From positions 2,806,028 to 2,870,027 of the forward strand of contig OZ020519.1 in the NCBI GenBank assembly GCA_963971425.1: a DNA stretch of 64,000 nucleotides. Direction: 5' to 3'. Shown here piece after piece: positions 1-64,000 of the stretch; the first letter of the stretch is position 1; every line of letters starts with the position of its first letter. The notes below the pieces were generated by a model. The model had not been told where the DNA came from and did not search any database. It saw only the letters and a program-made list of their open reading frames with translations. This DNA comes from Bryoerythrophyllum caledonicum (Eukaryota > Streptophyta > Bryopsida > Pottiales > Pottiaceae). The position numbers were made by a program, and so were the translations under genes.

Positions 1-716
1 GGCCCTTAATCCTTTATTGCCGAGGAGGCCCAAAAAGGGTATATTGGCATTATTTTGGGCAAATCTCTCTCTATCCCTCTACAAATAAGCTTTGCCTATC
101 CTCAAATTGGGGATCACATGCAACTCCTAGATGCCAAATCTGACTACTACAACCCCTACATAAGTAATTTTGGTGAATTAGTGTTGCAATGATATGTATC
201 TAATGTGTATATGATATTCTGCAGAATCTATCATGTTCATAGAATCCCCTAGGTCTCGGTGGTCATGCTTGGCACTACAGGGTAAACACCTTCAAAATCG
301 ACGGAGCATATTCTACATCCGAATTGCATTCAAAGGAAGAAAATCCTACTTTATAGATTTGGCCTTGGCCTCCCTTGCCAATCTTCCTTCCCAACACCAA
401 CCCACAGTCCCCGATTCAAAAAAGCCACTCTCCGGATTCGCCTCCTACAAACCTCACTATTGACATAAAGCCCACATGATTTTTTTGAATGGACATTTGT
501 TAGGCCTCACACGGCATGAGGCTCTGCTCCCAAAGTTCCCCGGCGTTACAACCACGTTCCTAGGTCTCCCACCCCTGAGGCACGCGGTACTTGAGTGGAA
601 GGCCTACAATACTGCCTCTACATGTCAAATTTGTGTAGAAAAATCCTTTGGGCTTTACGTAGTATGACGCCCCATTCGAGGGGCCTTGGCCTTCAAACTG
701 TACAATAGGGTGACAT
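1..716. other. Unassigned flank, no gene recognised
   Basis: The short open frames here have no recognisable domains, low-complexity signature or splice-like structure. I see no transposon ends. It is simply the flank of the repeat remnant that starts near 717. Confidence 0.5.
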
Positions 717-1156
717 TCAAATTGGTGTTTGGGCAATTCCACGGACGGTGTCCCACACTGCTGCCAACTTTGACACCCTCCACAGGGCTGCATTTTTTTT
801 AATTTTATCCTGAAATTTTAGGGACAACATCACCTTTATGTTGAAAATATGCATACCAAATTTCAAGTCCAGTGGACTTATAAAACAAAAGATATTAAAG
901 ATTAACCACCATGGGGTAGATGTGAGAAAAGTTTCATAGCTGCCAACTGACACCCTCCCAAGGATTGAGGAAATTTTTTTTGCCCATGGGATTTTTGGAG
1001 TGAAAACACCTTTATGTTGATTACATGTGTGGAAATTCCTGTGTGGAGTTCCTACTTTTAAACGAGGCTGTGAACTATTTTGGTTCCGCCACAGTCCAAT
1101 GATCTTTGTGCAGGCGCTGCGGTTGCATTGCGCAGGCGCTTCGGATTTTTGGAGTG
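717..1156 (+). repeat. Remnant of the TTGACACCCTCC foldback family
   Basis: Two diverged units occur here, each with a 'gctgccaac...gacaccctcc' head near 763 and 940, followed by a stretch on the theme 'acctttatgttga...acatgtg'. The same unit builds the TA-flanked element at 43465-44771. Terminal inverted repeats are not preserved. The copia element at 1162 is inserted at the right edge of this remnant. Confidence 0.6.
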
Positions 1157-1161
1157 AAAAC
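1157..1161. repeat. Copia target-site duplication AAAAC (left copy)
   Basis: AAAAC directly precedes the LTR at 1162 and is repeated at 6198-6202 directly after the other LTR. Five bases is the usual Ty1/copia duplication length, which fixes both element ends. Confidence 0.9.
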
Positions 1162-1347
1162 TGTTGAAGTACAATGTATTCACAGTACAGATGCAAACGG
1201 AGCTGCGCTAGTGCGCCTCAATATTTATTAAGCTAAGAGGTGAATATATACATAACGATGTCTGTGCAGACAGACAGGATGGATGAGAAAGCGGCATAGT
1301 GGATGAAGGTGTGTATGAACAGATGAACGAGAGCGTTATTCTCAACA
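1162..1347 (-). repeat. Copia 3' LTR (186 bp)
   Basis: Starts TG and ends CA. It matches 6012-6197 except for about three substitutions, two in the stretch near 1258-1264 and one near 1312. It lies downstream of the polyprotein on the minus strand, so it is the 3' LTR. Confidence 0.95.
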
Positions 1348-1362
1348 GCCTCCCTCGCTCTC
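1348..1362 (-). other. Polypurine tract of the copia element
   Basis: Read on the minus strand this is GAGAGCGAGGGAGGC, abutting the 3' LTR. Such purine runs prime plus-strand DNA synthesis. Confidence 0.7.
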
Positions 1363-1420
1363 GACTTCATTTCGTGCGACGTTTGATTTCAGTATCGTAA
1401 GGATGTTGAAGTTCAGAGTT

Positions 1421-4400
1421 CTAGGTTGCGGTAGATAGTTCAATGATACCAGCGTTGTATATGTCCAGACTGAACTTGCTAAACGGTAGTGGCTTCGTTA
1501 GGAAGTCGGCCTGCTGGTCTTGAGTTGGAGTGTAGTGAACCTTTACTTGTCCGTTTTGAGTGGCTTCTCTTACAAAATGAGCTTGAATTCCGATGTGCTT
1601 AGTTTGTGTATGTAGGATTGGGTTCTTACTAACTTGATACTGGACTGGTTGTCGCTTAACAGACATGTGGCCCCAGGTATTGCAATTCCCAATTCTTCAA
1701 GAAGGTTACGGAAGTAGATTATATCTTTGGATGCATCCGTAAGTACTCGATATTCAGCTTCTGTCGTAGACAGAGAGACTGTTGGCTGCAATTTGCTAGT
1801 CCAAAAAATGCATGATGCTCCGAGCTTGTGTAGTATGCCTGATGTTGAGCGGCGGGTGTCTATATCTCTACCCCAATCTGCATCGGCATAGGCATGATAA
1901 GTGTCGGAGCTAGATGAAGGTAAAAATAATCCATAGTGCATTGTGCCCTTAATGTATCTGAGAATACGTTTTGCTGCATGAAGATGTTCCAGCTCCGGCG
2001 TGTCCATGTATCGAGCTACGCACCCAACTGAATAGCTAATATCTGGACGTGTATTCATAAGATATATTAAGCTTCCAACTATGGATCTATATAATTCAGC
2101 GTTGACTACTTCTGTTCCGATGGATTTCTGAAGAGTGATATGGGGATCCATGGGAAGCTGGCTTGAATTACAATTTGTCATTCCGAACCGATGGAGGAGT
2201 TTCCGAATGTATGCAGTCTGGGTCAACAATATGCCATCCCGCAGCTTACGTATCTCTGCTCCGAGGTATATACTAGCATTGCCCATATCAGTCATCTCAA
2301 ACTCTCGTTTTAAAGCGTCTTTAAGAGCTGCAATCCGGTTCTTGTCATCGCCCGTTATTAACAAATCGTCAACGTACAATAGAATGAACACACGCTTCCC
2401 TTCTGTCGTCGCAAAGTAAAGGTTCGGATCGTACTTGCTGCGGATATAGCCTTGCTTGGTGAGCCACGTGTCGATTCTGGAATACCAAGCTCGCGGCGCT
2501 TGCTTCAGCGCGTACAACGCTCATTTGACCCTACAGACTTTTGTTGGATCCCCTGCATTGGGGAAGCCTTCAGGTATTTCCATCAAGACATCTTCATTGA
2601 GCACACCATTCAGGAAGGCTGTTTTCACATCGAGCTGGTGAAGATCCCAATTGTTTTGTGCAGCTAAGGCTAACATAATTCGGATTGTGCTCCACCTGAC
2701 TACCGGAGCAAAGATGTCGTCATAGTCAATTCGAGCACGTTGCTGAAACCCTCTTGCCACTATTCTTGCTTTAAGTTTATTGTTGTCACCATTTTGTTTA
2801 ATCTTGAAGAGCCATTTGGCAGTAATGGGCATGCAATCTTGAGGTCTTTCTATAACTTCCCAGGTGTTGTTGCGTAATATCGAGCTTACTTCACTATTGA
2901 TAGCTTGTTGCCACCCTTCATGCTTGATAGCATTAGTGAAGTTGGAAGGTTCTTCTCTTGATTCAGTACTCAATGTCCAAAAATCATGTAGACGCTGCGA
3001 TGGTCTCTTGTCGCGAGCTGGGTAACGCCTTCCTGATGTACTAGTTGCTTCATTACTTGCCTCCCTACTTGGTAGAGACCCTGATGGCTACGAGCAATCT
3101 GTAGATGCTGGTGATATTGATATCTTTAGAGATACCCCTTGTTGTTGTTGATATCCGCTATGATTTAAGGTCTCAGATGATGAGATGGAGTGTTGTGGCA
3201 GATGAAGCATCACAGGCTGAGGCGGTTGGTGCCTACCTAGCTCCCGCAGTTCGTGCGACTTCTCTTGCACTAGTTGGTCAGTGTGGCATTGTAGCCGTGC
3301 TTCTTGTCCCTGATCCCCGTGGCTTTCGTTGCAGGTATCGGAGTGGGCTTCCGAAAGGTGCTCCATTTCTTTAAAATAAGTGCGGTTGTCACTAGCTGAA
3401 GTTACGGAAAGTGGTGTACCATGAACGTGACTACTGGTGTCATTTGAGAAAGGTTGGTCCTGGCTTAATTCCTGAGGCATGCGAGGTTCTAAGTTTGGAG
3501 AGTTTCTATCGTGTGTCACGTCGCTTGCACGTGAAAGTGGTGTGACAAAGCTAAAATCAGCTATCGATGACAAGGAATCAGGTTGCAGGTGTTGGTACCC
3601 TACGTGTTCTTCATCAAACACCACATCTCTGCTGATAACTATCTTCCGTCTAATATTGTCGTATAATCTAAACGCTTTTGACTCAGCATCATATCCAACA
3701 AACATGCACTTGCGAGTGCGTTTGTCAAGCTTTTGACGCTCTCCCTGAGGTACATGTACATATGCCATGGAACCAAAAAAATTCAAATACTGGAGATTTA
3801 CTGGCATACCTGTGAAGCTTGTTTCCGGAGGGATGCCAAAGTTCGATCTTGTGGGACTCTTGTTTATAAGATAAGTTGCCATTGAGACTGCTTCAGGCCA
3901 AAGAAATGTCGGGAGGTTGCTATCAGCTGCAATACTACGTGCTCGCTCCAAAATTGTTCGATTTCTCCTTTCCGCTACACCGTTCTACTGTGGCGTTTTT
4001 GGCTGCGTTAATTCTCGTGTAATCCCATGCCGTGAGCAGTAACCAATAAAGTCTTGGGATAGATATTCTCCGCCCCGATCAGACCTCAGAGTGCGCAATC
4101 TTCTGCCTGTTTCAACTTCCAGTTTTGCTTTAAAGTTGCGAAAAATATGAAAAGTCTCACTCTTTTGCTTTAAGAAATAGGTCCAGCTCTTGCGCGAGTG
4201 ATCATCGGTGAAAACAAGAATAAACCTTGAACCTCCTAATGACGGTTGAGGCATCGGTCCCATAACATCGGTGTGAATGCGTTTGCCTGGAAACTTGGCA
4301 CGGGTCTCCGATTTTCTTGGAAATCGTTCTCTGTGTTGTTTACCGGCCAAGCAGCTTGCACATATACGTTTGTCAACATTGATGTCAAGAAGCCCATGAG

Positions 4401-5862
4401 CATGCAAAGATCGTGACAAGAAGCTGAGCCCAGAGTAACTGATGTGTCCAAGTCTCCGATGCCATATCTCTGCAGTGTCGCTGCTTTCTGTCAAAAGAAC
4501 TTCCGGAGATACTTCCTGTAAATAATATAGTCCATTTGTACAATCTCGGCAACCTGTGGCAACTAAGTTGTTGTGTTTATAGATCCAACATTGAGTCTTA
4601 GTGAACGTTACGTTGTGACCTGCATCTGTTATGGCACCTATAGATGCTAAGTTTTTCTTCAACGAAGGCACGTAACAAACATTCTCCAATTTTATTTCTC
4701 CAGAACTGGTGTTCAAGGTGGAAGTCCCTATTCCCTTCACGGGATGAGACTCTCCTCCACCTGTCTTGACATCACTGTGATAACTAGTTTGAGCAGGTGG
4801 ATAGTCAAACTTGTTGACATCGGATGCAACATGTGATGTTGCGCCACTATCAAGATACCACGGATTGTAGCCTACCTGATCATAATAGTACTGAGAACTC
4901 ATGTAGGCATCAAGAACTTCAGCTGAATATGCATAATCCGTACCTCCTGAAGCTTGTGTCACTGTCTGTCTGCAGTCCCTTGCGATATGACCGCTTTTGC
5001 CACAGTTGTAGCAGATAATATCTGCCCTGGTTGAAGATGCATGTGCCGGTGTAGCTGGTTGCCATGATGAGCCACGACCTCTGCCTGGTGGTCTTCCAAG
5101 TCCGCGTCCCCAGGACGGTGGCGGTGGCATGCGCCACCATGGTGGTGGTCGACCCCAGCGTCCACGTCCTCTGTTGCTTCCGTTTTGCTGCTGGCTTGGT
5201 GTGTTGATCGACGCCTTCTTGTTGAAGCTCACTGCCAGCGCTTCTTTATCGCCATGTAACTAAAGTCGATGCTCTCGTCTATTCTGCTCTGTCTGCAACT
5301 TGGAACTCAAACGTGCAAATGATATGTCGGGGTCAAGTTGCGCTAGTGTCATCACAATGCTCTCGAATGATAGCGGAAGGCCATTGAGCACTATGTCGTT
5401 GAGGTCGCTGTCTTCCATCTTGTCTCTCAAGGAGGTGAGGCGGTTCCGTAGTTCACGGGCCTTCTTGAGGAACTCATCCACCGAGCCTCCTTCAACCATC
5501 TTCAGCGAGTTTAGCTGCGCTCTTAACATCAGAATTTGAGACTTGTCTCCCGCCGCGTACTGGTCCTTGAGTGCCTTCCAGATGACTGCTGGATCTGTGT
5601 GATCTTCGATAAGATCAACAATATCATCATTCACAGAGTTAGCTATCAGTCGACAAGCTAAGGCTTTTCTCTTGTTAAAGATGACCTCTGAAATACTCTC
5701 GCCTTCTAAAGTGACTGGGAACGTATCTGGCTTCCTCTCTTCTTCAGTAATATACCAAAGACTCTCAGCCCTTAGATTCCTCTTCATTTTGAGGCTCCAT
5801 ATGTGGAAGTTCTCTGTCCCTCTCAACTTCTCACTCTCCTTGATAACAGTGTGTTCTGTCAT
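1421..5862 (-). pseudogene. Copia gag-pol polyprotein, disrupted
   Basis: From the ATG at 5862 the frame encodes gag, a CCHC knuckle (CYNCGKSGHIARDC, about 4972-5013), protease (YLDSGATSH, near 4851), the integrase HHCC and DDE regions with 'LRSDRGGEY' and 'NGVAERRNRT', reverse transcriptase with YVDDLL, and RNase H with 'YADADWG' and 'TTEAEY'. All pieces down to about 1635 share one frame, interrupted by stops at 5260-5262 (TAG), 3985-3987 (TAG), 3088-3090 (TAG) and 2521-2523 (TGA). The 3985 stop falls inside the integrase motif and the 2521 stop inside the conserved 'ALYALKQAPRAW' region of RT. A one-base loss near 1632 shifts the RNase H tail to another frame ending at 1421. At least two stops look like C-to-T changes of Gln and Arg codons. 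Confidence 0.93.
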
Positions 5863-5999
5863 GGTGCTGGTCTATGCTCTGGTCGGTGCAATGCACCACC
5901 AATCGTTTTTGCAATGCTACTCTAAGGTCAGATGCTAGTGCACCCAGACTACTTCTTCCTTAACTCTCTCTCACTGTGTACTGTGACTCTACTAACCAA

Positions 6000-6011
6000 G
6001 CTCTGATACCA
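6000..6011 (-). other. Primer-binding site, initiator tRNA-Met
   Basis: On the minus strand this reads TGGTATCAGAGC immediately after the 5' LTR. It is the classic plant copia primer site complementary to the 3' end of initiator tRNA-Met. Confidence 0.93.
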
Positions 6012-6197
6012 TGTTGAAGTACAATGTATTCACAGTACAGATGCAAACGGAGCTGCGCTAGTGCGCCTCAATATTTATTAAGCTAAGAGGTGAATATATA
6101 CATAACGGTGTATGTGCAGACAGACAGGATGGATGAGAAAGCGGCATAGTGGATGAAGGTGCGTATGAACAGATGAACGAGAGCGTTATTCTCAACA
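6012..6197 (-). repeat. Copia 5' LTR (186 bp)
   Basis: Partner of 1162-1347, upstream of gag on the minus strand. It is flanked on its outer side by AAAAC at 6198-6202. Confidence 0.95.
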
Positions 6198-6202
6198 AAA
6201 AC

Positions 6203-7242
6203 AACCGCATGCAGCGCCTGCGCAATGCTCATCACAGATCTAGTCTTGCTAGGCTACCGACACCCAAACGGAGGTCGATTGCGATGACCAACATGATCCA
6301 AGTACCGGTGATCATGCGCTCCACGGCAGAACCAGCAACGGCGCTAGCTCTCCGATGGGACCAGAAGGAGAAGCTTCAGAAGCTGACACAGGTCTGCGTC
6401 CTCGGTAAGGTATACACCAGTGTATATTGAGCCCTAAAGCCCTGAATTATACACGAGTGACTTATCGTCCCACGCGGTTGAACAGTCCCACGAGGTATCA
6501 AGACTTGGATCAGGGGGACCAGACTGTCGCCTCTGCTGCAGATTACATGAAAACCTGGTCGTATTGGCGTCTTATGGTCATGCATGCATGCATGTCAATA
6601 CAGAACTCATGGTGCACGAGCAGCTTCTAACGGTGGGATTCCTCTCAGATGGGCTCTCGGGTATCCAACGTTCATTCCACACAAACACAGGAAACGTAGA
6701 CTTCAGTGGTTTACTTACTTCGAAGGTAGAAAGTTGTAGAAGGCATGTCATGCATGACACAAAACTGCACCGGCATGTATCAAAGGCCACCCTGACAAGC
6801 TTGACCATCATCAAAGGAACTTCTACATCCAATAGCTGCAACCAAAGCAACAACAAGCGAGTACTAAACGTCGATATTCAGGCATTTGTTGGCATAGTGC
6901 AACTACACTCGCCACTACAACCTAAATAGCACATGCTACCCTTAATTCCTCCTTTCAACCCATGATCAACATCATGACAGACATGCCAAACCACCATCGA
7001 AGGAACTTGTACAACCAATAGCTGCAAGCAAAGCAGCAACAATCCAGCACTAAGTGACATTCAAACCATGATCAAGAGAGAGTAACGCGAGCCTTCAGAC
7101 CCACATGAATCGTTGGCATAGAGCAACTAAATACGCCACTAGGACCTAAATAGCACATGCTACCCTTCATTCCTCCTTTCAACATCATGACAGAATGCGA
7201 AACGAGGAAGCGACGCTTCTGCTCGCTCAGCCAAAAGCAGGT
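6203..7242. repeat. Non-coding spacer with a tandem duplication (about 6806-7190)
   Basis: Two consecutive diverged units of roughly 185 bp share 'aggaacttNtaca', 'ccaatagctgcaa', 'ttggcata', 'cctaaatagcacatgctacc' and 'attcctcctttcaac'. The first spans about 6806-6985 and the second about 6995-7190. The remainder (6203-6805) has no recognisable gene. The duplicated block lies about 280 bp beyond the stop of the pyruvate kinase gene, so it may lie in its 3' untranslated or flanking region. Confidence 0.6.
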
Positions 7243-7295
7243 GTGTAGGGTTAAGGCTAGGGTTACGGTAAAGGGTTTAGGGTTTAGGGTACTTG
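7243..7295 (+). repeat. Short interstitial TTTAGGG-like tract
   Basis: Contains 'gggtttagggtttagggta' plus degenerate 'agggtta' copies. Two or three perfect plant-type telomere heptamers occur in tandem. It is too short and degenerate to indicate a former chromosome end. Confidence 0.55.
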
Positions 7296-7375
7296 GTTCA
7301 TCGTATAGCCATGAATCAAGCCGGCCTCACGCACTAAAAGGCAACCAGCCAAAGGGGCACCCTCCCAACGCCATC

Positions 7376-7399
7376 GCTGCTGCTGCTGCTGCTGCTGCT
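7376..7399 (+). repeat. (GCT)8 microsatellite
   Basis: Eight perfect GCT units lie just downstream of the pyruvate kinase stop codon. Confidence 0.95.
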
Positions 7400-7468
7400 C
7401 CAATTCATCCCAAGCTTTCTCATCATACACTTCTCCCAATCGCGTCTACCACGGTCTATGATATCAAA

Positions 7469-10135
7469 CTAAGGGATTCTGCGGACCTGGATGGACTGCA
7501 GCATGTCCGCGGAGGAGACGTCGGAGACGGCCACGATGAGGTCGCCCTTTTTCATCATGCCGCGCGCCTTGAGCAGCGCGAACGTCCGGCGCAGGTTGCT
7601 CTCCATGTCGCCGGAGAAGTCCAGGCGGAACGGGATGAGTCCCCACTGCAGGTTCAGCCGCTGCCGCACCGTCTTGGTGTCCGTGAACGCGAAGATGGGG
7701 CAGTCCGGGCGGCACCGCGACAGGAGCGACGCCATGTAGCCGCGCCTAGTGTACACGAAGATGGCGTCCACTTCCAGCCTGTTGGCTGCCAATTCGGAGC
7801 ATCCACGAAGATGTTGGCATGAGATTGTAGAGGAGAAACTACTCATCTTACCCACTGATACTATAGGGGGAGTCACAGTAGTCACAACAGCTTTCAGGGC
7901 ATGGATTCTTTGATGAGAGTGAGTTACTTCATATAAGTGCAAGTTATCTTGAGTTATCATTCTCCCATTATATAGAACGTTTGATGATAATGGGAGTCAC
8001 ACAAGCCCAATTCTCTAAAAATGTGTTGTATGGGGAAGTTATTTCACCTAGTGTGAGAGGTCACTTACCCATCTGAGCAGCGGAGTTACAGATATTCTCT
8101 GAGATGCGGTCATGAAGCGCGGGGGAGAGTTCCGGGAGACGATCCGATGCGTGCTGCTTGTTCTCGCGACACCACGACTCCATGCGCAGACTGACCGTGC
8201 GCAGCACACTGAGCGCCTTCTCCGGGAACAGACCCATGGCAGACTCCCCTGATAACATCAACGCATCCGCTCGTTGCCTCACAGCCTCAGACACATCAGC
8301 CACCTGTAGCACAATGAGAAGCCAATAGGTTTTAGAGAATGGTCCAGATTTTTCAGAGAGGGTTTCAGGATGTGGTGTTCTGACCTCTGCTCGCGTGGGA
8401 GTGGGAAACTCAATCATGGACTCCAGGAGCTGCGACGCCACAATGACTGGCTTGTTCAGTTCCCTGCACAAATTCACAATCGCCTGCTGTACAGAAGGCA
8501 CTTGCTCCAGTGGAATCTGAGCGCCCAGATCACCACGAGCCACCATGGCGCCATCTGAGACGCGAATGATGTCCTCCAGGTTCTTCAATGAGTCGCTGCT
8601 CTCAATCTTCGCAAACACTCCAATTGACCTGTTCAAGGATCCAGTGAGTCAGGAAACCAACAAAGACATGTGGGACAACAATCACAAGACGTTTGAATCC
8701 CTGCACAGAAAGATGAGATCAAAGGTCGGAACTATAGATAGGGCTGGTTGCTCGTACCCGTCGGGTGATCTCGCTTGAATGTAGCTCTTGAGATGCTTGA
8801 TCACCTCACCTGTCCTTACAAAGGAGACGGCAATGAAATCCACCTCTTCTGCAATTCCAAAGTCGATGTCAATCCAATCCTGCAGAGAAAGAAAAGCCAA
8901 GACTCCTTTCAGCGCCACAACATTCCTCAAAACCTCCAAAACTGTAGTTAGTCACATCAGAAACCCCATCCAAAGTGTGTGATCTGTAAAATTCAAGACG
9001 GTCTGTTTCACCTTGGGTGAGATGGTGGGAAGCATGGCGTTGCGCTCTCGAACCAACCGCCCTTCCCTCCAGAAAGTGAGATTCGCACGAGGAAGCAGCA
9101 GACCAGGATCAGTGCACTTGCACTTCACGTCAGGACCGACCTTCTCGATTACATCAAACCGGACCATTCCTCCGTCCACCACCAACTCATCCCCAACTCT
9201 TACATCTGCAAACACAGGTCTCATGCTCAATTTCACCTTCACTTTCTCCGACTCATCCAATTATCCAATAAAGAATGAAGGTTACCTTCAGCGAATCCAT
9301 CGTAGTTTACAATTGTGGTGCGCTCTGGAAGAGTGTCGAGCTTGCGCACGGTGAAGATCCAATCCTCACCATCCTGAGCACAAACAATCCAGCCAATTCA
9401 ACAACAGGAATTCAACCAACAGCTTTTCTCACAGAAAAAACCACAATAATCTCGCCATTTGTGCTGAGAACAACATCACAAAAACTGAGGAAGCTTCGTC
9501 GTCTAACCCTAACTTTTGAAGCGATGGAAGAGACAAACCTCGGCTTTGACGGAGGGAGCGCCATCGAAGTCGCCGATATGGATTTCGCTGCCCTCGGTGT
9601 CCATCATGATGGCGACAGAGTACCCCTTCTCGGAGTTCAAGCTGCGCACGTTGCGGATGACCTCCGTGTGCCACTCGCGCGTGCCATGGCACATGTTGAG
9701 GCGCGCCACATTCATGCCGCCCATGGCCAGCGCCTCCAGCTGCTCGGGCGCGCACGTCGCGGGGCCGATGGTGCAGATGAGCTTGGTCCTCCGCGTGCTC
9801 CGAAACCCATTCTCCTTCAGCTCCGCCTCCGTCACGGCGTCCACCTCCATCGACTGCTGCCGCGCCGATGCTGCCTCAGCTGCGGCCGGAGTCTTCACCA
9901 ACGGAGTTGCCCCGTTGCTGCCCTTCTCCAACCCCACTGCCCCGACCTCCGCCCGCACCACCATCCCCCTACCCTGCCTCCTCGCCCGGAACGAGAGCGC
10001 GGCAGCAGCTCTGCTCCCAATCATCTCCCCGTGTAAATGTGCCCCAAACAGAACCGACGACGACGCGCGGAGCGCCTGCGTGTGCGCCATCGCCATCGGC
10101 TGCAAACTATCCCTCCTTCTCTTCACAACAACCAA
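7469..10135 (-). CDS. PKP1: Plastid pyruvate kinase, alpha subunit type
   Basis: Converts phosphoenolpyruvate and ADP to pyruvate and ATP in plastids, feeding fatty-acid synthesis. Seven exons, all GT-AG: 10135-9539, 9373-9286, 9205-9012, 8879-8758, 8628-8385, 8303-8069, 7785-7469. The phases join exactly and give 598 residues. Motifs in order: '[13 protein letters not shown]', '[14 protein letters not shown]', '[15 protein letters not shown]', '[15 protein letters not shown]', 'FAKIES', '[16 protein letters not shown]', '[10 protein letters not shown]', 'DMLQSIQV'. The DTEGSE and GAQIPLEQV variants mark the plastid alpha subunit rather than beta or cytosolic enzymes. The first about 100 residues are Ala/Ser/Arg-rich, a likely transit peptide. 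Met14 or Met16 (near 10096 or 10090) could be the true start. A small insertion (VSSAD) precedes the C-terminal MLQSIQV. Introns are 80-283 bp. Confidence 0.95.
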
Positions 10136-10345
10136 TTTTTCTCTTCACAGCAACCAATCCCTCGCTTCACAGCAAGCAATTCCTCCGTTCTCAGCAAGCA
10201 ATTCCTCACTTCTCAGCAAGAAATTTTTTCCCTCTCTTCACAGCAAGCAATTCCTCCGTTCTCAGCAAGCAATTCCTCACTTCTCAGCAAGGAATTGTTT
10301 CCCTCTCTTCACAGCAAGCAATCCTTCCTACTCTTCACGGCAAAG
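10127..10345 (-). repeat. Minisatellite in the pyruvate kinase 5' leader
   Basis: A unit of about 71 bp built from 'cagcaagcaattcctc' sub-repeats occurs about twice, with partial copies on both sides. It begins at the proposed start codon and extends upstream, so it probably lies in the 5' untranslated region or proximal promoter. It is CT-rich on the plus strand and hence GA-rich in the transcript. Confidence 0.75.
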
Positions 10346-10584
10346 CAAACAAATCCGTCCTTCTCTTCACGGATGGACTGAAAGGAGAAGTTTTGGTGAT
10401 ATTGTTGTAGTGTTGGAGGAGCATACGAGGTCGGAGCCCCCTCCGAGGCGATGGGATCTTGGGCTCTTGTAGATTTTGGGGCTTCACATGTACGTGAATT
10501 GAAGATTGTTTTTGAGGTGTGGGTCCGAGAGAGTGCTTTTTTGGAGATTTGGTTTCTATCTGTTTATGAGGGTTTTTTCCTTAA

Positions 10585-11512
10585 CCCCTAAATTTCCAAG
10601 AGTCCCGTCGGGGGGCATTAGAAGGTTTGGGCAGGTTCCTATGATAGTTTTCTTTGAAATTTTTAATGTAGATGAACAATACTGAAAGCTTTCTGTGAGT
10701 CCAGTTTTTTCCTAAATCCGATATTTCATGAAAAAAAATTAGGGTTTTGAAGTTTAATTGGGGAGAGCGGGTAGGTCGGGCAACTCCAAAAACTTTTGCT
10801 AGGAAACTCTATTGAATGTGAGATTTCCAGTTCTAGCTAATAATATTATTTCCTTTCGTATGGTCAACAAAAATCTCTTGTCTTTAGTGGAAAAAGGCAT
10901 GTAAATCTGGGTCAAACATTTTCACACATTTTCGTACGTTGTCGTACATTGTACGTACCAAAAAAACTTCTTCTTTTTCACATAAAACGAAGTTGAGATC
11001 ATCATATTTTCTACTTTTTATTTTTCCCGGAGCATTATGTGGTGTAAACCTTCTTATTGACCATTCGGATTCTCATTCTAAAACATACTAAGCTCACAAA
11101 AATTATATAAGGCAAGTTGACAATTTTTGAACCTCCACTCCTTCCACAATTTTTTTTAATATGCTACATCCTTTTTCTACCTCTAAAAATTGGAATGCAT
11201 GAGCTAACATCATGCTTAACATGATGGTAATGAATTTAGACCTTGTGTAGTGCAAAAATTTGACACCAAGTGAAGTAATCCACTAAACGTAGGGAAGAAA
11301 ATAGACCCTATTCACTACTTCAAACACTATAATATTACAATCCGTAAGGTCAAACTTTATGAAAATTTTAATGTAAGTTACTTGATAAGTCTTAATTGAG
11401 ATCCCACGGTTAAAACTAGAAGTAAATGTTTTTTGTTTTGTCCTTACTCATTGCACTAAAACGAGCATTTTTGAAGTGTTTTTGGAGTGAAATTGTCAAA
11501 GAAATTTAGGAA
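10585..11512 (+). mobile_element. TTAA-flanked non-autonomous element (piggyBac-like), copy 1
   Basis: Left end TTAA (10581-10584) then CCCCTAAATTTCC; right end GAAATTTAGGAA then TTAA (11513-11516). It is 928 bp with no coding capacity. Internal landmarks such as 'ccaaaaaaacttcttctt' and 'cttattgaccattcggatt' recur at 14079-14850 and 39086-40290. TTAA duplication and CCC-type ends are the hallmark of piggyBac elements. Confidence 0.8.
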
Positions 11513-11675
11513 TTAAAGTAAAGAGGTAGCACAGTGTAGCTTTTCTTATTACTTTTTGATAGCATTGACTCTCTTTCTCCTTCACAGCAACCGATCCGTC
11601 CTTCTCTACACGGATGGATTGGAATTTCAGAACTTCAGGGAAAGGATGTTGATTTTGTGTTTTTTTTTGGTGATA

Positions 11676-12021
11676 AGGTATGCCTCTTCATAACCAACAA
11701 AAACCCACAGCCAACGCCTATAAAATTGGGGTATATCCAACCCTCTTCTATCCCATTACCACCAACTCAGTTCCAAATGGAGGTTTGCTATTAGTCAAAA
11801 CCCTTACTTTTGGTCGTTGGTTATGGGGGGTATCTACGCTGGCCACCCACTAAACATGGCTGCACAGTTCAAAAATTCATAACTAATTCAATTTTCATCA
11901 AAAAAATATGAAATCACTTGGATTGGAATTGTAATTCAATTCGCTATGACTGAAAAATATTAGTATAATTATATCCTCTCTCCATATATTCCTTAACTTG
12001 TCGGTTTTAGGGGGCTTACCT
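11676..12021 (-). mobile_element. TA-flanked MITE, family M1, copy 1
   Basis: A 346-bp element between TA dinucleotides at 11674-11675 and 12022-12023, with ends AGGTATGCC and GGGGCTTACCT. It is inverted relative to the copies at 12356 and 45862. The paralogous flank at 10391-10420 carries a single TA with no insert, which proves insertion with TA duplication. Confidence 0.9.
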
Positions 12022-12355
12022 TATTGTTGTTGTGTTGGAGGAGCAGACGAGGGAGCCCCTCCAAGGTGATGAGATCTTGAGGGGTTGTACATGTTGGTGC
12101 ATTGAATGGTTTCTATCTGTTTTAGAGGGGACTTCTTCGAAAGGTAAAAGGTAGCACAGTGTGGTTACTTATTTATGGCATTGACTCTATTGTTTATGTG
12201 TGGGAGCTGGGCAATATTGTTTCTTCCTCTCAGTGGTCACACTTTCAAGATGATGGTATGACACAACCAACAAGAATACAAAACAGTAACAAACTTTGGT
12301 ATAAATTGCCATTATTTGGTATGTTATATAGTCATCTCACACGCAAAAGCACATA

Positions 12356-12706
12356 AGGTAAGCCCCTAAAACCAACAAGTTAAGGAATGTGCATATATGG
12401 AGAGAGGAGATAATTATACTATTATTTTTCAATGATAGCCAATAGAATTACAATTCCAACCCAAGTGATTTCATATTTTTTCCATGAAAACTGAATTAGT
12501 TATGAATTTTCAAACTGAGGAGCCATGTTTAGTAGGTGGCGAGCAGTAGGTACCCCCCATAACCAACGACCAAAAGTAAGGATCTTGACTAATAGCAAAC
12601 CTCCATTTGGAGCTCAGTTGGTGGTGATGGGATGGAAAAGGGTTGGATACACCCCAATTTTATAGGCGATGGCTATGGGTTTTTGTTGGTTATGGGGGGC
12701 TTACCT
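12356..12706 (+). mobile_element. TA-flanked MITE, family M1, copy 2
   Basis: A 351-bp element, ends AGGTAAGCCCC and GGGGCTTACCT, flanked by TA at 12354-12355 and 12707-12708. It has no coding capacity. It lies inverted to copy 1, with 334 bp of duplicated pyruvate kinase flank and unassigned DNA between them. Confidence 0.88.
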
Positions 12707-12878
12707 TACATCATCATAGTAATCTACACACCTTAATCCTTCAAATTCACAAGATGTAGTTTTGCCATAAGGGGTTTATTAAAAAATTACTTGCCAATTC
12801 ACAGACAAACTAACTGACATAAGAACCGGATGCATTTCTAGCCCAAGGGTCCCCTCGGGACATTTCTGTTGCACTTAA

Positions 12879-13963
12879 CCCCTAAAGCATCAACTCAACA
12901 GTTTTGGTATGATTTAGGGTCCGGTCAGGCTCCCTATGAGTCAAATTTTACCGGATGTGGCTGTAACTTTGGCACAGCATGGGAAATTGTCATATCTTCC
13001 TAACAAGACCAAATTTTACTTTCATTAGGCCCGTAGTTAAGAAATAATTCGTGTTTAAAGATCAAAATTCAATTCAGGGCAGCTGGGGCAGGTTTGTGGC
13101 CAATGGGAGTGGTGTACCAAATCTGTGACAGTCTACAGTGACTTCCAAATGATCCTTTCTGAAATCGTTTCACAATTTTTTTTAAAACTTGATTTTGAAA
13201 AATCCAACCGTAGGATCTTGTTTAGAGCCATCCAATTAGTATATGTACCAAGTTTTGTAAATTTTTACCGTACGGATCTTGAGATATATTCAGTCAAAGT
13301 TCCTAGTTTTATAAAAACTTTCAGGCAGATCAACAGTGATTGGGTCACCTTCGTCACCCATTTTTCCTTCACCATTTTCTCCTCCTAAACCACAGTATAT
13401 GCTGTAAAATTCATATCTATTTTGGATTTATTTATTTTTTGGATTTCTTTCCTCTACAATTTCTTTTCCATACAAATGCATGTATACACCGTTCGGATTT
13501 CAAAAAATAGATGATCTTCTTAGCCATTTGTAGTGTGGAAAAAGAGCCAGTGTATATGCATTTCATTTGACTCCCGTCACTGGAATTGTGGTTTTCCAAT
13601 GCTTCTGTGTGTTGTATTGTCTTCAATTTTTTTGAGCATACTCCCAACTCACTTTAGAATCCAAAACTGAAGAGCCTCCAACCACACGATCTCAAAAAAT
13701 TGGCTGTTTCACTCTCCGAAGGGTGGCTGTCCCTGCCGGGCAGTACCAAAAAAAACTTTTCTCTCAAGTTCAAACCTTATGATCTTCCAAACGGTGAGGA
13801 GTTACAATCTAAAATTCTGTGTACACATACATGTACAAGTTAGGTACTAGATCCTACGGTTAGATTCTTTAAAATACGTTCGAATTTGCATAATTCTACC
13901 TTGAACTAAAACAGGGCAGAATTGAGGCAGAATTTGGGATTTTATGGCCAAAAACTTTAGGGG
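12879..13963 (+). mobile_element. TTAA-flanked non-autonomous element, copy 2
   Basis: TTAA at 12875-12878, left end CCCCTAAAGCATC, right end ACTTTAGGGG, TTAA at 13964-13967. It is 1085 bp. Interior 'ccaaccgtaggatcttg' and 'taccgtacggatcttgagatatat' stretches recur in the elements at 47016 and 61905. No open frame of note. The short spacers 12709-12874 and 13968-14074 on either side hold only repeat-like AT-rich DNA. Confidence 0.85.
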
Positions 13964-14078
13964 TTAAATATGAAGATCTTCATATTTGTTACATTCTATT
14001 TTTTACATCAAATTCATAGGATATACTTTTGCCATATGAGGCCTATCAAAACCTTATAAGAATTGGATGCATTTTTAA

Positions 14079-14850
14079 CCCCCAAATTTCCAAGAGTCTC
14101 CTCATGGGACTCTAAAAGGTTTGGGCAAGCTCCTATAGTGTTAAATTATAACATTCTTCTTTGAAATTTATATCGTAGATGGACATTACTAAAATCTTTC
14201 TGTGAGTACAATTTATTTTAGACCCCACATTAATGAAAAAGTGATGTCATCTTAAAGAGAAATGACTCAAGAGCAAGCACGTCGCGCAACTCCACAAACT
14301 TTTGGTAAGAATATTTACTGGATGTGATATTTTTAGTAAATGCAAGTACTAATATTTCCTTTTCTATTGCCAAAAAATATATCTTTTCTGAAGTGAAAAA
14401 TAGCATATTGACCCAAATCAAACATTTTCACAAATTGTCAGACATTGTCGAGCAAGGTACCAAAAAAACTTCTTCTTTTCCACATAAAACTTAGGGATCT
14501 TCGTATCTTTTACATTCTATTTTTTCCACAACAATATGTAGTGTAAAACTTCTTATTGACCATTCGGATTATCATTCTAAAACATATAAGTTCATTAAAA
14601 TATCTAACGTAAATTTTTGAACCTCCACTTCTTGCACAATTGTTTAGAATCTGCTACTCCTTCTTTTTACCTCTAAAAATTTACGTGCAATGTACTATTA
14701 TCATGCTTAACTTTAAAATAATGAATTTAGACTTTGTGTAGTGCTAAAAATTGACACCAACTGAACTTAAAGTCTGCTGATTTACCCAACGCAGGGAAGA
14801 AATGAGTTGTTTTATCTACTTCAAGCACTGTAGTCTTTCAATCCATGCTA
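14079..14850 (+). mobile_element. TTAA-type element, copy 3, truncated at right
   Basis: TTAA at 14075-14078 followed by CCCCCAAATTTCC. The sequence then follows copy 1 up to about 14850, where similarity stops at the 3' end of the GH31 pseudogene. The right terminal repeat is missing. Confidence 0.7.
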
Positions 14851-17800
14851 TCGAATCAAAAATATCATACGATTTACCTCTGGAAAAATATGCTCCAATT
14901 GAAGTGGTATTTGCATGAATCACAAGAGACACTAAAATATTGTTATTGGTCAAAAATTGATAACTTAAATTTAAAGTGTTAGAATGCAATGGGAAAGCAA
15001 TGAACAAGTTCTTACAATTGGATAGCCGATCATGTGAACCTCATAATTTGAAGTATAAAAGATAAGAACCAATCAATACCTCAATGCCAAAGCTTTTTGA
15101 GCTAAAATAGTGACAAACTCCCAAACAATAAGCTCCTTTGGGCTATTGTTATTGTTGTTGCAAGCTTGAAAATACAGATGAAACGCTCTAGTGTGAGTCC
15201 ACCAATTGCATGTGTCTTCACTTGTTTCATCATTGAATCCACATATATTCGCTCCAATCATAGGATTTCAATAAAGACGAGAGTCCAATACTGTGACAAA
15301 TAGAGTATGCAAAAATCATTGAAACTAACTCCATGTGCAACATGCAATACACGCTCTTGAATCAATAAATGTAGATCAAGAAAGAACAAAGAGTCTTTTG
15401 TTGCGTACCATTGTCATGGTTTTGTTGTTAGAAATAGACTTTGCAAAAACTTAAAGATTATTAACAACATACTCCAGTGTACTATCATATTGTTTCACCA
15501 TCATATCCACTATTCTACAATCAAGACCTTCATATCCTTCACCATAATTAATTTTGAATCCAAGAACATCTTATTTTGTGCCGTTTGATTCATCATGACA
15601 TTGTAAATAGTAAGTCGTGAGATCATCAAAAATCATTCCATTGAAAATACATGATGTACTTACACAAAATTTTGTTAGCTCGTTCATTTTAACCCTTGAA
15701 GGATAAAAAGGCCCAAAATGGCGCAAAGACCTTGAAATATGAGAAATTTAGAGTTTGCATGGCGCATGGGCCATGCGACACGCGACAAGGATAACCGAAT
15801 GTGCATTTTTGAGCAACGTGCTTAACAAACTTGCATGATCCAAATTTGGTGGAAAGGGCCAACAATTGTGTTAATTGATGGTAGACAATTCGGGCCATAC
15901 GACTCAATAGAGATACTAAAGATATCTGAAGGTGGGGCATGATACACCTTGGTGACGAATGCTCTAAGCATTGGGAACAACAAATTTTATGTAGGGAACT
16001 GTATTTAGACATGTGAGCATCACAAGAATCATAGCCGCAAGGACGACATGGAGTTTAAAATGGAAAGATCACCCACATGGCTTTAAAAAAAAGCTTCAAC
16101 CACTACACAAATTGAATGAAAACACAACAAATGTTGTTCCGGATGCTCCACTGCATACTCTTGTGCACTTCACTCATGTCATCAATGTGGATGTTTGTGA
16201 TGCTTGTTGGTCCACAAAGCTTCGCAACTTGATCTCTTGGTGCACTTTCCAGATTTGGATTTAATTGGTTGGATTGACGTTAGGCCGGGTATCAATGATC
16301 GTACACTTCCAAAACTTGGTCACCTCAAAGTGACCATTGTTGCTAAGGGTTAATCCAGGAAAGGACATAAAGTGATTGAGTCTTCCTAGGATGAAGAGTG
16401 TCACGGAAATAAACCTGATCCAACCACCCTTGAATTGGATAGTTCTCCATATTTTGCTTCTTCAAGAAAATTTTAGCTTGAAGATCAAGTAAATATGTAC
16501 CATTACCCTTGTAAGAAATAGCAATTTTTAAAATAAAAAACTTTAATGTAATAAAATGAACAAAGTAAAGCAATAATTTATTCTACAACAAATCTTTTTC
16601 AACTCAAAAATCTCAAAAAAATTATCTGGATCTACAATGATGACATATTGTTGTCTAATTGCATGCAATTCATTTACAAAAGAAGCAATCTCTTTAGTGG
16701 AAATTCTACAGGATCTATTGTAATGTTTTTGTACTCTATGTAATCAATATCATTCCAAATTGTATACAAAGGAATCTTTGTTTTCTTATGATTCTCCACC
16801 TCATTCCTTGTCATATTTAGAATTTTATGATTCCATCTACATTGATGAAAACCCACAGATAATAAACTCAATTGTGGTTTATAAAAACCAAAACATAATG
16901 TTAAATATATAACATACAATATAAAGTTGATGAAATTAAACTGAATGAAATCAAATGAAATGAAAAATCAAATATGATTGAGTAGTTGGTCGTCCAACAG
17001 GTTGAGTATATTGATCATTAACATCCACGGATTCGAACCACGAAAGAAATAAAGTTTGAAATACCTCCAAGTACCTTATTTGTCAATTTTTCCTCCTTGG
17101 AAGTAACTTCCATGCCAATATTGTTAAGCAACAACATTCAATGGAAAAGCCCATTTTCAAGCACATCAAGATAAATTGGATACGGTTCATATCCATTTTA
17201 TGTTGATGTGCCTGAAACTATATGGACCATGAACTTTGTGTTGATGGAATTAATATGAGTTGCCCATATGATATATGTGTTAGTTAATTTAGCTGCAATC
17301 CAATTGGTCTTGTACTTTCATCTAATCCATATAAAGAGGCTCTACCTCGTAATTGATTAGAAATTTCCAAGTACTAATCCTTGAATATAAGTGAATTAAA
17401 TGATAATCAACCATTTACTTTACAAACATGAGGTGTTGAGTTGAATAAAACATCTCCAATAGATATATGAGTAATAGCAAATTCAAAGAGTTTTTTCATA
17501 TAAGACATTGATAATTGATAAACCTTAAAATCCTTTAAACAAAAATCAATCTTTAAGGGATAAGATCATGAGGAACCTTTCATTGAGAATTGGAAGAGTC
17601 AAAGATACACCCGTAATATAGTATTTCTATTAAATCTTAAAAACCATTGGAAATAAACATTAGAATATTATTAATGCATGACCAACAAGATACAATGATG
17701 CAAAATAAATTAATTCAAAAAGAGTAAAATTGATATATGACACAAGATCCAATGATACAATTTTTTTTTAAGAAAATGTAACTACGCAAAAAAAACTACC

Positions 17801-18148
17801 TTACGGCATGATATAATGACAAAGGGAACACAAAATCTAGTATCTAACAACAAGATGCAACAGATTGATATCTGAACCATGATACACATTCTCGCAGTCA
17901 AAAACAAAATGTAACTCAACAATAAAGCCCTACTTATGTTTATACACCTTTACAACTACCAGCTCATGCCTCCTAGGGATAAAAGCTTCATTGAAGCTAA
18001 TCTCAATGTCGGCCACCTTGGCAGATTCCTCCAACAACACCAAGCACACACCAAAAAGAACAAGAGCGACAAAATTCTCTCCAACCATGATGATTATCAA
18101 CAACAAAAAAATTACATTGTGAGATTGGTCCAAAAGAAGGAATACCAA
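14826..18148 (-). pseudogene. GH31 alpha-glucosidase/alpha-xylosidase pseudogene
   Basis: Decayed glycoside hydrolase family 31 gene. From a hydrophobic signal-like start (MVGENFVALVLFGV, near 18088) the minus strand shows, in order: 'VYHGSDINLLHLVVRY', 'FAITHISIGDVLFNS', 'YLEISNQLRGRASLYGLDE', 'DQYTQPVGRPTTQSY', 'VGFHQCRW', 'IWNDIDYIEYKNITIDPVEF', 'FVNELHAIRQQYVIIVDP', 'AKIFLKK', a fragment of the catalytic 'WIDMNE' motif split at 15690/16352, 'KRLFVLS*STF', 'MIGANICGF' (15261) and 'AYFSRGKSYDIFD'. These match the family in order and spacing. In-frame stops occur, for example before YLEIS and within VLS*STF, and frames change repeatedly. Some breaks may be introns, but the stops inside conserved motifs show loss of function. 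The living family is secreted or vacuolar and cleaves alpha-glycosides. Confidence 0.85.
15693..16349. mobile_element. TTAA-flanked insert inside the GH31 pseudogene
   Basis: TTAA at 15689-15692 and 16350-16353 bracket a 657-bp insert with ends CCCTTGAAGG and TTGCTAAGGG. Removing it joins the GH31 flanks within the catalytic 'W-I-x-M-N-E' signature. The interior lacks GH31 motifs. The short frames on both strands (15689-16264) show no recognised domain. Confidence 0.75.
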
Positions 18149-18417
18149 GATTTAAACGTATGTGATCTATTGATAGGTCTATATAAGAGGAGTCGACTCA
18201 CATAGTGGAAACAATTTTAAAACTATCCCAAACTTCAATTACATGAAAGATTATAGGATTTGTAGAAGTCTTCGAAACCGGCGATCGCCCAATAATGTAA
18301 AGAGTGCAGAATCCAGAAGCTCATCAAATTTGATCAAATCTCCACCCTAGTAGCTCCCCAACAACAAGTGAATTACTTGAGAGAAATTCCATTATCTCTA
18401 GAGACAAAGGTCTCTAT
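18149..18417. other. Spacer between GH31 pseudogene and LINE copy A
   Basis: AT-rich, no gene or repeat recognised. It abuts the (GAA)6 tail of the LINE at 18418. I could not identify a target duplication in it that matches the other LINE flank. Confidence 0.4.
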
Positions 18418-18436
18418 GAAGAAGAAGAAGAAGAAT

Positions 18437-18459
18437 GCCGGTTCCCGAAGGGAACCGGC
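18437..18459 (-). ncRNA. LINE 3'-terminal hairpin (copy A)
   Basis: A 23-nt perfect inverted repeat: 9-bp stem starting GCCGGTTCC, CTTCG loop. It sits directly before the (TTC)n tail. Copy B has the equivalent hairpin with paired changes. Such 3' stem-loops in LINE RNA are known to be bound by the element's own RT at the start of target-primed reverse transcription. Confidence 0.75.
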
Positions 18460-18668
18460 GTGAATAAAGTGTCTGTTCGTTCCATTGCTAAGACCATGCC
18501 CACCGGACAAGGAATTAGCGAACTGGAACTACTTCCCCCTTTCGAGGGTAGACACTATGTAACGAGTAGCCAGAAACCAACCAACCACGACCAAACTAAC
18601 AAAAAAAAAAAACAAAAAAACAAAACCAAACAGGCAGCCAATTAGGAAGAGACAGAGTGGCGAAGTTC

Positions 18669-21600
18669 CTAAGGGGGGTCTTGCCTATCAGGGAGGACTT
18701 GGTTGTTTTCGATTTTGCGTTTATGCAGTAAAATAGACATGGCATGTTGAATAGCGATGGTGTTGATATTTTTAAAGGTAGTTTTAATTGTATCAATGGG
18801 TATCTTGAAGGTATCTTCGAGAGTTTTCATAGATGGGATAAAGGTGGTGGCACGAGCGCCGGATGTGATAACAATAAGGGGGTCCACATTCCAGCCGAGG
18901 GCAATGATGTCGTCTATGAGGGGTTGGTATTTATCTATTTTGTTTTGTATTGTTTCCGGGGAGAATCTATCGTTGCAATATGTAAATTCGATGAATTGAA
19001 TGGTGTAGTCTTGGTTGATGTTCTCGGGTGGTGGGTCGTTGTATGGTAAACCTTTGACACAAAGAATGTCCGGTTTGAGCCTAGCGTTGCAATGACATCT
19101 TTGGGTCATACATGAGCATGGAAGTAGCCATGGGGGGACCGTGTTTTCTTGTGGATTGCTATTAAAAGTGCCGGCGTTCATAAGTATGAAACATCTCGAT
19201 TTATTGTAGGAGGTGATTAGTTTTCGGACTTCCCATACCGCTTTGTTATGTCTTTTAACAATTAGGGAGTGTATGTGGTGGTTTTGGCATTTGAGTAGCA
19301 CATGAAGCCATGTGTCGGGGTCTGTTGAGGGGCATATGGGGCATGTTATGGATGGGAATCTTTCTATTCCAAAGAAGAGTTGTTTGCGAGCGTTTCCCAT
19401 GTACTGACCCGTACGGAATTTGATGAGGCACGTTATTTGTGAGTCTGAGATGATGGGATTTTTCCAAAAGTTTGTAGAGAGTTCATTGTCTATGTCGTTA
19501 TTGTTAGTCCATTTTTCTATGTTAGGAATATTTTCTGAGATTGTATCCTGGTTGTTGTAGAGGTCTTGTTTTTTGAGATATTTGCCCAGAAATCTAATTG
19601 GGCCTTTGTCGGGGGTATCTTCTTTGGAAGGCCAATCTTCTTTTTGAAAGTAGTATGGGGTGGCATGAGCGTGTTCGTGAGGGTCTTTGGCGTTTTTGTG
19701 TGTTTTTTCTCGGCCTTCTTTTGCAAGTTTGTCTGCTTGTTCGTTGCCATCAATGTTGGCATGGGCTCTGACTTTGTGAAGGGTTGTGATTTGTGTACGT
19801 TTTTGTAACATTTGTACCATTGATGTTAGTATGGTTTGGTCGGGGTGACTGTTGTGAAGGGTTGGGTGTGTTATTTGAGTGTTTAGTAGGTAGAGTGCAT
19901 TTATACAATCGGTGAATATATGTGCAGGTTCATTTTTGTATTTTGTTGTGATGATTTGTAGTGTTTTGTGAATGGCCATGAGTTCTGCTCTGAGGATATT
20001 TTGTAGTCCATGGAGTCTTTTGGCTAGTTTAATTTCTTTGGTAGAATTGTATATGCCATAGCCAGCTTTTTCTCTTCGCCAAGAGCCCGGGCTAATTTGT
20101 TCCGGTGGTTTAAAGGAGCCGTCGGTGTAATAACTATATGCGGGGTTAAATTTTGGTGTGGTATGAGTTGGGTAGTCTGGGAGAGGGGGAGGTATGACGG
20201 AGTAGTTTAATGTGTTGTTGTCATAGTTTAATTTTGACCATTTTTTACTTTTGTTTACGGGGGTTTGTATGGGTGTTGGTGGGGCCGGTTTTGTGTATGG
20301 TCGTTGTATGTCTAGATTGTCTGTTATGGAGGTAAGTTCCGCAAGTTGTTCTAGAGAGCCCAGGTTTTGATTTTGATGATGGACGCATAGTATTTGTAAT
20401 GTAGATGGCTCTATTCGGGGTTTTTTTAGCTCGGGTGGGATATTAGGTTCTTCGTATGGTATTGTGTCTGCTTCGAATAATGCAATGATGTGGGAATCTG
20501 GGAATGGGTTTGAATGTTGGTTGTTGTTTTGGTACCAATTGTTGTTCGGTGTGACGATGATTGTTTTTGTGTTATTTGGATCGTGTTTGGCGGCAAGTCT
20601 AGCCCAATGTATGGCTTGTTCTATGTCTTTCTCGTTGTGGGGGTGAGCTATTCCATTTCCGATCCATTTGTGTTCAAAGGCCTTGCCTAGGGATCCAAAT
20701 ATTTTGTCTCTTTCGTATGGTGAGTAGAATTTATTTAGTTTGGTAGGACATGTGATCGGGGAGGAAAAGTATGAGTGTTCAATGTTAAAGGATGATATTA
20801 GTGAGTCTAAAATGGGGGTGGATATTGTGTATTGCGCATTTTTGAGGGGGTCAGTTTTTGGTATTCGATATTTATATCTTTGGTAAAGCCATATTAGTTC
20901 GGTTTCAAAGGGTTGGGTTGTTGGTTCAATGTTTGTAGGGGATTGTAATTTTGTATGATATTGGTTCCATAACCATTGGAGCCGGGTAATGGGTATGGTG
21001 TGTAGATGTCGGCCGTTTTCTTCGTATAGATGTGCTTGATTGTTATCTATTTGAATTGTGTTTGAGGATGTAAGGATATCATTTTCGGGGTTGCATTCTG
21101 TTGTGTAGATGTTTAAGAGTGGGATAATTATGGGTGGCGTTACGGACCTTGAGTCTGAGGATTGTTCTTGTGGATAGTGGGCAAGGATGATATCTGAGTA
21201 TATTTTGTTTTGGATCTTTTGGTAGTATTGTTTTAATTTTTCAGTGTTATGTGTGGAGGTATTGGTGTCATGCCGTGGAAAAAGGTCTCTTTGGGGGAGC
21301 CATTTATTGTATGTATTATCATTGTGTTGCCATTGGCATAGGTATTTTGTGTAAGTATTTTGTATGTTATTCGTATCTGTGTGTTGGATATGTTTATGGT
21401 TTATGATATTATTAATGAGATATGTGGTATGGTTTTTGGGGATGTATGTTGGGGGGCGGGGGTGGTATGTATGTGGAGGGTTAGGGGGATTGGTTGGTGT
21501 GGGAATATTTCTTGGGATGATGTTATTGTTGAGGGTGATGAATGGATCTTTAAGTGTATGAGAGTATGGGTGTATGTTGCAAGGAATATGACATATAGTG

Positions 21601-24600
21601 GGGCATGTTATGTGGCAAAATAGTTGTTTAGCAACACTTAGGGCACTCTTTATTAGTTTAGATGGGGTGAAGTGGTAGGTTTTGAAGTCCTCATTGTTCA
21701 TGATGTGTGTACCGTTAGGTAAGGTAATTTGGTTTAGTTCAAAAATATTTTTTGAGAGGAGTTTTTGTAGAAGCTTTTGGGAGAGTTGGGCATTGAGTGT
21801 GTTATGATTTAATGTTTCTTGGCGCCATAGTATTTCTAGTGTTGTAGGATTAGTGAGGAAATTCGGGAGCGTACTTTTAAGGTGGGCTTTAGCTATATGT
21901 TTTAATAAGAAGAATGTTCGTGTTATTGGTGATCTTATGCAATCACTATTTTTAATTCTGGGTATGTTTTCAGCGCCACCATATTGGGCAAGGACATAGT
22001 GAGTTAATCCATTATATATTTTCCCAAGCCTTCCTTTATCGTTTAAAGCATTTTGCAGTTGTTCGCCTATACCTCGGAGGTATGCGTTTTTTAGGGAGAA
22101 AGCTTCAAGTCCAAATAGATTATGTGGTAGTTGGGTTATTGCATTTGACATACATTTTGGTAGTCCACATATGGTTTTTTGTATGGCTATTATTTTTTTA
22201 TCAAGTTTTTTGATAGCTGGCATAGAGTATGGTACACCGTAGAAACTGTATGCCACACCTGGGCGTAGTACGGTATCAACCATTTTTATTTTTTGTTTCA
22301 TGGTGGCTGGGCATGTTGTTAGTTCTTTGCATTGTTTGATGAGCTTTGTGGTTGTAGTGTGGATTTGGATTTTCCATTTTAGTGAGGGAACAAGATTTGT
22401 ACCTAGGTATATGTATGGTTCGTTTTGGTGTAGTATAGGGATTGGTTGGTTGCGGTAGTTGATGTGAGAGGTTTGCATTAGGGCTTTGAAAGTGGTAGGG
22501 TTCAATTTAGATTTGTTTGGGCATCCGGTAGCGGCACATTTTGGAACTCCCACATCCATGCCAGCCCATTTACAATATCTATCAATTTTATGGAGTTGTA
22601 TTTGGATTGATTTGATTTTGTTAGTTATGGTGGCTAGGTCATCTGCGTATGCGGCGGAGTTTATTGTGACTTGTACTGTGCCGAAAGTATATCCATTATT
22701 GCCTCTTTCTAGCCATCTAAGTAGTGGTTCTAAAAATATAATAAATAGGTATGGGCTAAGGGTGTCCCTTTGTATAGTTCCTCTTTGGATGGGTATAGGT
22801 TTTGTTTTCCCAAAGTGTTCGCCGATATAGCAAGTAGATGATTGGGAATAGATGTTTCCAACAAGTGCAGTTGCCTCTTTTGGGTAGCCAAGGTCTGACA
22901 TTATTGCTAGAAGTCTGGCATGATCAATTGAGCCAAAGGCATTTTTGAAGTCCACGTATAGTATGTATATATCTTGGTTAGTAAATTTTGCGTCTTCTAA
23001 TGCGGCAATTATAGTTTGTATTTGCCGTGCGGTACTTCTCTCCGCTCTAAATCCTTCTTGACTATCATGTAGGATTTTGAATTTTTCGCCGTATGAGGAT
23101 AGTATGTGGGTCAGTGTACTGGTAAAAAGCTTATATATTGTGTTAGCTAGTGCAATTGGTCTATGATTGGGTAGCATGGATGGATCGCCTTTTTTGTATA
23201 GTAGAATTGTTGCACTTGTTTTCCATGAATTTGGTATTTGTTTTTGTTTATAGCAGTGAGAAAAGAATAGGAATAATAGTTTATGAAATCTTGGAGGCAT
23301 GTTTTTGAGTATTGAGTTTGGTATGCGGTCTGGGCCTGGGGCTTTATTATTTCCAAGATTTTGGAGGCATGTGTCGTATGTGGCTATGTTGAGGTATTTA
23401 TGTAGTGGAATTTCTGGTTCGCCCCGTTTGTCAAGGGTATATCCGTCCAGGTCGTGCCAAGGGTATTGGCGTATTGCACATGTGCATTCTATTGTATGTT
23501 GTGGCTCGTAATTATATGTTGGTATTGTTGGTCTATTGGTTTTTGTTTGTTGGTTAAATATTTCATTCGCAATGTCTTCGGGGCTAGTTAGAATATTATT
23601 ATATTGATCTTTGATACAATCCATTGGTGGGGATTCAAGGTTTTTAAAGACTTTTTTGTTAATTTTTTTGGGGCTGATTTCGTATAGTTGTCTGTATTTT
23701 GAGATGGTTTTTTTAATGCTTTCTTTTGTGTATTTTGTGATTATTTTCCGGGCTTGTATGTTGGCATTTATTGCAATTATCGCGATATTTTTTATCCATG
23801 TATCGTGGGGAAGGTCCGGAGGCGGCGGGGTAGGGATTTGGATGTGTTGTATATTTAGTAGTTCGTTGTGTATGAGGTGGTTACGCCATTGAGGGTTGTT
23901 TTTTACAATTCTAATGGTTTTACGTATGGTATGGTATGTGGTTAAGTGTTGTTTCCAAGTTTTAGAAAGTTTGCGGGGTAGATCCCCGCCTTGTTGAGAG
24001 GTTCTGTTTGTCATTTGGGGTATTGGGTGTGCTCTACAAGTTTGTTCTAGTGTATCAGAGATTTTATTGATGAGTTTGTCTAGAGAGTGGCATGCTTCTT
24101 GCCATTGTGCTTGTGTTAATTGACTATTGATTTCAAGAGTGTTTATGAGGGAGTCTATTTGTACGGTGTTTTCTTCGAAGAATTTTGTGTTGAATTTTTC
24201 TATGTTGGTTTTTGGGATGGGGTTGAGTATGCGTATAGTGTCTTTGTTTGGGATTGTAGGAGTTCTCCTAATTAGTGTGTTATTTGGGATGTGCAGTTGT
24301 ATGGGTGAGTGGTCCGAATTGAGAATAATATCTTTGTTTGTTGTGGAGGTGTATTGTGTGTTGTTGTTTGTATTTACATAGAAACCATCTATTAGACTCC
24401 AATCACTATAATTGTAGCCACCTTGTCTAGAGAATTGTGTATCGGTATTGATGTAAGTGAAGTTTAAGTTTTCTGTGAAGCGGCGCCATTGGTAATCAAT
24501 GTTTTGAGGGGGGGTGTGATGGTTCCCATTTTGGCGGCCAATTAGCGCTATGTCTCTATTGAAGTCTCCACATAATAGGTATGTATGATTGGGATGATTA

Positions 24601-26228
24601 TTAATATGGGTTGAAATAGTGTTTTGTATATCTAAGAGAAATCTAGTATCTTCGGGATGGGATGGCATATACATGTGAAAGATTAACCACGATTGTAGTG
24701 GGTGATTAGTGATTTTAATTATTTGAATGTATGGTGATATGTGCATTGGGGTAGGGATTTTGTTGATGTTGCCGGGGAATGTATATTTTTTGTGTATTAA
24801 TGTAAGGAGGCCACCGCGGCCCGGTGTGTATGGTCTCCTTTGTTGCATGCATCTTGTAAGTGCATGTGTATTGTTAAAGATGAATTTATAGTTTTGAAAT
24901 ATATTTTGTATATATTTTGTAGATTTTGTGGCGGTTAGTTTTGTTTCTTGTATAACTATAAGAGCCGGTGGTGTGTCTGTGTTTGCGACTAGAGTTTGTA
25001 AGCTAGGAAGGGCAGTGTTTAGTGAAGAGGCATTCCATGTGATTATGTATGTATTTTCTTGGTTTGGTCTAATGTTTTGATTTTGGTTTTGGGGAGGGAT
25101 GTAGGAAAGAGGTGGGGGTGGGTGGATGTATTCTGATATAGGGTCTAGACATTTTAGTGATTCGCTTATGAGGTTGTTAGGGAGGTAAGGGAATTTTAGT
25201 TTTATTATATCATTTGAGGGTGGTATGTCTTGACTATGTAAGAAGTCGTATAGTCTTTTATGTATTGAGTTCTCATGGTTTATAATATTTTGGTTGTCTA
25301 CTAGGAATTCAGTATAGGGGTGTGGAGTGTAAATGTGTCGTTCTGGTGGGTTTTGTAAGGTTAGTAAGGTTTGTAGGAGTGTATTAGTCCATGTAATTGT
25401 GTTCAAATTTTGTGGATTTAGAAGTTGGTTACATTCATCTATGTTTGGATGAGTAGTGATTATTAGTGCATATAAGATGTGGGGTGGTGGATGCGTATTT
25501 TTTTGTTGTATGTATTGGGCAATGTTTGGGTGGGAAGTGTTGTGTATGTGGTGTAATGTATGTGTGTTTTTTAGAAATGGTGCGAAGGGTTTTGCAATGT
25601 GTTCATATTCTGGTTGGAGTTTTATGGTATTAGGTATAAAGTAGATTTTGGCATTTTTTTTATGTGATGTAGGATGTCTTTTTAGTATATTGGGCATGGG
25701 TCCCGGGTTGGTTTCAATGTCTCCTCCTAGAAGTAGTAGAAGTTTGTGGTATATATGTTTAGTGGTGTATTTTAAAGGCTTTGTTGTGTTATTAATGACT
25801 TGTTGGTTTGGGGGTAGGTGGATGTTTGTATTTTGTGTGTGAGTTGTGGGTTTATTTATTTTTATAGTAGGTGTAGTTGTTTTCGTCTTTAGTTTATTTT
25901 TTGTCCATGTGCTTTTTGTGGTTGTTTTTGTTTTAGTAGTGTATGGATGTATGTATGATTGGTTGTATTTTATCTTGGTTGTTTTTGTCCGTGTGCATAT
26001 GTAACTATTATGTTTAAGACTATTTGTATGTGGGTTTATGTTGGTTTTTAAAGTGGCTTTTAAGTCCTTTTTTTCATATGCGGTGTTATTATATACTTTG
26101 TGGTTTGTACAATTGTTTGTTTTGGTGTTTGTATTAGTATTTGGTATGAAATATGTTTTGGCATTCTTTTTGTGCGAAGCGGGGTGTCTTTTTAATATGT
26201 TGGGCATGGGTCTTGGGTTAGTCTCCAT
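18669..26228 (-). CDS. LINE ORF2: 2A, AP-endonuclease, RT, RNase H, CCHC, restriction-like endonuclease
   Basis: A single 2519-codon frame. Residues 170-177 are a 2A-like DIETNPGP. Residues about 392-648 are an AP-type endonuclease (TWNASS, IQETKL, LCGDFNRD, SDHSPI). RT covers about 955-1280 with 'APGPDRIPNSIL', 'YVDFKNAFGSIDH' and AYADDLA (1193-1199). Residue 1154 is Arg (codon 22767-22769) where copy B and the RT family have Gly in the Q-G-D-x-L-S-P motif, so activity is doubtful. Near 1625-1650 is a chromodomain-like 'YLCQWQHNDNTYNKWLP'. RNase H starts near 2030 (YYTDGSF, ILRAELMAI, FTDCINAL, NEQADKLAKEG). Near 2290-2315 is a knuckle 'CPIC...WLHVLLKC', then KPDI (about 2386) and 'IQFIEFTY...KIDKY', matching the R2-type endonuclease. 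The Met at residue 1 lies inside a decayed upstream 2A, so it may not be the native start; upstream frame is broken. Confidence 0.9.
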   Translation of the reverse strand: METNPRPMPNILKRHPASHKKNAKTYFIPNTNTNTKTNNCTNHKVYNNTAYEKKDLKATLKTNINPHTNSLKHNSYICTRTKTTKIKYNQSYIHPYTTKTKTTTKSTWTKNKLKTKTTTPTIKINKPTTHTQNTNIHLPPNQQVINNTTKPLKYTTKHIYHKLLLLLGGDIETNPGPMPNILKRHPTSHKKNAKIYFIPNTIKLQPEYEHIAKPFAPFLKNTHTLHHIHNTSHPNIAQYIQQKNTHPPPHILYALIITTHPNIDECNQLLNPQNLNTITWTNTLLQTLLTLQNPPERHIYTPHPYTEFLVDNQNIINHENSIHKRLYDFLHSQDIPPSNDIIKLKFPYLPNNLISESLKCLDPISEYIHPPPPLSYIPPQNQNQNIRPNQENTYIITWNASSLNTALPSLQTLVANTDTPPALIVIQETKLTATKSTKYIQNIFQNYKFIFNNTHALTRCMQQRRPYTPGRGGLLTLIHKKYTFPGNINKIPTPMHISPYIQIIKITNHPLQSWLIFHMYMPSHPEDTRFLLDIQNTISTHINNHPNHTYLLCGDFNRDIALIGRQNGNHHTPPQNIDYQWRRFTENLNFTYINTDTQFSRQGGYNYSDWSLIDGFYVNTNNNTQYTSTTNKDIILNSDHSPIQLHIPNNTLIRRTPTIPNKDTIRILNPIPKTNIEKFNTKFFEENTVQIDSLINTLEINSQLTQAQWQEACHSLDKLINKISDTLEQTCRAHPIPQMTNRTSQQGGDLPRKLSKTWKQHLTTYHTIRKTIRIVKNNPQWRNHLIHNELLNIQHIQIPTPPPPDLPHDTWIKNIAIIAINANIQARKIITKYTKESIKKTISKYRQLYEISPKKINKKVFKNLESPPMDCIKDQYNNILTSPEDIANEIFNQQTKTNRPTIPTYNYEPQHTIECTCAIRQYPWHDLDGYTLDKRGEPEIPLHKYLNIATYDTCLQNLGNNKAPGPDRIPNSILKNMPPRFHKLLFLFFSHCYKQKQIPNSWKTSATILLYKKGDPSMLPNHRPIALANTIYKLFTSTLTHILSSYGEKFKILHDSQEGFRAERSTARQIQTIIAALEDAKFTNQDIYILYVDFKNAFGSIDHARLLAIMSDLGYPKEATALVGNIYSQSSTCYIGEHFGKTKPIPIQRGTIQRDTLSPYLFIIFLEPLLRWLERGNNGYTFGTVQVTINSAAYADDLATITNKIKSIQIQLHKIDRYCKWAGMDVGVPKCAATGCPNKSKLNPTTFKALMQTSHINYRNQPIPILHQNEPYIYLGTNLVPSLKWKIQIHTTTTKLIKQCKELTTCPATMKQKIKMVDTVLRPGVAYSFYGVPYSMPAIKKLDKKIIAIQKTICGLPKCMSNAITQLPHNLFGLEAFSLKNAYLRGIGEQLQNALNDKGRLGKIYNGLTHYVLAQYGGAENIPRIKNSDCIRSPITRTFFLLKHIAKAHLKSTLPNFLTNPTTLEILWRQETLNHNTLNAQLSQKLLQKLLSKNIFELNQITLPNGTHIMNNEDFKTYHFTPSKLIKSALSVAKQLFCHITCPTICHIPCNIHPYSHTLKDPFITLNNNIIPRNIPTPTNPPNPPHTYHPRPPTYIPKNHTTYLINNIINHKHIQHTDTNNIQNTYTKYLCQWQHNDNTYNKWLPQRDLFPRHDTNTSTHNTEKLKQYYQKIQNKIYSDIILAHYPQEQSSDSRSVTPPIIIPLLNIYTTECNPENDILTSSNTIQIDNNQAHLYEENGRHLHTIPITRLQWLWNQYHTKLQSPTNIEPTTQPFETELIWLYQRYKYRIPKTDPLKNAQYTISTPILDSLISSFNIEHSYFSSPITCPTKLNKFYSPYERDKIFGSLGKAFEHKWIGNGIAHPHNEKDIEQAIHWARLAAKHDPNNTKTIIVTPNNNWYQNNNQHSNPFPDSHIIALFEADTIPYEEPNIPPELKKPRIEPSTLQILCVHHQNQNLGSLEQLAELTSITDNLDIQRPYTKPAPPTPIQTPVNKSKKWSKLNYDNNTLNYSVIPPPLPDYPTHTTPKFNPAYSYYTDGSFKPPEQISPGSWRREKAGYGIYNSTKEIKLAKRLHGLQNILRAELMAIHKTLQIITTKYKNEPAHIFTDCINALYLLNTQITHPTLHNSHPDQTILTSMVQMLQKRTQITTLHKVRAHANIDGNEQADKLAKEGREKTHKNAKDPHEHAHATPYYFQKEDWPSKEDTPDKGPIRFLGKYLKKQDLYNNQDTISENIPNIEKWTNNNDIDNELSTNFWKNPIISDSQITCLIKFRTGQYMGNARKQLFFGIERFPSITCPICPSTDPDTWLHVLLKCQNHHIHSLIVKRHNKAVWEVRKLITSYNKSRCFILMNAGTFNSNPQENTVPPWLLPCSCMTQRCHCNARLKPDILCVKGLPYNDPPPENINQDYTIQFIEFTYCNDRFSPETIQNKIDKYQPLIDDIIALGWNVDPLIVITSGARATTFIPSMKTLEDTFKIPIDTIKTTFKNINTIAIQHAMSILLHKRKIENNQVLPDRQDPP
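25698..25727 (-). other. 2A-like ribosome-skipping site (copy A, second module)
   Basis: Encodes GGDIETNPGP preceded by the Leu-rich HKLLLLL. It fits the D-[VI]-E-x-N-P-G-P consensus of 2A peptides, at which the ribosome omits the Gly-Pro bond. This would release ORF2 protein beginning with Pro at residue 177. Confidence 0.85.
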
Positions 26229-26237
26229 GTCTCCTCC
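26208..26237 (-). other. Decayed 2A-like site (copy A, first module)
   Basis: Encodes GGDMETNPRP. It is the upstream duplicate of the 2A module: the following PMPNILKRHP-x-SHKKNAK is shared with the second module 510 bp downstream. Gly to Arg (GGA to AGA) in the essential NPGP should abolish skipping. Confidence 0.8.
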
Positions 26238-26281
26238 AATTAATATTAGTAGTTTGTAGTAGATGAGTTTTTTGTTTTGTT

Positions 26282-28711
26282 TTAGAATTTTTTGTTTTGT
26301 TTTAGAATTTTTTGTTTTTGAATGTGGCTTTGGTATTTGTGTTTTTTTGATTGTACGTGTTTATCTTTGTATGTGTGTATGTATATGTATGTGTTTCGTT
26401 GATGGTGTGTGGCTGTCTTTGTGTGTGTGTATGTAGTTTTATGTGGTATTATATTAGTATTCTTTTGCATGTTTGTATTAGTGTATGTCACGGTTTTTGT
26501 CTTGGTATTTGTATCAGTATCTTTGTTAGTATTTGTGTTAGTATTCGTATGAGTACACGTACCACTATTTGTATTGGTATTTGCATTTGTATAAGTATTT
26601 GTATTTGTATTTATACACATACCAGTATGTGTATCAGTATATGTACTAGTATTTGTATCAGTATATTTATAAATATACTCACCGGTGTATGTATCAGTAT
26701 AGGTATCAGTATACGTATCAGTATATGTACCCGTATATTGAAATAATGAGTTTTCTAAAAGATTTCTATCTAAACATATTTTGTCTAAAACTATGATTTC
26801 TAAAAACAGATTGATATATATTTTAATCAGATTCGTATATATTCTTACTTTTATTAGAATTTCTATTTTTAGTAAATCTATTTTTGGCACCTCCAGCGCC
26901 CTTCCGGCCGGCGAATCAAAAATCCCCCTTCCTATTTTAATATTTCTACATACTCTCAACAAATTTCTACTATTTAATCGTAAACTCTCCTCATCTTTAT
27001 ATATAACAATTTTATTATTACTATTTACCTTCCATTTATCCATGTATTTTATATTCCAACTTCTATTTTTAGACTGCACTCTTATATTATCACTATCTTC
27101 TCTATTTATTTTTACTCTGAGATTTTTGTTTCTCATTACAAGTTTGGTTAATTTTCCATCCCTTGTTTTTGAATTCCTTAGGAAGCATATTCTATTTTTA
27201 GTACTGCTGTTTGTAGCTATAGTCTTCCTATTTTTATTCTTATTATTTTTTATTCCCTTTACTAATTTGTTGCATTTTCCATCCCTTATTTTTGAATTTC
27301 TTTGGAAGCATATTCTATTTTTAGTACTGCTGTTTATAGCTATAGTCTTCCTATTTTTATTCATATTATTTTTTATTCCCTTTACTAATTTGGTGCATTT
27401 TCCATCCCTTATTTTTGAATTTCTTAGGAAGCATATTCCATTTTTAGTACTGCTGTTTATAGCTATAGTCTTCCTATTCGTATTCTTATTATATTTGATT
27501 CGCATTACAATTTTGTTGTATTTTTCATCCCTTATTTTTGAATTTCTTAGGAAGCATATTCTATTTTTAGTACTGCGGTTTATAGCTATATTCTTCCTAT
27601 TTATTTTCTTATTATTTATTATTCCCATTACTAATTTGGTGCATTTCCCATCTTTTATTTTTGATTTTCTTAGGAAGCATATTCTATTTTTAGTACTACT
27701 GTTTATAGCTATGTTCTTCATATTTGTATTCTTATTATAATTAAATCCCATTATTCATTTGGTGAATTTTCCATCCCTTGTTTTTGAATATCTTAGGGAG
27801 CATATTCTATTTTTAGTACTACTTTTTATTGTTATGTTCTTATTATTACTTTTCTTATGATAATGGTTTTCTACTTTACCCTTTATTTTCTTCTTACATA
27901 TCCTCTCCATTTTTGTTATTTTATTTTTAATATTACTTGCTCTAATTAAAACCTTTGAAATTTTATAAATATCTATTTTCTTCCTATTTAATTTATTATA
28001 TCTCTTTTTACTCTTCTTGATTTTCCTATTTTTAGCCATTTTAGTATTCCTTGTCTTTTGATGGTTTTTGGGTTTAGAATCCCTTCTACCCTTATGTATC
28101 TTTATTACAATAAGTTTATGATCGTTTTCATTTATATTGTTCCCTATTTTGTTATATGTAGTTATGATACTTATTTTCTTCTTCCTTGTATTGTTTATTT
28201 TAATTCCATCTTTTCTCTTATTCCTTTTATTTTTTATTTTGGTTTTGATACTTTTCTTTTTGGAATTTTTACTTAGTTTGTGTGCGAAAGAGTATATTAT
28301 TATTATCATTTTTTCAATTTTGTGTATTGATTTTTTCGGTGGTTGATAAGTTGTTGTTTGAGTATTTATACTTATATCTATATCCGTGTCCATATCCTTA
28401 CTTGTATTTGTATTTACATCAATATTTTTTCCCGTATATGTGTTTATGCTTGTATTCGTATCTGTACTTGTAGATGTATTCGTCTCTGTATTCTTATCTA
28501 TATTTGTATATGTCTCCGTATATGTATCAGTATTTATATCGGTATCAGTATATGTTATAGTGTATATATCTTTAATCATACGAGTATATATATCAGTGTA
28601 CTTGCTGGTATACGTATTAGTATATTCCCTGGTGTACGTATCAGTATACGTATTACTGTACATATCAGTATATGCTTTAATGTACGTGTCAGTATACGTA
28701 TTAATGTACAT
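26282..28711 (-). pseudogene. LINE middle frame: Tyr-Thr-Asp-Thr repeats and Lys/Asn-rich region
   Basis: Two consecutive same-frame segments (28711-27755 and 27751-26282) are separated by one in-frame stop at 27755-27757. They contain two blocks of degenerate TYTD tetrapeptides (about 28350-28750 and 26430-26740) encoded by a 12-bp tandem repeat close to TATACTGATACA, and a Lys/Asn-rich section between. Copy B retains only one TYTD block, fused in frame to the 2A modules. In copy A the frame ends at 26282 because of a 20-bp tandem duplication. Function is unknown; it may be a linker or N-terminal leader of the ORF2 product. Confidence 0.6.
27130..27840 (-). repeat. 123-bp tandem repeat, six units
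   Basis: The landmark 'ggaagcatattc' recurs at 27181, 27304, 27427, 27550 and 27673, with a variant near 27796, each step being 123 bp. The period is a multiple of three and encodes a 41-residue repeat centred on 'INSSTKNRICFLRNSKIRDG'. Copy B lacks it. Confidence 0.9.
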
Positions 28712-28971
28712 ATCAGTGTGTGTATTGGTAGATGCATCACTAGATGTATTAGTATATGTAGCGGCCTATGTACCAGTACTTGTATTTATATAACAATATA
28801 TGTGTATGTATTTGTATTTATGATCAAAGGAGGTATAGTATAAGTTTCGGATGTCTAGTTTTGATACTATTTTGTAGTGTGTATAGGTAGTAACTAATTG
28901 TATTCTACCATGGTCGTATTTTTTGAAATACGGGTGGAATATTGAGGTGTTGGCCTTGAGGTTGTTGTTCT

Positions 28972-31900
28972 TCACATTTTTGACGAGTCTTCTTCAATCA
29001 ATATGGATGGTTTGGACCCCGTGATGTTTTGCAACATTGCAAAGGTAGTGCCAACACATTCTTGGATCTTCAACATTTGGTTTTTGATTTCTTGGAGCTC
29101 CTTAGCTTTTGCCTCCGCTTGTTCTTTGACTTCTTGTCGCAATATTTTGTTGTTTGCTTCAAATGCCTCCACTAGGTCCTTCTTGGTGATGGCTTGAGAC
29201 GGGGTGTGAAGATTGAAGGTCTCCACTGTGTTGATGATGGCTTTGTTGATGTCTTCAAAGCCAAACTCTATGAGTTGAGCTTGGGTGGGAGGCTCGATTC
29301 CATCAATGCTCCTCCTATGAGGGGCAAACTCCACAAAGTGGCCATCTATGGGAATGGTTTTCCCCACAAACGTCCTATATACAATTGGGTTAGCACATGC
29401 AACATTTGCACTTCCATTATGGCACACACCATTGTCTTTGTGAAACCAAATGGAACAAATGTTAGAGTCTCCTATAATCTTAGAGATAGCATTAGTAGTC
29501 TCATTAACATTCATTAGTATGGGAAGGTGGGTGAGAGTAAGGGTAAGGGCATCTTTCTTAGCCTTCATTTCCTTGGAAATGTGAGTTCCCCCAAGGGGCT
29601 TCTTGGTTTCCATGATTTCTTGGCGTGCGGTTACTTGTAGTTCTTGGATTTTCTTGGCTTGTTGCGGTGTGGTGGTCAAAATGAAGGCAAATCTATCTCC
29701 TTTTGCCTTCTGCACGTTAGTAACTTCGAAATCATGCCCACGTTTGAAGCTAGACTCAAGGACCTCTTTGAAGAGGTGGTTAGCGGTAATGTTATGCAAT
29801 GAGGGACTTTGTATTTTAACTGAAAGGCTAGAATGATGAGCAATGCCATGATAGGTTTTACATACCTTTCCCACCACGTTAGTTGCATCAATTTTGAGGA
29901 TGAAGGGTCTAATCCCCTTGAGGAGGAGTAAACCATCAATTTCGGGTTTAGCAAGATGCAATTTGATAAGTCCAGACCATACACCTTTCTTCCCTCCTCC
30001 TTGTTTGATACTTAGACAATGAATAGAAATAGGTTCAATGAGCTTCTTACCAAGAGGGATGTCCATGTCTTTGAGGCGCTTGGTAACCATCATCTTGACT
30101 TCGTCATGCAATATAGGGTTAGTAGGTAGTTCAAAGTGGATAGCAATTTGAAAGTCAAGAGCCAAGCCCGTACCTTCGTCCACGGGGATGTTGGTGGGCA
30201 CTTGGATAAGATTATAGTGTTGTCCTCCTAGGCCTCCTGCCCCCCGCGACTGTGGATAGTGAATTTGTGGGATGCGTGGGAAGGCTGTCCTTGCGTTTTT
30301 GACTTCTTGAGCTTCGCTTTCCTTAAGGCCTCTGGTCACCATGTCTTCAATTGTTTCCTCATTGAGGAGTTCATCTAATCCCTCCTCCAGTGCTAGCTCC
30401 TCCATCACATGGAAACCGAGCCAAAATTTGAAGCAACTAATTTCGGGGATAGTGATGAGAGCCGTACCTTCTTTCCCCTTCTCCTCTTCCCGAATGGGCT
30501 TTTGTTTCTTGTTGGCTGATGCTTCTTCATGTTGTTGTTTCTCCATTTGCTTTCCTTGAAGCCTCTTCAGGCTTTCGCTAGGGGACTCAATCTCCATGTG
30601 GTCTTCATAGTTGAGGGCTTTCTTCACACTTCGCGTATCCATATCTGCCCCGCCCCAATTTACTACAGCTCCTAATGTGCACCGGTTAGTCAGAGGAAGG
30701 GTAGAATTACTTACCTTGAGAGGGTCGCTGGAGGGTTGTTGAAGCTTACAGGGTTGCTGGGAGGTTGTAGCAGGTCGCTGGAGGGCTTTAGTGGGTCGCT
30801 GGGGGGATTCAGAAGGTCGCTGGGGGGGTTGAGTAGGTCGCTGGAGGGGATTGGTAGGTCCCTGGTGCTGTGCGTCGGGTCGCTGTACAGTACCAGGTGT
30901 TCGTTGGAAGCGGGCTTCTAGATTGCAGGCGGACTGCCTCTCTTGTGCTCGGGTATTCTTGTTCAGCCCTGCGTTATGTTCTTGCGTTGTACGTCTTTCG
31001 ACGCGTGGGCTGTGTCTTGCCTGGGGTCTCTTCTTGCTGCGCTCTTGTACGTCTCCAGTGCTTTGGCTGTATTTCGCCTTGTGTCCCTTCTTGCTGCACT
31101 TGCGTGTGTCCTCACTTGTTGTGCGTCTTGTGATGTGTATTTGTTGTTGTACTTGTGCTCGTCCTTCAGTATCTTGCAAAGTTCGTGTATATGTTGGGTC
31201 GTAGGTGTTCGGGGATGTACTGGGTGTATGACTGTTGAGTTCTTCGTTCCCGGTTCCACGCTTCAGTAGTGTAGCTCCAGGTCTTTCTCTTCTGCTGCCG
31301 CATTTTCTTCTTTTTTGTGACAGGCCTTCTACTGCTGTTGATGTCTTTGTTTCGGGTAGCGTGAAGTTGGGATGATCTGTACCTTGATGCTGGTTTTCTT
31401 CTACCTGATCTGCATGGAGAGGAGAGGGTCTTGCGACGTACCTTTTAACGATCTCTGGTGAGTATGTTGCTTTGGATCTGTAGTCGTTAGTTATTGTGGA
31501 AGTTGCATGTTGCTGATGTAGTTGATCTGGTCTGCAGGGTGGTAATCTTGATGCAGGTTTCGGGACGATTTCTTCAGATCTGTGAGAAGATAGACAATAC
31601 TTCTGCAATGTATACGCAAGACCAGATCTAACAGGGCGTTGTTTACTATAGGTTTTAGCTTGTATACAACTGCTTTTCGTATATTGTGTGAGATTTTTTA
31701 GGGTTAGTACGTAGATGTATTTTTTGTTTAGCTTGTACAGATAGTGAGTATACCAAGAGAGGGTGTTAGGATAATCATGAAGTGAATGTGTACTGAAGTT
31801 GGAAGGACGTAACCTGTTTGTGGTGCGAGGTGGTCGCTGGTTCTGTGTGGGCGTTATAACTTCCTTCGCCCTCCTCTCGTGTGATCGTTGTGGCTTCCTG

Positions 31901-32802
31901 CTTGGTAGTCTTTGAATTGCTGCTGACACACATTCACTGCAGATGGTGTAAGAGAGAAGAGTGAATGGAGGGTAGAGGAGGGGGACCTGTGGTATGGATC
32001 TTCTTCGTGTGGCGCGTGGTTTTGGTCGCTCTTGTGCTGTATGTTGTCTCAGGTCTAGGTGTTGGGTTGGCGGTTCTTGGTCATGTTCCTGCGTATTCCC
32101 TATTGCTGCTAACACACATTTACTGTGATCGATGTAAGAGGAAAGAGTTAGTGGAGGGTATGGGAAGGGAACCTGTAGTATGGATCTTCGTGTGTCGCGT
32201 GATTTTGGTCGCCCTTGTGCTGTGTGTTGTCTCAAAGTTTGGTGCTGGATTTGCGGTTCTTGGTCATCTTCATTTGTACTGCCTGTTGCAGCTAACCCAC
32301 ATTCACTTCGGTCAATATAGGAGGGAAGAATTAAGGGAGGGTAGGGTAGGGGAACCTGTGGTGTCGATTTGCTTTGTGTGTTATACGAGTTTCGTCGCCC
32401 TTGTGTTGTGTGATGTGCCGAGACTTGGGGCTGGTCTTGCTGGTTCGAGTCGTTTGCTTGTGTACTTACTGTTGCAGTTCGTGTTTGCTTCCAGCCTTGG
32501 TGTTCTTTTTTCTGATCCTGGTCTGCTGTGTTGCCTGTCCCAATTCTTGCGCATCCCCTGTTGCAGTTCGTGTGTAGTCCTGGTTGCCTCGGAGCTTGTT
32601 TCTGTCTGACCTGTGCACAACTTTTACAATTCGTGAAATATTTGCAATTTTTTTGTTGGTGATATTGATTAGATTTGAAGCTATTAGGACTAGGGGGGTT
32701 GTTAGAGTTCTGTGAATCAGGTCTAGTGGTGAAACCTAATTGAAACTGTGTGCTTATCGTGGGGTATCTAGTGGCAGCATGGAAAAAACCAACAAAAAGC
32801 AA
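28972..32802 (-). CDS. LINE ORF1 (copy A), RNA-binding-type protein with N-terminal repeats
   Basis: 1276 codons. The last 556 residues, from the Met at 30642, align throughout with ORF1 of copy B at roughly half identity, and I think that Met is the functional start. The region upstream of it is open but low in complexity: Gln/Arg/Pro-rich, with 'QRPT.PPQRP' repeats. The conserved part has a block around 'FPRIP', 'LDFQIAIHFE' and 'GIRPFILKID', then an RRM-like pattern ('ALTLTLTHLPI' ... 'NGSANVACANPIVYRTFVGK' ... 'FVEFAPHRRS') and a C-terminal coiled coil. RRM-type folds are usual in LINE ORF1 proteins, which coat element RNA. The RRM assignment is inference from pattern only. Confidence 0.75.
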   Translation of the reverse strand: MLFVGFFHAATRYPTISTQFQLGFTTRPDSQNSNNPPSPNSFKSNQYHQQKNCKYFTNCKSCAQVRQKQAPRQPGLHTNCNRGCARIGTGNTADQDQKKEHQGWKQTRTATVSTQANDSNQQDQPQVSAHHTTQGRRNSYNTQSKSTPQVPLPYPPLILPSYIDRSECGLAATGSTNEDDQEPQIQHQTLRQHTAQGRPKSRDTRRSILQVPFPYPPLTLSSYIDHSKCVLAAIGNTQEHDQEPPTQHLDLRQHTAQERPKPRATRRRSIPQVPLLYPPFTLLSYTICSECVSAAIQRLPSRKPQRSHERRAKEVITPTQNQRPPRTTNRLRPSNFSTHSLHDYPNTLSWYTHYLYKLNKKYIYVLTLKNLTQYTKSSCIQAKTYSKQRPVRSGLAYTLQKYCLSSHRSEEIVPKPASRLPPCRPDQLHQQHATSTITNDYRSKATYSPEIVKRYVARPSPLHADQVEENQHQGTDHPNFTLPETKTSTAVEGLSQKRRKCGSRRERPGATLLKRGTGNEELNSHTPSTSPNTYDPTYTRTLQDTEGRAQVQQQIHITRRTTSEDTRKCSKKGHKAKYSQSTGDVQERSKKRPQARHSPRVERRTTQEHNAGLNKNTRAQERQSACNLEARFQRTPGTVQRPDAQHQGPTNPLQRPTQPPQRPSESPQRPTKALQRPATTSQQPCKLQQPSSDPLKVSNSTLPLTNRCTLGAVVNWGGADMDTRSVKKALNYEDHMEIESPSESLKRLQGKQMEKQQHEEASANKKQKPIREEEKGKEGTALITIPEISCFKFWLGFHVMEELALEEGLDELLNEETIEDMVTRGLKESEAQEVKNARTAFPRIPQIHYPQSRGAGGLGGQHYNLIQVPTNIPVDEGTGLALDFQIAIHFELPTNPILHDEVKMMVTKRLKDMDIPLGKKLIEPISIHCLSIKQGGGKKGVWSGLIKLHLAKPEIDGLLLLKGIRPFILKIDATNVVGKVCKTYHGIAHHSSLSVKIQSPSLHNITANHLFKEVLESSFKRGHDFEVTNVQKAKGDRFAFILTTTPQQAKKIQELQVTARQEIMETKKPLGGTHISKEMKAKKDALTLTLTHLPILMNVNETTNAISKIIGDSNICSIWFHKDNGVCHNGSANVACANPIVYRTFVGKTIPIDGHFVEFAPHRRSIDGIEPPTQAQLIEFGFEDINKAIINTVETFNLHTPSQAITKKDLVEAFEANNKILRQEVKEQAEAKAKELQEIKNQMLKIQECVGTTFAMLQNITGSKPSILIEEDSSKM
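31900..32500 (-). repeat. 183-186-bp tandem repeat, about three units
   Basis: 'ggagggta' landmarks at 31967, 32153 and 32336 lie within three similar units. In the ORF1 frame they encode about 60-residue repeats containing 'STPQVPLPYPPL', 'PSYIDRSEC' and 'LRQHTAQ'. Confidence 0.8.
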
Positions 32803-33300
32803 GAAAAAAACTATGCAATAATAAGAGAGAGGGTTGAGGGAGGTGCGTAGCTCAAGGGGAGGCGGTGTAGGCTCTGATAGTAGCTCGTGTTGATCTTCTT
32901 GCTCCAGCTTTGTTAGGTTGATGTGTCTGGATCTGGGCTGCCTTGGGAGTTTGTGTATGAGCTATGTACGTGTATCCTTCAACGCTGTCAGATCTACCAC
33001 TTGCTCTTCCGATCTGGGTGAGGTTAAGACCGAATTGCCCAACACTTAAAGTTCCAGCTCTACAGATGACTTGCAACAAGATCTTGCAACAAAGCAGACT
33101 CTCACATCCAGAAGGATTGCACGGCTAGATCTGTCTAGCATAACCCCTCTTCCAACACTTCACGTCCCTCCCAAGCTCATACACTTCTAGATCTGGACTA
33201 AAGGTGGGGTTTCCAACAAGCCCAACACCCCTTGTTGCCCTCTACTCTAGATCTGCGACTAACTCCCAAACGTCCCTCACCAGAAAACACGGAGCTCCTT
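32803..33300 (-). promoter_or_regulatory. LINE 5' region with AGATCT motif cluster (copy A)
   Basis: Contains repeated (C)AGATCT or close variants, for example near 33126, 33186 and 33248. LINE 5' regions carry internal promoters; the same motif is dense in the otherwise diverged 5' region of copy B. The outer end shares 'GAGCTCCGT' and 'CTGGTGAGGG' with copy B. Confidence 0.5.
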
Positions 33301-34347
33301 AGTTCTCCATCAACACTCCTCCACCAAACCCATTGTCGTCTATGAACAATCCATATCCCAACATCTATTCAACAACTCATCTATCCAACTATTTGCATAT
33401 TCTGGAATTCTAGGTCGTTGTCCACGGAGTACCAAATCATAATCACTTCTACGGTGACCTTCACGAGGAAGTTTCCCCTGTCAAGACCTCATAGCACGTC
33501 ATGCCTTAGCTATACACATATGCTTCTTTTGAGAACACCTTTATATCCTTGCTTCAAACCTTATTCCTCAAAGCTCGTAATATTTTTAGTGCCATGAAGA
33601 ATCTTGTTCCAACAACTCCAATGGAGTACTCAAAATCCGCCACATAATAATTTATAAGACCCTAACATCTTTTGAAACCAACACATTTGATGCTTTAAGG
33701 TCCCTAAGAAGAACGTTATGATTGTGTAACGAATCCATCCCAAGGGCAATATCCAACATGGTCTTTCAACATCATCATTTGAAAAAATGGTCCATGGTCA
33801 TTTCCAATGTCCAACATAGCACGATCCTTTCGGCTCCGTAAATAATCGTGTTCTTTCACCATGAGAAAGGCAAATCAACCATCTTCCATCAATGTTTCAA
33901 CATACACATAACATCTAACTTGCATTGTTAAAGGTAGATCACGTTTAGTATTATCCAAATCTATTGGCCACTGTTGCAAGTACCCAACGGACCATTGGGC
34001 TTGTAATTTGTGCAAGTGGGTGCCCCTTTTAAAACACCTTGAGCACCCACTCCATCACCTTCCTCTAAGGTTTCTAAATGAAAGACCGACCTAGCGCTGG
34101 TTCTAAATGTTCAGTGAAACTCTCTCATTCATCAAGTCATGTAACGTAAAAGAAACAGATATATTTACATGCAACGTCCATTCAACGTATAATACTTGAT
34201 GTGGTTAGGTAGCCGCATACAACTTGAAGGTTCGAAAAAAACTTTATAAAGGTAGTTTATACACAGCGACACCCAATCGCCACTTCACGTCCTAAAAAAC
34301 TTACATTCTTGTAACACATCATGAGAGGTCAAGGACTCCTTTGCAAT
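33301..34347. other. Intergenic DNA, nothing recognised
   Basis: No domain, tandem repeat or transposon end recognised on either strand. It separates the 5' end of LINE copy A from the 3' end of the VIPP1 gene. Confidence 0.4.
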
Positions 34348-34431
34348 TCAGAATTGCTTGTAACTTTCAGGCTCTCTCCTCCTCTCTGAACTGACAGCTT
34401 CCCGCTCCCATGGTGGAAGATCCGCCCTCAA
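34348..34431 (-). other. Possible alternative last exon of VIPP1
   Basis: The VIPP1 exon ending at 34525 contains a donor-like CAG|GTTAGC (about 34550). An acceptor TTGACAG precedes 34431. Joining them in phase gives a charged tail (LRADLPPWEREAVSSERRRE...) ending at a TGA at 34348-34350. Plant VIPP1 proteins normally carry a C-terminal extension that the unspliced reading lacks. Unproven. Confidence 0.3.
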
Positions 34432-34524
34432 CTGTCAACAATGAAACTCTCATTCATCAATGACAGCATTCGATGTACAAGTGTGAAGAGCCAATACACA
34501 AACCATCAATCGAAGCGAAAATCA

Positions 34525-36339
34525 TCATAACTGTTCGGTAAAGCTAACCTGCGCAGTGGCAGTGGACGATCCAAGCAGATTCCTCTTCAATGCCTTGAGA
34601 TCATCGTCCACGTCGACGTCCATTTCTAATTGCTCAAACTGAATTCCAACCCGGTTTGGTGTGAGCACAAGCAAGTGTCTTTCAAAGAGACCAAATCGAC
34701 TAATGTCATGCACTGATACAGAAGAGACATGTTACCTTGGACCCAAGCTCGTCCGATGCCAGTTGAGTTACAGCGTCGGCCTCTGCCTCGAGTCTTTCCA
34801 CTGTTCCATCAGGTACCACATTGCAATGTGAGATGGAGTTCTTCACTGTAAAAGCAGTTTCTCTGAACTTTCACGAAGGCAAAGTTTGTTACCTTTCTCT
34901 TCCATGCGCTTGTAAGCCGAGAGTGCACTGGTGGCGTCCACTGAACCCAACACTTCGCTGACTTCTTTCGTGGTTCTGGCGCTTTGTGCTCTGGCCTTCA
35001 GAAGGTCCTTCTTGTTCCGCGCCTCGTAGATTTTACTCTCCAGAACCCGCGTACTTGACAAGATGCGATCGGAGACCGACCCTTGCTGATCCAGCTGCGA
35101 TTTCAGTGATTTGGCACTATCCTGTAAAGAGAAGACACAAAAATGAGCTCCCTTTCTCCACCTTTCTGCCGCAGTCGAATTACAAGAAACTAAGATGAAT
35201 GAGAGATTGACATACTGCAAATGCTTTCCGGCGTTTCAACGCTTCCTTGGCCAATGTTTCATCCCCTCTTTCCAGTGCTCTCGCTGCTCGCTTATACCTG
35301 CATGTTCACCACCGTCGTTTAAACCTGGGATATTCAATGCTTCATAATTTCTACATAAACAAAAGAGAGAACATAGTAGACTAACCAGTCGTCGCTGGCC
35401 TGTTGAGCTGTGTTGTACTTGTTCTCGAGGATACACTTCGCTGCCACAACCTGTACAGAGTGTGAAAAATTAGACAACCTGTATACGAAGAAAACCAAGC
35501 ATATCGAGTCATCAGACATAGTACGTTACCTGAGCAGCTGTCTGCCGCAGCTTGACAAGGTCGGTGTTCATTTCCTCCACAGCTTGATCTATTATCCTCT
35601 CAGGATCTTCCCCTGACCCTATAAATTGTTCTACATATGACTGCACAGAGGACACAAGGTTCGTCAAAAATCAATCAACTAACAAAATGATATGAAATAA
35701 GGCAGGAAAGGGATAGATGGGAATGTACCCTGACTATTCGAGCAATTCGAGAGAAAATGTTCATCTCAGAGGCTAACGCTCCCCCAGCGGATCCACCATC
35801 TCCGTAGTGTGCAACCACACCCGCCATCAGCTCATGGTACCCATACTCTGCGAAGAAAAAGGAGGAATTCTGTGATGAGACTATACACAACGTTCTAGAC
35901 CTGCCATTTGAGGAACTCTAGAGGATGATGATTCCCAAATAACTAAACTGGAAAAGGCTAATGAAAGTGAAGCAAGAAGCCTAAACCATCAAAAAAATGA
36001 GCATGCTCAATTAGTAACAGAATAAATCACTGGAGGCCACCATAGCAATGGAATAAAAAGGCAAGTCCCGGAAAGTAGCATGCAGTCCCTGTCAACTACA
36101 AAATTGATTTCTGCTAAAAAATCCTCACCATGTCTAGCAGAACCAAGATGAGCCGAAGATCGCCCAACTCTTAACCCGCTACTTGTTCCCACTAGAGAGA
36201 AGGAGCTCTTCACAAGACTTCCTGTCACAGGCTTCACAGCACAGATCTGTGTCGCCTGGCATGCGCTTATTTGGTGCACCGAGGGGCTGGCAAGCGCCAA
36301 ATTCGACAAACCCAAAGTGGCGACTACTGCAGTGCCCAT
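34525..36339 (-). CDS. VIPP1: VIPP1/IM30, PspA-family thylakoid membrane protein, plastid-targeted
   Basis: PspA/ESCRT-III-like protein that assembles into rings and rods on the inner envelope and thylakoid and is needed for thylakoid biogenesis and repair. Eight GT-AG exons: 36339-36129, 35847-35729, 35640-35530, 35450-35386, 35297-35216, 35121-34893, 34800-34736, 34638-34525. Phases close exactly to 331 residues. The ATG at 36339 has a strong context (GCCATGG); a Met 21 codons upstream (36402) is possible. About 70-80 residues of Ser/Ala-rich transit peptide precede the coiled coil '[16 protein letters not shown]', '[18 protein letters not shown]', 'QASDDWYKRA', '[13 protein letters not shown]', '[15 protein letters not shown]', '[12 protein letters not shown]', '[15 protein letters not shown]'. 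Only 16 residues follow, ending SFTEQL, shorter than the usual C-terminal extension (see 34348). Confidence 0.93.
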
Positions 36340-36910
36340 GGCGAAAAATCTCAAAAACTTCTCACAGACACAAGAACTCTCTTCAGGCGGAGAACTAATC
36401 ACAGAAGAAAACCCAATTCTCTCTGAAGGCAGAGCAATTTATGAATCTTCTCCGCCGCTCCTGGAAACTCCTCCTCCTGCTTCTGGAAAAAGAGCACCTT
36501 CGCCCAATAACCTTTCCTCAACGCCACCGCCATAGCTGCCAATTGGCACTCTTCGTGGCTCCGCCCGCGAGCCGGCGACCGGCGACGGCCTCCCGACCGC
36601 TGGTCAGACGTGCACTCCAAGGCGCTCCCATCGCCGGGAACAAGGGGAACTGGGGAAAAGGCGAAAGTATAGAGAGAAAAAAGGTCCGGTGGAGCTTTCG
36701 ATGACGTCGGCAACAATCAACGTCGCGGATCGTCTTTGATGAATCTGGAATCACCGCAACCTGCAAATGCATCGAAGAAGAATTCAGACACTTTGCTCCC
36801 ATTTTGCGACCGTTGATAGGAAAAGCAGCAACCGACTTCGGAGCGACTGATTAGTTCAAGGAAGATTTGAAAGGAAGAAGGACGAACCTCGTTCCTTGAA
36901 TTCGAGTAGA
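36340..36910. other. VIPP1 upstream region
   Basis: Probable 5' leader and promoter of VIPP1 (minus strand) and downstream region of the gene ending at 36911. The frames here are not protein-like. No TATA-type box was identified with confidence. Confidence 0.4.
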
Positions 36911-37986
36911 CTACATGGTCGGGACAATACGAACAGCGAGAGATTTGTTGACAGGAGCATTGAACGGGATCCACTGACCTGTGAAAACTAGACGAGTCTG
37001 TGAGTTCAGCTTCACCATTTCATTCACGTCTGTTTTGCAGCCATGTCGACGTGGGGAGTAGACCTGTATAGCGGGGTGAGGTTTTCAGTCAGGATTTGGG
37101 AGTGAGAAGAGGTGTGGTGAGAAGGGGTTTGAGGACGAGTTTGTGAGATGGTTACCTGAGTGGCAGCGAGGGGTCGGAGGAGGGGCTTAGGGTTGGGAGG
37201 ACAGATGCGGCGATGTCTGGGAGGCGAGAAGTAGTGCACCTGTCTGTGGAATAGTTCCATGCATTTGCGCATGGTCCAGGCGCCCTGCGACGCCACGACG
37301 ATGAGCTCGGCCGCGAGCGCGCAGATGTTGAAGTTTCGTTCCGCCGCGCGGCGCGGGTCGAGGTCCCGGGCTTGCGCGTCGCGCGCCAGCAGCCACGCGA
37401 CGACGGACTGCGGCTTGTGGAGCACGGGCACGAGAGTTGGATCCGCGGTCACGCGCGTCGCGGTCCACACGACGCGCTCGGCCTCCTCGCACCACTCCGG
37501 CACCTCCTCCAGGGCGTACTGCTCTCCGAGGATGGCGTACACCGCGGCCCGCAGCGGGCGCGCCAAGACGTGCAGGTTCCCCAGGGTCTTGTCCGAGGAG
37601 CTGCTGGAGCCGCGGCGCGTCAGGCCTTCCCGTGAGCGAGGGGCGGTACTTGGTGACGATGCCTAGCGACCAGTGGTGCGCGAGCGCCGCGCGCGCGAGC
37701 TCGGGCTGCACGCGCGCGAGGACGGGCCGGCCGCCGNNNNNNNNNNNNNNNNNNNNNNNNNNNNNNNNNNNNNNNNNNNNNNNNNNNNNNNNNNNNNNNN
37801 NNNNNNNNNNNNNNNNNNNNNNNNNNNNNNNNNNNNNNNNNNNNNNNNNNNNNNNNNNNNNNNNNNNNNNNNNNNNNNNNNNNNNNNNNNNNNNNNNNNN
37901 NNNNNNNNNNNNNNNNNNNNNNNNNNNNNNNNNNNNCCATTGCGTCCGCCATCCAGGTGCGCATCATACTCATCAGCCCTCCACAT
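36911..37986 (-). CDS. Unidentified GC-rich gene interrupted by assembly gap
   Basis: I do not recognise the family. The last exon (37063-36911, 51 codons, ends 'AVRIVPTM') joins in phase 0 to an exon ending at 37156 across a 92-bp GT-AG intron. The upstream exon has protein-like sequence: 'LRAAVYAILGEQYALEEVPE', 'CEEAERVVWTATRV', 'NFNICALAAELIVVASQGAW', 'KCMELFHRQVHYFS'. Upstream of about 37610 the plausible frame changes ('ARAALAHHWSLGIVTKY' lies in another frame), either an unrecognised intron or a base error beside the gap. Beyond the gap, a possible start codon at 37984-37986 begins MWRADEYDAHLDGG. It appears mostly helical with no signal peptide seen. The exons are far richer in G+C than the flanks. 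Confidence 0.55.
37737..37936. other. Assembly gap, 200 N
   Basis: Exactly 200 N, which suggests a placeholder rather than a measured length. It falls within the unidentified gene. Confidence 0.99.
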
Positions 37987-39081
37987 CTGCCGCAATGCAG
38001 CTCCAATTCTCGCCCGAAAACAAAACCTAATCAGAAAATCTGACAAATCAGACGAATTCCATACGTAAATAAACTTCAACCACATGAAACTTCAACCAGA
38101 TGAAACTTCAACCAGACAAACCAGATGAATTGCTCAACCCTAACCAGATGAGTACTTGCAATTCTAGACGAGTGAGATGCTATTTCAGAGACATGTTGCC
38201 GAATTCAGCGATGGTGCAGTTCATCACTCTGCACGAGCATGATGATCATGTCTTCTAGGATTCGGGAGTGTCTTTCGGAAGCAGATCGGAGAAGAGGAGC
38301 CACTGAATTTCTGCGCTGATTGAGGCCTTCCAATTCGTGATCGTGGTCAATACCCGGAAGGTTATCATGTGGGTATCAGGAGGGTACGAAGAGAGAATTG
38401 GGCGGGTATTGGATGGATTTGGTGGAAGGTGGACATGGTTGGTTCTGGGGCCATGTCTTTGCTCCGATCGTTTCCGCCTTCCACGTTGTGGAATGGCAGC
38501 CTTGATTTGCCCTGTTTCTGAAAAGGATAAAGTGGGGTGTTGCTGAAAAGAGTAAAGTGGGGTGTTGCTGATTGCTGAGAAGAGTAAAGTGGGGTGTTGC
38601 TGATTGATGAGAAAGTAAAGTGGTGTTGTGCAGGAAAAAGTGGGCCAGTCTCGTGTCACTAAAGGCGCACTGGTGAGGAAGGGTGCGACCCCAGCGGCTG
38701 CTCGCGATGGAGCGAGCCCTACACGCGTTGCCTCGTCCGTAGACGCTCCCCCGCACGCTCCCACACGGTCCCCGCGCGCTCCCACGCTCCCACAGACTCG
38801 CTATGCCACACTCGGGGCCGGTTTCCACCAATGAGATTGCGAGGATGGCCAAAGTTAGCCTCTCAGCCTTCACACCAAAGGCCAAAGTCAAAAGGTTGTT
38901 CCCCTTCATTGTGTCTACATGGCTGTAGCACTTTTAGAGAGTTTTGGCGCCAACCTCTTAAATGCAAACTTGGATCTATGTTTTTAGCCAACCCAAACTT
39001 CCTTCGAGAGGCCATTAATTCCTTCAATTTTATATTATTAAATGTATGTTTGGGAGGGTGAGGCAAGGATACCACGAGAAT
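37987..39081. other. Intergenic DNA with a minisatellite and GC-rich patch
   Basis: The first part repeats 'aaacttcaaccagatga' three times (about 38075-38125). A minisatellite lies at 38528-38625. 38650-38820 is GC-rich and carries 'cgctcccacg' repeats. No gene recognised. Confidence 0.5.
38528..38625 (+). repeat. Minisatellite 'agtaaagtggggtgttgctg'
   Basis: Four tandem, slightly diverged units containing 'taaagtgg(gg)tgttg', the third and fourth separated by 'attgatgagaa'-type spacers. Confidence 0.85.
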
Positions 39082-39085
39082 TTAA

Positions 39086-40290
39086 CCCCTAAATGAAAAA
39101 AAGTCTTGAGGTGGGCTTTTGCAAATCTCGGGCATGTTCTCAACCCAAGGCGAATTGACCCCCTCGTTGGTACTTATCCAAGGTGGGCCCCATCTTAATT
39201 GCATGGGGTCATTTTTCTCGCCCTCTTATTTTGGGGGGTCCAAAGGCTTTTTTGGATTTTTTTGACAAATTTGGGGCCTACGGCTATTGTTTATCCTAGA
39301 AGATTCTTCCTTGCTATAAATAGGGCCCCATCCAAAAACAAAATAAGGGCCAGGTTTAGCTCCACCACCTCGTGGCCTCCTCGGATAAGTACCAACGAGG
39401 GGGTCAATTTGCCCTGGGCATGTTCTCATGGGTGCAATTAATATTTTAAAATTCTAGAAATTTTGAACAAGGATGCAAGAAAAAAAGAGGTACATGGGAA
39501 AATTATTTTTATTCTCATCGAATCTATGGAAATAAAGTTATGCCATCGTGAAGAAAAACTTCTCAAGTGCGGGCACATCATGCAACTCCAAAAACTTTTG
39601 TTAGGACACTCTTTTGAATGTGAGATTTTCTACACTAGCAATTAATATTATTTCCTTTCAAATTGTCAAAACAAATGTATTATTCCAACTCAAAGATTTT
39701 TGGACATTGCCACACATTTTCGGGCAAGGTACAAAAATCATCTTCTTTTCCACATAAAACTTAGAAATCTTCATGTTTTTTTACTTTTATATTTTTTCTA
39801 CTACATGATGTGGTGTAAAGATTCTTATTGACCATTTGGATTATCAGTATAGAACATATCAAGTTCACAAAAAAATAAAATGTGAAGTGGCATTTTTTGA
39901 ACCTCCACTACTTGCACAATTTTTTTGAATATGCTACACCTCTTCTTTACCTCTAAAAGTTGGTGTACAAAGAACTAATATCATGATTGACATGATGGTA
40001 GTGAATTTAGGCCTTGTGTAATGCAAACATTTGACACCAAGCGAAGCCAAAGTCAATTGATCGAGTCAATGTAGAGAAGAAAATGAACCATTTTTCAACT
40101 TCAACCACTATAATCTTTCAATCCGTGCGGTCAAAGTCGATGAAATTTTGTGAGTATATTACTTAATAATTCTTAATTTAGATCTTATGGTTAAAATTAT
40201 ATATATTTTTTGTTTCCTTCCTTACTCATTATACTAGAATCAACAATCTTAAAGTGTTTTTTGTGTGAAATTGTCAAAGAAATTTAGGGG
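39086..40290 (+). mobile_element. TTAA-flanked non-autonomous element, copy 4, with nested insert
   Basis: TTAA at 39082-39085 then CCCCTAAAT; right end GAAATTTAGGGG then TTAA (40291-40294). Without the nested 276-bp MULE-like insert and its duplication the length is about 919 bp, close to copy 1 (928 bp), and the interiors match along their length. It is the best-preserved pair of ends in the family. Confidence 0.88.
39143..39418. mobile_element. Mutator-like MITE, copy 1, nested
   Basis: About 40-bp terminal inverted repeats including AATTGACCCCCTCGTTGG and TACTTATCC, flanked by the 10-bp direct repeat CATGTTCTCA (39133-39142 and 39419-39428). Long inverted repeats with a 9-11-bp duplication are typical of Mutator-like elements. 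No coding capacity. Confidence 0.85.
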
Positions 40291-40696
40291 TTAACCCTTA
40301 AATGTCAATTGGGAACCGTATATATAGGCACGTGTTTTACTCTACTAAATACAAAAGATGTATTTAAATTTAGCAATCACCTAACACCTTTAGATTGAAG
40401 ATTCTTCAACTAACATCTTTCATTTGGAGGTCATTTCAATATTTCAACCTTATCATGTTCAAATACGAGACCATACATGTAGAATACTTTGGCCACCCTT
40501 AACACCTTCTCACGTTGGAGGGTTAAGCCACACTCACTAGGTTAACCCTTTCACAACAACATCCTTCACAAGCATGACTTGAGAAAGTTGGTATATGGTG
40601 ATATTCGGCCTTCCACTCAGTTCCAACAAGCCAAATGCAATATCTTAAACAATGTATTTGTGATAACCTGGATGTTTCTCCAATCTCAAATATGAG

Positions 40697-43433
40697 TCAC
40701 GTTATAATATGTATTAAGTATTTGTGATGGCCGTGTGGAAGCAAAAAAAAGAACAACTTGTGCCACCATTTCTTCCTTGCAATGTTTGATGAGTCGGACG
40801 TGCGCAATTGATCCTGGACGTCTACACCCCTTACGTTCTTAGTGTAGCAAACTTGTATCGGAGAAGTATCTATTTGAATCACGTTTTGGCCAACCCTCCC
40901 CACACTACTAGCAACCTTGTCGCCCCTCACTTATAGATATAGAATAAAGTGCATCCCGGCAACAAGGTTGTGACTCATTGATCGCCTCCAATGGAACCAT
41001 GGTCAATGAGTACATTGGATCACTAGAAACAAAAAAGTGGACCATAGCATTGTGAAGTGGGCCATAACCCAATCATTATGCAATACGTAGAGATCTTGCA
41101 GTAATCCAATCTTGAGCAAGGTAATGACGTGATTTTAGGAATTTTTTTTCTTATTATCACCACATTGTTACAGAGACAATCTCTGCAATTTACGCCGGCT
41201 GAAAAACAAGCACACACACCGAAGAGAAGCCAAGCTAAGTAACGACCGTGCAACCAACGTGCACGTCGCACATCCCAGATTCCGTTCCAGGAGCCTTTAG
41301 ATGTGGTGTTCAAGCTTTCTAGCAAGGGAAGGCCAACACTGTCAACAAATTTGGGACTATCAACATGTAAGTCACCACAAACCAAAATGAAATATGAGAA
41401 TTCAAGAATGTTCATTCCATGTCCAATGGTAGGAAATAAACCACGGTTTGACATATAGATCGAAGTGAGATCTAAGGCTTCGACCATCATGCGACGGATT
41501 CTCTGCCAACGGAGACTGATCTTATAGATGGAAGATGAACATCTCACTCTGAAGGTCTAAGCGCATGCGAGATCCTTGCACCGACCTTCCTATGTGCTAG
41601 TGATGTGCACGAGCTTACATTGTTGTGGAAGCTTGTCATGCCTGCCGTGTGACCACACGTCTCATCGTATGGTGATAAAGAGACATCGTGCAACAGCCCC
41701 AAAGCATTGCCGCTAGATTGAGATTGTGGGACATGCGCGGAGGAATTGACAATCAAGAGTGAAAAAAACCCTAATAGTGCACAAACAATTAGTTCAATAC
41801 GAAGATTGTCCGTTCATGTCTCTCCTATGAAATTGTTGAATAGCATCTCAAATGGTCTCAGGTAACCCTAGTTTCTTATACACCTACAAAGACAAACTCT
41901 TGTCAGAAAATCTCAAACCGTCATTTGAGCTAAAAGATCAATGGCAAAGTCTCAAATTAGACTTTGTCCATGGCCCACATGGGAAGTGCAATTCTTTTAG
42001 CCATGGCCCACACAAATTCTATTGGCCCTTTCGAGCGAAAACCTAGCTAAATAAAAGTGGGAACCAAATTTGGCCTTGGTGGAGTTTAGGAAGTGAAAGG
42101 CGACATAATCTAAGAATGGGAAGTCAGGGGCTACATGCTTGCTAGTAGTGTCAACACAAATAGTCCGGATTTAATTGGACTAGGGCTGGTAGTTAGAAAA
42201 CAAATTGCCTTGTCAACATTCCAATGAGTAGCGACCATGCGTTAATCCCTCTAAAGACGCACATGAAGTGTCTCGCATGCCTCCTTCCCAATGTGCAACG
42301 ATGTGGGAAAACCCTTCTTATTTGACCTAGCGGTTCCCACACAATAGAAACAAGAAGATAACCTATCCTCAAAGAGACAAGGAGATGTAAAAAGTTATCC
42401 ATATCTATAGTGTGTCATCGATGTTGAAGGCCTGCGGTGAGTTTTGTGACTACTCTATGACTAGAGCCTCCATGAACAAAGCTTGTCTCAACAGCTATTG
42501 GCACACTTGTTCCACCAATCTTGCTCTTTCCCACATACACTTCAACATTGAAACAATACTTCGTAGTAGAACAACACAACATCTTCACTTTATCCCATAC
42601 CTCGTCGGCTTGGACGGAACATATTGTTGGAATGCACAATATCTTCCCGAGTACGGCACCATAGACTCATTAATAGAAAGGTATTTGTTTGCGTATTGTA
42701 GTCCCTAAAAATTCATCACCATGCTCTAGATGAGCCAACGACACTTAGCCAAAGGATCAAAAGCCTCCAAAGTGTTGTCAATTACAACTGTGTTTTTATT
42801 GACTAAGTAAAGAGATCATATTACTTGTTCAAATTAATCCTTGGACATAACAGATTACAGGACAGTACATAGACGGTTCACTAATACGCCAATAGTTACA
42901 TAGACGCGGAAGGTTCTTGATGCCCATGAGTAAGACCACTCCTAGCGATGCCCTAAAATCTTTTAAGGATATTGGCTGCCACCATGGGCCACTTTTAACT
43001 TTTTAGTTCGTCTATCAGTAGTCATGGCATGGCGGTTGCATGCTTTTACCGATCGACCCAACACAAGCTCATCCGAGAAGCTTATAAATACATCATAGAA
43101 GTGAATTGGACGGTTGCCCATTGCAAGTGTAGGCGAAGGACTTGGACTACAAAACATTAGTCTTCCATTTAAAAGAGTAGTTGCTTGGCTATTCCAATGT
43201 TTAGAGAAGGCCCAGTCACTATTGTTGTTTGGGTAGTCAAAAAGATCAGGCTCCCATTCTCCAATTGAATCATCGTCGCCACAAGTACTTACTAAGTCGA
43301 AATTGGTTCCATAGCGGATGTCCACGTGCATTTGAACTTCCTTTGCACCGGAGATGGACGGTTCAACATCTACATTGACCAAACCTGAACCAAGTAAAGA
43401 GGGATTAGAGTGGATGCCCAAAACACGATTCAA
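40697..43433 (-). pseudogene. piggyBac-type transposase, decayed
   Basis: Minus-strand segments match the DDE_Tnp_1_7 family in order: 'NRPIHFYDVFISFSDELVL' (N-terminal end, about 43130), 'WQPISLKDFRASLGVVLLMG' (about 42970), 'YLSINESMVPYSGRYC' (about 42690), 'VWDKVKMLCCSTTKYCFNVE', 'SHRVVTKLTAG', MDNFLHLL (42402) and 'VRGVDVQDQLR...KKWWHKLFFFLL' (40930-40720). Of the three catalytic Asp residues, the first is Asn (SINESM) and the other two (MDNF; RGVD at 40820-40822) remain. Stops and frame changes are frequent. The 41030-42190 section has no recognised piggyBac motif and may contain another insertion. The active enzyme cuts at TTAA, the site flanking the many CCCCTAAA-ended elements here. 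The neighbouring 40295-40696 has no other gene. Confidence 0.85.
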
Positions 43434-43464
43434 TATGTCCCTTGTACATGGAAGGAGCTTTGTA

Positions 43465-44771
43465 CAGTACCCACCAATAAATATACGTTCATGAACGTTT
43501 CCACACTACACTGCTGCCAACTTTGACACCCTCCTGAGGGCTGGAAAAATGTCATTTTACCATGAAATTTTTGGCACAAGATCATTTCTATGTTGACAAC
43601 ATGTGTGCCAAATTTCAAGGCCAGAAGATGAATATAGAAAAAGATATTCCAAATTTACCAACAAGTGTAGTTGTAAGCCATTCACTATTGCCAATTTTGA
43701 CACCCTCTTGAGGGCTGAAAATTTGATATTTTACCATGAAAGTTTTATCACAAGATCATCTCTATGCTCATAACATGTGTGTTAAATTTCAAAGCCATGT
43801 GATGAATACAATAATAGATACACAAGATTGTTTCTCATAGTTACACATGTTGGTAGATTTTGAATATGGGTTTTTTTATTCATCTTCTAGCCTTGAAATT
43901 TGGCACACATGTTATATTCATAGAGGTGATCATGTGTTAAAAATTTTATAGTAAAATAACAATTTTCAAACCTAGGGAAGGTGCCAAAGTTGAAATGGTA
44001 CCCTTGGTTGTTTGTCACAATTAGCACGTTGGTAGATTTTGAATTTTTTCTTTTCTATCGTGGATATTTTAGACTTGAAATTAAGCACACATATAATCAA
44101 CATAGAGATGGTCTTATGTCCAAAATCTCATGGGAAAAAATATAAAACTCAATCCATGGGAGGGTGTCAAATTTGGCAAGAGTGAAATGTTTCTCACAAC
44201 TACACATGTTGGTAGATTTCAAAAATCTTTTGTTGTGTAGGTATTCTGGCCTTAAAACTTGGCACACATGTATTTGATATTGAAATGGTTTCATGCCAAA
44301 AATTTCATGCGCAAAAACAAAAGATTTAATCCTTGGGAGTGTGTCAAAGTTGGCCAGGAGTGAAATGTTTCTTACAACTACACTCACAACTACACATGTT
44401 GCTAGATTTTAAATATGTCTCTTTGTGTGGATGTTTTAGACTTTAAACATGTAATAAACACAGAGGCGGCCCCGTGCCGAAAATTACATGGGCAAAAAGA
44501 AAAAATTCAATCCTTGGGAGGGTGTCAAAGTTCGTAGCTATGAAACTTTTCTTAGTGCTACCCATGTTGGTAGATCTTGAATATCTTTCTTTTAATTCGA
44601 CTTCCGACCTTGAAATTTTGCACACATGTTGTCAACGTAGAAATGATCTTGTGCCAAAAATATCATGGTGAATTGACAATTTTCAGCCTTTAAAAGGGTG
44701 TCAAAGTTGGCAGCAGTGTAGAGTGGAAACGTACATATGCAAAATGAACGTATACTTATTGGTGGGTACTG
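43465..44771. mobile_element. Tc1/mariner-like foldback element with subrepeats
   Basis: TA at 43463-43464 and 44772-44773. Ends CAGTACCCACCAATAA and its inverse, extending about 70 bp through 'TATACGTTCAT', 'ACGTTTCCAC' and 'CTGCTGCCAACTTTGACACC'. The 1307-bp interior is made of about seven units of 150-180 bp: two near the left end in one orientation and five toward the right in the other, giving unequal arms. No transposase. Tc1/mariner elements duplicate TA and often start CAGT. Confidence 0.87.
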
Positions 44772-44773
44772 TA

Positions 44774-45480
44774 TATCTTAGGCATGGCAGGCCTTGACTT
44801 CTTGTCTTTGCCTCCTTCAAGGCTACTTTTCTTTTCTTGATGTCCCTGAAAAATACAGAAAACCTCATATTGCCATACCATTTTCCAGTATTCTACAATC
44901 TCTACTTCATTAAGAAATCCGCAAAGTATTTAAACAACTGAAGCACTTGAATCAGAGACAATATGTTCTTATGGTTCTGTCAAACCAATAACTACCGTAG
45001 GTGAATCTCTAGTTCGGCACCTCCATGCAGAATAATTAATTAGAGTGAGAAAAAGCCGTTCGGCATCCAAAATAACATTGAATTAATTTTCCGCAAGAAA
45101 TTACATAGTACTATATTTGGCACTTTTGTCAACCCTGGGGCTTGAACCCAAGACCGTGGATCTCTGGACTAAAGCCTATGTGCATGCACAACCTAGGATG
45201 AAGGCCCCCCAAACGCCACTCCCCTTTAATGTTTACCAATGTGACAAATTTTTCTAAATATATAATTTCTCTAGTTTTGGCAATTTCATTAAATAATTTT
45301 TCACTTAATTCGGCAAGCATTTTTCTAATTAATAAACGCTGAACTAGAGGTTCACCTACAATAATTGGTGCTAAATGTTGTTTTTGGAAAAAGTTTTGTA
45401 AATTTACAAAAGCAGTAAAGTCAAAGCATGTGCCAGTGGAATGACAGGGCCACAAATCCCCTTTGAACTCGTAAATATTG
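44774..45480 (-). other. Spacer with a possible gene fragment
   Basis: A minus-strand frame (45485-45129) contains 'NLQNFFQKQHLAPIIVGEPL', 'LIRKMLAELSEKLFNEIAKT' and 'IYLEKFVTLVN', which looks like real protein, but I could not assign it. An organelle-derived fragment is one possibility. Another short minus-strand stretch near 44790-44850 (DIKKRKVALKEAKTRS) is preceded by a splice-acceptor-like TTTTTCAG. Confidence 0.3.
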
Positions 45481-45489
45481 AACATGAGC

Positions 45490-45763
45490 GGATTTGCCTA
45501 AATACCCGGTCGAGCGTGGGTCGGGCGCCAGGCTTGGAAGGATAGTGGAGGGTAGGGACAAAACCGGCCCCTATTTTTATGTTGGAGGGGGGGCCTATTG
45601 ATTCTAGGGGGTCACCGAGGGTAAATTGGGGTCGCAAGCCCTAAATTTGTCCCAAAAAAATCCAAAAAAGCTTCTAGAACCCAAAATCAGGCTGGGCCAG
45701 ATAAATAGTCCCACCCAAGCGTGGCGCCCAACCCATGCTCGACCGGGGTGAATAAGGAGATCC
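45490..45763. mobile_element. Mutator-like MITE, copy 2
   Basis: About 40-bp inverted ends containing GGTCGAGC(G/A)TGGGT(C/T)GGGCGCC, flanked by the 9-bp repeat AACATGAGC (45481-45489 and 45764-45772). It is 274 bp long and shares an interior motif of the 'ttgtcccaaaaaaatccaaaaaa' kind, in inverse, with the nested copy at 39143. Confidence 0.85.
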
Positions 45764-45861
45764 AACATGAGCCCTCTCACAGCCCTCTGCACGAGACACA
45801 ACGTGAGGATGTCAGAAATCTTCTAAGCCCGGATTTTGAAATTCCCACATTTGTTGATCTA

Positions 45862-46212
45862 AAGTAAGCCTCCTAAAACCGACAAGTTAAGGAATGTGCA
45901 TATATGGAGAGGAGATGATTATACGATTATTTTTTAGTGATAGCGAATAGAATTACAATTCCAACCCAAGTGATTTCATATTTTTCCGATGAAAACTGAA
46001 TTAGTTATGAATTTTCAAACTGTGCAACCATATTTAGTAGGTGGCCAGCAGTAGGTACCCCCACAACCAACGACCAAAAGTAAGGGTCTTGACTAATAGC
46101 AAACCTCCATTTGGAGCTGAGTTGGTGGTCATGGGATGAAAGAGGGTTGGACATACCCCAATTTCATGGGCGTTGGCTATGGGTTTTTGTTGGTTATGGG
46201 GGGAGCTTACCT
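45862..46212 (+). mobile_element. TA-flanked MITE, family M1, copy 3
   Basis: A 351-bp element, ends AAGTAAGCC and AGCTTACCT, flanked by TA at 45860-45861 and 46213-46214. Same orientation and length as copy 2 (12356-12706), with close sequence match throughout. Confidence 0.88.
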
Positions 46213-46214
46213 TA

Positions 46215-47011
46215 ATGGACACAGTACACGAGAGAGTGATAGACAGTTGATCACAGAATGAAAGGAAATTCAGGAGGTCATGTAATATCATGTACAGTCT
46301 CTCTGCAAAATGTGGAGGTAATGTATCATATCTACCTGATCATGGTTGTAGTAAAATTACCACATCTCATCCTCTTCACAAAACAATCCTGGCCATGCGT
46401 TTTTTTATGATGTAGTATGAACCTTGGTCTTATGTTTATAATGTACTATTTTCATATTATGATTATCAGAGTGTACCGCACTTTCATTTTCAAACTGAGC
46501 ACACAAGGTTGCTTTCTGAAGAAGGGTTTATCTCTGGTTCTTCTTCATCGTACATCATTATATAACTTCATCTCGAAGCCTGAAAAGGTCAAATTTCTTG
46601 TTCATTCAACACTCACCTCACCTCAAACTCAAATGAGCCAAAGTCTTTCCATATCAGTGACCCATGTCTATTTTCACCAATCCTCAAAAACGTGATTGAA
46701 TGTCCACACTGAGTACTACATAGTGTAGTCATTTTCAACATCATCCACAGGCTGTCCAAATCTCACACAAATATGCAACATAGCCCACTCTCTTGCTACC
46801 ACAATCGGTGTCTGTTGCACAACCACTAGAAAGCTGCAGAGTTGGTTGAAAAAAATCAAATATCAAACCAAGATCAGCCCCAAGTATGACCCTCACAATT
46901 ATTTTACTTTTGACTTCCTTCAAATTGAATGACATTGAAAGGCAGGCCATTGTTATCATCAAACTGTGGATCAAAACTCCTACACCATTTTTCTTTCACG
47001 ACTTTCACCCT
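46215..47011. other. Intergenic DNA, nothing recognised
   Basis: AT-rich. Frames of up to 92 codons are present but have no recognisable domain. Confidence 0.4.
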
Positions 47012-47015
47012 TCAA

Positions 47016-47824
47016 CCCCTAAAGGACCAAGGCATTTTTCCCTCAAAATCACTCCAAAACTGCCATTTTCATCGCATTCAACACAAAATGATACAAAATA
47101 CTTTTTTTGAAAATTTGACCGTAGGATCTTGTACAAGAGATGTATGAGAGTGTGTGGTGAAAATTTTGGTAAGTTTGACCGCACGGATTGAAAGATATAA
47201 CCCTTTGAAGTGAGGCACAAACTCTTTTTGAGGTCATACTATACACCTTCAACAAACTTTGACCACCTTCTATGGCAACTTTTTGCACTACGGGCCGTGA
47301 TTTTATTGTCTAAACTTGAAAAGGATCATGTTAGGCACATGTGCACCAACTTTTAGAAGTAGAAGAGGTGTAGAAGATGCCCTAAAAAATCCTGCAATGC
47401 AACTATGTGCTAAGAATCAACAATGCACTTTACATTTTGCATATATCATATCCTTCTCAAATTTTTGAAATTCGAAAATCCGTACGGTAGATGCAAAGAT
47501 TTCAATTCCCTTTCCAAAAGGAAATTTTTCTTCTTTTAAATGGACAAAAACTCAAATTTTTTATCGAATTTAGAAGTTATTAAAGTTTAGCAACAATATT
47601 TGTGATATGTCACACCAAACTGCTGCACTATTTGAATATGTAAGTGAAAATAAATTGTAACTTTTGAACCGGAAGTTGGAATTCTACAAAATTTGTGTCT
47701 ACGCGAAGCTAATAAAAAGTTGCCCATTCGGTAAAAAATCTCAAAAAATAATGTCTAGAATTGAGAACGTGGTACCTTATCCAAACTCAAAATGTACCCC
47801 GAGGGGACTTTGGTCCTTTAGGGG
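47016..47824 (+). mobile_element. TTAA-type non-autonomous element, copy 5
   Basis: Left end TCAA (47012-47015, one base off TTAA) then CCCCTAAAGGACCAA; right end TTGGTCCTTTAGGGG then TTAA (47825-47828). It is 809 bp. Interior 'tttgaccgtaggatcttgta' and 'tttgaccgcacggattgaaagatat' link it to copies 2 and 6. Confidence 0.85.
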
Positions 47825-47828
47825 TTAA

Positions 47829-48475
47829 CACCTACGTGGACCATGAGATCCGGGGAGAATCTGCAGCTGTAATAGATTAGGCTGAACATCATGTACACCG
47901 GGTGTACAATTCTACATAACCCCACTTCACGGAAATCACTGTAGTTTGTTGATGCTTGCATGGATTGGAGATTGGAGAGATCCGTTGGAAAGCTAACATG
48001 GAACTTGAAATGCGTTCACAAGACATGAGAGAGAGAGTGGCTAATTGTGGAAAGAGTTAGAAGAGCAAAAGCACCAAAAAAGACCTTGCCATGGCCTTGT
48101 AAGTGTTAATTGATAGGCAATATTTTTGTTTTAACATCCTCTTTGAGGTGGGCTTGCTTCAATAGAGCTTTCTCTCTTGTGCAATGAAATTTCAGTCAAT
48201 TTTTGAAGTAAAACGAAGACACATGTAAATAAAATTGGGATCTCGAGTTGCTCTATTTCATGACATTGAATCATTTGTCAAATAGAGGGTTATTCTAGTC
48301 ACCTTGTTGTTCAAGGGTTTAGGACGACAAGCCCACAGGTGGTCAAAGTATTCTGTGAATAGAACATCCACCAATTTATTGCTACTTGATCCACAAACTG
48401 AGATTATTTGTGTGGATTTGTGCGCTTTTGGTGAATGCGGTGAGAATGTGCGCGAGGGGGACTACACCAATTTAT
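47829..48475. other. Flank of LINE copy B
   Basis: No recognised gene. A plus-strand frame from 48304 ('LLLLDPQTEIICVDLCAFGE') runs into the LINE at 48487. If the LINE is removed it would continue for about a dozen codons past the target site before a stop. It may be a fragment of host coding sequence. Confidence 0.35.
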
Positions 48476-48486
48476 GTGAAGTGGAG
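48476..48486. repeat. LINE copy B target-site duplication GTGAAGTGGAG (left)
   Basis: The same 11 bases recur at 60953-60963 directly after the (TTC)n tail. A preceding T on both sides could make it 12. This fixes both ends of copy B. Confidence 0.92.
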
Positions 48487-50865
48487 AATTTTTTCGAGAT
48501 GACCAGTGCGTGAGCTCCGTATTTCCTGGTGAGGGGAGGTGGGAGACTTAGCCTGTGAGCTGCGAACTGCGTGCAATAGGAGTTGGCTGGCCCTATTGAG
48601 AGCCCCCGTAGTGTGCAGATCTGTGGTAGTTTGGTGAGATTTGAGATGCAGTAGACGTGTTGGATGGCTCAACACCAGATCTGAGGAGGGGAGTTGAAGG
48701 TTGTCTCAAGAAGGTGCAGATCTGTGCAAGTACGATCTGAAGCGGGGAACTTAGTGTTGGGGCTAGATCTGCCACCACTTAGACCACATAGAACACGACC
48801 CATCCCAGATCTGGAGCACAGGGATCATATCTGGAAACCTCTCCAACAAGTCTCCCTCTCCCCAACCCAGGAACCCAAGTCTCAAGATAGGGCGAAGTCA
48901 TCACTCAACACTACTGCTACGCAGCTCCAATTCGACACCACAGGCTATCCCTTACCCTCCCATCTATTGCAAAGTTTCATGGTTAGAAGTAGATCTTGTT
49001 TTTGCATTATGCAGTCGAGTACATACATTAACATGTATTCTTAAGTGGAGTAAGTTTAGGAATAGAAGGGTTGCCCGCAGTGGGAGCAGGACAGTAACAA
49101 TCGTCACAGCGTGGAAATGCACCCCACGCAGCAGAGCTGTCCCCAAACAAACCGGAGCAGCAGCATCAAACCCTACAACAACTAGGAGTACACCTCGCAG
49201 CATAGCGGATCTGAATCGAAACAGAGCTGCAGCACATACTACATCCTCGTCGACAGATCTGCGCACACAACCAAACGAATCAGCTTCAACGGACCCAGGT
49301 ACGTCTCTCAATAACCAATACTACCATTCTTTTATTTGTTGTATTTACACAATCATCCCCACTCCACAAACCTCAGCCTCTCTCCCACTTAACACTACGA
49401 TCTACACATCTAGATACATCACAAGAAGCACAACACATAGACAGAATACACCAATTAGACAAACCCTAGAACACACAACTACTCTCTCACACACAGTAAC
49501 AAATAGACACAATACCTCAAGTGATAGACCTACCTCCTCCCGACACACCTCCTCCAACATCCCGTGGCCTAGAGCATCCCCTCACGCGTGGAAGCGCTGT
49601 CCATTCCCCTGTAGACACAAAGAAAAAAATATATATATATCAAAAAACCATCAACAGGAAGTGTTAGAAACCCTGAACAAACTAAGACGGAGCAGTTTGA
49701 AGAGCGGCAATAGACACAAGGGCAAGCTCGCGGATAGTCCCTGCGAAACAGAGAACTCGAGGACAGTACCTGCGAACCACGAAGGAAGTTCAGTGGGGAG
49801 AGCTCGCGAACAGTACCTGCGAAGAAGACTGAAGAGCTGCAGCGGACTAAGTGCCGAAAGACAGCAGTAGAGCGGACACGAATACAAGGGCGAGATCGGC
49901 ACAAGGCAGCGGACTGGTCCGAAGATCGGAGACAAACGCGGCAGTAGACATAGCAAAGGACGCGGGGGCGAGCGACAGCAGGTGCGAGGCCGAGCAAACG
50001 CAGCAGCAGCAGACGCAGCAGCGAACACAGCAGTAGTAGATGCAGCAGCGAAAGCAGCAACAGTAGACGCAGCAGCAAACGCGGGAGCAAGACGGAACCC
50101 TCCAGGTACACCCCAGATCGCAAACTCCATCTCTCATAATCCCCACCCCCAGATCTCCACCCCCCCCTCCCCACAACCTTACTCTACCACTTCGTCGTCC
50201 TCCCTCATCCTCAGCTGATCTTCTCTCACCTCCCCATTGAACACCTCCCCACGCCCTCACTAAAACCTCCATCCCTTCCCACCCGACCCTCCCTGACCCC
50301 CCCCTCACTCTCCCTTCTATCATCCTCAGTACACCTCCCCCCGCTCCTGCTACTTTCCCTCCCCACCCGACCTTCCCTAACCCTACCCTCACTATCCACC
50401 CTCTCAACCTCACTCCCCCCTGCCATTTCCCAGCCCCCTTCCCAGCTACAAACTGAACCTCCCCTCCTCCCCGATTACCCCTCCCCGCCCTCACCCAAAC
50501 CCCAACTGTCCTCACCCCTCCTCTCAACGCTCCTTCACGACTCCCTGAAAAAACATCCACCTCTCGACCCTGAACTCCCTCCCCGTCTCAACCCTGAACT
50601 CCATCCCCCGCGCACAAGAGGTCGGTACAGAAGGCAGAGAAGTACTGGTAACCCCCTACAGCGACCCGCAAAACCCCGCGGCTACCAAAATAAGTCTGTA
50701 GCGACCTGCAGAACCCCGCAGCGACCCCCCAACCAAGGCAGCGACCCCCCAATTCGGCATAGCAACCATGTAGCCTCTCTCAACGACCCACTAGCTTCCC
50801 ATAGAGACCCCCCAAACCCTCCCTGCGACCCTCCAACTTCCACCTGCGATCTCTCCTTTTCGAAA
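48487..50865 (+). promoter_or_regulatory. LINE copy B 5' region
   Basis: AGATCT or close variants occur many times between 48610 and 49260. A GCA-rich tract (49980-50095) encodes or mimics poly-Ala in one frame. 50148-50600 is C-rich with little G. 50650-50860 repeats 'agcgacccNccaa', as does the equivalent part of copy A. A splice-donor-like CCCAG|GTACGT occurs at about 49298. No long frame in register with ORF1. Confidence 0.6.
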
Positions 50866-52545
50866 ATGTCCAGTGGGGACCCGAAAAGAAACTTATTCTT
50901 TGAGGAAGCCATGGAAATAGAGTCCCCTACGGCAATCTCCACCACATCTGTAAAGGAGAAGTTTGCAAGAAAACATGAGGAAGTGACCAGCAGCTCCAAG
51001 AAATACAAGAACACCGCAGAAAGAAGAGGTAAGTCCCTCACACTCGAACCCTTGAACATGGGTTTTAACTTCTGGTTTGGATTTGAGGTGATGGAAACTC
51101 TTGCACAAGAGAAGGGCATGGAGGAGCTCCTTAGAAAAGAGACAGCTCAAGATCTTATGATTAGGGGCATGAAGAAGGAGGAGGCAGAGGAAGCAAGCAT
51201 TGCCAAAGTTGCCTTTCCAAGGATTCCCCAACAATTATACCCAAGTACAAGAAACGGCGTGGAGGGCCAACATTTCAACATAACCCAGGTTCCTTGTGAT
51301 ATTATTGTCAATAACACCTCAGGTTTGACATTAGACTTCCAAGTTGCTATTCATTTTGAGCCTCCTACCTCCCCCATGATGCATGATGAAGTTAAAAACA
51401 TGGTTGTTAAAAGACTAAAACTTATGGAAATTGAACTTGGTGAGGACCTCATTGATCCTATCTCCATACAATGCCTTAGTGTTAAAAGAGGGGGAAAAAA
51501 AGGAGTATGGGCGGGTATTGTTAAATTGCACCTATTAAAACCAGAAATTGATGGTCTTATGATGCTCAAAGGCATTAGACCTTTTATACTCAAAATTGAT
51601 GGCCACAACACCATAGGTAAGGTTTGCAAGAGCTTCCATCACATTGCAAGTTCGAACCTATCCGTGAAAGTGAAAAGTTATTCCATTGTAGGAATTTCAG
51701 CACAAGCACTCTTCAAGGACATTCTACACAATAGCTTCACAAGAGGGCAAGAAATCGAAGTCACGGGAGTACACAAGTCTAAGGAGGACTCTCATGCGTT
51801 CATCATGGCTACAACCCCGGAGCAAGCGAAAAGGATCAACCTCCACCAAATCACAACTCAACACGAAGTACTCCATGTCAAGCACATCTCCGGAGGACGA
51901 GCCACGCAAACTTCCAAAGCTAAGAAAGACGCTCTAACCTTAACCCTCTATCCTCTACCTCTACGCATAAATGTCATTGACACTACCAACATAATCCATA
52001 AAATCATAGGTGCAAGCAACATTAAAGAGACTTGGTTCCATAAAGTTGTTGGAACTAGACACAATGGTAGTGTCAATATACATTGTGCTAACCCCATTGT
52101 GTACCGTGAGTTTGTGGGAAAAACATACAACATTGAAGGTAATTATGTGGACTTTGCACCACATCGAAAGAGTTTGGAAGGCGAAGAGCCGCCCTCACAA
52201 GAACAAATCCAAGAATTTGGCTTTGACGACATCAACTCCGCCATGGTGAACACGGTGGCAACATACAAGATGAAAGAAGCACCTCCTTCTTTGACAAAGG
52301 AGGACATAGTGGAAATTGTGGAGGAAAGCAACAAGAAGATGAGATTGGAAGTGAAGGAGTATGTGGATGCAAAGAATGAAGAACTAAGGGTCCAAATGCT
52401 AAGTATCCAAGAGTCCATGGGAGCCGCATATGCAACAATGCAAGCCATCAAAAACTCAAACGGAATCAGCTTCAACGGACCCAAAAATAGACTTACTAAA
52501 AATAGAAATTCTAATAAAAGTAAGAATATATACGAATCTGATTGA
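50866..52545 (+). CDS. LINE ORF1 (copy B)
   Basis: 559 codons starting MSSGDPKR. It is colinear with the last 556 residues of copy A ORF1 at about half identity ('GFNFWFGFEVMETLAQEKGM', 'VAFPRIPQQLYP', 'TLDFQVAIHFEPPTSP', 'LKGIRPFILKIDG', then 'CANPIVYREFVGK' and 'VDFAPHRKS'). The conserved pattern suggests an RNA-binding domain followed by a coiled coil (about residues 470-535). The final about 20 residues differ from copy A because the sequence switches to copy-A-type DNA at about 52487, ending at TGA 52543. It overlaps the next frame by 116 bases. Confidence 0.8.
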   Translation: MSSGDPKRNLFFEEAMEIESPTAISTTSVKEKFARKHEEVTSSSKKYKNTAERRGKSLTLEPLNMGFNFWFGFEVMETLAQEKGMEELLRKETAQDLMIRGMKKEEAEEASIAKVAFPRIPQQLYPSTRNGVEGQHFNITQVPCDIIVNNTSGLTLDFQVAIHFEPPTSPMMHDEVKNMVVKRLKLMEIELGEDLIDPISIQCLSVKRGGKKGVWAGIVKLHLLKPEIDGLMMLKGIRPFILKIDGHNTIGKVCKSFHHIASSNLSVKVKSYSIVGISAQALFKDILHNSFTRGQEIEVTGVHKSKEDSHAFIMATTPEQAKRINLHQITTQHEVLHVKHISGGRATQTSKAKKDALTLTLYPLPLRINVIDTTNIIHKIIGASNIKETWFHKVVGTRHNGSVNIHCANPIVYREFVGKTYNIEGNYVDFAPHRKSLEGEEPPSQEQIQEFGFDDINSAMVNTVATYKMKEAPPSLTKEDIVEIVEESNKKMRLEVKEYVDAKNEELRVQMLSIQESMGAAYATMQAIKNSNGISFNGPKNRLTKNRNSNKSKNIYESD

Positions 52546-53110
52546 AATAAATATCAATCTATTTTTAGAAATCATAGTTTTAGACAAAATATGTTTAGAA
52601 ATAAATCTTTTAGAAAACTCATTATTTCAATATACGGGTACATATACTGATATGTATACTGATACTTATACTGATACATACACCGATGAGTATACTTATA
52701 AATATAATGATACAAATACTGGTACGTATACTGATACATATACTGGTATGTATATAAACACAAATACTTATACTTATACAAATGCAAATACCAATACAAA
52801 TAGTGGTACGTGTACTCATACGAATACTAACACAAATACTAACAAAGATACTGATACAAATACCAAGACAAAAACCGTGACATACACTAATACAAACATA
52901 CAAAAGAATACTAATATAATACCACATAAAACTACATACACACACACAAAGACAACCACACACCATCAACGAAACACATACATATACATACACACATACA
53001 AAGGCAAACACATACAATCAAAAAAACACAAATACCAAAGCCACATTCAAAAACAAAAAATTCTAAAACAAAACAAAAAACTCATCTACTACAAACTACT
53101 AATATTAAGT

Positions 53111-53140
53111 GGAGGAGACATGGAGACTAACCCAAGACCC
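53111..53140 (+). other. Decayed 2A-like site (copy B, first module)
   Basis: Encodes GGDMETNPRP, with the same Gly-to-Arg change as copy A, so the change predates both copies. Here the upstream frame (YYKLLILS) is intact. Confidence 0.8.
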
Positions 53141-53620
53141 ATGCCGAACATATTAAAAAGACACCCCGCTTCGCACAAAAAGAATGCCAAAACATATTTC
53201 ATGCCAAATACTAATACAAACACCAAAACAAACAATTGTACAAACCACAAAGTATATAATAACACCGCATATGAAAAAAAGGACTTAAAAGCCACTTTAA
53301 AAACCAACATAAACCCACATACAAATAGTCTTAAACATAATAGTTACATATGCACACGGACAAAAACAACCAAGATAAAATACAACCAATCATACATACA
53401 TCCATACACTACTAAAACAAAAACAACCACAAAAAGCACATGGACAAAAAATAAACTAAAGACGAAAACAACTACACCTACTATAAAAATAAATAAACCC
53501 ACAACTCACACACAAAATACAAACATCCACCTACCCCCAAACCAACAAGTCATTAATAACACAACAAAGCCTTTAAAATACACCACTAAACATATATACC
53601 ACAAACTTCTACTACTTCTA

Positions 53621-53650
53621 GGAGGAGACATTGAAACCAACCCGGGACCC
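53621..53650 (+). other. 2A-like ribosome-skipping site (copy B, second module)
   Basis: Encodes GGDIETNPGP, identical to copy A and consistent with the 2A consensus. It is 510 bp downstream of the decayed module. Confidence 0.85.
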
Positions 53651-56600
53651 ATGCCCAATATACTAAAAAGACATCCTACATCACATAAGAAAAATGCCAA
53701 AATCTACTTTATACCTAATACCATAAAACTCCAACCAGAATATGAACACATTGCAAAACCCTTCGCACCATTTCTAAAAAACACACATACATTACACCAC
53801 ATACACAACACTTCCCACCCAAACATTGCCCAATACATACAACAAAAAAATACGCATCCACCACCCCACATCTTATATGCACTAATAATCACTACTCATC
53901 CGAACATAGATGAATGTAACCAACTTCTAAATCCACAAAATTTGAACACAATTACATGGACTAATACACTCCTACAAACCTTACTAACCTTACAAAACCC
54001 ACCAGAACGACACATTTACACTCCACACCCCTATACTGAATTCCTAGTAGACAACCAAAATATTATAAACCATGAGAACTTAATACATAAAAGACTATAC
54101 GACTTCTTACATAGTCAAGACATACCACCCTCAAATGATATAATAAAACTAAAATTCCCTTACCTCCCCAACAACCTCATAAGTGAATCACTAAAATGTC
54201 TAGACCCTATACCAGAATACACCCACTCACCCCCACCTCTTCCCTACATCCCTCCTCAAAACCAAAATCAAAACATTAGACCAAACCAAGAAAATACATA
54301 CATAATCACATGGAATGCCTCCTCACTAAACACTGCCCTTCCTAGCTTACAAATTCTAGTCGCAAACACAGACACACCACCGGCTCTTATAGTTATACAA
54401 GAAACAAAACTAACCGCCACAAAATCTACAAAATATATATAAAATATATTTCAAGACTATAAACTCATCTTTAACAATACACATGCACTTACAAGATGCA
54501 TGCAACAAAGGAGACCATACACACCGGGCCGCGGTGGCCTCCTTACATTAATACACAAAAAATATACATTCCCCGGCAACATCAACAAAATCCCTACCCC
54601 AATGCACATATCACCATACATTCAAATAATTAAAATCACTAATCACCCACTACAATCGTGATTAATCTTTCACATGTATATGCCATCCCATCCCGAAGAT
54701 ACTAGATTTCTCTTAGATATACAAAACACTATTACAACCCATATTAATAATCATCCCAATCATACATACCTATTATGTGGAGACTTCAATAGAGACATAG
54801 CGCTAATTGGCCGCCAAAATGGGAACCATCACACCCCCCCTCAAAACATTGATTACCAATGGCGCCGCTTCACAGAAAACTTAAACTTCACTTACATCAA
54901 TACCGATACACAATTCTCTAGACAAGGTGGCTACAATTATAGTGATTGGAGTCTAATAGATGGTTTCTATATAAATACAAACAACAACACACAATACACC
55001 TCCACAACAAACAAAGATATTATTCTCAATTCGGACCACTCACCCGTACAACTGCACATCCCAAATAACACACTAATTAGTAGAACTCCTACAATCCCAA
55101 ACAAAGACACTATACGCATACTCAACCCCATCCCAAAAACCAACATAGAAAAATTCAACACAAAATTCTTCGAAGAAAACACCGTACAAATAGACTCCCT
55201 CATAAACACTCTTGAAATCAATAGTCAATTAACACAAGCACAATGGCAAGAAGCATGCCACTCTCTAGACAAACTCATCAATAAAATCTCTGATACACTA
55301 GAACAAACTTGTAGAGCACACCCAATACCCCAAATGACAAACAGAACCTCTCAACAAGGCGGGGATCTACCCCGCAAACTTTCTAAAACTTGGAAACAAC
55401 ACTTAACCACATACCATACCATACGTAAAACCATTAGAATTGTAAAAAACAACCCTCAATGGCATAACCACCCCATACACAACGAACTATTAACTATACA
55501 ACACACCCAAATCCCTACCCCGCCGCCTCCGGACCTTCCCCACGATACATGGATAAAAGATATCGCGATAATTGCAAAAAATGCCAACATACAAGCCCGG
55601 AAAATAATCACAAAATACACAAAAGAAAACTTTTAAAAAGAAATCTCAAAATACAGACAACTATACGAAATCAACCCCAAAAAAATTAACAAAAAAGTCT
55701 TTAAAAACCTTGAATCCCCACCAATGGATTGTATCAAAGATCAATATAATAATATTCTAACTAGCCCCGAAGACATTGCGAATGAAATATTCAACCAACA
55801 AACAAAAACCAATAGACCAACAGTACCAATATGTAATTACGAGCCACAACATACAATAGAATGCACATGTGCAATACGCCAATACCCTTGGCACGACCTG
55901 GACGGATATACCCTTGACAAACGGGGCGAACCAGAAATTCCACTACATAAATACCTCAACAGAGCCACATACGACACATGCCTCCAAAATCTTGGAAATA
56001 ATAAAGCCCCAGGCCCAGACCGCATACCAAACTCAATACTCAAAAACATGCCTCCAAGATTTCATAAACTACTATTCCTATTCTTTTCTCACTGCTATAA
56101 ACAAAAACAAATACCAAATTCATGGAAAACAAGTACAACAATTCTACTATACAAAAAAGGCGATCCATCCATGCTACCCAATCATAGACCAATTGCACTA
56201 GCTAACACAATATATAAGCTTTTTACCAGTACATTGACCCACATACTATCCTCATACGGCGAAAAATTCAAAATCCTACATGATAGTCAAGAAGGATTTA
56301 GAGCGGAGAGAAGTACCGCACGGCAAATACAAACTATAATAGCGGCATTAGAAGACGCAAAATTTACTAACCAAGATATATACATACTATACGTGGACTT
56401 CAAAAATGCCTTTGGCTCAATTGATCATGCCAAACTTCTAGCAATAATGTCAGACCTTGGCTACCCAAAAGAGGCAACTACACTTGTTGGAAACATCTAT
56501 TCCCAATCATCTACTTGCTATATTGGCGAACACTTTGGGAAAACAAAACCTATACCCATCCAAAGAGGAACTATACAAGGGGACACCCTCAGCCCATACC

Positions 56601-59600
56601 TATTTATTATATTTTTAGAACCACTACTTAGATGGCTAGAAAGAGGCAATAATGGATATACTTTCGGCACATCACAAGTCACAATAAACTCCGCCGCATA
56701 TGCAGATGACCTAGCCACCATAACTAACAAAATCAAATCAATCCAAATACAACTCCATAAAATTGATAGATATTGTAAATGGGCTGGCATGGATGTGGGA
56801 GTTCCAAAATGTGCCGCTACTGGATGCCCAAACAAATCTAAATTGAACCCTACGACTTTCAAAGCCCTAATGCAAACCTCTAACATCAACTACCGCAACC
56901 AACCAATCCCTATACTACACCAAAACGAACCATACTTATACCTAGGCACAAATCTTGTTCCCTCACTAAAATGGAAAATCCAAATCCACACTACAACCAC
57001 AAAGCTCATCAAACAATGCAAAGAACTAACAACATGTCCGGCCACTATGAAACAAAAAATAAAAATGGTTGATACCGTACTACGCCCAGGTGTGGCATAC
57101 AGTTTTTATGGGGTACCATACTCTATGCCAGCCATCAAAAAACTTGATAAAAAAATAATCGCCATACAAAAAACCATATGTGGACTACCAAAATGTATGT
57201 CAAACGTAATAACACAACTACCACATAACCTATTTGGTCTTGAAGCTTTCTCCCTAAAAAACGCATATCTCCGATGTATAGGAGAACAACTACAAAATGC
57301 CTTAAACGATAAAGGTAGACTTGGAAAAATTTATAATGGATTAACTCAATACATCCTCGCCCAATACGGGGGCGCCGAAAACATATCCAGAATTAAAAAA
57401 AGCGACTGTATAAGATCACCAATAACACGGACATTCTTCTTATTAAAACATATAGCCAAAGTCCACCTTAAAAGCACACTCCCAAACTTCCTCATTAATC
57501 CTACAACACTTGAAACACTATGGCGACAAGAAACACTAAACCACAACACACTCAATGCCCAACTCTCCCAAAAGCTTCTACAAAATATTTTGAATTAGCA
57601 CAAATTACGTTACCCAACGGCACACATATCATGAACAACGAGGACTTCAAAACCTACCACTTCACCCCATCCAAACTATTAAAAAGTGCCTTAAATATTG
57701 CTAAACAACTATTTTGCCACCAAACATGCCCCAATATATGTCGTATTCCTTGTAACATACATTTATACTCTCATATACTTAAAGATTCATTCATCACCCT
57801 CAACAATAACATCAACCCAAGAAATATCCCCACACCAATCAATCCCGCTAACCCCCCACATACATATCACCAACGCCCCCACCCCCCAACATACATCCCC
57901 AAAAACCCTACCACATATCCCATTAATAACATCATACACCATAAACATATCCAACACACAGACACAAACAACATACAAAATATCTACACAAAATATCTAT
58001 GCCAATGGCAACACAATGATAATACATATAATAAATGGCTCCCCCAAAGAGACCTTTTTCCACGACACGATACCAATACCTCCACACATAACACAGAAAA
58101 ATTAAAACAATACTACCAAAAGATCCAAAACAAAATATACTCAGATATCATCCTTGCCCACCACCCACAAGAACAATCCTCAGACTCAAGGTCCGTAACG
58201 CCACCCATAATTATCCCACTCTTAAACATCTACACAACAGAATGCAACCCCGAAAATGATATCCTTACATCCTCAAACACAATTCAAATAGATAACAATC
58301 AAGCACATCTATACGAAGAAAACGGCCGCATTTACACACCATACCCATTACCAGGCTCCAATGGTTATAGAAACAATATCATACAAAATTCCAAACCCCT
58401 ACAAACATTGAACCAACAACCCAATTCTTTGAAACCGAAATAATTTGACTTTACTAAAGGTATAAATATCGAATACCAAAAACTGACCCCCTCAAAAATG
58501 CACAATACACAATACCCACCCCCATCTTAGACTCACTAATCTCATCCTTTAACATCGAGCACTCATACTTTTCCTCCCCGATCACATGTCCTACCAAACT
58601 AAATAAATTCTACTCACCATACGAAAGAGACAAAATATTTGGATCCCTAGGCAAGGCCTTTGACCACAAATGGATCGGAAATGGCATAGCTCACCCCCAC
58701 AACGAGAAAGACATGGAACAAGCCATACATTGGGCTAGACTTGCCGCCAAACACGATCCAAATAACACAAAAACAATCATCGTCACACCGAACAACAATT
58801 GGTACCAAAACAACAACCAACATTCAAATCCATTCCCAGATTCCCACATCATCGCAGTATTTGAAGCAGACACAATAACATACATAGAACCTAATATTCC
58901 ACCCGAGCTAAAAAAACCCCGAACTGAACCATCTACATTACAAATACTATGCGTCCATCATCAAAATCAAACCATTGGCTCTCTAGAACAACTTGCGGAA
59001 CTTACCTCCATAACAGACAATCTAGATATACAAAGACCATACACAAAACCGGCCCAACCAACACCCATACAAACCCCCGTAAACAAAAGTAAAAATTGGT
59101 CAAAATTAAACTATATCAACAACACATTAAACTACTCCGTCATACCTCCCTCCCTCCCAGACTACCCAACTCATACCACACCAAAATTTAACCCCGCACA
59201 CAGTTATTACACCGACGGCTCCTTTAAACCACCGGAACAAATTAGCCCGGGCTCTTGGCGCAGAGAAAAAGCTGGATATGGCATATATAATTCTACCAAA
59301 GAAATTAAACTAGCCAAAAGACTCCATGGACTACAAAATATCCTCAGAGCAGAACTTATGGCCATTCACAAAACACTACAAATCATCACAACAAAATACA
59401 AAAATGAACCTGCACATATATTCACCGATTGTATAAATGCACTCTACCTGCTGAACACTCAAATAACACACCCTACCCTTCACAACAGTCACCCCGACCA
59501 AACCATATTAACATCAATGGTACAAATGTTACAAAACCGCACACAAATCACAACCCTTCACAAAGTCAGAGCCCATGCCAACATTGATGGCAACGAACAA

Positions 59601-60914
59601 GCAGACAAACTTGCAAAAGAAGGAAGAGAAAAAACACACAAAAATGCCAAAGACCCGCACGAACACGCCCATGCCACCCCATACTACTTTCAAAAAGAAG
59701 ATTGGCCTTCCAAAGAAGATACCCCCGACAAAGGCCCAATTAGATTTTTGGGCAAATATCTCAAAAAACAAGACCTCTACAACAACCTGGACACAATCTC
59801 AGAAAATATTCCTAACATAGATAAATGGACTAACAATAATGACATAGACAATGAACTCTCTACAAACTTTTGGAAAAACCCCATCATCTCAGACTCACAA
59901 ATAACATGCCTCATCAAATTCCGTACTGGCCAGTATATGGGAAACGCTCGCAAACAACTCTTCTTTGGAACAGAGAGATTCCCATCCATAACATGCCCCA
60001 TATGCACCTCAACGGACCCCGACACATGGCTTCATGTTCTACTCAAATGCCAAAACCACCACATTCACTCTTTAATTGTTAAAAGACACAATAAAGCGGT
60101 ATGGGAAGTCCGAAAACTAATTACATCCTACAATAAATCAAGGTGTTTCATATTAATGAACGCCGGCACTTTTAATAATAATCCACAAGAAAATACGGTC
60201 CCCCCTTGGCTACTCCCATGCTCATGTATGACCCAAAGATGTCAGTGTAACGCTCGGCTCAAACCGGACATCCTTTGCGTTAAAGGTTTACCATATAATG
60301 ACCCACCACCCGATAAGATCAACCAAGAATACACCATTCAATTCATTGAGTTCACATATTGCAATGACAGATTTTCCCCGGAAACAATCCAAAATAAAAT
60401 AGATAAATACCAACCCCTTATTGACGACATCATCGCCCTCGGATGGAATGTTGACCCCCTTATTGTAATCACTTCCGGCGCTCGTGCCACCACCTTTACC
60501 CCATCTATGAAATCTCTAGAAGATAACTTCAAGATACCCATTGAAACAATTAAAACCTCCTTTAAAAACATTAACACCATTGCTATTCAATATGCCATGT
60601 CCATTCTCCTGCATAAACGCAAAATCGAAAACAATCAAGTCCTCCCAGATACACGGGACCCCCCTTAAATTCCTCCCCAACCTTGATTTATCATGACGTG
60701 CTTGTTTTGAGGTTTTTGACTACTTGCTTGGTTTATGGTTGGTTCGTTGGCTAGTCGCTTGGGTTGTGATTTGTTGGTCGGTTGATTGTTTTGTGGCTCC
60801 TTGGCTTCTTGTTACATAGTGTCTATCCTCGAGAGAGGGAAGTAGTTCCAGCTTACTATTTCCTTGTCCAATGGGCATGGTCTTAGTAGTGGAACGAACA
60901 GACACTTTATTCAC

Positions 60915-60937
60915 GCCGGCCTCCTTCGGAGACCGGC
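60915..60937 (+). ncRNA. LINE 3'-terminal hairpin (copy B)
   Basis: A 23-nt stem-loop, same position, stem length and CTTCG loop as copy A. Two stem pairs are changed on both sides (T-A to C-G, C-G to T-A) and one is a C/A mismatch. It is followed by the (TTC)n tail and the target duplication. Confidence 0.75.
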
Positions 60938-60952
60938 GTTCTTCTTCTTCTT

Positions 60953-60963
60953 GTGAAGTGGAG
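60953..60963. repeat. LINE copy B target-site duplication (right)
   Basis: GTGAAGTGGAG, identical to 48476-48486. Confidence 0.92.
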
Positions 60964-61563
60964 TTGCAAAGAAATCCACTCTTTCTCTAGATGATGTTCT
61001 ACATGACCTATTACACTCATAGATTCTCCCAGGCCTAGGCCTTATAGGGTTACATCACAAAAATCCGCGGGTCTTTGAATGGTATCGTTCGCATGTGAAA
61101 ATCATATCGTTCCAAGGGGCTCTTGGGTCTAATATTTTCTGTATGTCGAAATGATATCGTTTGTATCTTTTGAAAAAAATTATATCGTTACTATGTTAAA
61201 TTTGTATCACAAAGTTTCAATGCGAGATTTAAACAAATGATATGTCAAATCCATATGAAAATAATTTTATAGAAATCACAATTAAAATCAATGAAGTTGC
61301 AAAAGATTGGCTACAACAAATGGAATGGAACAAGCAAAAGTAGTATACCGTATCCCCATCATATTCCGTATCTCCGTCGTATACCGCACCACCCAGTCAT
61401 AGTTGAGATTCGAACTCAACTCGTCTCCATGCCTACATTACCATCATCACTGATTCTTACCCATGCTCAACTTCCATAATTCATCAAGACATGGAACCTT
61501 CTATACCCCTAACACATGATATCTAGAATGAGGATTCTCTACTTCACTCCTAAAGGACCGTCA
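60964..61563. other. AT-rich spacer, no gene recognised
   Basis: Contains scattered 'atatcgtt' motifs (61080-61200) that reappear near 63580. No transposon ends or protein domains recognised. Confidence 0.4.
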
Positions 61564-61565
61564 TA

Positions 61566-61800
61566 CCGTACGCTACGGTCAGTTTCGGCAGGCAAGTGCC
61601 GAAGCATTTATTTATTTTTGTCACATTGATTCGACACAATGGATATCACATAGGTATTGCACGATTATCACCTAGATCTTGCACGGGTGTCACCTTGGTA
61701 TTACATAGGTATCGCCTAGCCAAACCTCTTGAAATTTCCAAAATTTTGGACAAGTCCCCATTTTGAATTAATTATGTACGAAACTGACCATAGCGTAGGG
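61566..61800. mobile_element. TA-flanked MITE, family M2
   Basis: Left end CCGTACGCTACGGTCAGTTT and inverse right end AAACTGACCATAGCGTAGGG, flanked by TA at 61564-61565 and 61801-61802. It is 235 bp, non-coding, single copy in the window. Confidence 0.8.
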
Positions 61801-61904
61801 TAATTTCACACCAAAAACATTTTGAAGTCAGTGAATTTAGTGTAATGAGTATGAAAGAAAACAAAAAAAATTATTTCCAATTTTAATGATAAGATCTCAA
61901 CTAA

Positions 61905-62826
61905 CCCCTAAAATTCCTTGACAATTTCACACCAAAAACTTTATCAAACTACCTCTGTAAGATGCACAATTGCAAGACTGATTGAAACAGAATTTTACTA
62001 CTTTCGACCGTAGGATCCTCAACTTCACTACTACAAGGTGACAGTCAAAAAAATTCATAAACTTTGACCATACGGATTGTAAAATATATGCATTTGAAAA
62101 GTGCAGTGTGGTTTTCTCTTCCCGGCTTGAACAGGGTCAACATACTTTGACTCAAGATATTTGCATACTTTTCCATTACACATTGCATAAAACTGATGGA
62201 TATATGTTCTACCTTGTGTTAAGTCATTGCACACAAAAAATCACAAGTAATGGAGGTCTTTTGGATAAGGAAAAAAACTTGCAATGGCAAAGATATAGAA
62301 ACTAGCCATTTTCTTAGGAAAGTAAGTTTATTCTCTAAATAGGAAAGTAAGTTTGTTCTCTAAATAGAAAAATATTTTTGGATCTAAGATCTGAATGGTG
62401 GATAGGAGTATCATGCATTATTCCATCAACAGAAAAAAATTAAAAAATCATGAGAAATGAAACCTTAATTTCTATGCGTTTTCAAGTAAAAACGATGAAG
62501 GTTGCCAACAACTTTCCTTCATTGCTACCCACCACCAAAAAGTACACTATTCAGCTTTCTAGTGGTACCATTCAAGCTCGACAATAGTACTATTCAGCCC
62601 TACAATACCCTACCCTCCTTGCCCGCCCTGACCGCCCTTCCCAGTTCAAACTTTGAACCTCAATAACTTTAGTTTTGTGTATTTGTTTCAAGAATTTTTT
62701 TTCCACAAAGCTATTACTTAAACACATCTATGATATTTTTTTTGAAGATTCATGACCTAAATTGACACCGATGTAAGCTACTTAAAATCACTAGAAGCCC
62801 ACCTTGGAACTTTTTGCATTTAGGGG
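61905..62826 (+). mobile_element. TTAA-type non-autonomous element, copy 6
   Basis: Left flank CTAA (61901-61904) then CCCCTAAAATTCC; right end GCATTTAGGGG then TTAA (62827-62830). It is 922 bp with 'tttcgaccgtaggatcctc' and 'tttgaccatacggattg' inside. The preceding 61803-61900 resembles, in inverse, the right part of copy 1, so it may sit within or beside an older copy. Confidence 0.8.
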
Positions 62827-62830
62827 TTAA

Positions 62831-63846
62831 TACTCATTAAACTTTATGTGGAAAAGAAGTTTTTATGGTACCTTGCCTAACAATGTATGCCAACGTGTGA
62901 AAATGTTTGTCTTCGGTTCATATGTTATTATTCACTAGAGATAAAAATACTTTTCACTAAAGACATAATCTTTGTATGGTAGTTGTATCAAAGGGGCCAA
63001 TAAGGATTATATGAACTCCAGATGGTTTTTACATCAATTTAACCATTGAGGATTTTCTTGATGTTTTGGACTCTTGACAGTAAAATTTGGTCAAAAAGCT
63101 GATAAATTGTACAAATTAGTTACTCACAATTGATTATGATCCACATAATTTTCTTTTTCACACATAAAAAGAAATGATGTTATTGGTAGGACAAAGACAT
63201 TGAAGGCTTCAAAATACATTGTAACATATTATGGTTCCATTCTTATGTAAATATTGTACTTGTATATGAAATCTATATATTTCCCATATTGTTTTTGTAT
63301 ACAAAATACTCTATTTAGTATTTATATCATTTTTGTATGTGAAATACTTTAAATGCATATCATATCAAGTTTAACTTACACAAATACTATATAACATTTT
63401 TATGTACACTATATCGTATTTTAGTATATATATTTACAATGTAAAGTTTTTTCCATATAAAATATGTATAAGTTTTTAGATATATCACAATCATATCAAT
63501 TTTATATAAAATTTGTATCAAAAGTCAAATCATATAAATTTCATATTGCAATTTTATGATATGAATTCGAGAGGTATCAAGATGATATCGTTTGCACTTA
63601 GATTTTATACACGTTGTGTATAATTATCACATGCAAGTTGTACATGGTTTTTCTCATATAAAGAATATATATTTTAAAAATTACAGCGAGGGCTTGGGAT
63701 TTTTCTGATGTAAGTCACACTACACTAATCCCTCATGTTCAAATTCCTACGTTTCGAACATGGCATGTCCGTTTTGAACATGGCATGTCCTGGATGATGA
63801 AACATATTTCATGCATAGGTCTCTTTTGCAGAGTGTTTCCATCTTT
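62831..63846. other. AT-rich DNA, no gene recognised
   Basis: Very AT-rich, with loosely repeated 'tatatcatttttgtat' phrases at 63240-63560. No domains or element ends. Confidence 0.4.
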
Positions 63847-63850
63847 TTAA

Positions 63851-64000
63851 CCCCTGAAGTTCCTTGACAATTTCTGTCAAAAACTAGTCCAAAACTGCCA
63901 TTGTCAAACATGGCCGCAATAATCACATTTTTTAGAAGAATTCTCAACTTTTAACCGTAATATCTAAAAATAGACTCATGTATAACAATCCTGTAAAATT
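63851..64000 (+). mobile_element. TTAA-type element, copy 7, cut by window end
   Basis: TTAA at 63847-63850 followed by CCCCTGAAGTTCCTTGACAA, like the start of copy 6. The right end is outside the window. Confidence 0.65.

What the first reader, a model, noticed from the sequence alone, without database searches (positions are those of the whole stretch)
18669..26228. LINE ORF2 with two different endonucleases plus RNase H
Seen: an AP-type endonuclease (QETKL, GDFN, SDHSP) at the N-terminus and, after RT and RNase H, a CCHC knuckle followed by KPDI and IEFTY...K..KY, the pattern of the R2-type PD-(D/E)XK nuclease. Known: most LINEs have only one of the two; Dualen/RandI elements of Chlamydomonas have both. 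Inference: this is a Dualen-like lineage outside the volvocine algae, with an open 2519-codon frame preserved in copy A and colinear domains in copy B.
Basis: partly seen in the sequence, partly recalled or inferred. Interest (0 to 1): 0.88.

Follow-up and report, generated by a model that had tools for sequence, protein, structure and literature searches.

The report
Dual-nuclease retrotransposon with cap-enzyme-like domain

The parts
18669..26360 (-). ORF2 frame of copy A, stop to stop (2563 aa; ATG frame 18669-26228)
   Evidence: shorter at the N-terminus than five other copies with 3503-3757 aa
26208..26252 (-). degenerate 2A-like motif LLILIGGDMETNPRP (NPRP instead of NPGP)
25698..25742 (-). 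canonical 2A-like motif LLLLLGGDIETNPGP; also kept in subfamily copy L060
24291..25088 (-). APE-type endonuclease (WNASSLN, QETKL, GDFN, SDHSP); dN/dS 0.097
22011..23360 (-). reverse transcriptase (AAYADD; GTIQRD in copy A against GTIQGD in copy B); dN/dS 0.067
20346..21128 (-). PCIF1/CAPAM-like methyltransferase-fold domain; tetrad reads HPHN (within 20625-20654); dN/dS 0.111
19710..20138 (-). RNase H with D-E-D-H-D; dN/dS 0.079
18690..19370 (-). CCHC knuckle (19287-19343) plus R2-type restriction-like endonuclease (LKPDI 19065-19079, IEFTY 18978-18992, KIDKY 18927-18941); dN/dS 0.076
18437..18460 (-). 3' terminal hairpin CGCCGGTTCCC-TTC-GGGAACCGGC
18418..18435 (-). (TTC)6 tail; 3' end of copy A
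28972..32961 (-). frame containing ORF1 of copy A (part shared with copy B at 29014-30852); no Pfam hit
48487..60951 (+). copy B, about 12.5 kb between its target-site duplications
48475..48486 (+). target-site duplication of copy B, 5' side (TGTGAAGTGGAG)
60952..60963 (+). target-site duplication of copy B, 3' side (TGTGAAGTGGAG)
50866..52545 (+). ORF1 of copy B (559 aa from its ATG)
52403..60668 (+). ORF2 of copy B, colinear with copy A (95.6% over 8.2 kb), in several frames
60914..60951 (+). 3' hairpin and (TTC)n tail of copy B

Best explanation
A recently active LINE of the Dualen/RandI type in a plant genome, probably a moss. Shown: one ORF2 frame carries an APE endonuclease, RT, a PCIF1-like methyltransferase-fold domain, RNase H, a zinc knuckle and an R2-type restriction-like endonuclease; each of these domains has low dN/dS in the one pair of subfamilies compared; copies end in a hairpin plus (TTC)n, lie at diverse sites, and in two copies short target-site duplications were found, one copy being 5'-truncated. 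Inferred: the canonical 2A-like peptide separates a repetitive N-terminal leader from the enzyme; the RT recognises the 3' hairpin of its RNA; the element inserts by target-primed reverse transcription, with one nuclease cutting the first strand and the other the second; the PCIF1-like domain, whose catalytic tetrad is degenerate here, most likely binds the RNA (perhaps its capped 5' end) rather than methylating it.
Against: The division of labour between the nucleases is not shown. The selection test rests on one pair of copies, one of them (A) damaged, and linkers are also constrained (EN-RT 0.166, RT-MT 0.108), so low dN/dS is not peculiar to the domains. Only copy B's 5' end was defined for a long copy. 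No duplication was found for copy A or for the four full-length copies with a usable 3' flank (the 5' ends of most of these were probably outside the stretch), a fifth copy gave no usable flank, and in four of five copies the 5' junction lay outside. The 2A activity is untested.
Confidence: 0.86

Rival explanations
1. The dual-nuclease arrangement is a chimera: an APE-type LINE joined by nested insertion or mis-assembly to the 3' end of an R2-type LINE.
For: Nested Dualen insertions do occur (L066; L035 by reading its flank).
Against: 145 scored C-terminal matches in this genome, many in frames over 2400 aa; 31 of 86 relatives have all five domains in the same order; one RT clade.
Confidence: 0.02
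2. Only one nuclease works; the other is a vestige.
For: Most LINEs do with one nuclease (established knowledge; PMC4640811, passages).
Against: EN and REL have similarly low dN/dS, 0.097 and 0.076; motifs of both present; both present in 31 of the 37 relatives with MT, RNH and REL (in the other 6 no EN was detected, and whether they are truncated was not checked).
Confidence: 0.1
3. The PCIF1-like domain is an active N6-adenosine methyltransferase acting on the element's RNA cap or on DNA.
For: Homology and fold; 12 of 38 relatives with letters at the tetrad read NPEY, and single ones SPPF, HPPF or CPPF, against NPPF in PCIF1.
Against: All 41 rows in which the site was printed for this genome (38 distinct places) read HPHN, HPHT or YPHN, without the asparagine and the aromatic residue; 25 of 38 relatives have neither NPEY nor SPPF.
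Confidence: 0.25
4. The sequences are contamination from a green alga in the assembly.
For: The named relatives in the dual-nuclease clade are green algae; the assembly has two different rbcL sequences.
Against: Copies are spread over many chromosome-size contigs; in the window they lie beside other DNA that includes exons reading, by eye, as plant pyruvate kinase.
Confidence: 0.02

Closest known systems
Dualen / RandI LINEs of green algae (Kojima and Fujiwara 2005, recalled, not held; passages seen in PMC4640811, PMC3636483, PMC8226300, PMC3747384)
   Same: APE and R2-type endonuclease in one ORF2, RNase H, short tandem-repeat 3' tail instead of poly(A), RT clade shared with Haematococcus proteins
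   Different: Host is a plant, probably a moss; tandem 2A-like motifs ahead of the APE domain; TTC tail instead of ATT or CTATTT; a PCIF1-like domain, named for these elements in no passage I read, though it also occurs in the algal relative P0038
R2-type and other RLE-only LINEs
   Same: CCHC knuckle, RLE fold, PD and K residues
   Different: 27 of 86 relatives with RT and RLE only showed no EN, RNH or MT; RT outside their clades; 3' flanks here differ from copy to copy
PCIF1/CAPAM cap N6-methyltransferase
   Different: Part of a retrotransposon protein; the NPPF site reads HPHN in the window copy; only the core is matched
2A-bearing APE-type LINEs (Odon et al. 2013, seen only as a reference in PMC12846837)
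   Same: ExNPGP-type motif ahead of the LINE enzyme
   Different: Here in a dual-endonuclease LINE, in tandem, the first one degenerate

Membership tests
Dualen/RandI LINE | N-terminal APE endonuclease with catalytic residues | tested here: met
   Pfam 1.1e-5; exonuclease III chains at E 2.7e-4; motifs
Dualen/RandI LINE | C-terminal RLE with CCHC knuckle | tested here: met
Dualen/RandI LINE | RNase H | tested here: met
   Pfam 1.9e-12, D-E-D-H-D
Dualen/RandI LINE | RT in one clade with dual-endonuclease elements, outside RLE-only clades | tested here: met
   44-row clade at 100/99; 8 of 86 relatives with an RT piece under 330 aa were dropped
Dualen/RandI LINE | RT groups with the type elements DualenCr of Chlamydomonas reinhardtii | not testable with these tools
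   type sequences not at hand; Haematococcus P0038 and P0041 used instead
Dualen/RandI LINE | 3' end in a short tandem repeat, not poly(A) | tested here: met
   (TTC)n in nearly all 3' ends (L010 has a T run after one TTC); RandI repeats in Table 3 of PMC3747384 (passage)
R2-type LINE | RLE as only endonuclease, RT among RLE-only rows | tested here: not met
   APE present; RT elsewhere
PCIF1/CAPAM methyltransferase | PCIF1 methyltransferase core by sequence and fold | tested here: met
PCIF1/CAPAM methyltransferase | catalytic NPPF tetrad | tested here: not met
   HPHN in the window copy
PCIF1/CAPAM methyltransferase | methyl transfer to the cap-adjacent adenosine | not testable with these tools
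   needs biochemistry
2A (StopGo) peptide | D(V/I)ExNPGP motif | tested here: met
   second motif GGDIETNPGP meets it; the first, GGDMETNPRP, does not
2A (StopGo) peptide | co-translational separation | not testable with these tools
   needs a translation assay

The most novel reading that the evidence does not exclude
The MT-bearing Dualen clade (37 of the 40 relatives that have both RNase H and RLE carry the domain) has captured an mRNA-cap-enzyme (PCIF1) domain that in most members no longer shows the catalytic signature but is still kept, acting as a reader that tethers the dual-nuclease reverse transcriptase to the capped 5' end of its own RNA and so couples 5'-end recognition to second-strand cutting.
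Probability: 0.25. Interest if true: 0.8.

Novelty: new variant of a known kind. Interest (0 to 1): 0.62.

Why it matters
It gives a recently amplified dual-endonuclease LINE family in a plant, in which the open question of why a LINE would keep two nucleases can be tested. It also ties a cap-methyltransferase fold to a LINE clade, which suggests a way for a LINE to find its own capped RNA.

Tried and rejected
Chimera, vestigial nuclease and algal contamination were considered and scored low (see rivals). Site-specific insertion, expected by analogy with most RLE elements, was not supported: 3' flanks differ from copy to copy. One search (protein search with residues 1720-2563) returned nothing among 2698 candidates; I read this as a limit of the word search, since relatives found do carry those domains. 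A single-sequence PDB search of a stretch holding the MT domain found only designed TPR proteins at E 0.36-0.66; the profile search found PCIF1. No Rfam match at gathering threshold and no tRNA in the window. ORF1 has no Pfam match at E <= 1. Alignments A1 and A2 were set aside because the MT query was pulled against RT columns at its start.

Literature (open-licence papers only). Searches (2 papers; 1; 14; 74, 20 listed; 0; 14, 10 listed; 1774, 10 listed, off topic; 95, 40 listed, mostly German-language noise; 33, 25 listed): no listed title or abstract start names a PCIF1 domain in a LINE or Dualen in a moss. Passages of six papers were read; none in full. Kojima and Fujiwara 2005 and Iyer et al. 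2016 (which I recall as a possible place for such a mention) are not held. Priority is not established.

Full report
Observation. Motifs are placed. Two copies lie in the window; they match at 95.6% over 8.2 kb in opposite orientation.

Distribution. The RT region found 86 relatives: 31 have EN, RT, MT, RNH and REL, in the same order in all 31; 6 have all but EN; 27 have RT and REL only; 3 have EN, RT, RNH and REL without MT; 19 have other, partial sets. In the RT tree (79 rows; 8 relatives with short RT pieces dropped) the window sequence falls in a 44-row clade at 100/99. All rows there that have RNase H and RLE also have MT; four rows (P0005, P0016, P0039, P0044) show EN and RT only. The three dual-nuclease rows without MT form a separate group. 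The place inside the clade is weak (87/68). Named members in the tree are the Haematococcus proteins P0038 and P0041; Pleodorina and Parachlorella proteins were found but dropped as short.

Host and abundance. The genome (437 Mb, 894 contigs, one contig of 65 Mb) has light-harvesting proteins. One of these is 97% identical to an unnamed cluster of 134 members; several unnamed rows follow at 90-91%; among named rows at 95% coverage or more Sphagnum fallax (92%) and S. troendelagicum (91%) are closest, with Marchantia and some seed plants at 88-89% (120 of 1079 rows listed). Its best single-domain PDB matches are 8htu and 7xqp, which I recall as the moss Physcomitrium. I infer a moss; a land-plant marker search (PF02365) never ran. 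C-terminal matches: 145 scored, best first, of 8905 candidates, identity 98-100%. PF12237 matches: 150 scored of 2614 candidates; 33 of the 150 share one score and a 3087-aa frame, a second subfamily. Among the 30 best-scoring fetched copies the 789-bp C-terminal DNA is 98.2-100% identical (median 99.0%); these were picked by score, so older copies are not represented. This points to a recent burst.

Element anatomy. Copy B runs from 48487 to 60951 between 12-bp duplications TGTGAAGTGGAG. L062 is a 5'-truncated copy with a 9-11-bp duplication. For copy A only a 10-base piece of the tail itself recurred upstream; four full-length copies with a usable 3' flank gave none, and a fifth had no usable flank; in four of the five copies the 5' junction lay outside the stretch. 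A hairpin was found at the 3' end of 35 of 37 sequences, 34 of 36 places; a (TTC)n tail follows and flanks differ (29 of 32 sources matched, one of them, L013, wrongly; one search replaces it). Copy B's hairpin has one mismatch and two pairs changed on both sides (my reading of the letters). ORF1 of A and B are 49% identical over about 620 aa. ORF2 frames in five other copies, chosen for length, are 3503-3757 aa; the first of these shows three 2A-like motifs, GGELEINPGP, GGDMETNPRP and GGDIETNPGP. L060 keeps the last one. Among 86 relatives, 5 have an ExNPGP motif of this kind by pattern.

Selection. Nei-Gojobori dN/dS between copy A and L060 (dS 0.24-0.47 in the named domains): EN 0.097, RT 0.067, MT 0.111 (0.063-0.190), RNH 0.079, REL 0.076. 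Linkers: EN-RT 0.166, RT-MT 0.108, 2A-to-EN 0.137, the stretch before the second 2A 0.268, and the 55-codon MT-RNH linker 0.56 with a wide interval. So the nucleases and the PCIF1-like domain are under constraint, but most of ORF2 is. One pair only, and copy A has damage of its own (QRD, shifted frame).

Mechanism. Shown: architecture, constraint, tail, one truncation and two duplications. Inferred: 2A separation, RT recognition of the hairpin, target-primed reverse transcription with a division of labour between the nucleases, and an RNA- or cap-binding role for the PCIF1-like domain.

Known and new. Dual-nuclease LINEs are known as Dualen/RandI (PMC4640811, PMC3636483, PMC8226300: passages). 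RandI tails are short repeats (PMC3747384, passages). 2A in APE-type LINEs is known (a reference in PMC12846837). No listed title or abstract start named the PCIF1 domain in these elements or Dualen in a moss, but the lists were capped and the two most relevant papers are not held. Precomputed Pfam domains already show PF12237 in many public relatives.

Noticed in passing
window 1570-5871 (-): Pieces that read, by eye, as a broken Ty1/copia-type element.
   Followed up: no
window 7469-10144 (-): Exons that read, by eye, as a plant pyruvate kinase.
   Followed up: no
window 27122-27829: About six copies of a 123-bp tandem repeat between ORF1 and ORF2 of copy A, open in one frame with a basic repeat; not matched in copy B.
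   Followed up: partly
L060 1-9168: Second Dualen subfamily (33 of 150 scored rows with a 3087-aa frame); no ORF1 match in the 10 kb read and only the second 2A-like motif kept.
   Followed up: partly
L066, L035: Dualen copies that appear inserted into other Dualen copies (L035 by reading its flank).
   Followed up: partly
L053, L054, L055: Two different rbcL sequences in one assembly (C821 against C894; L054 on C590 was not translated).
   Followed up: no
P0001, P0008, P0016, P0024, P0038, P0040, P0046: Relatives carry extra domains: Ulp1 (P0008), Josephin (P0016, P0038, P0040, P0046), C5 DNA methylase (P0024), weak OTU below Pfam's cut-off (P0001, P0008), and a PHD-like stretch read by eye (P0038).
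   Followed up: partly
window 18001-26000 and 52001-60000: Strong strand bias: the ORF2 coding strand is C-rich and G-poor (GC skew up to 0.56 in size).
   Followed up: no
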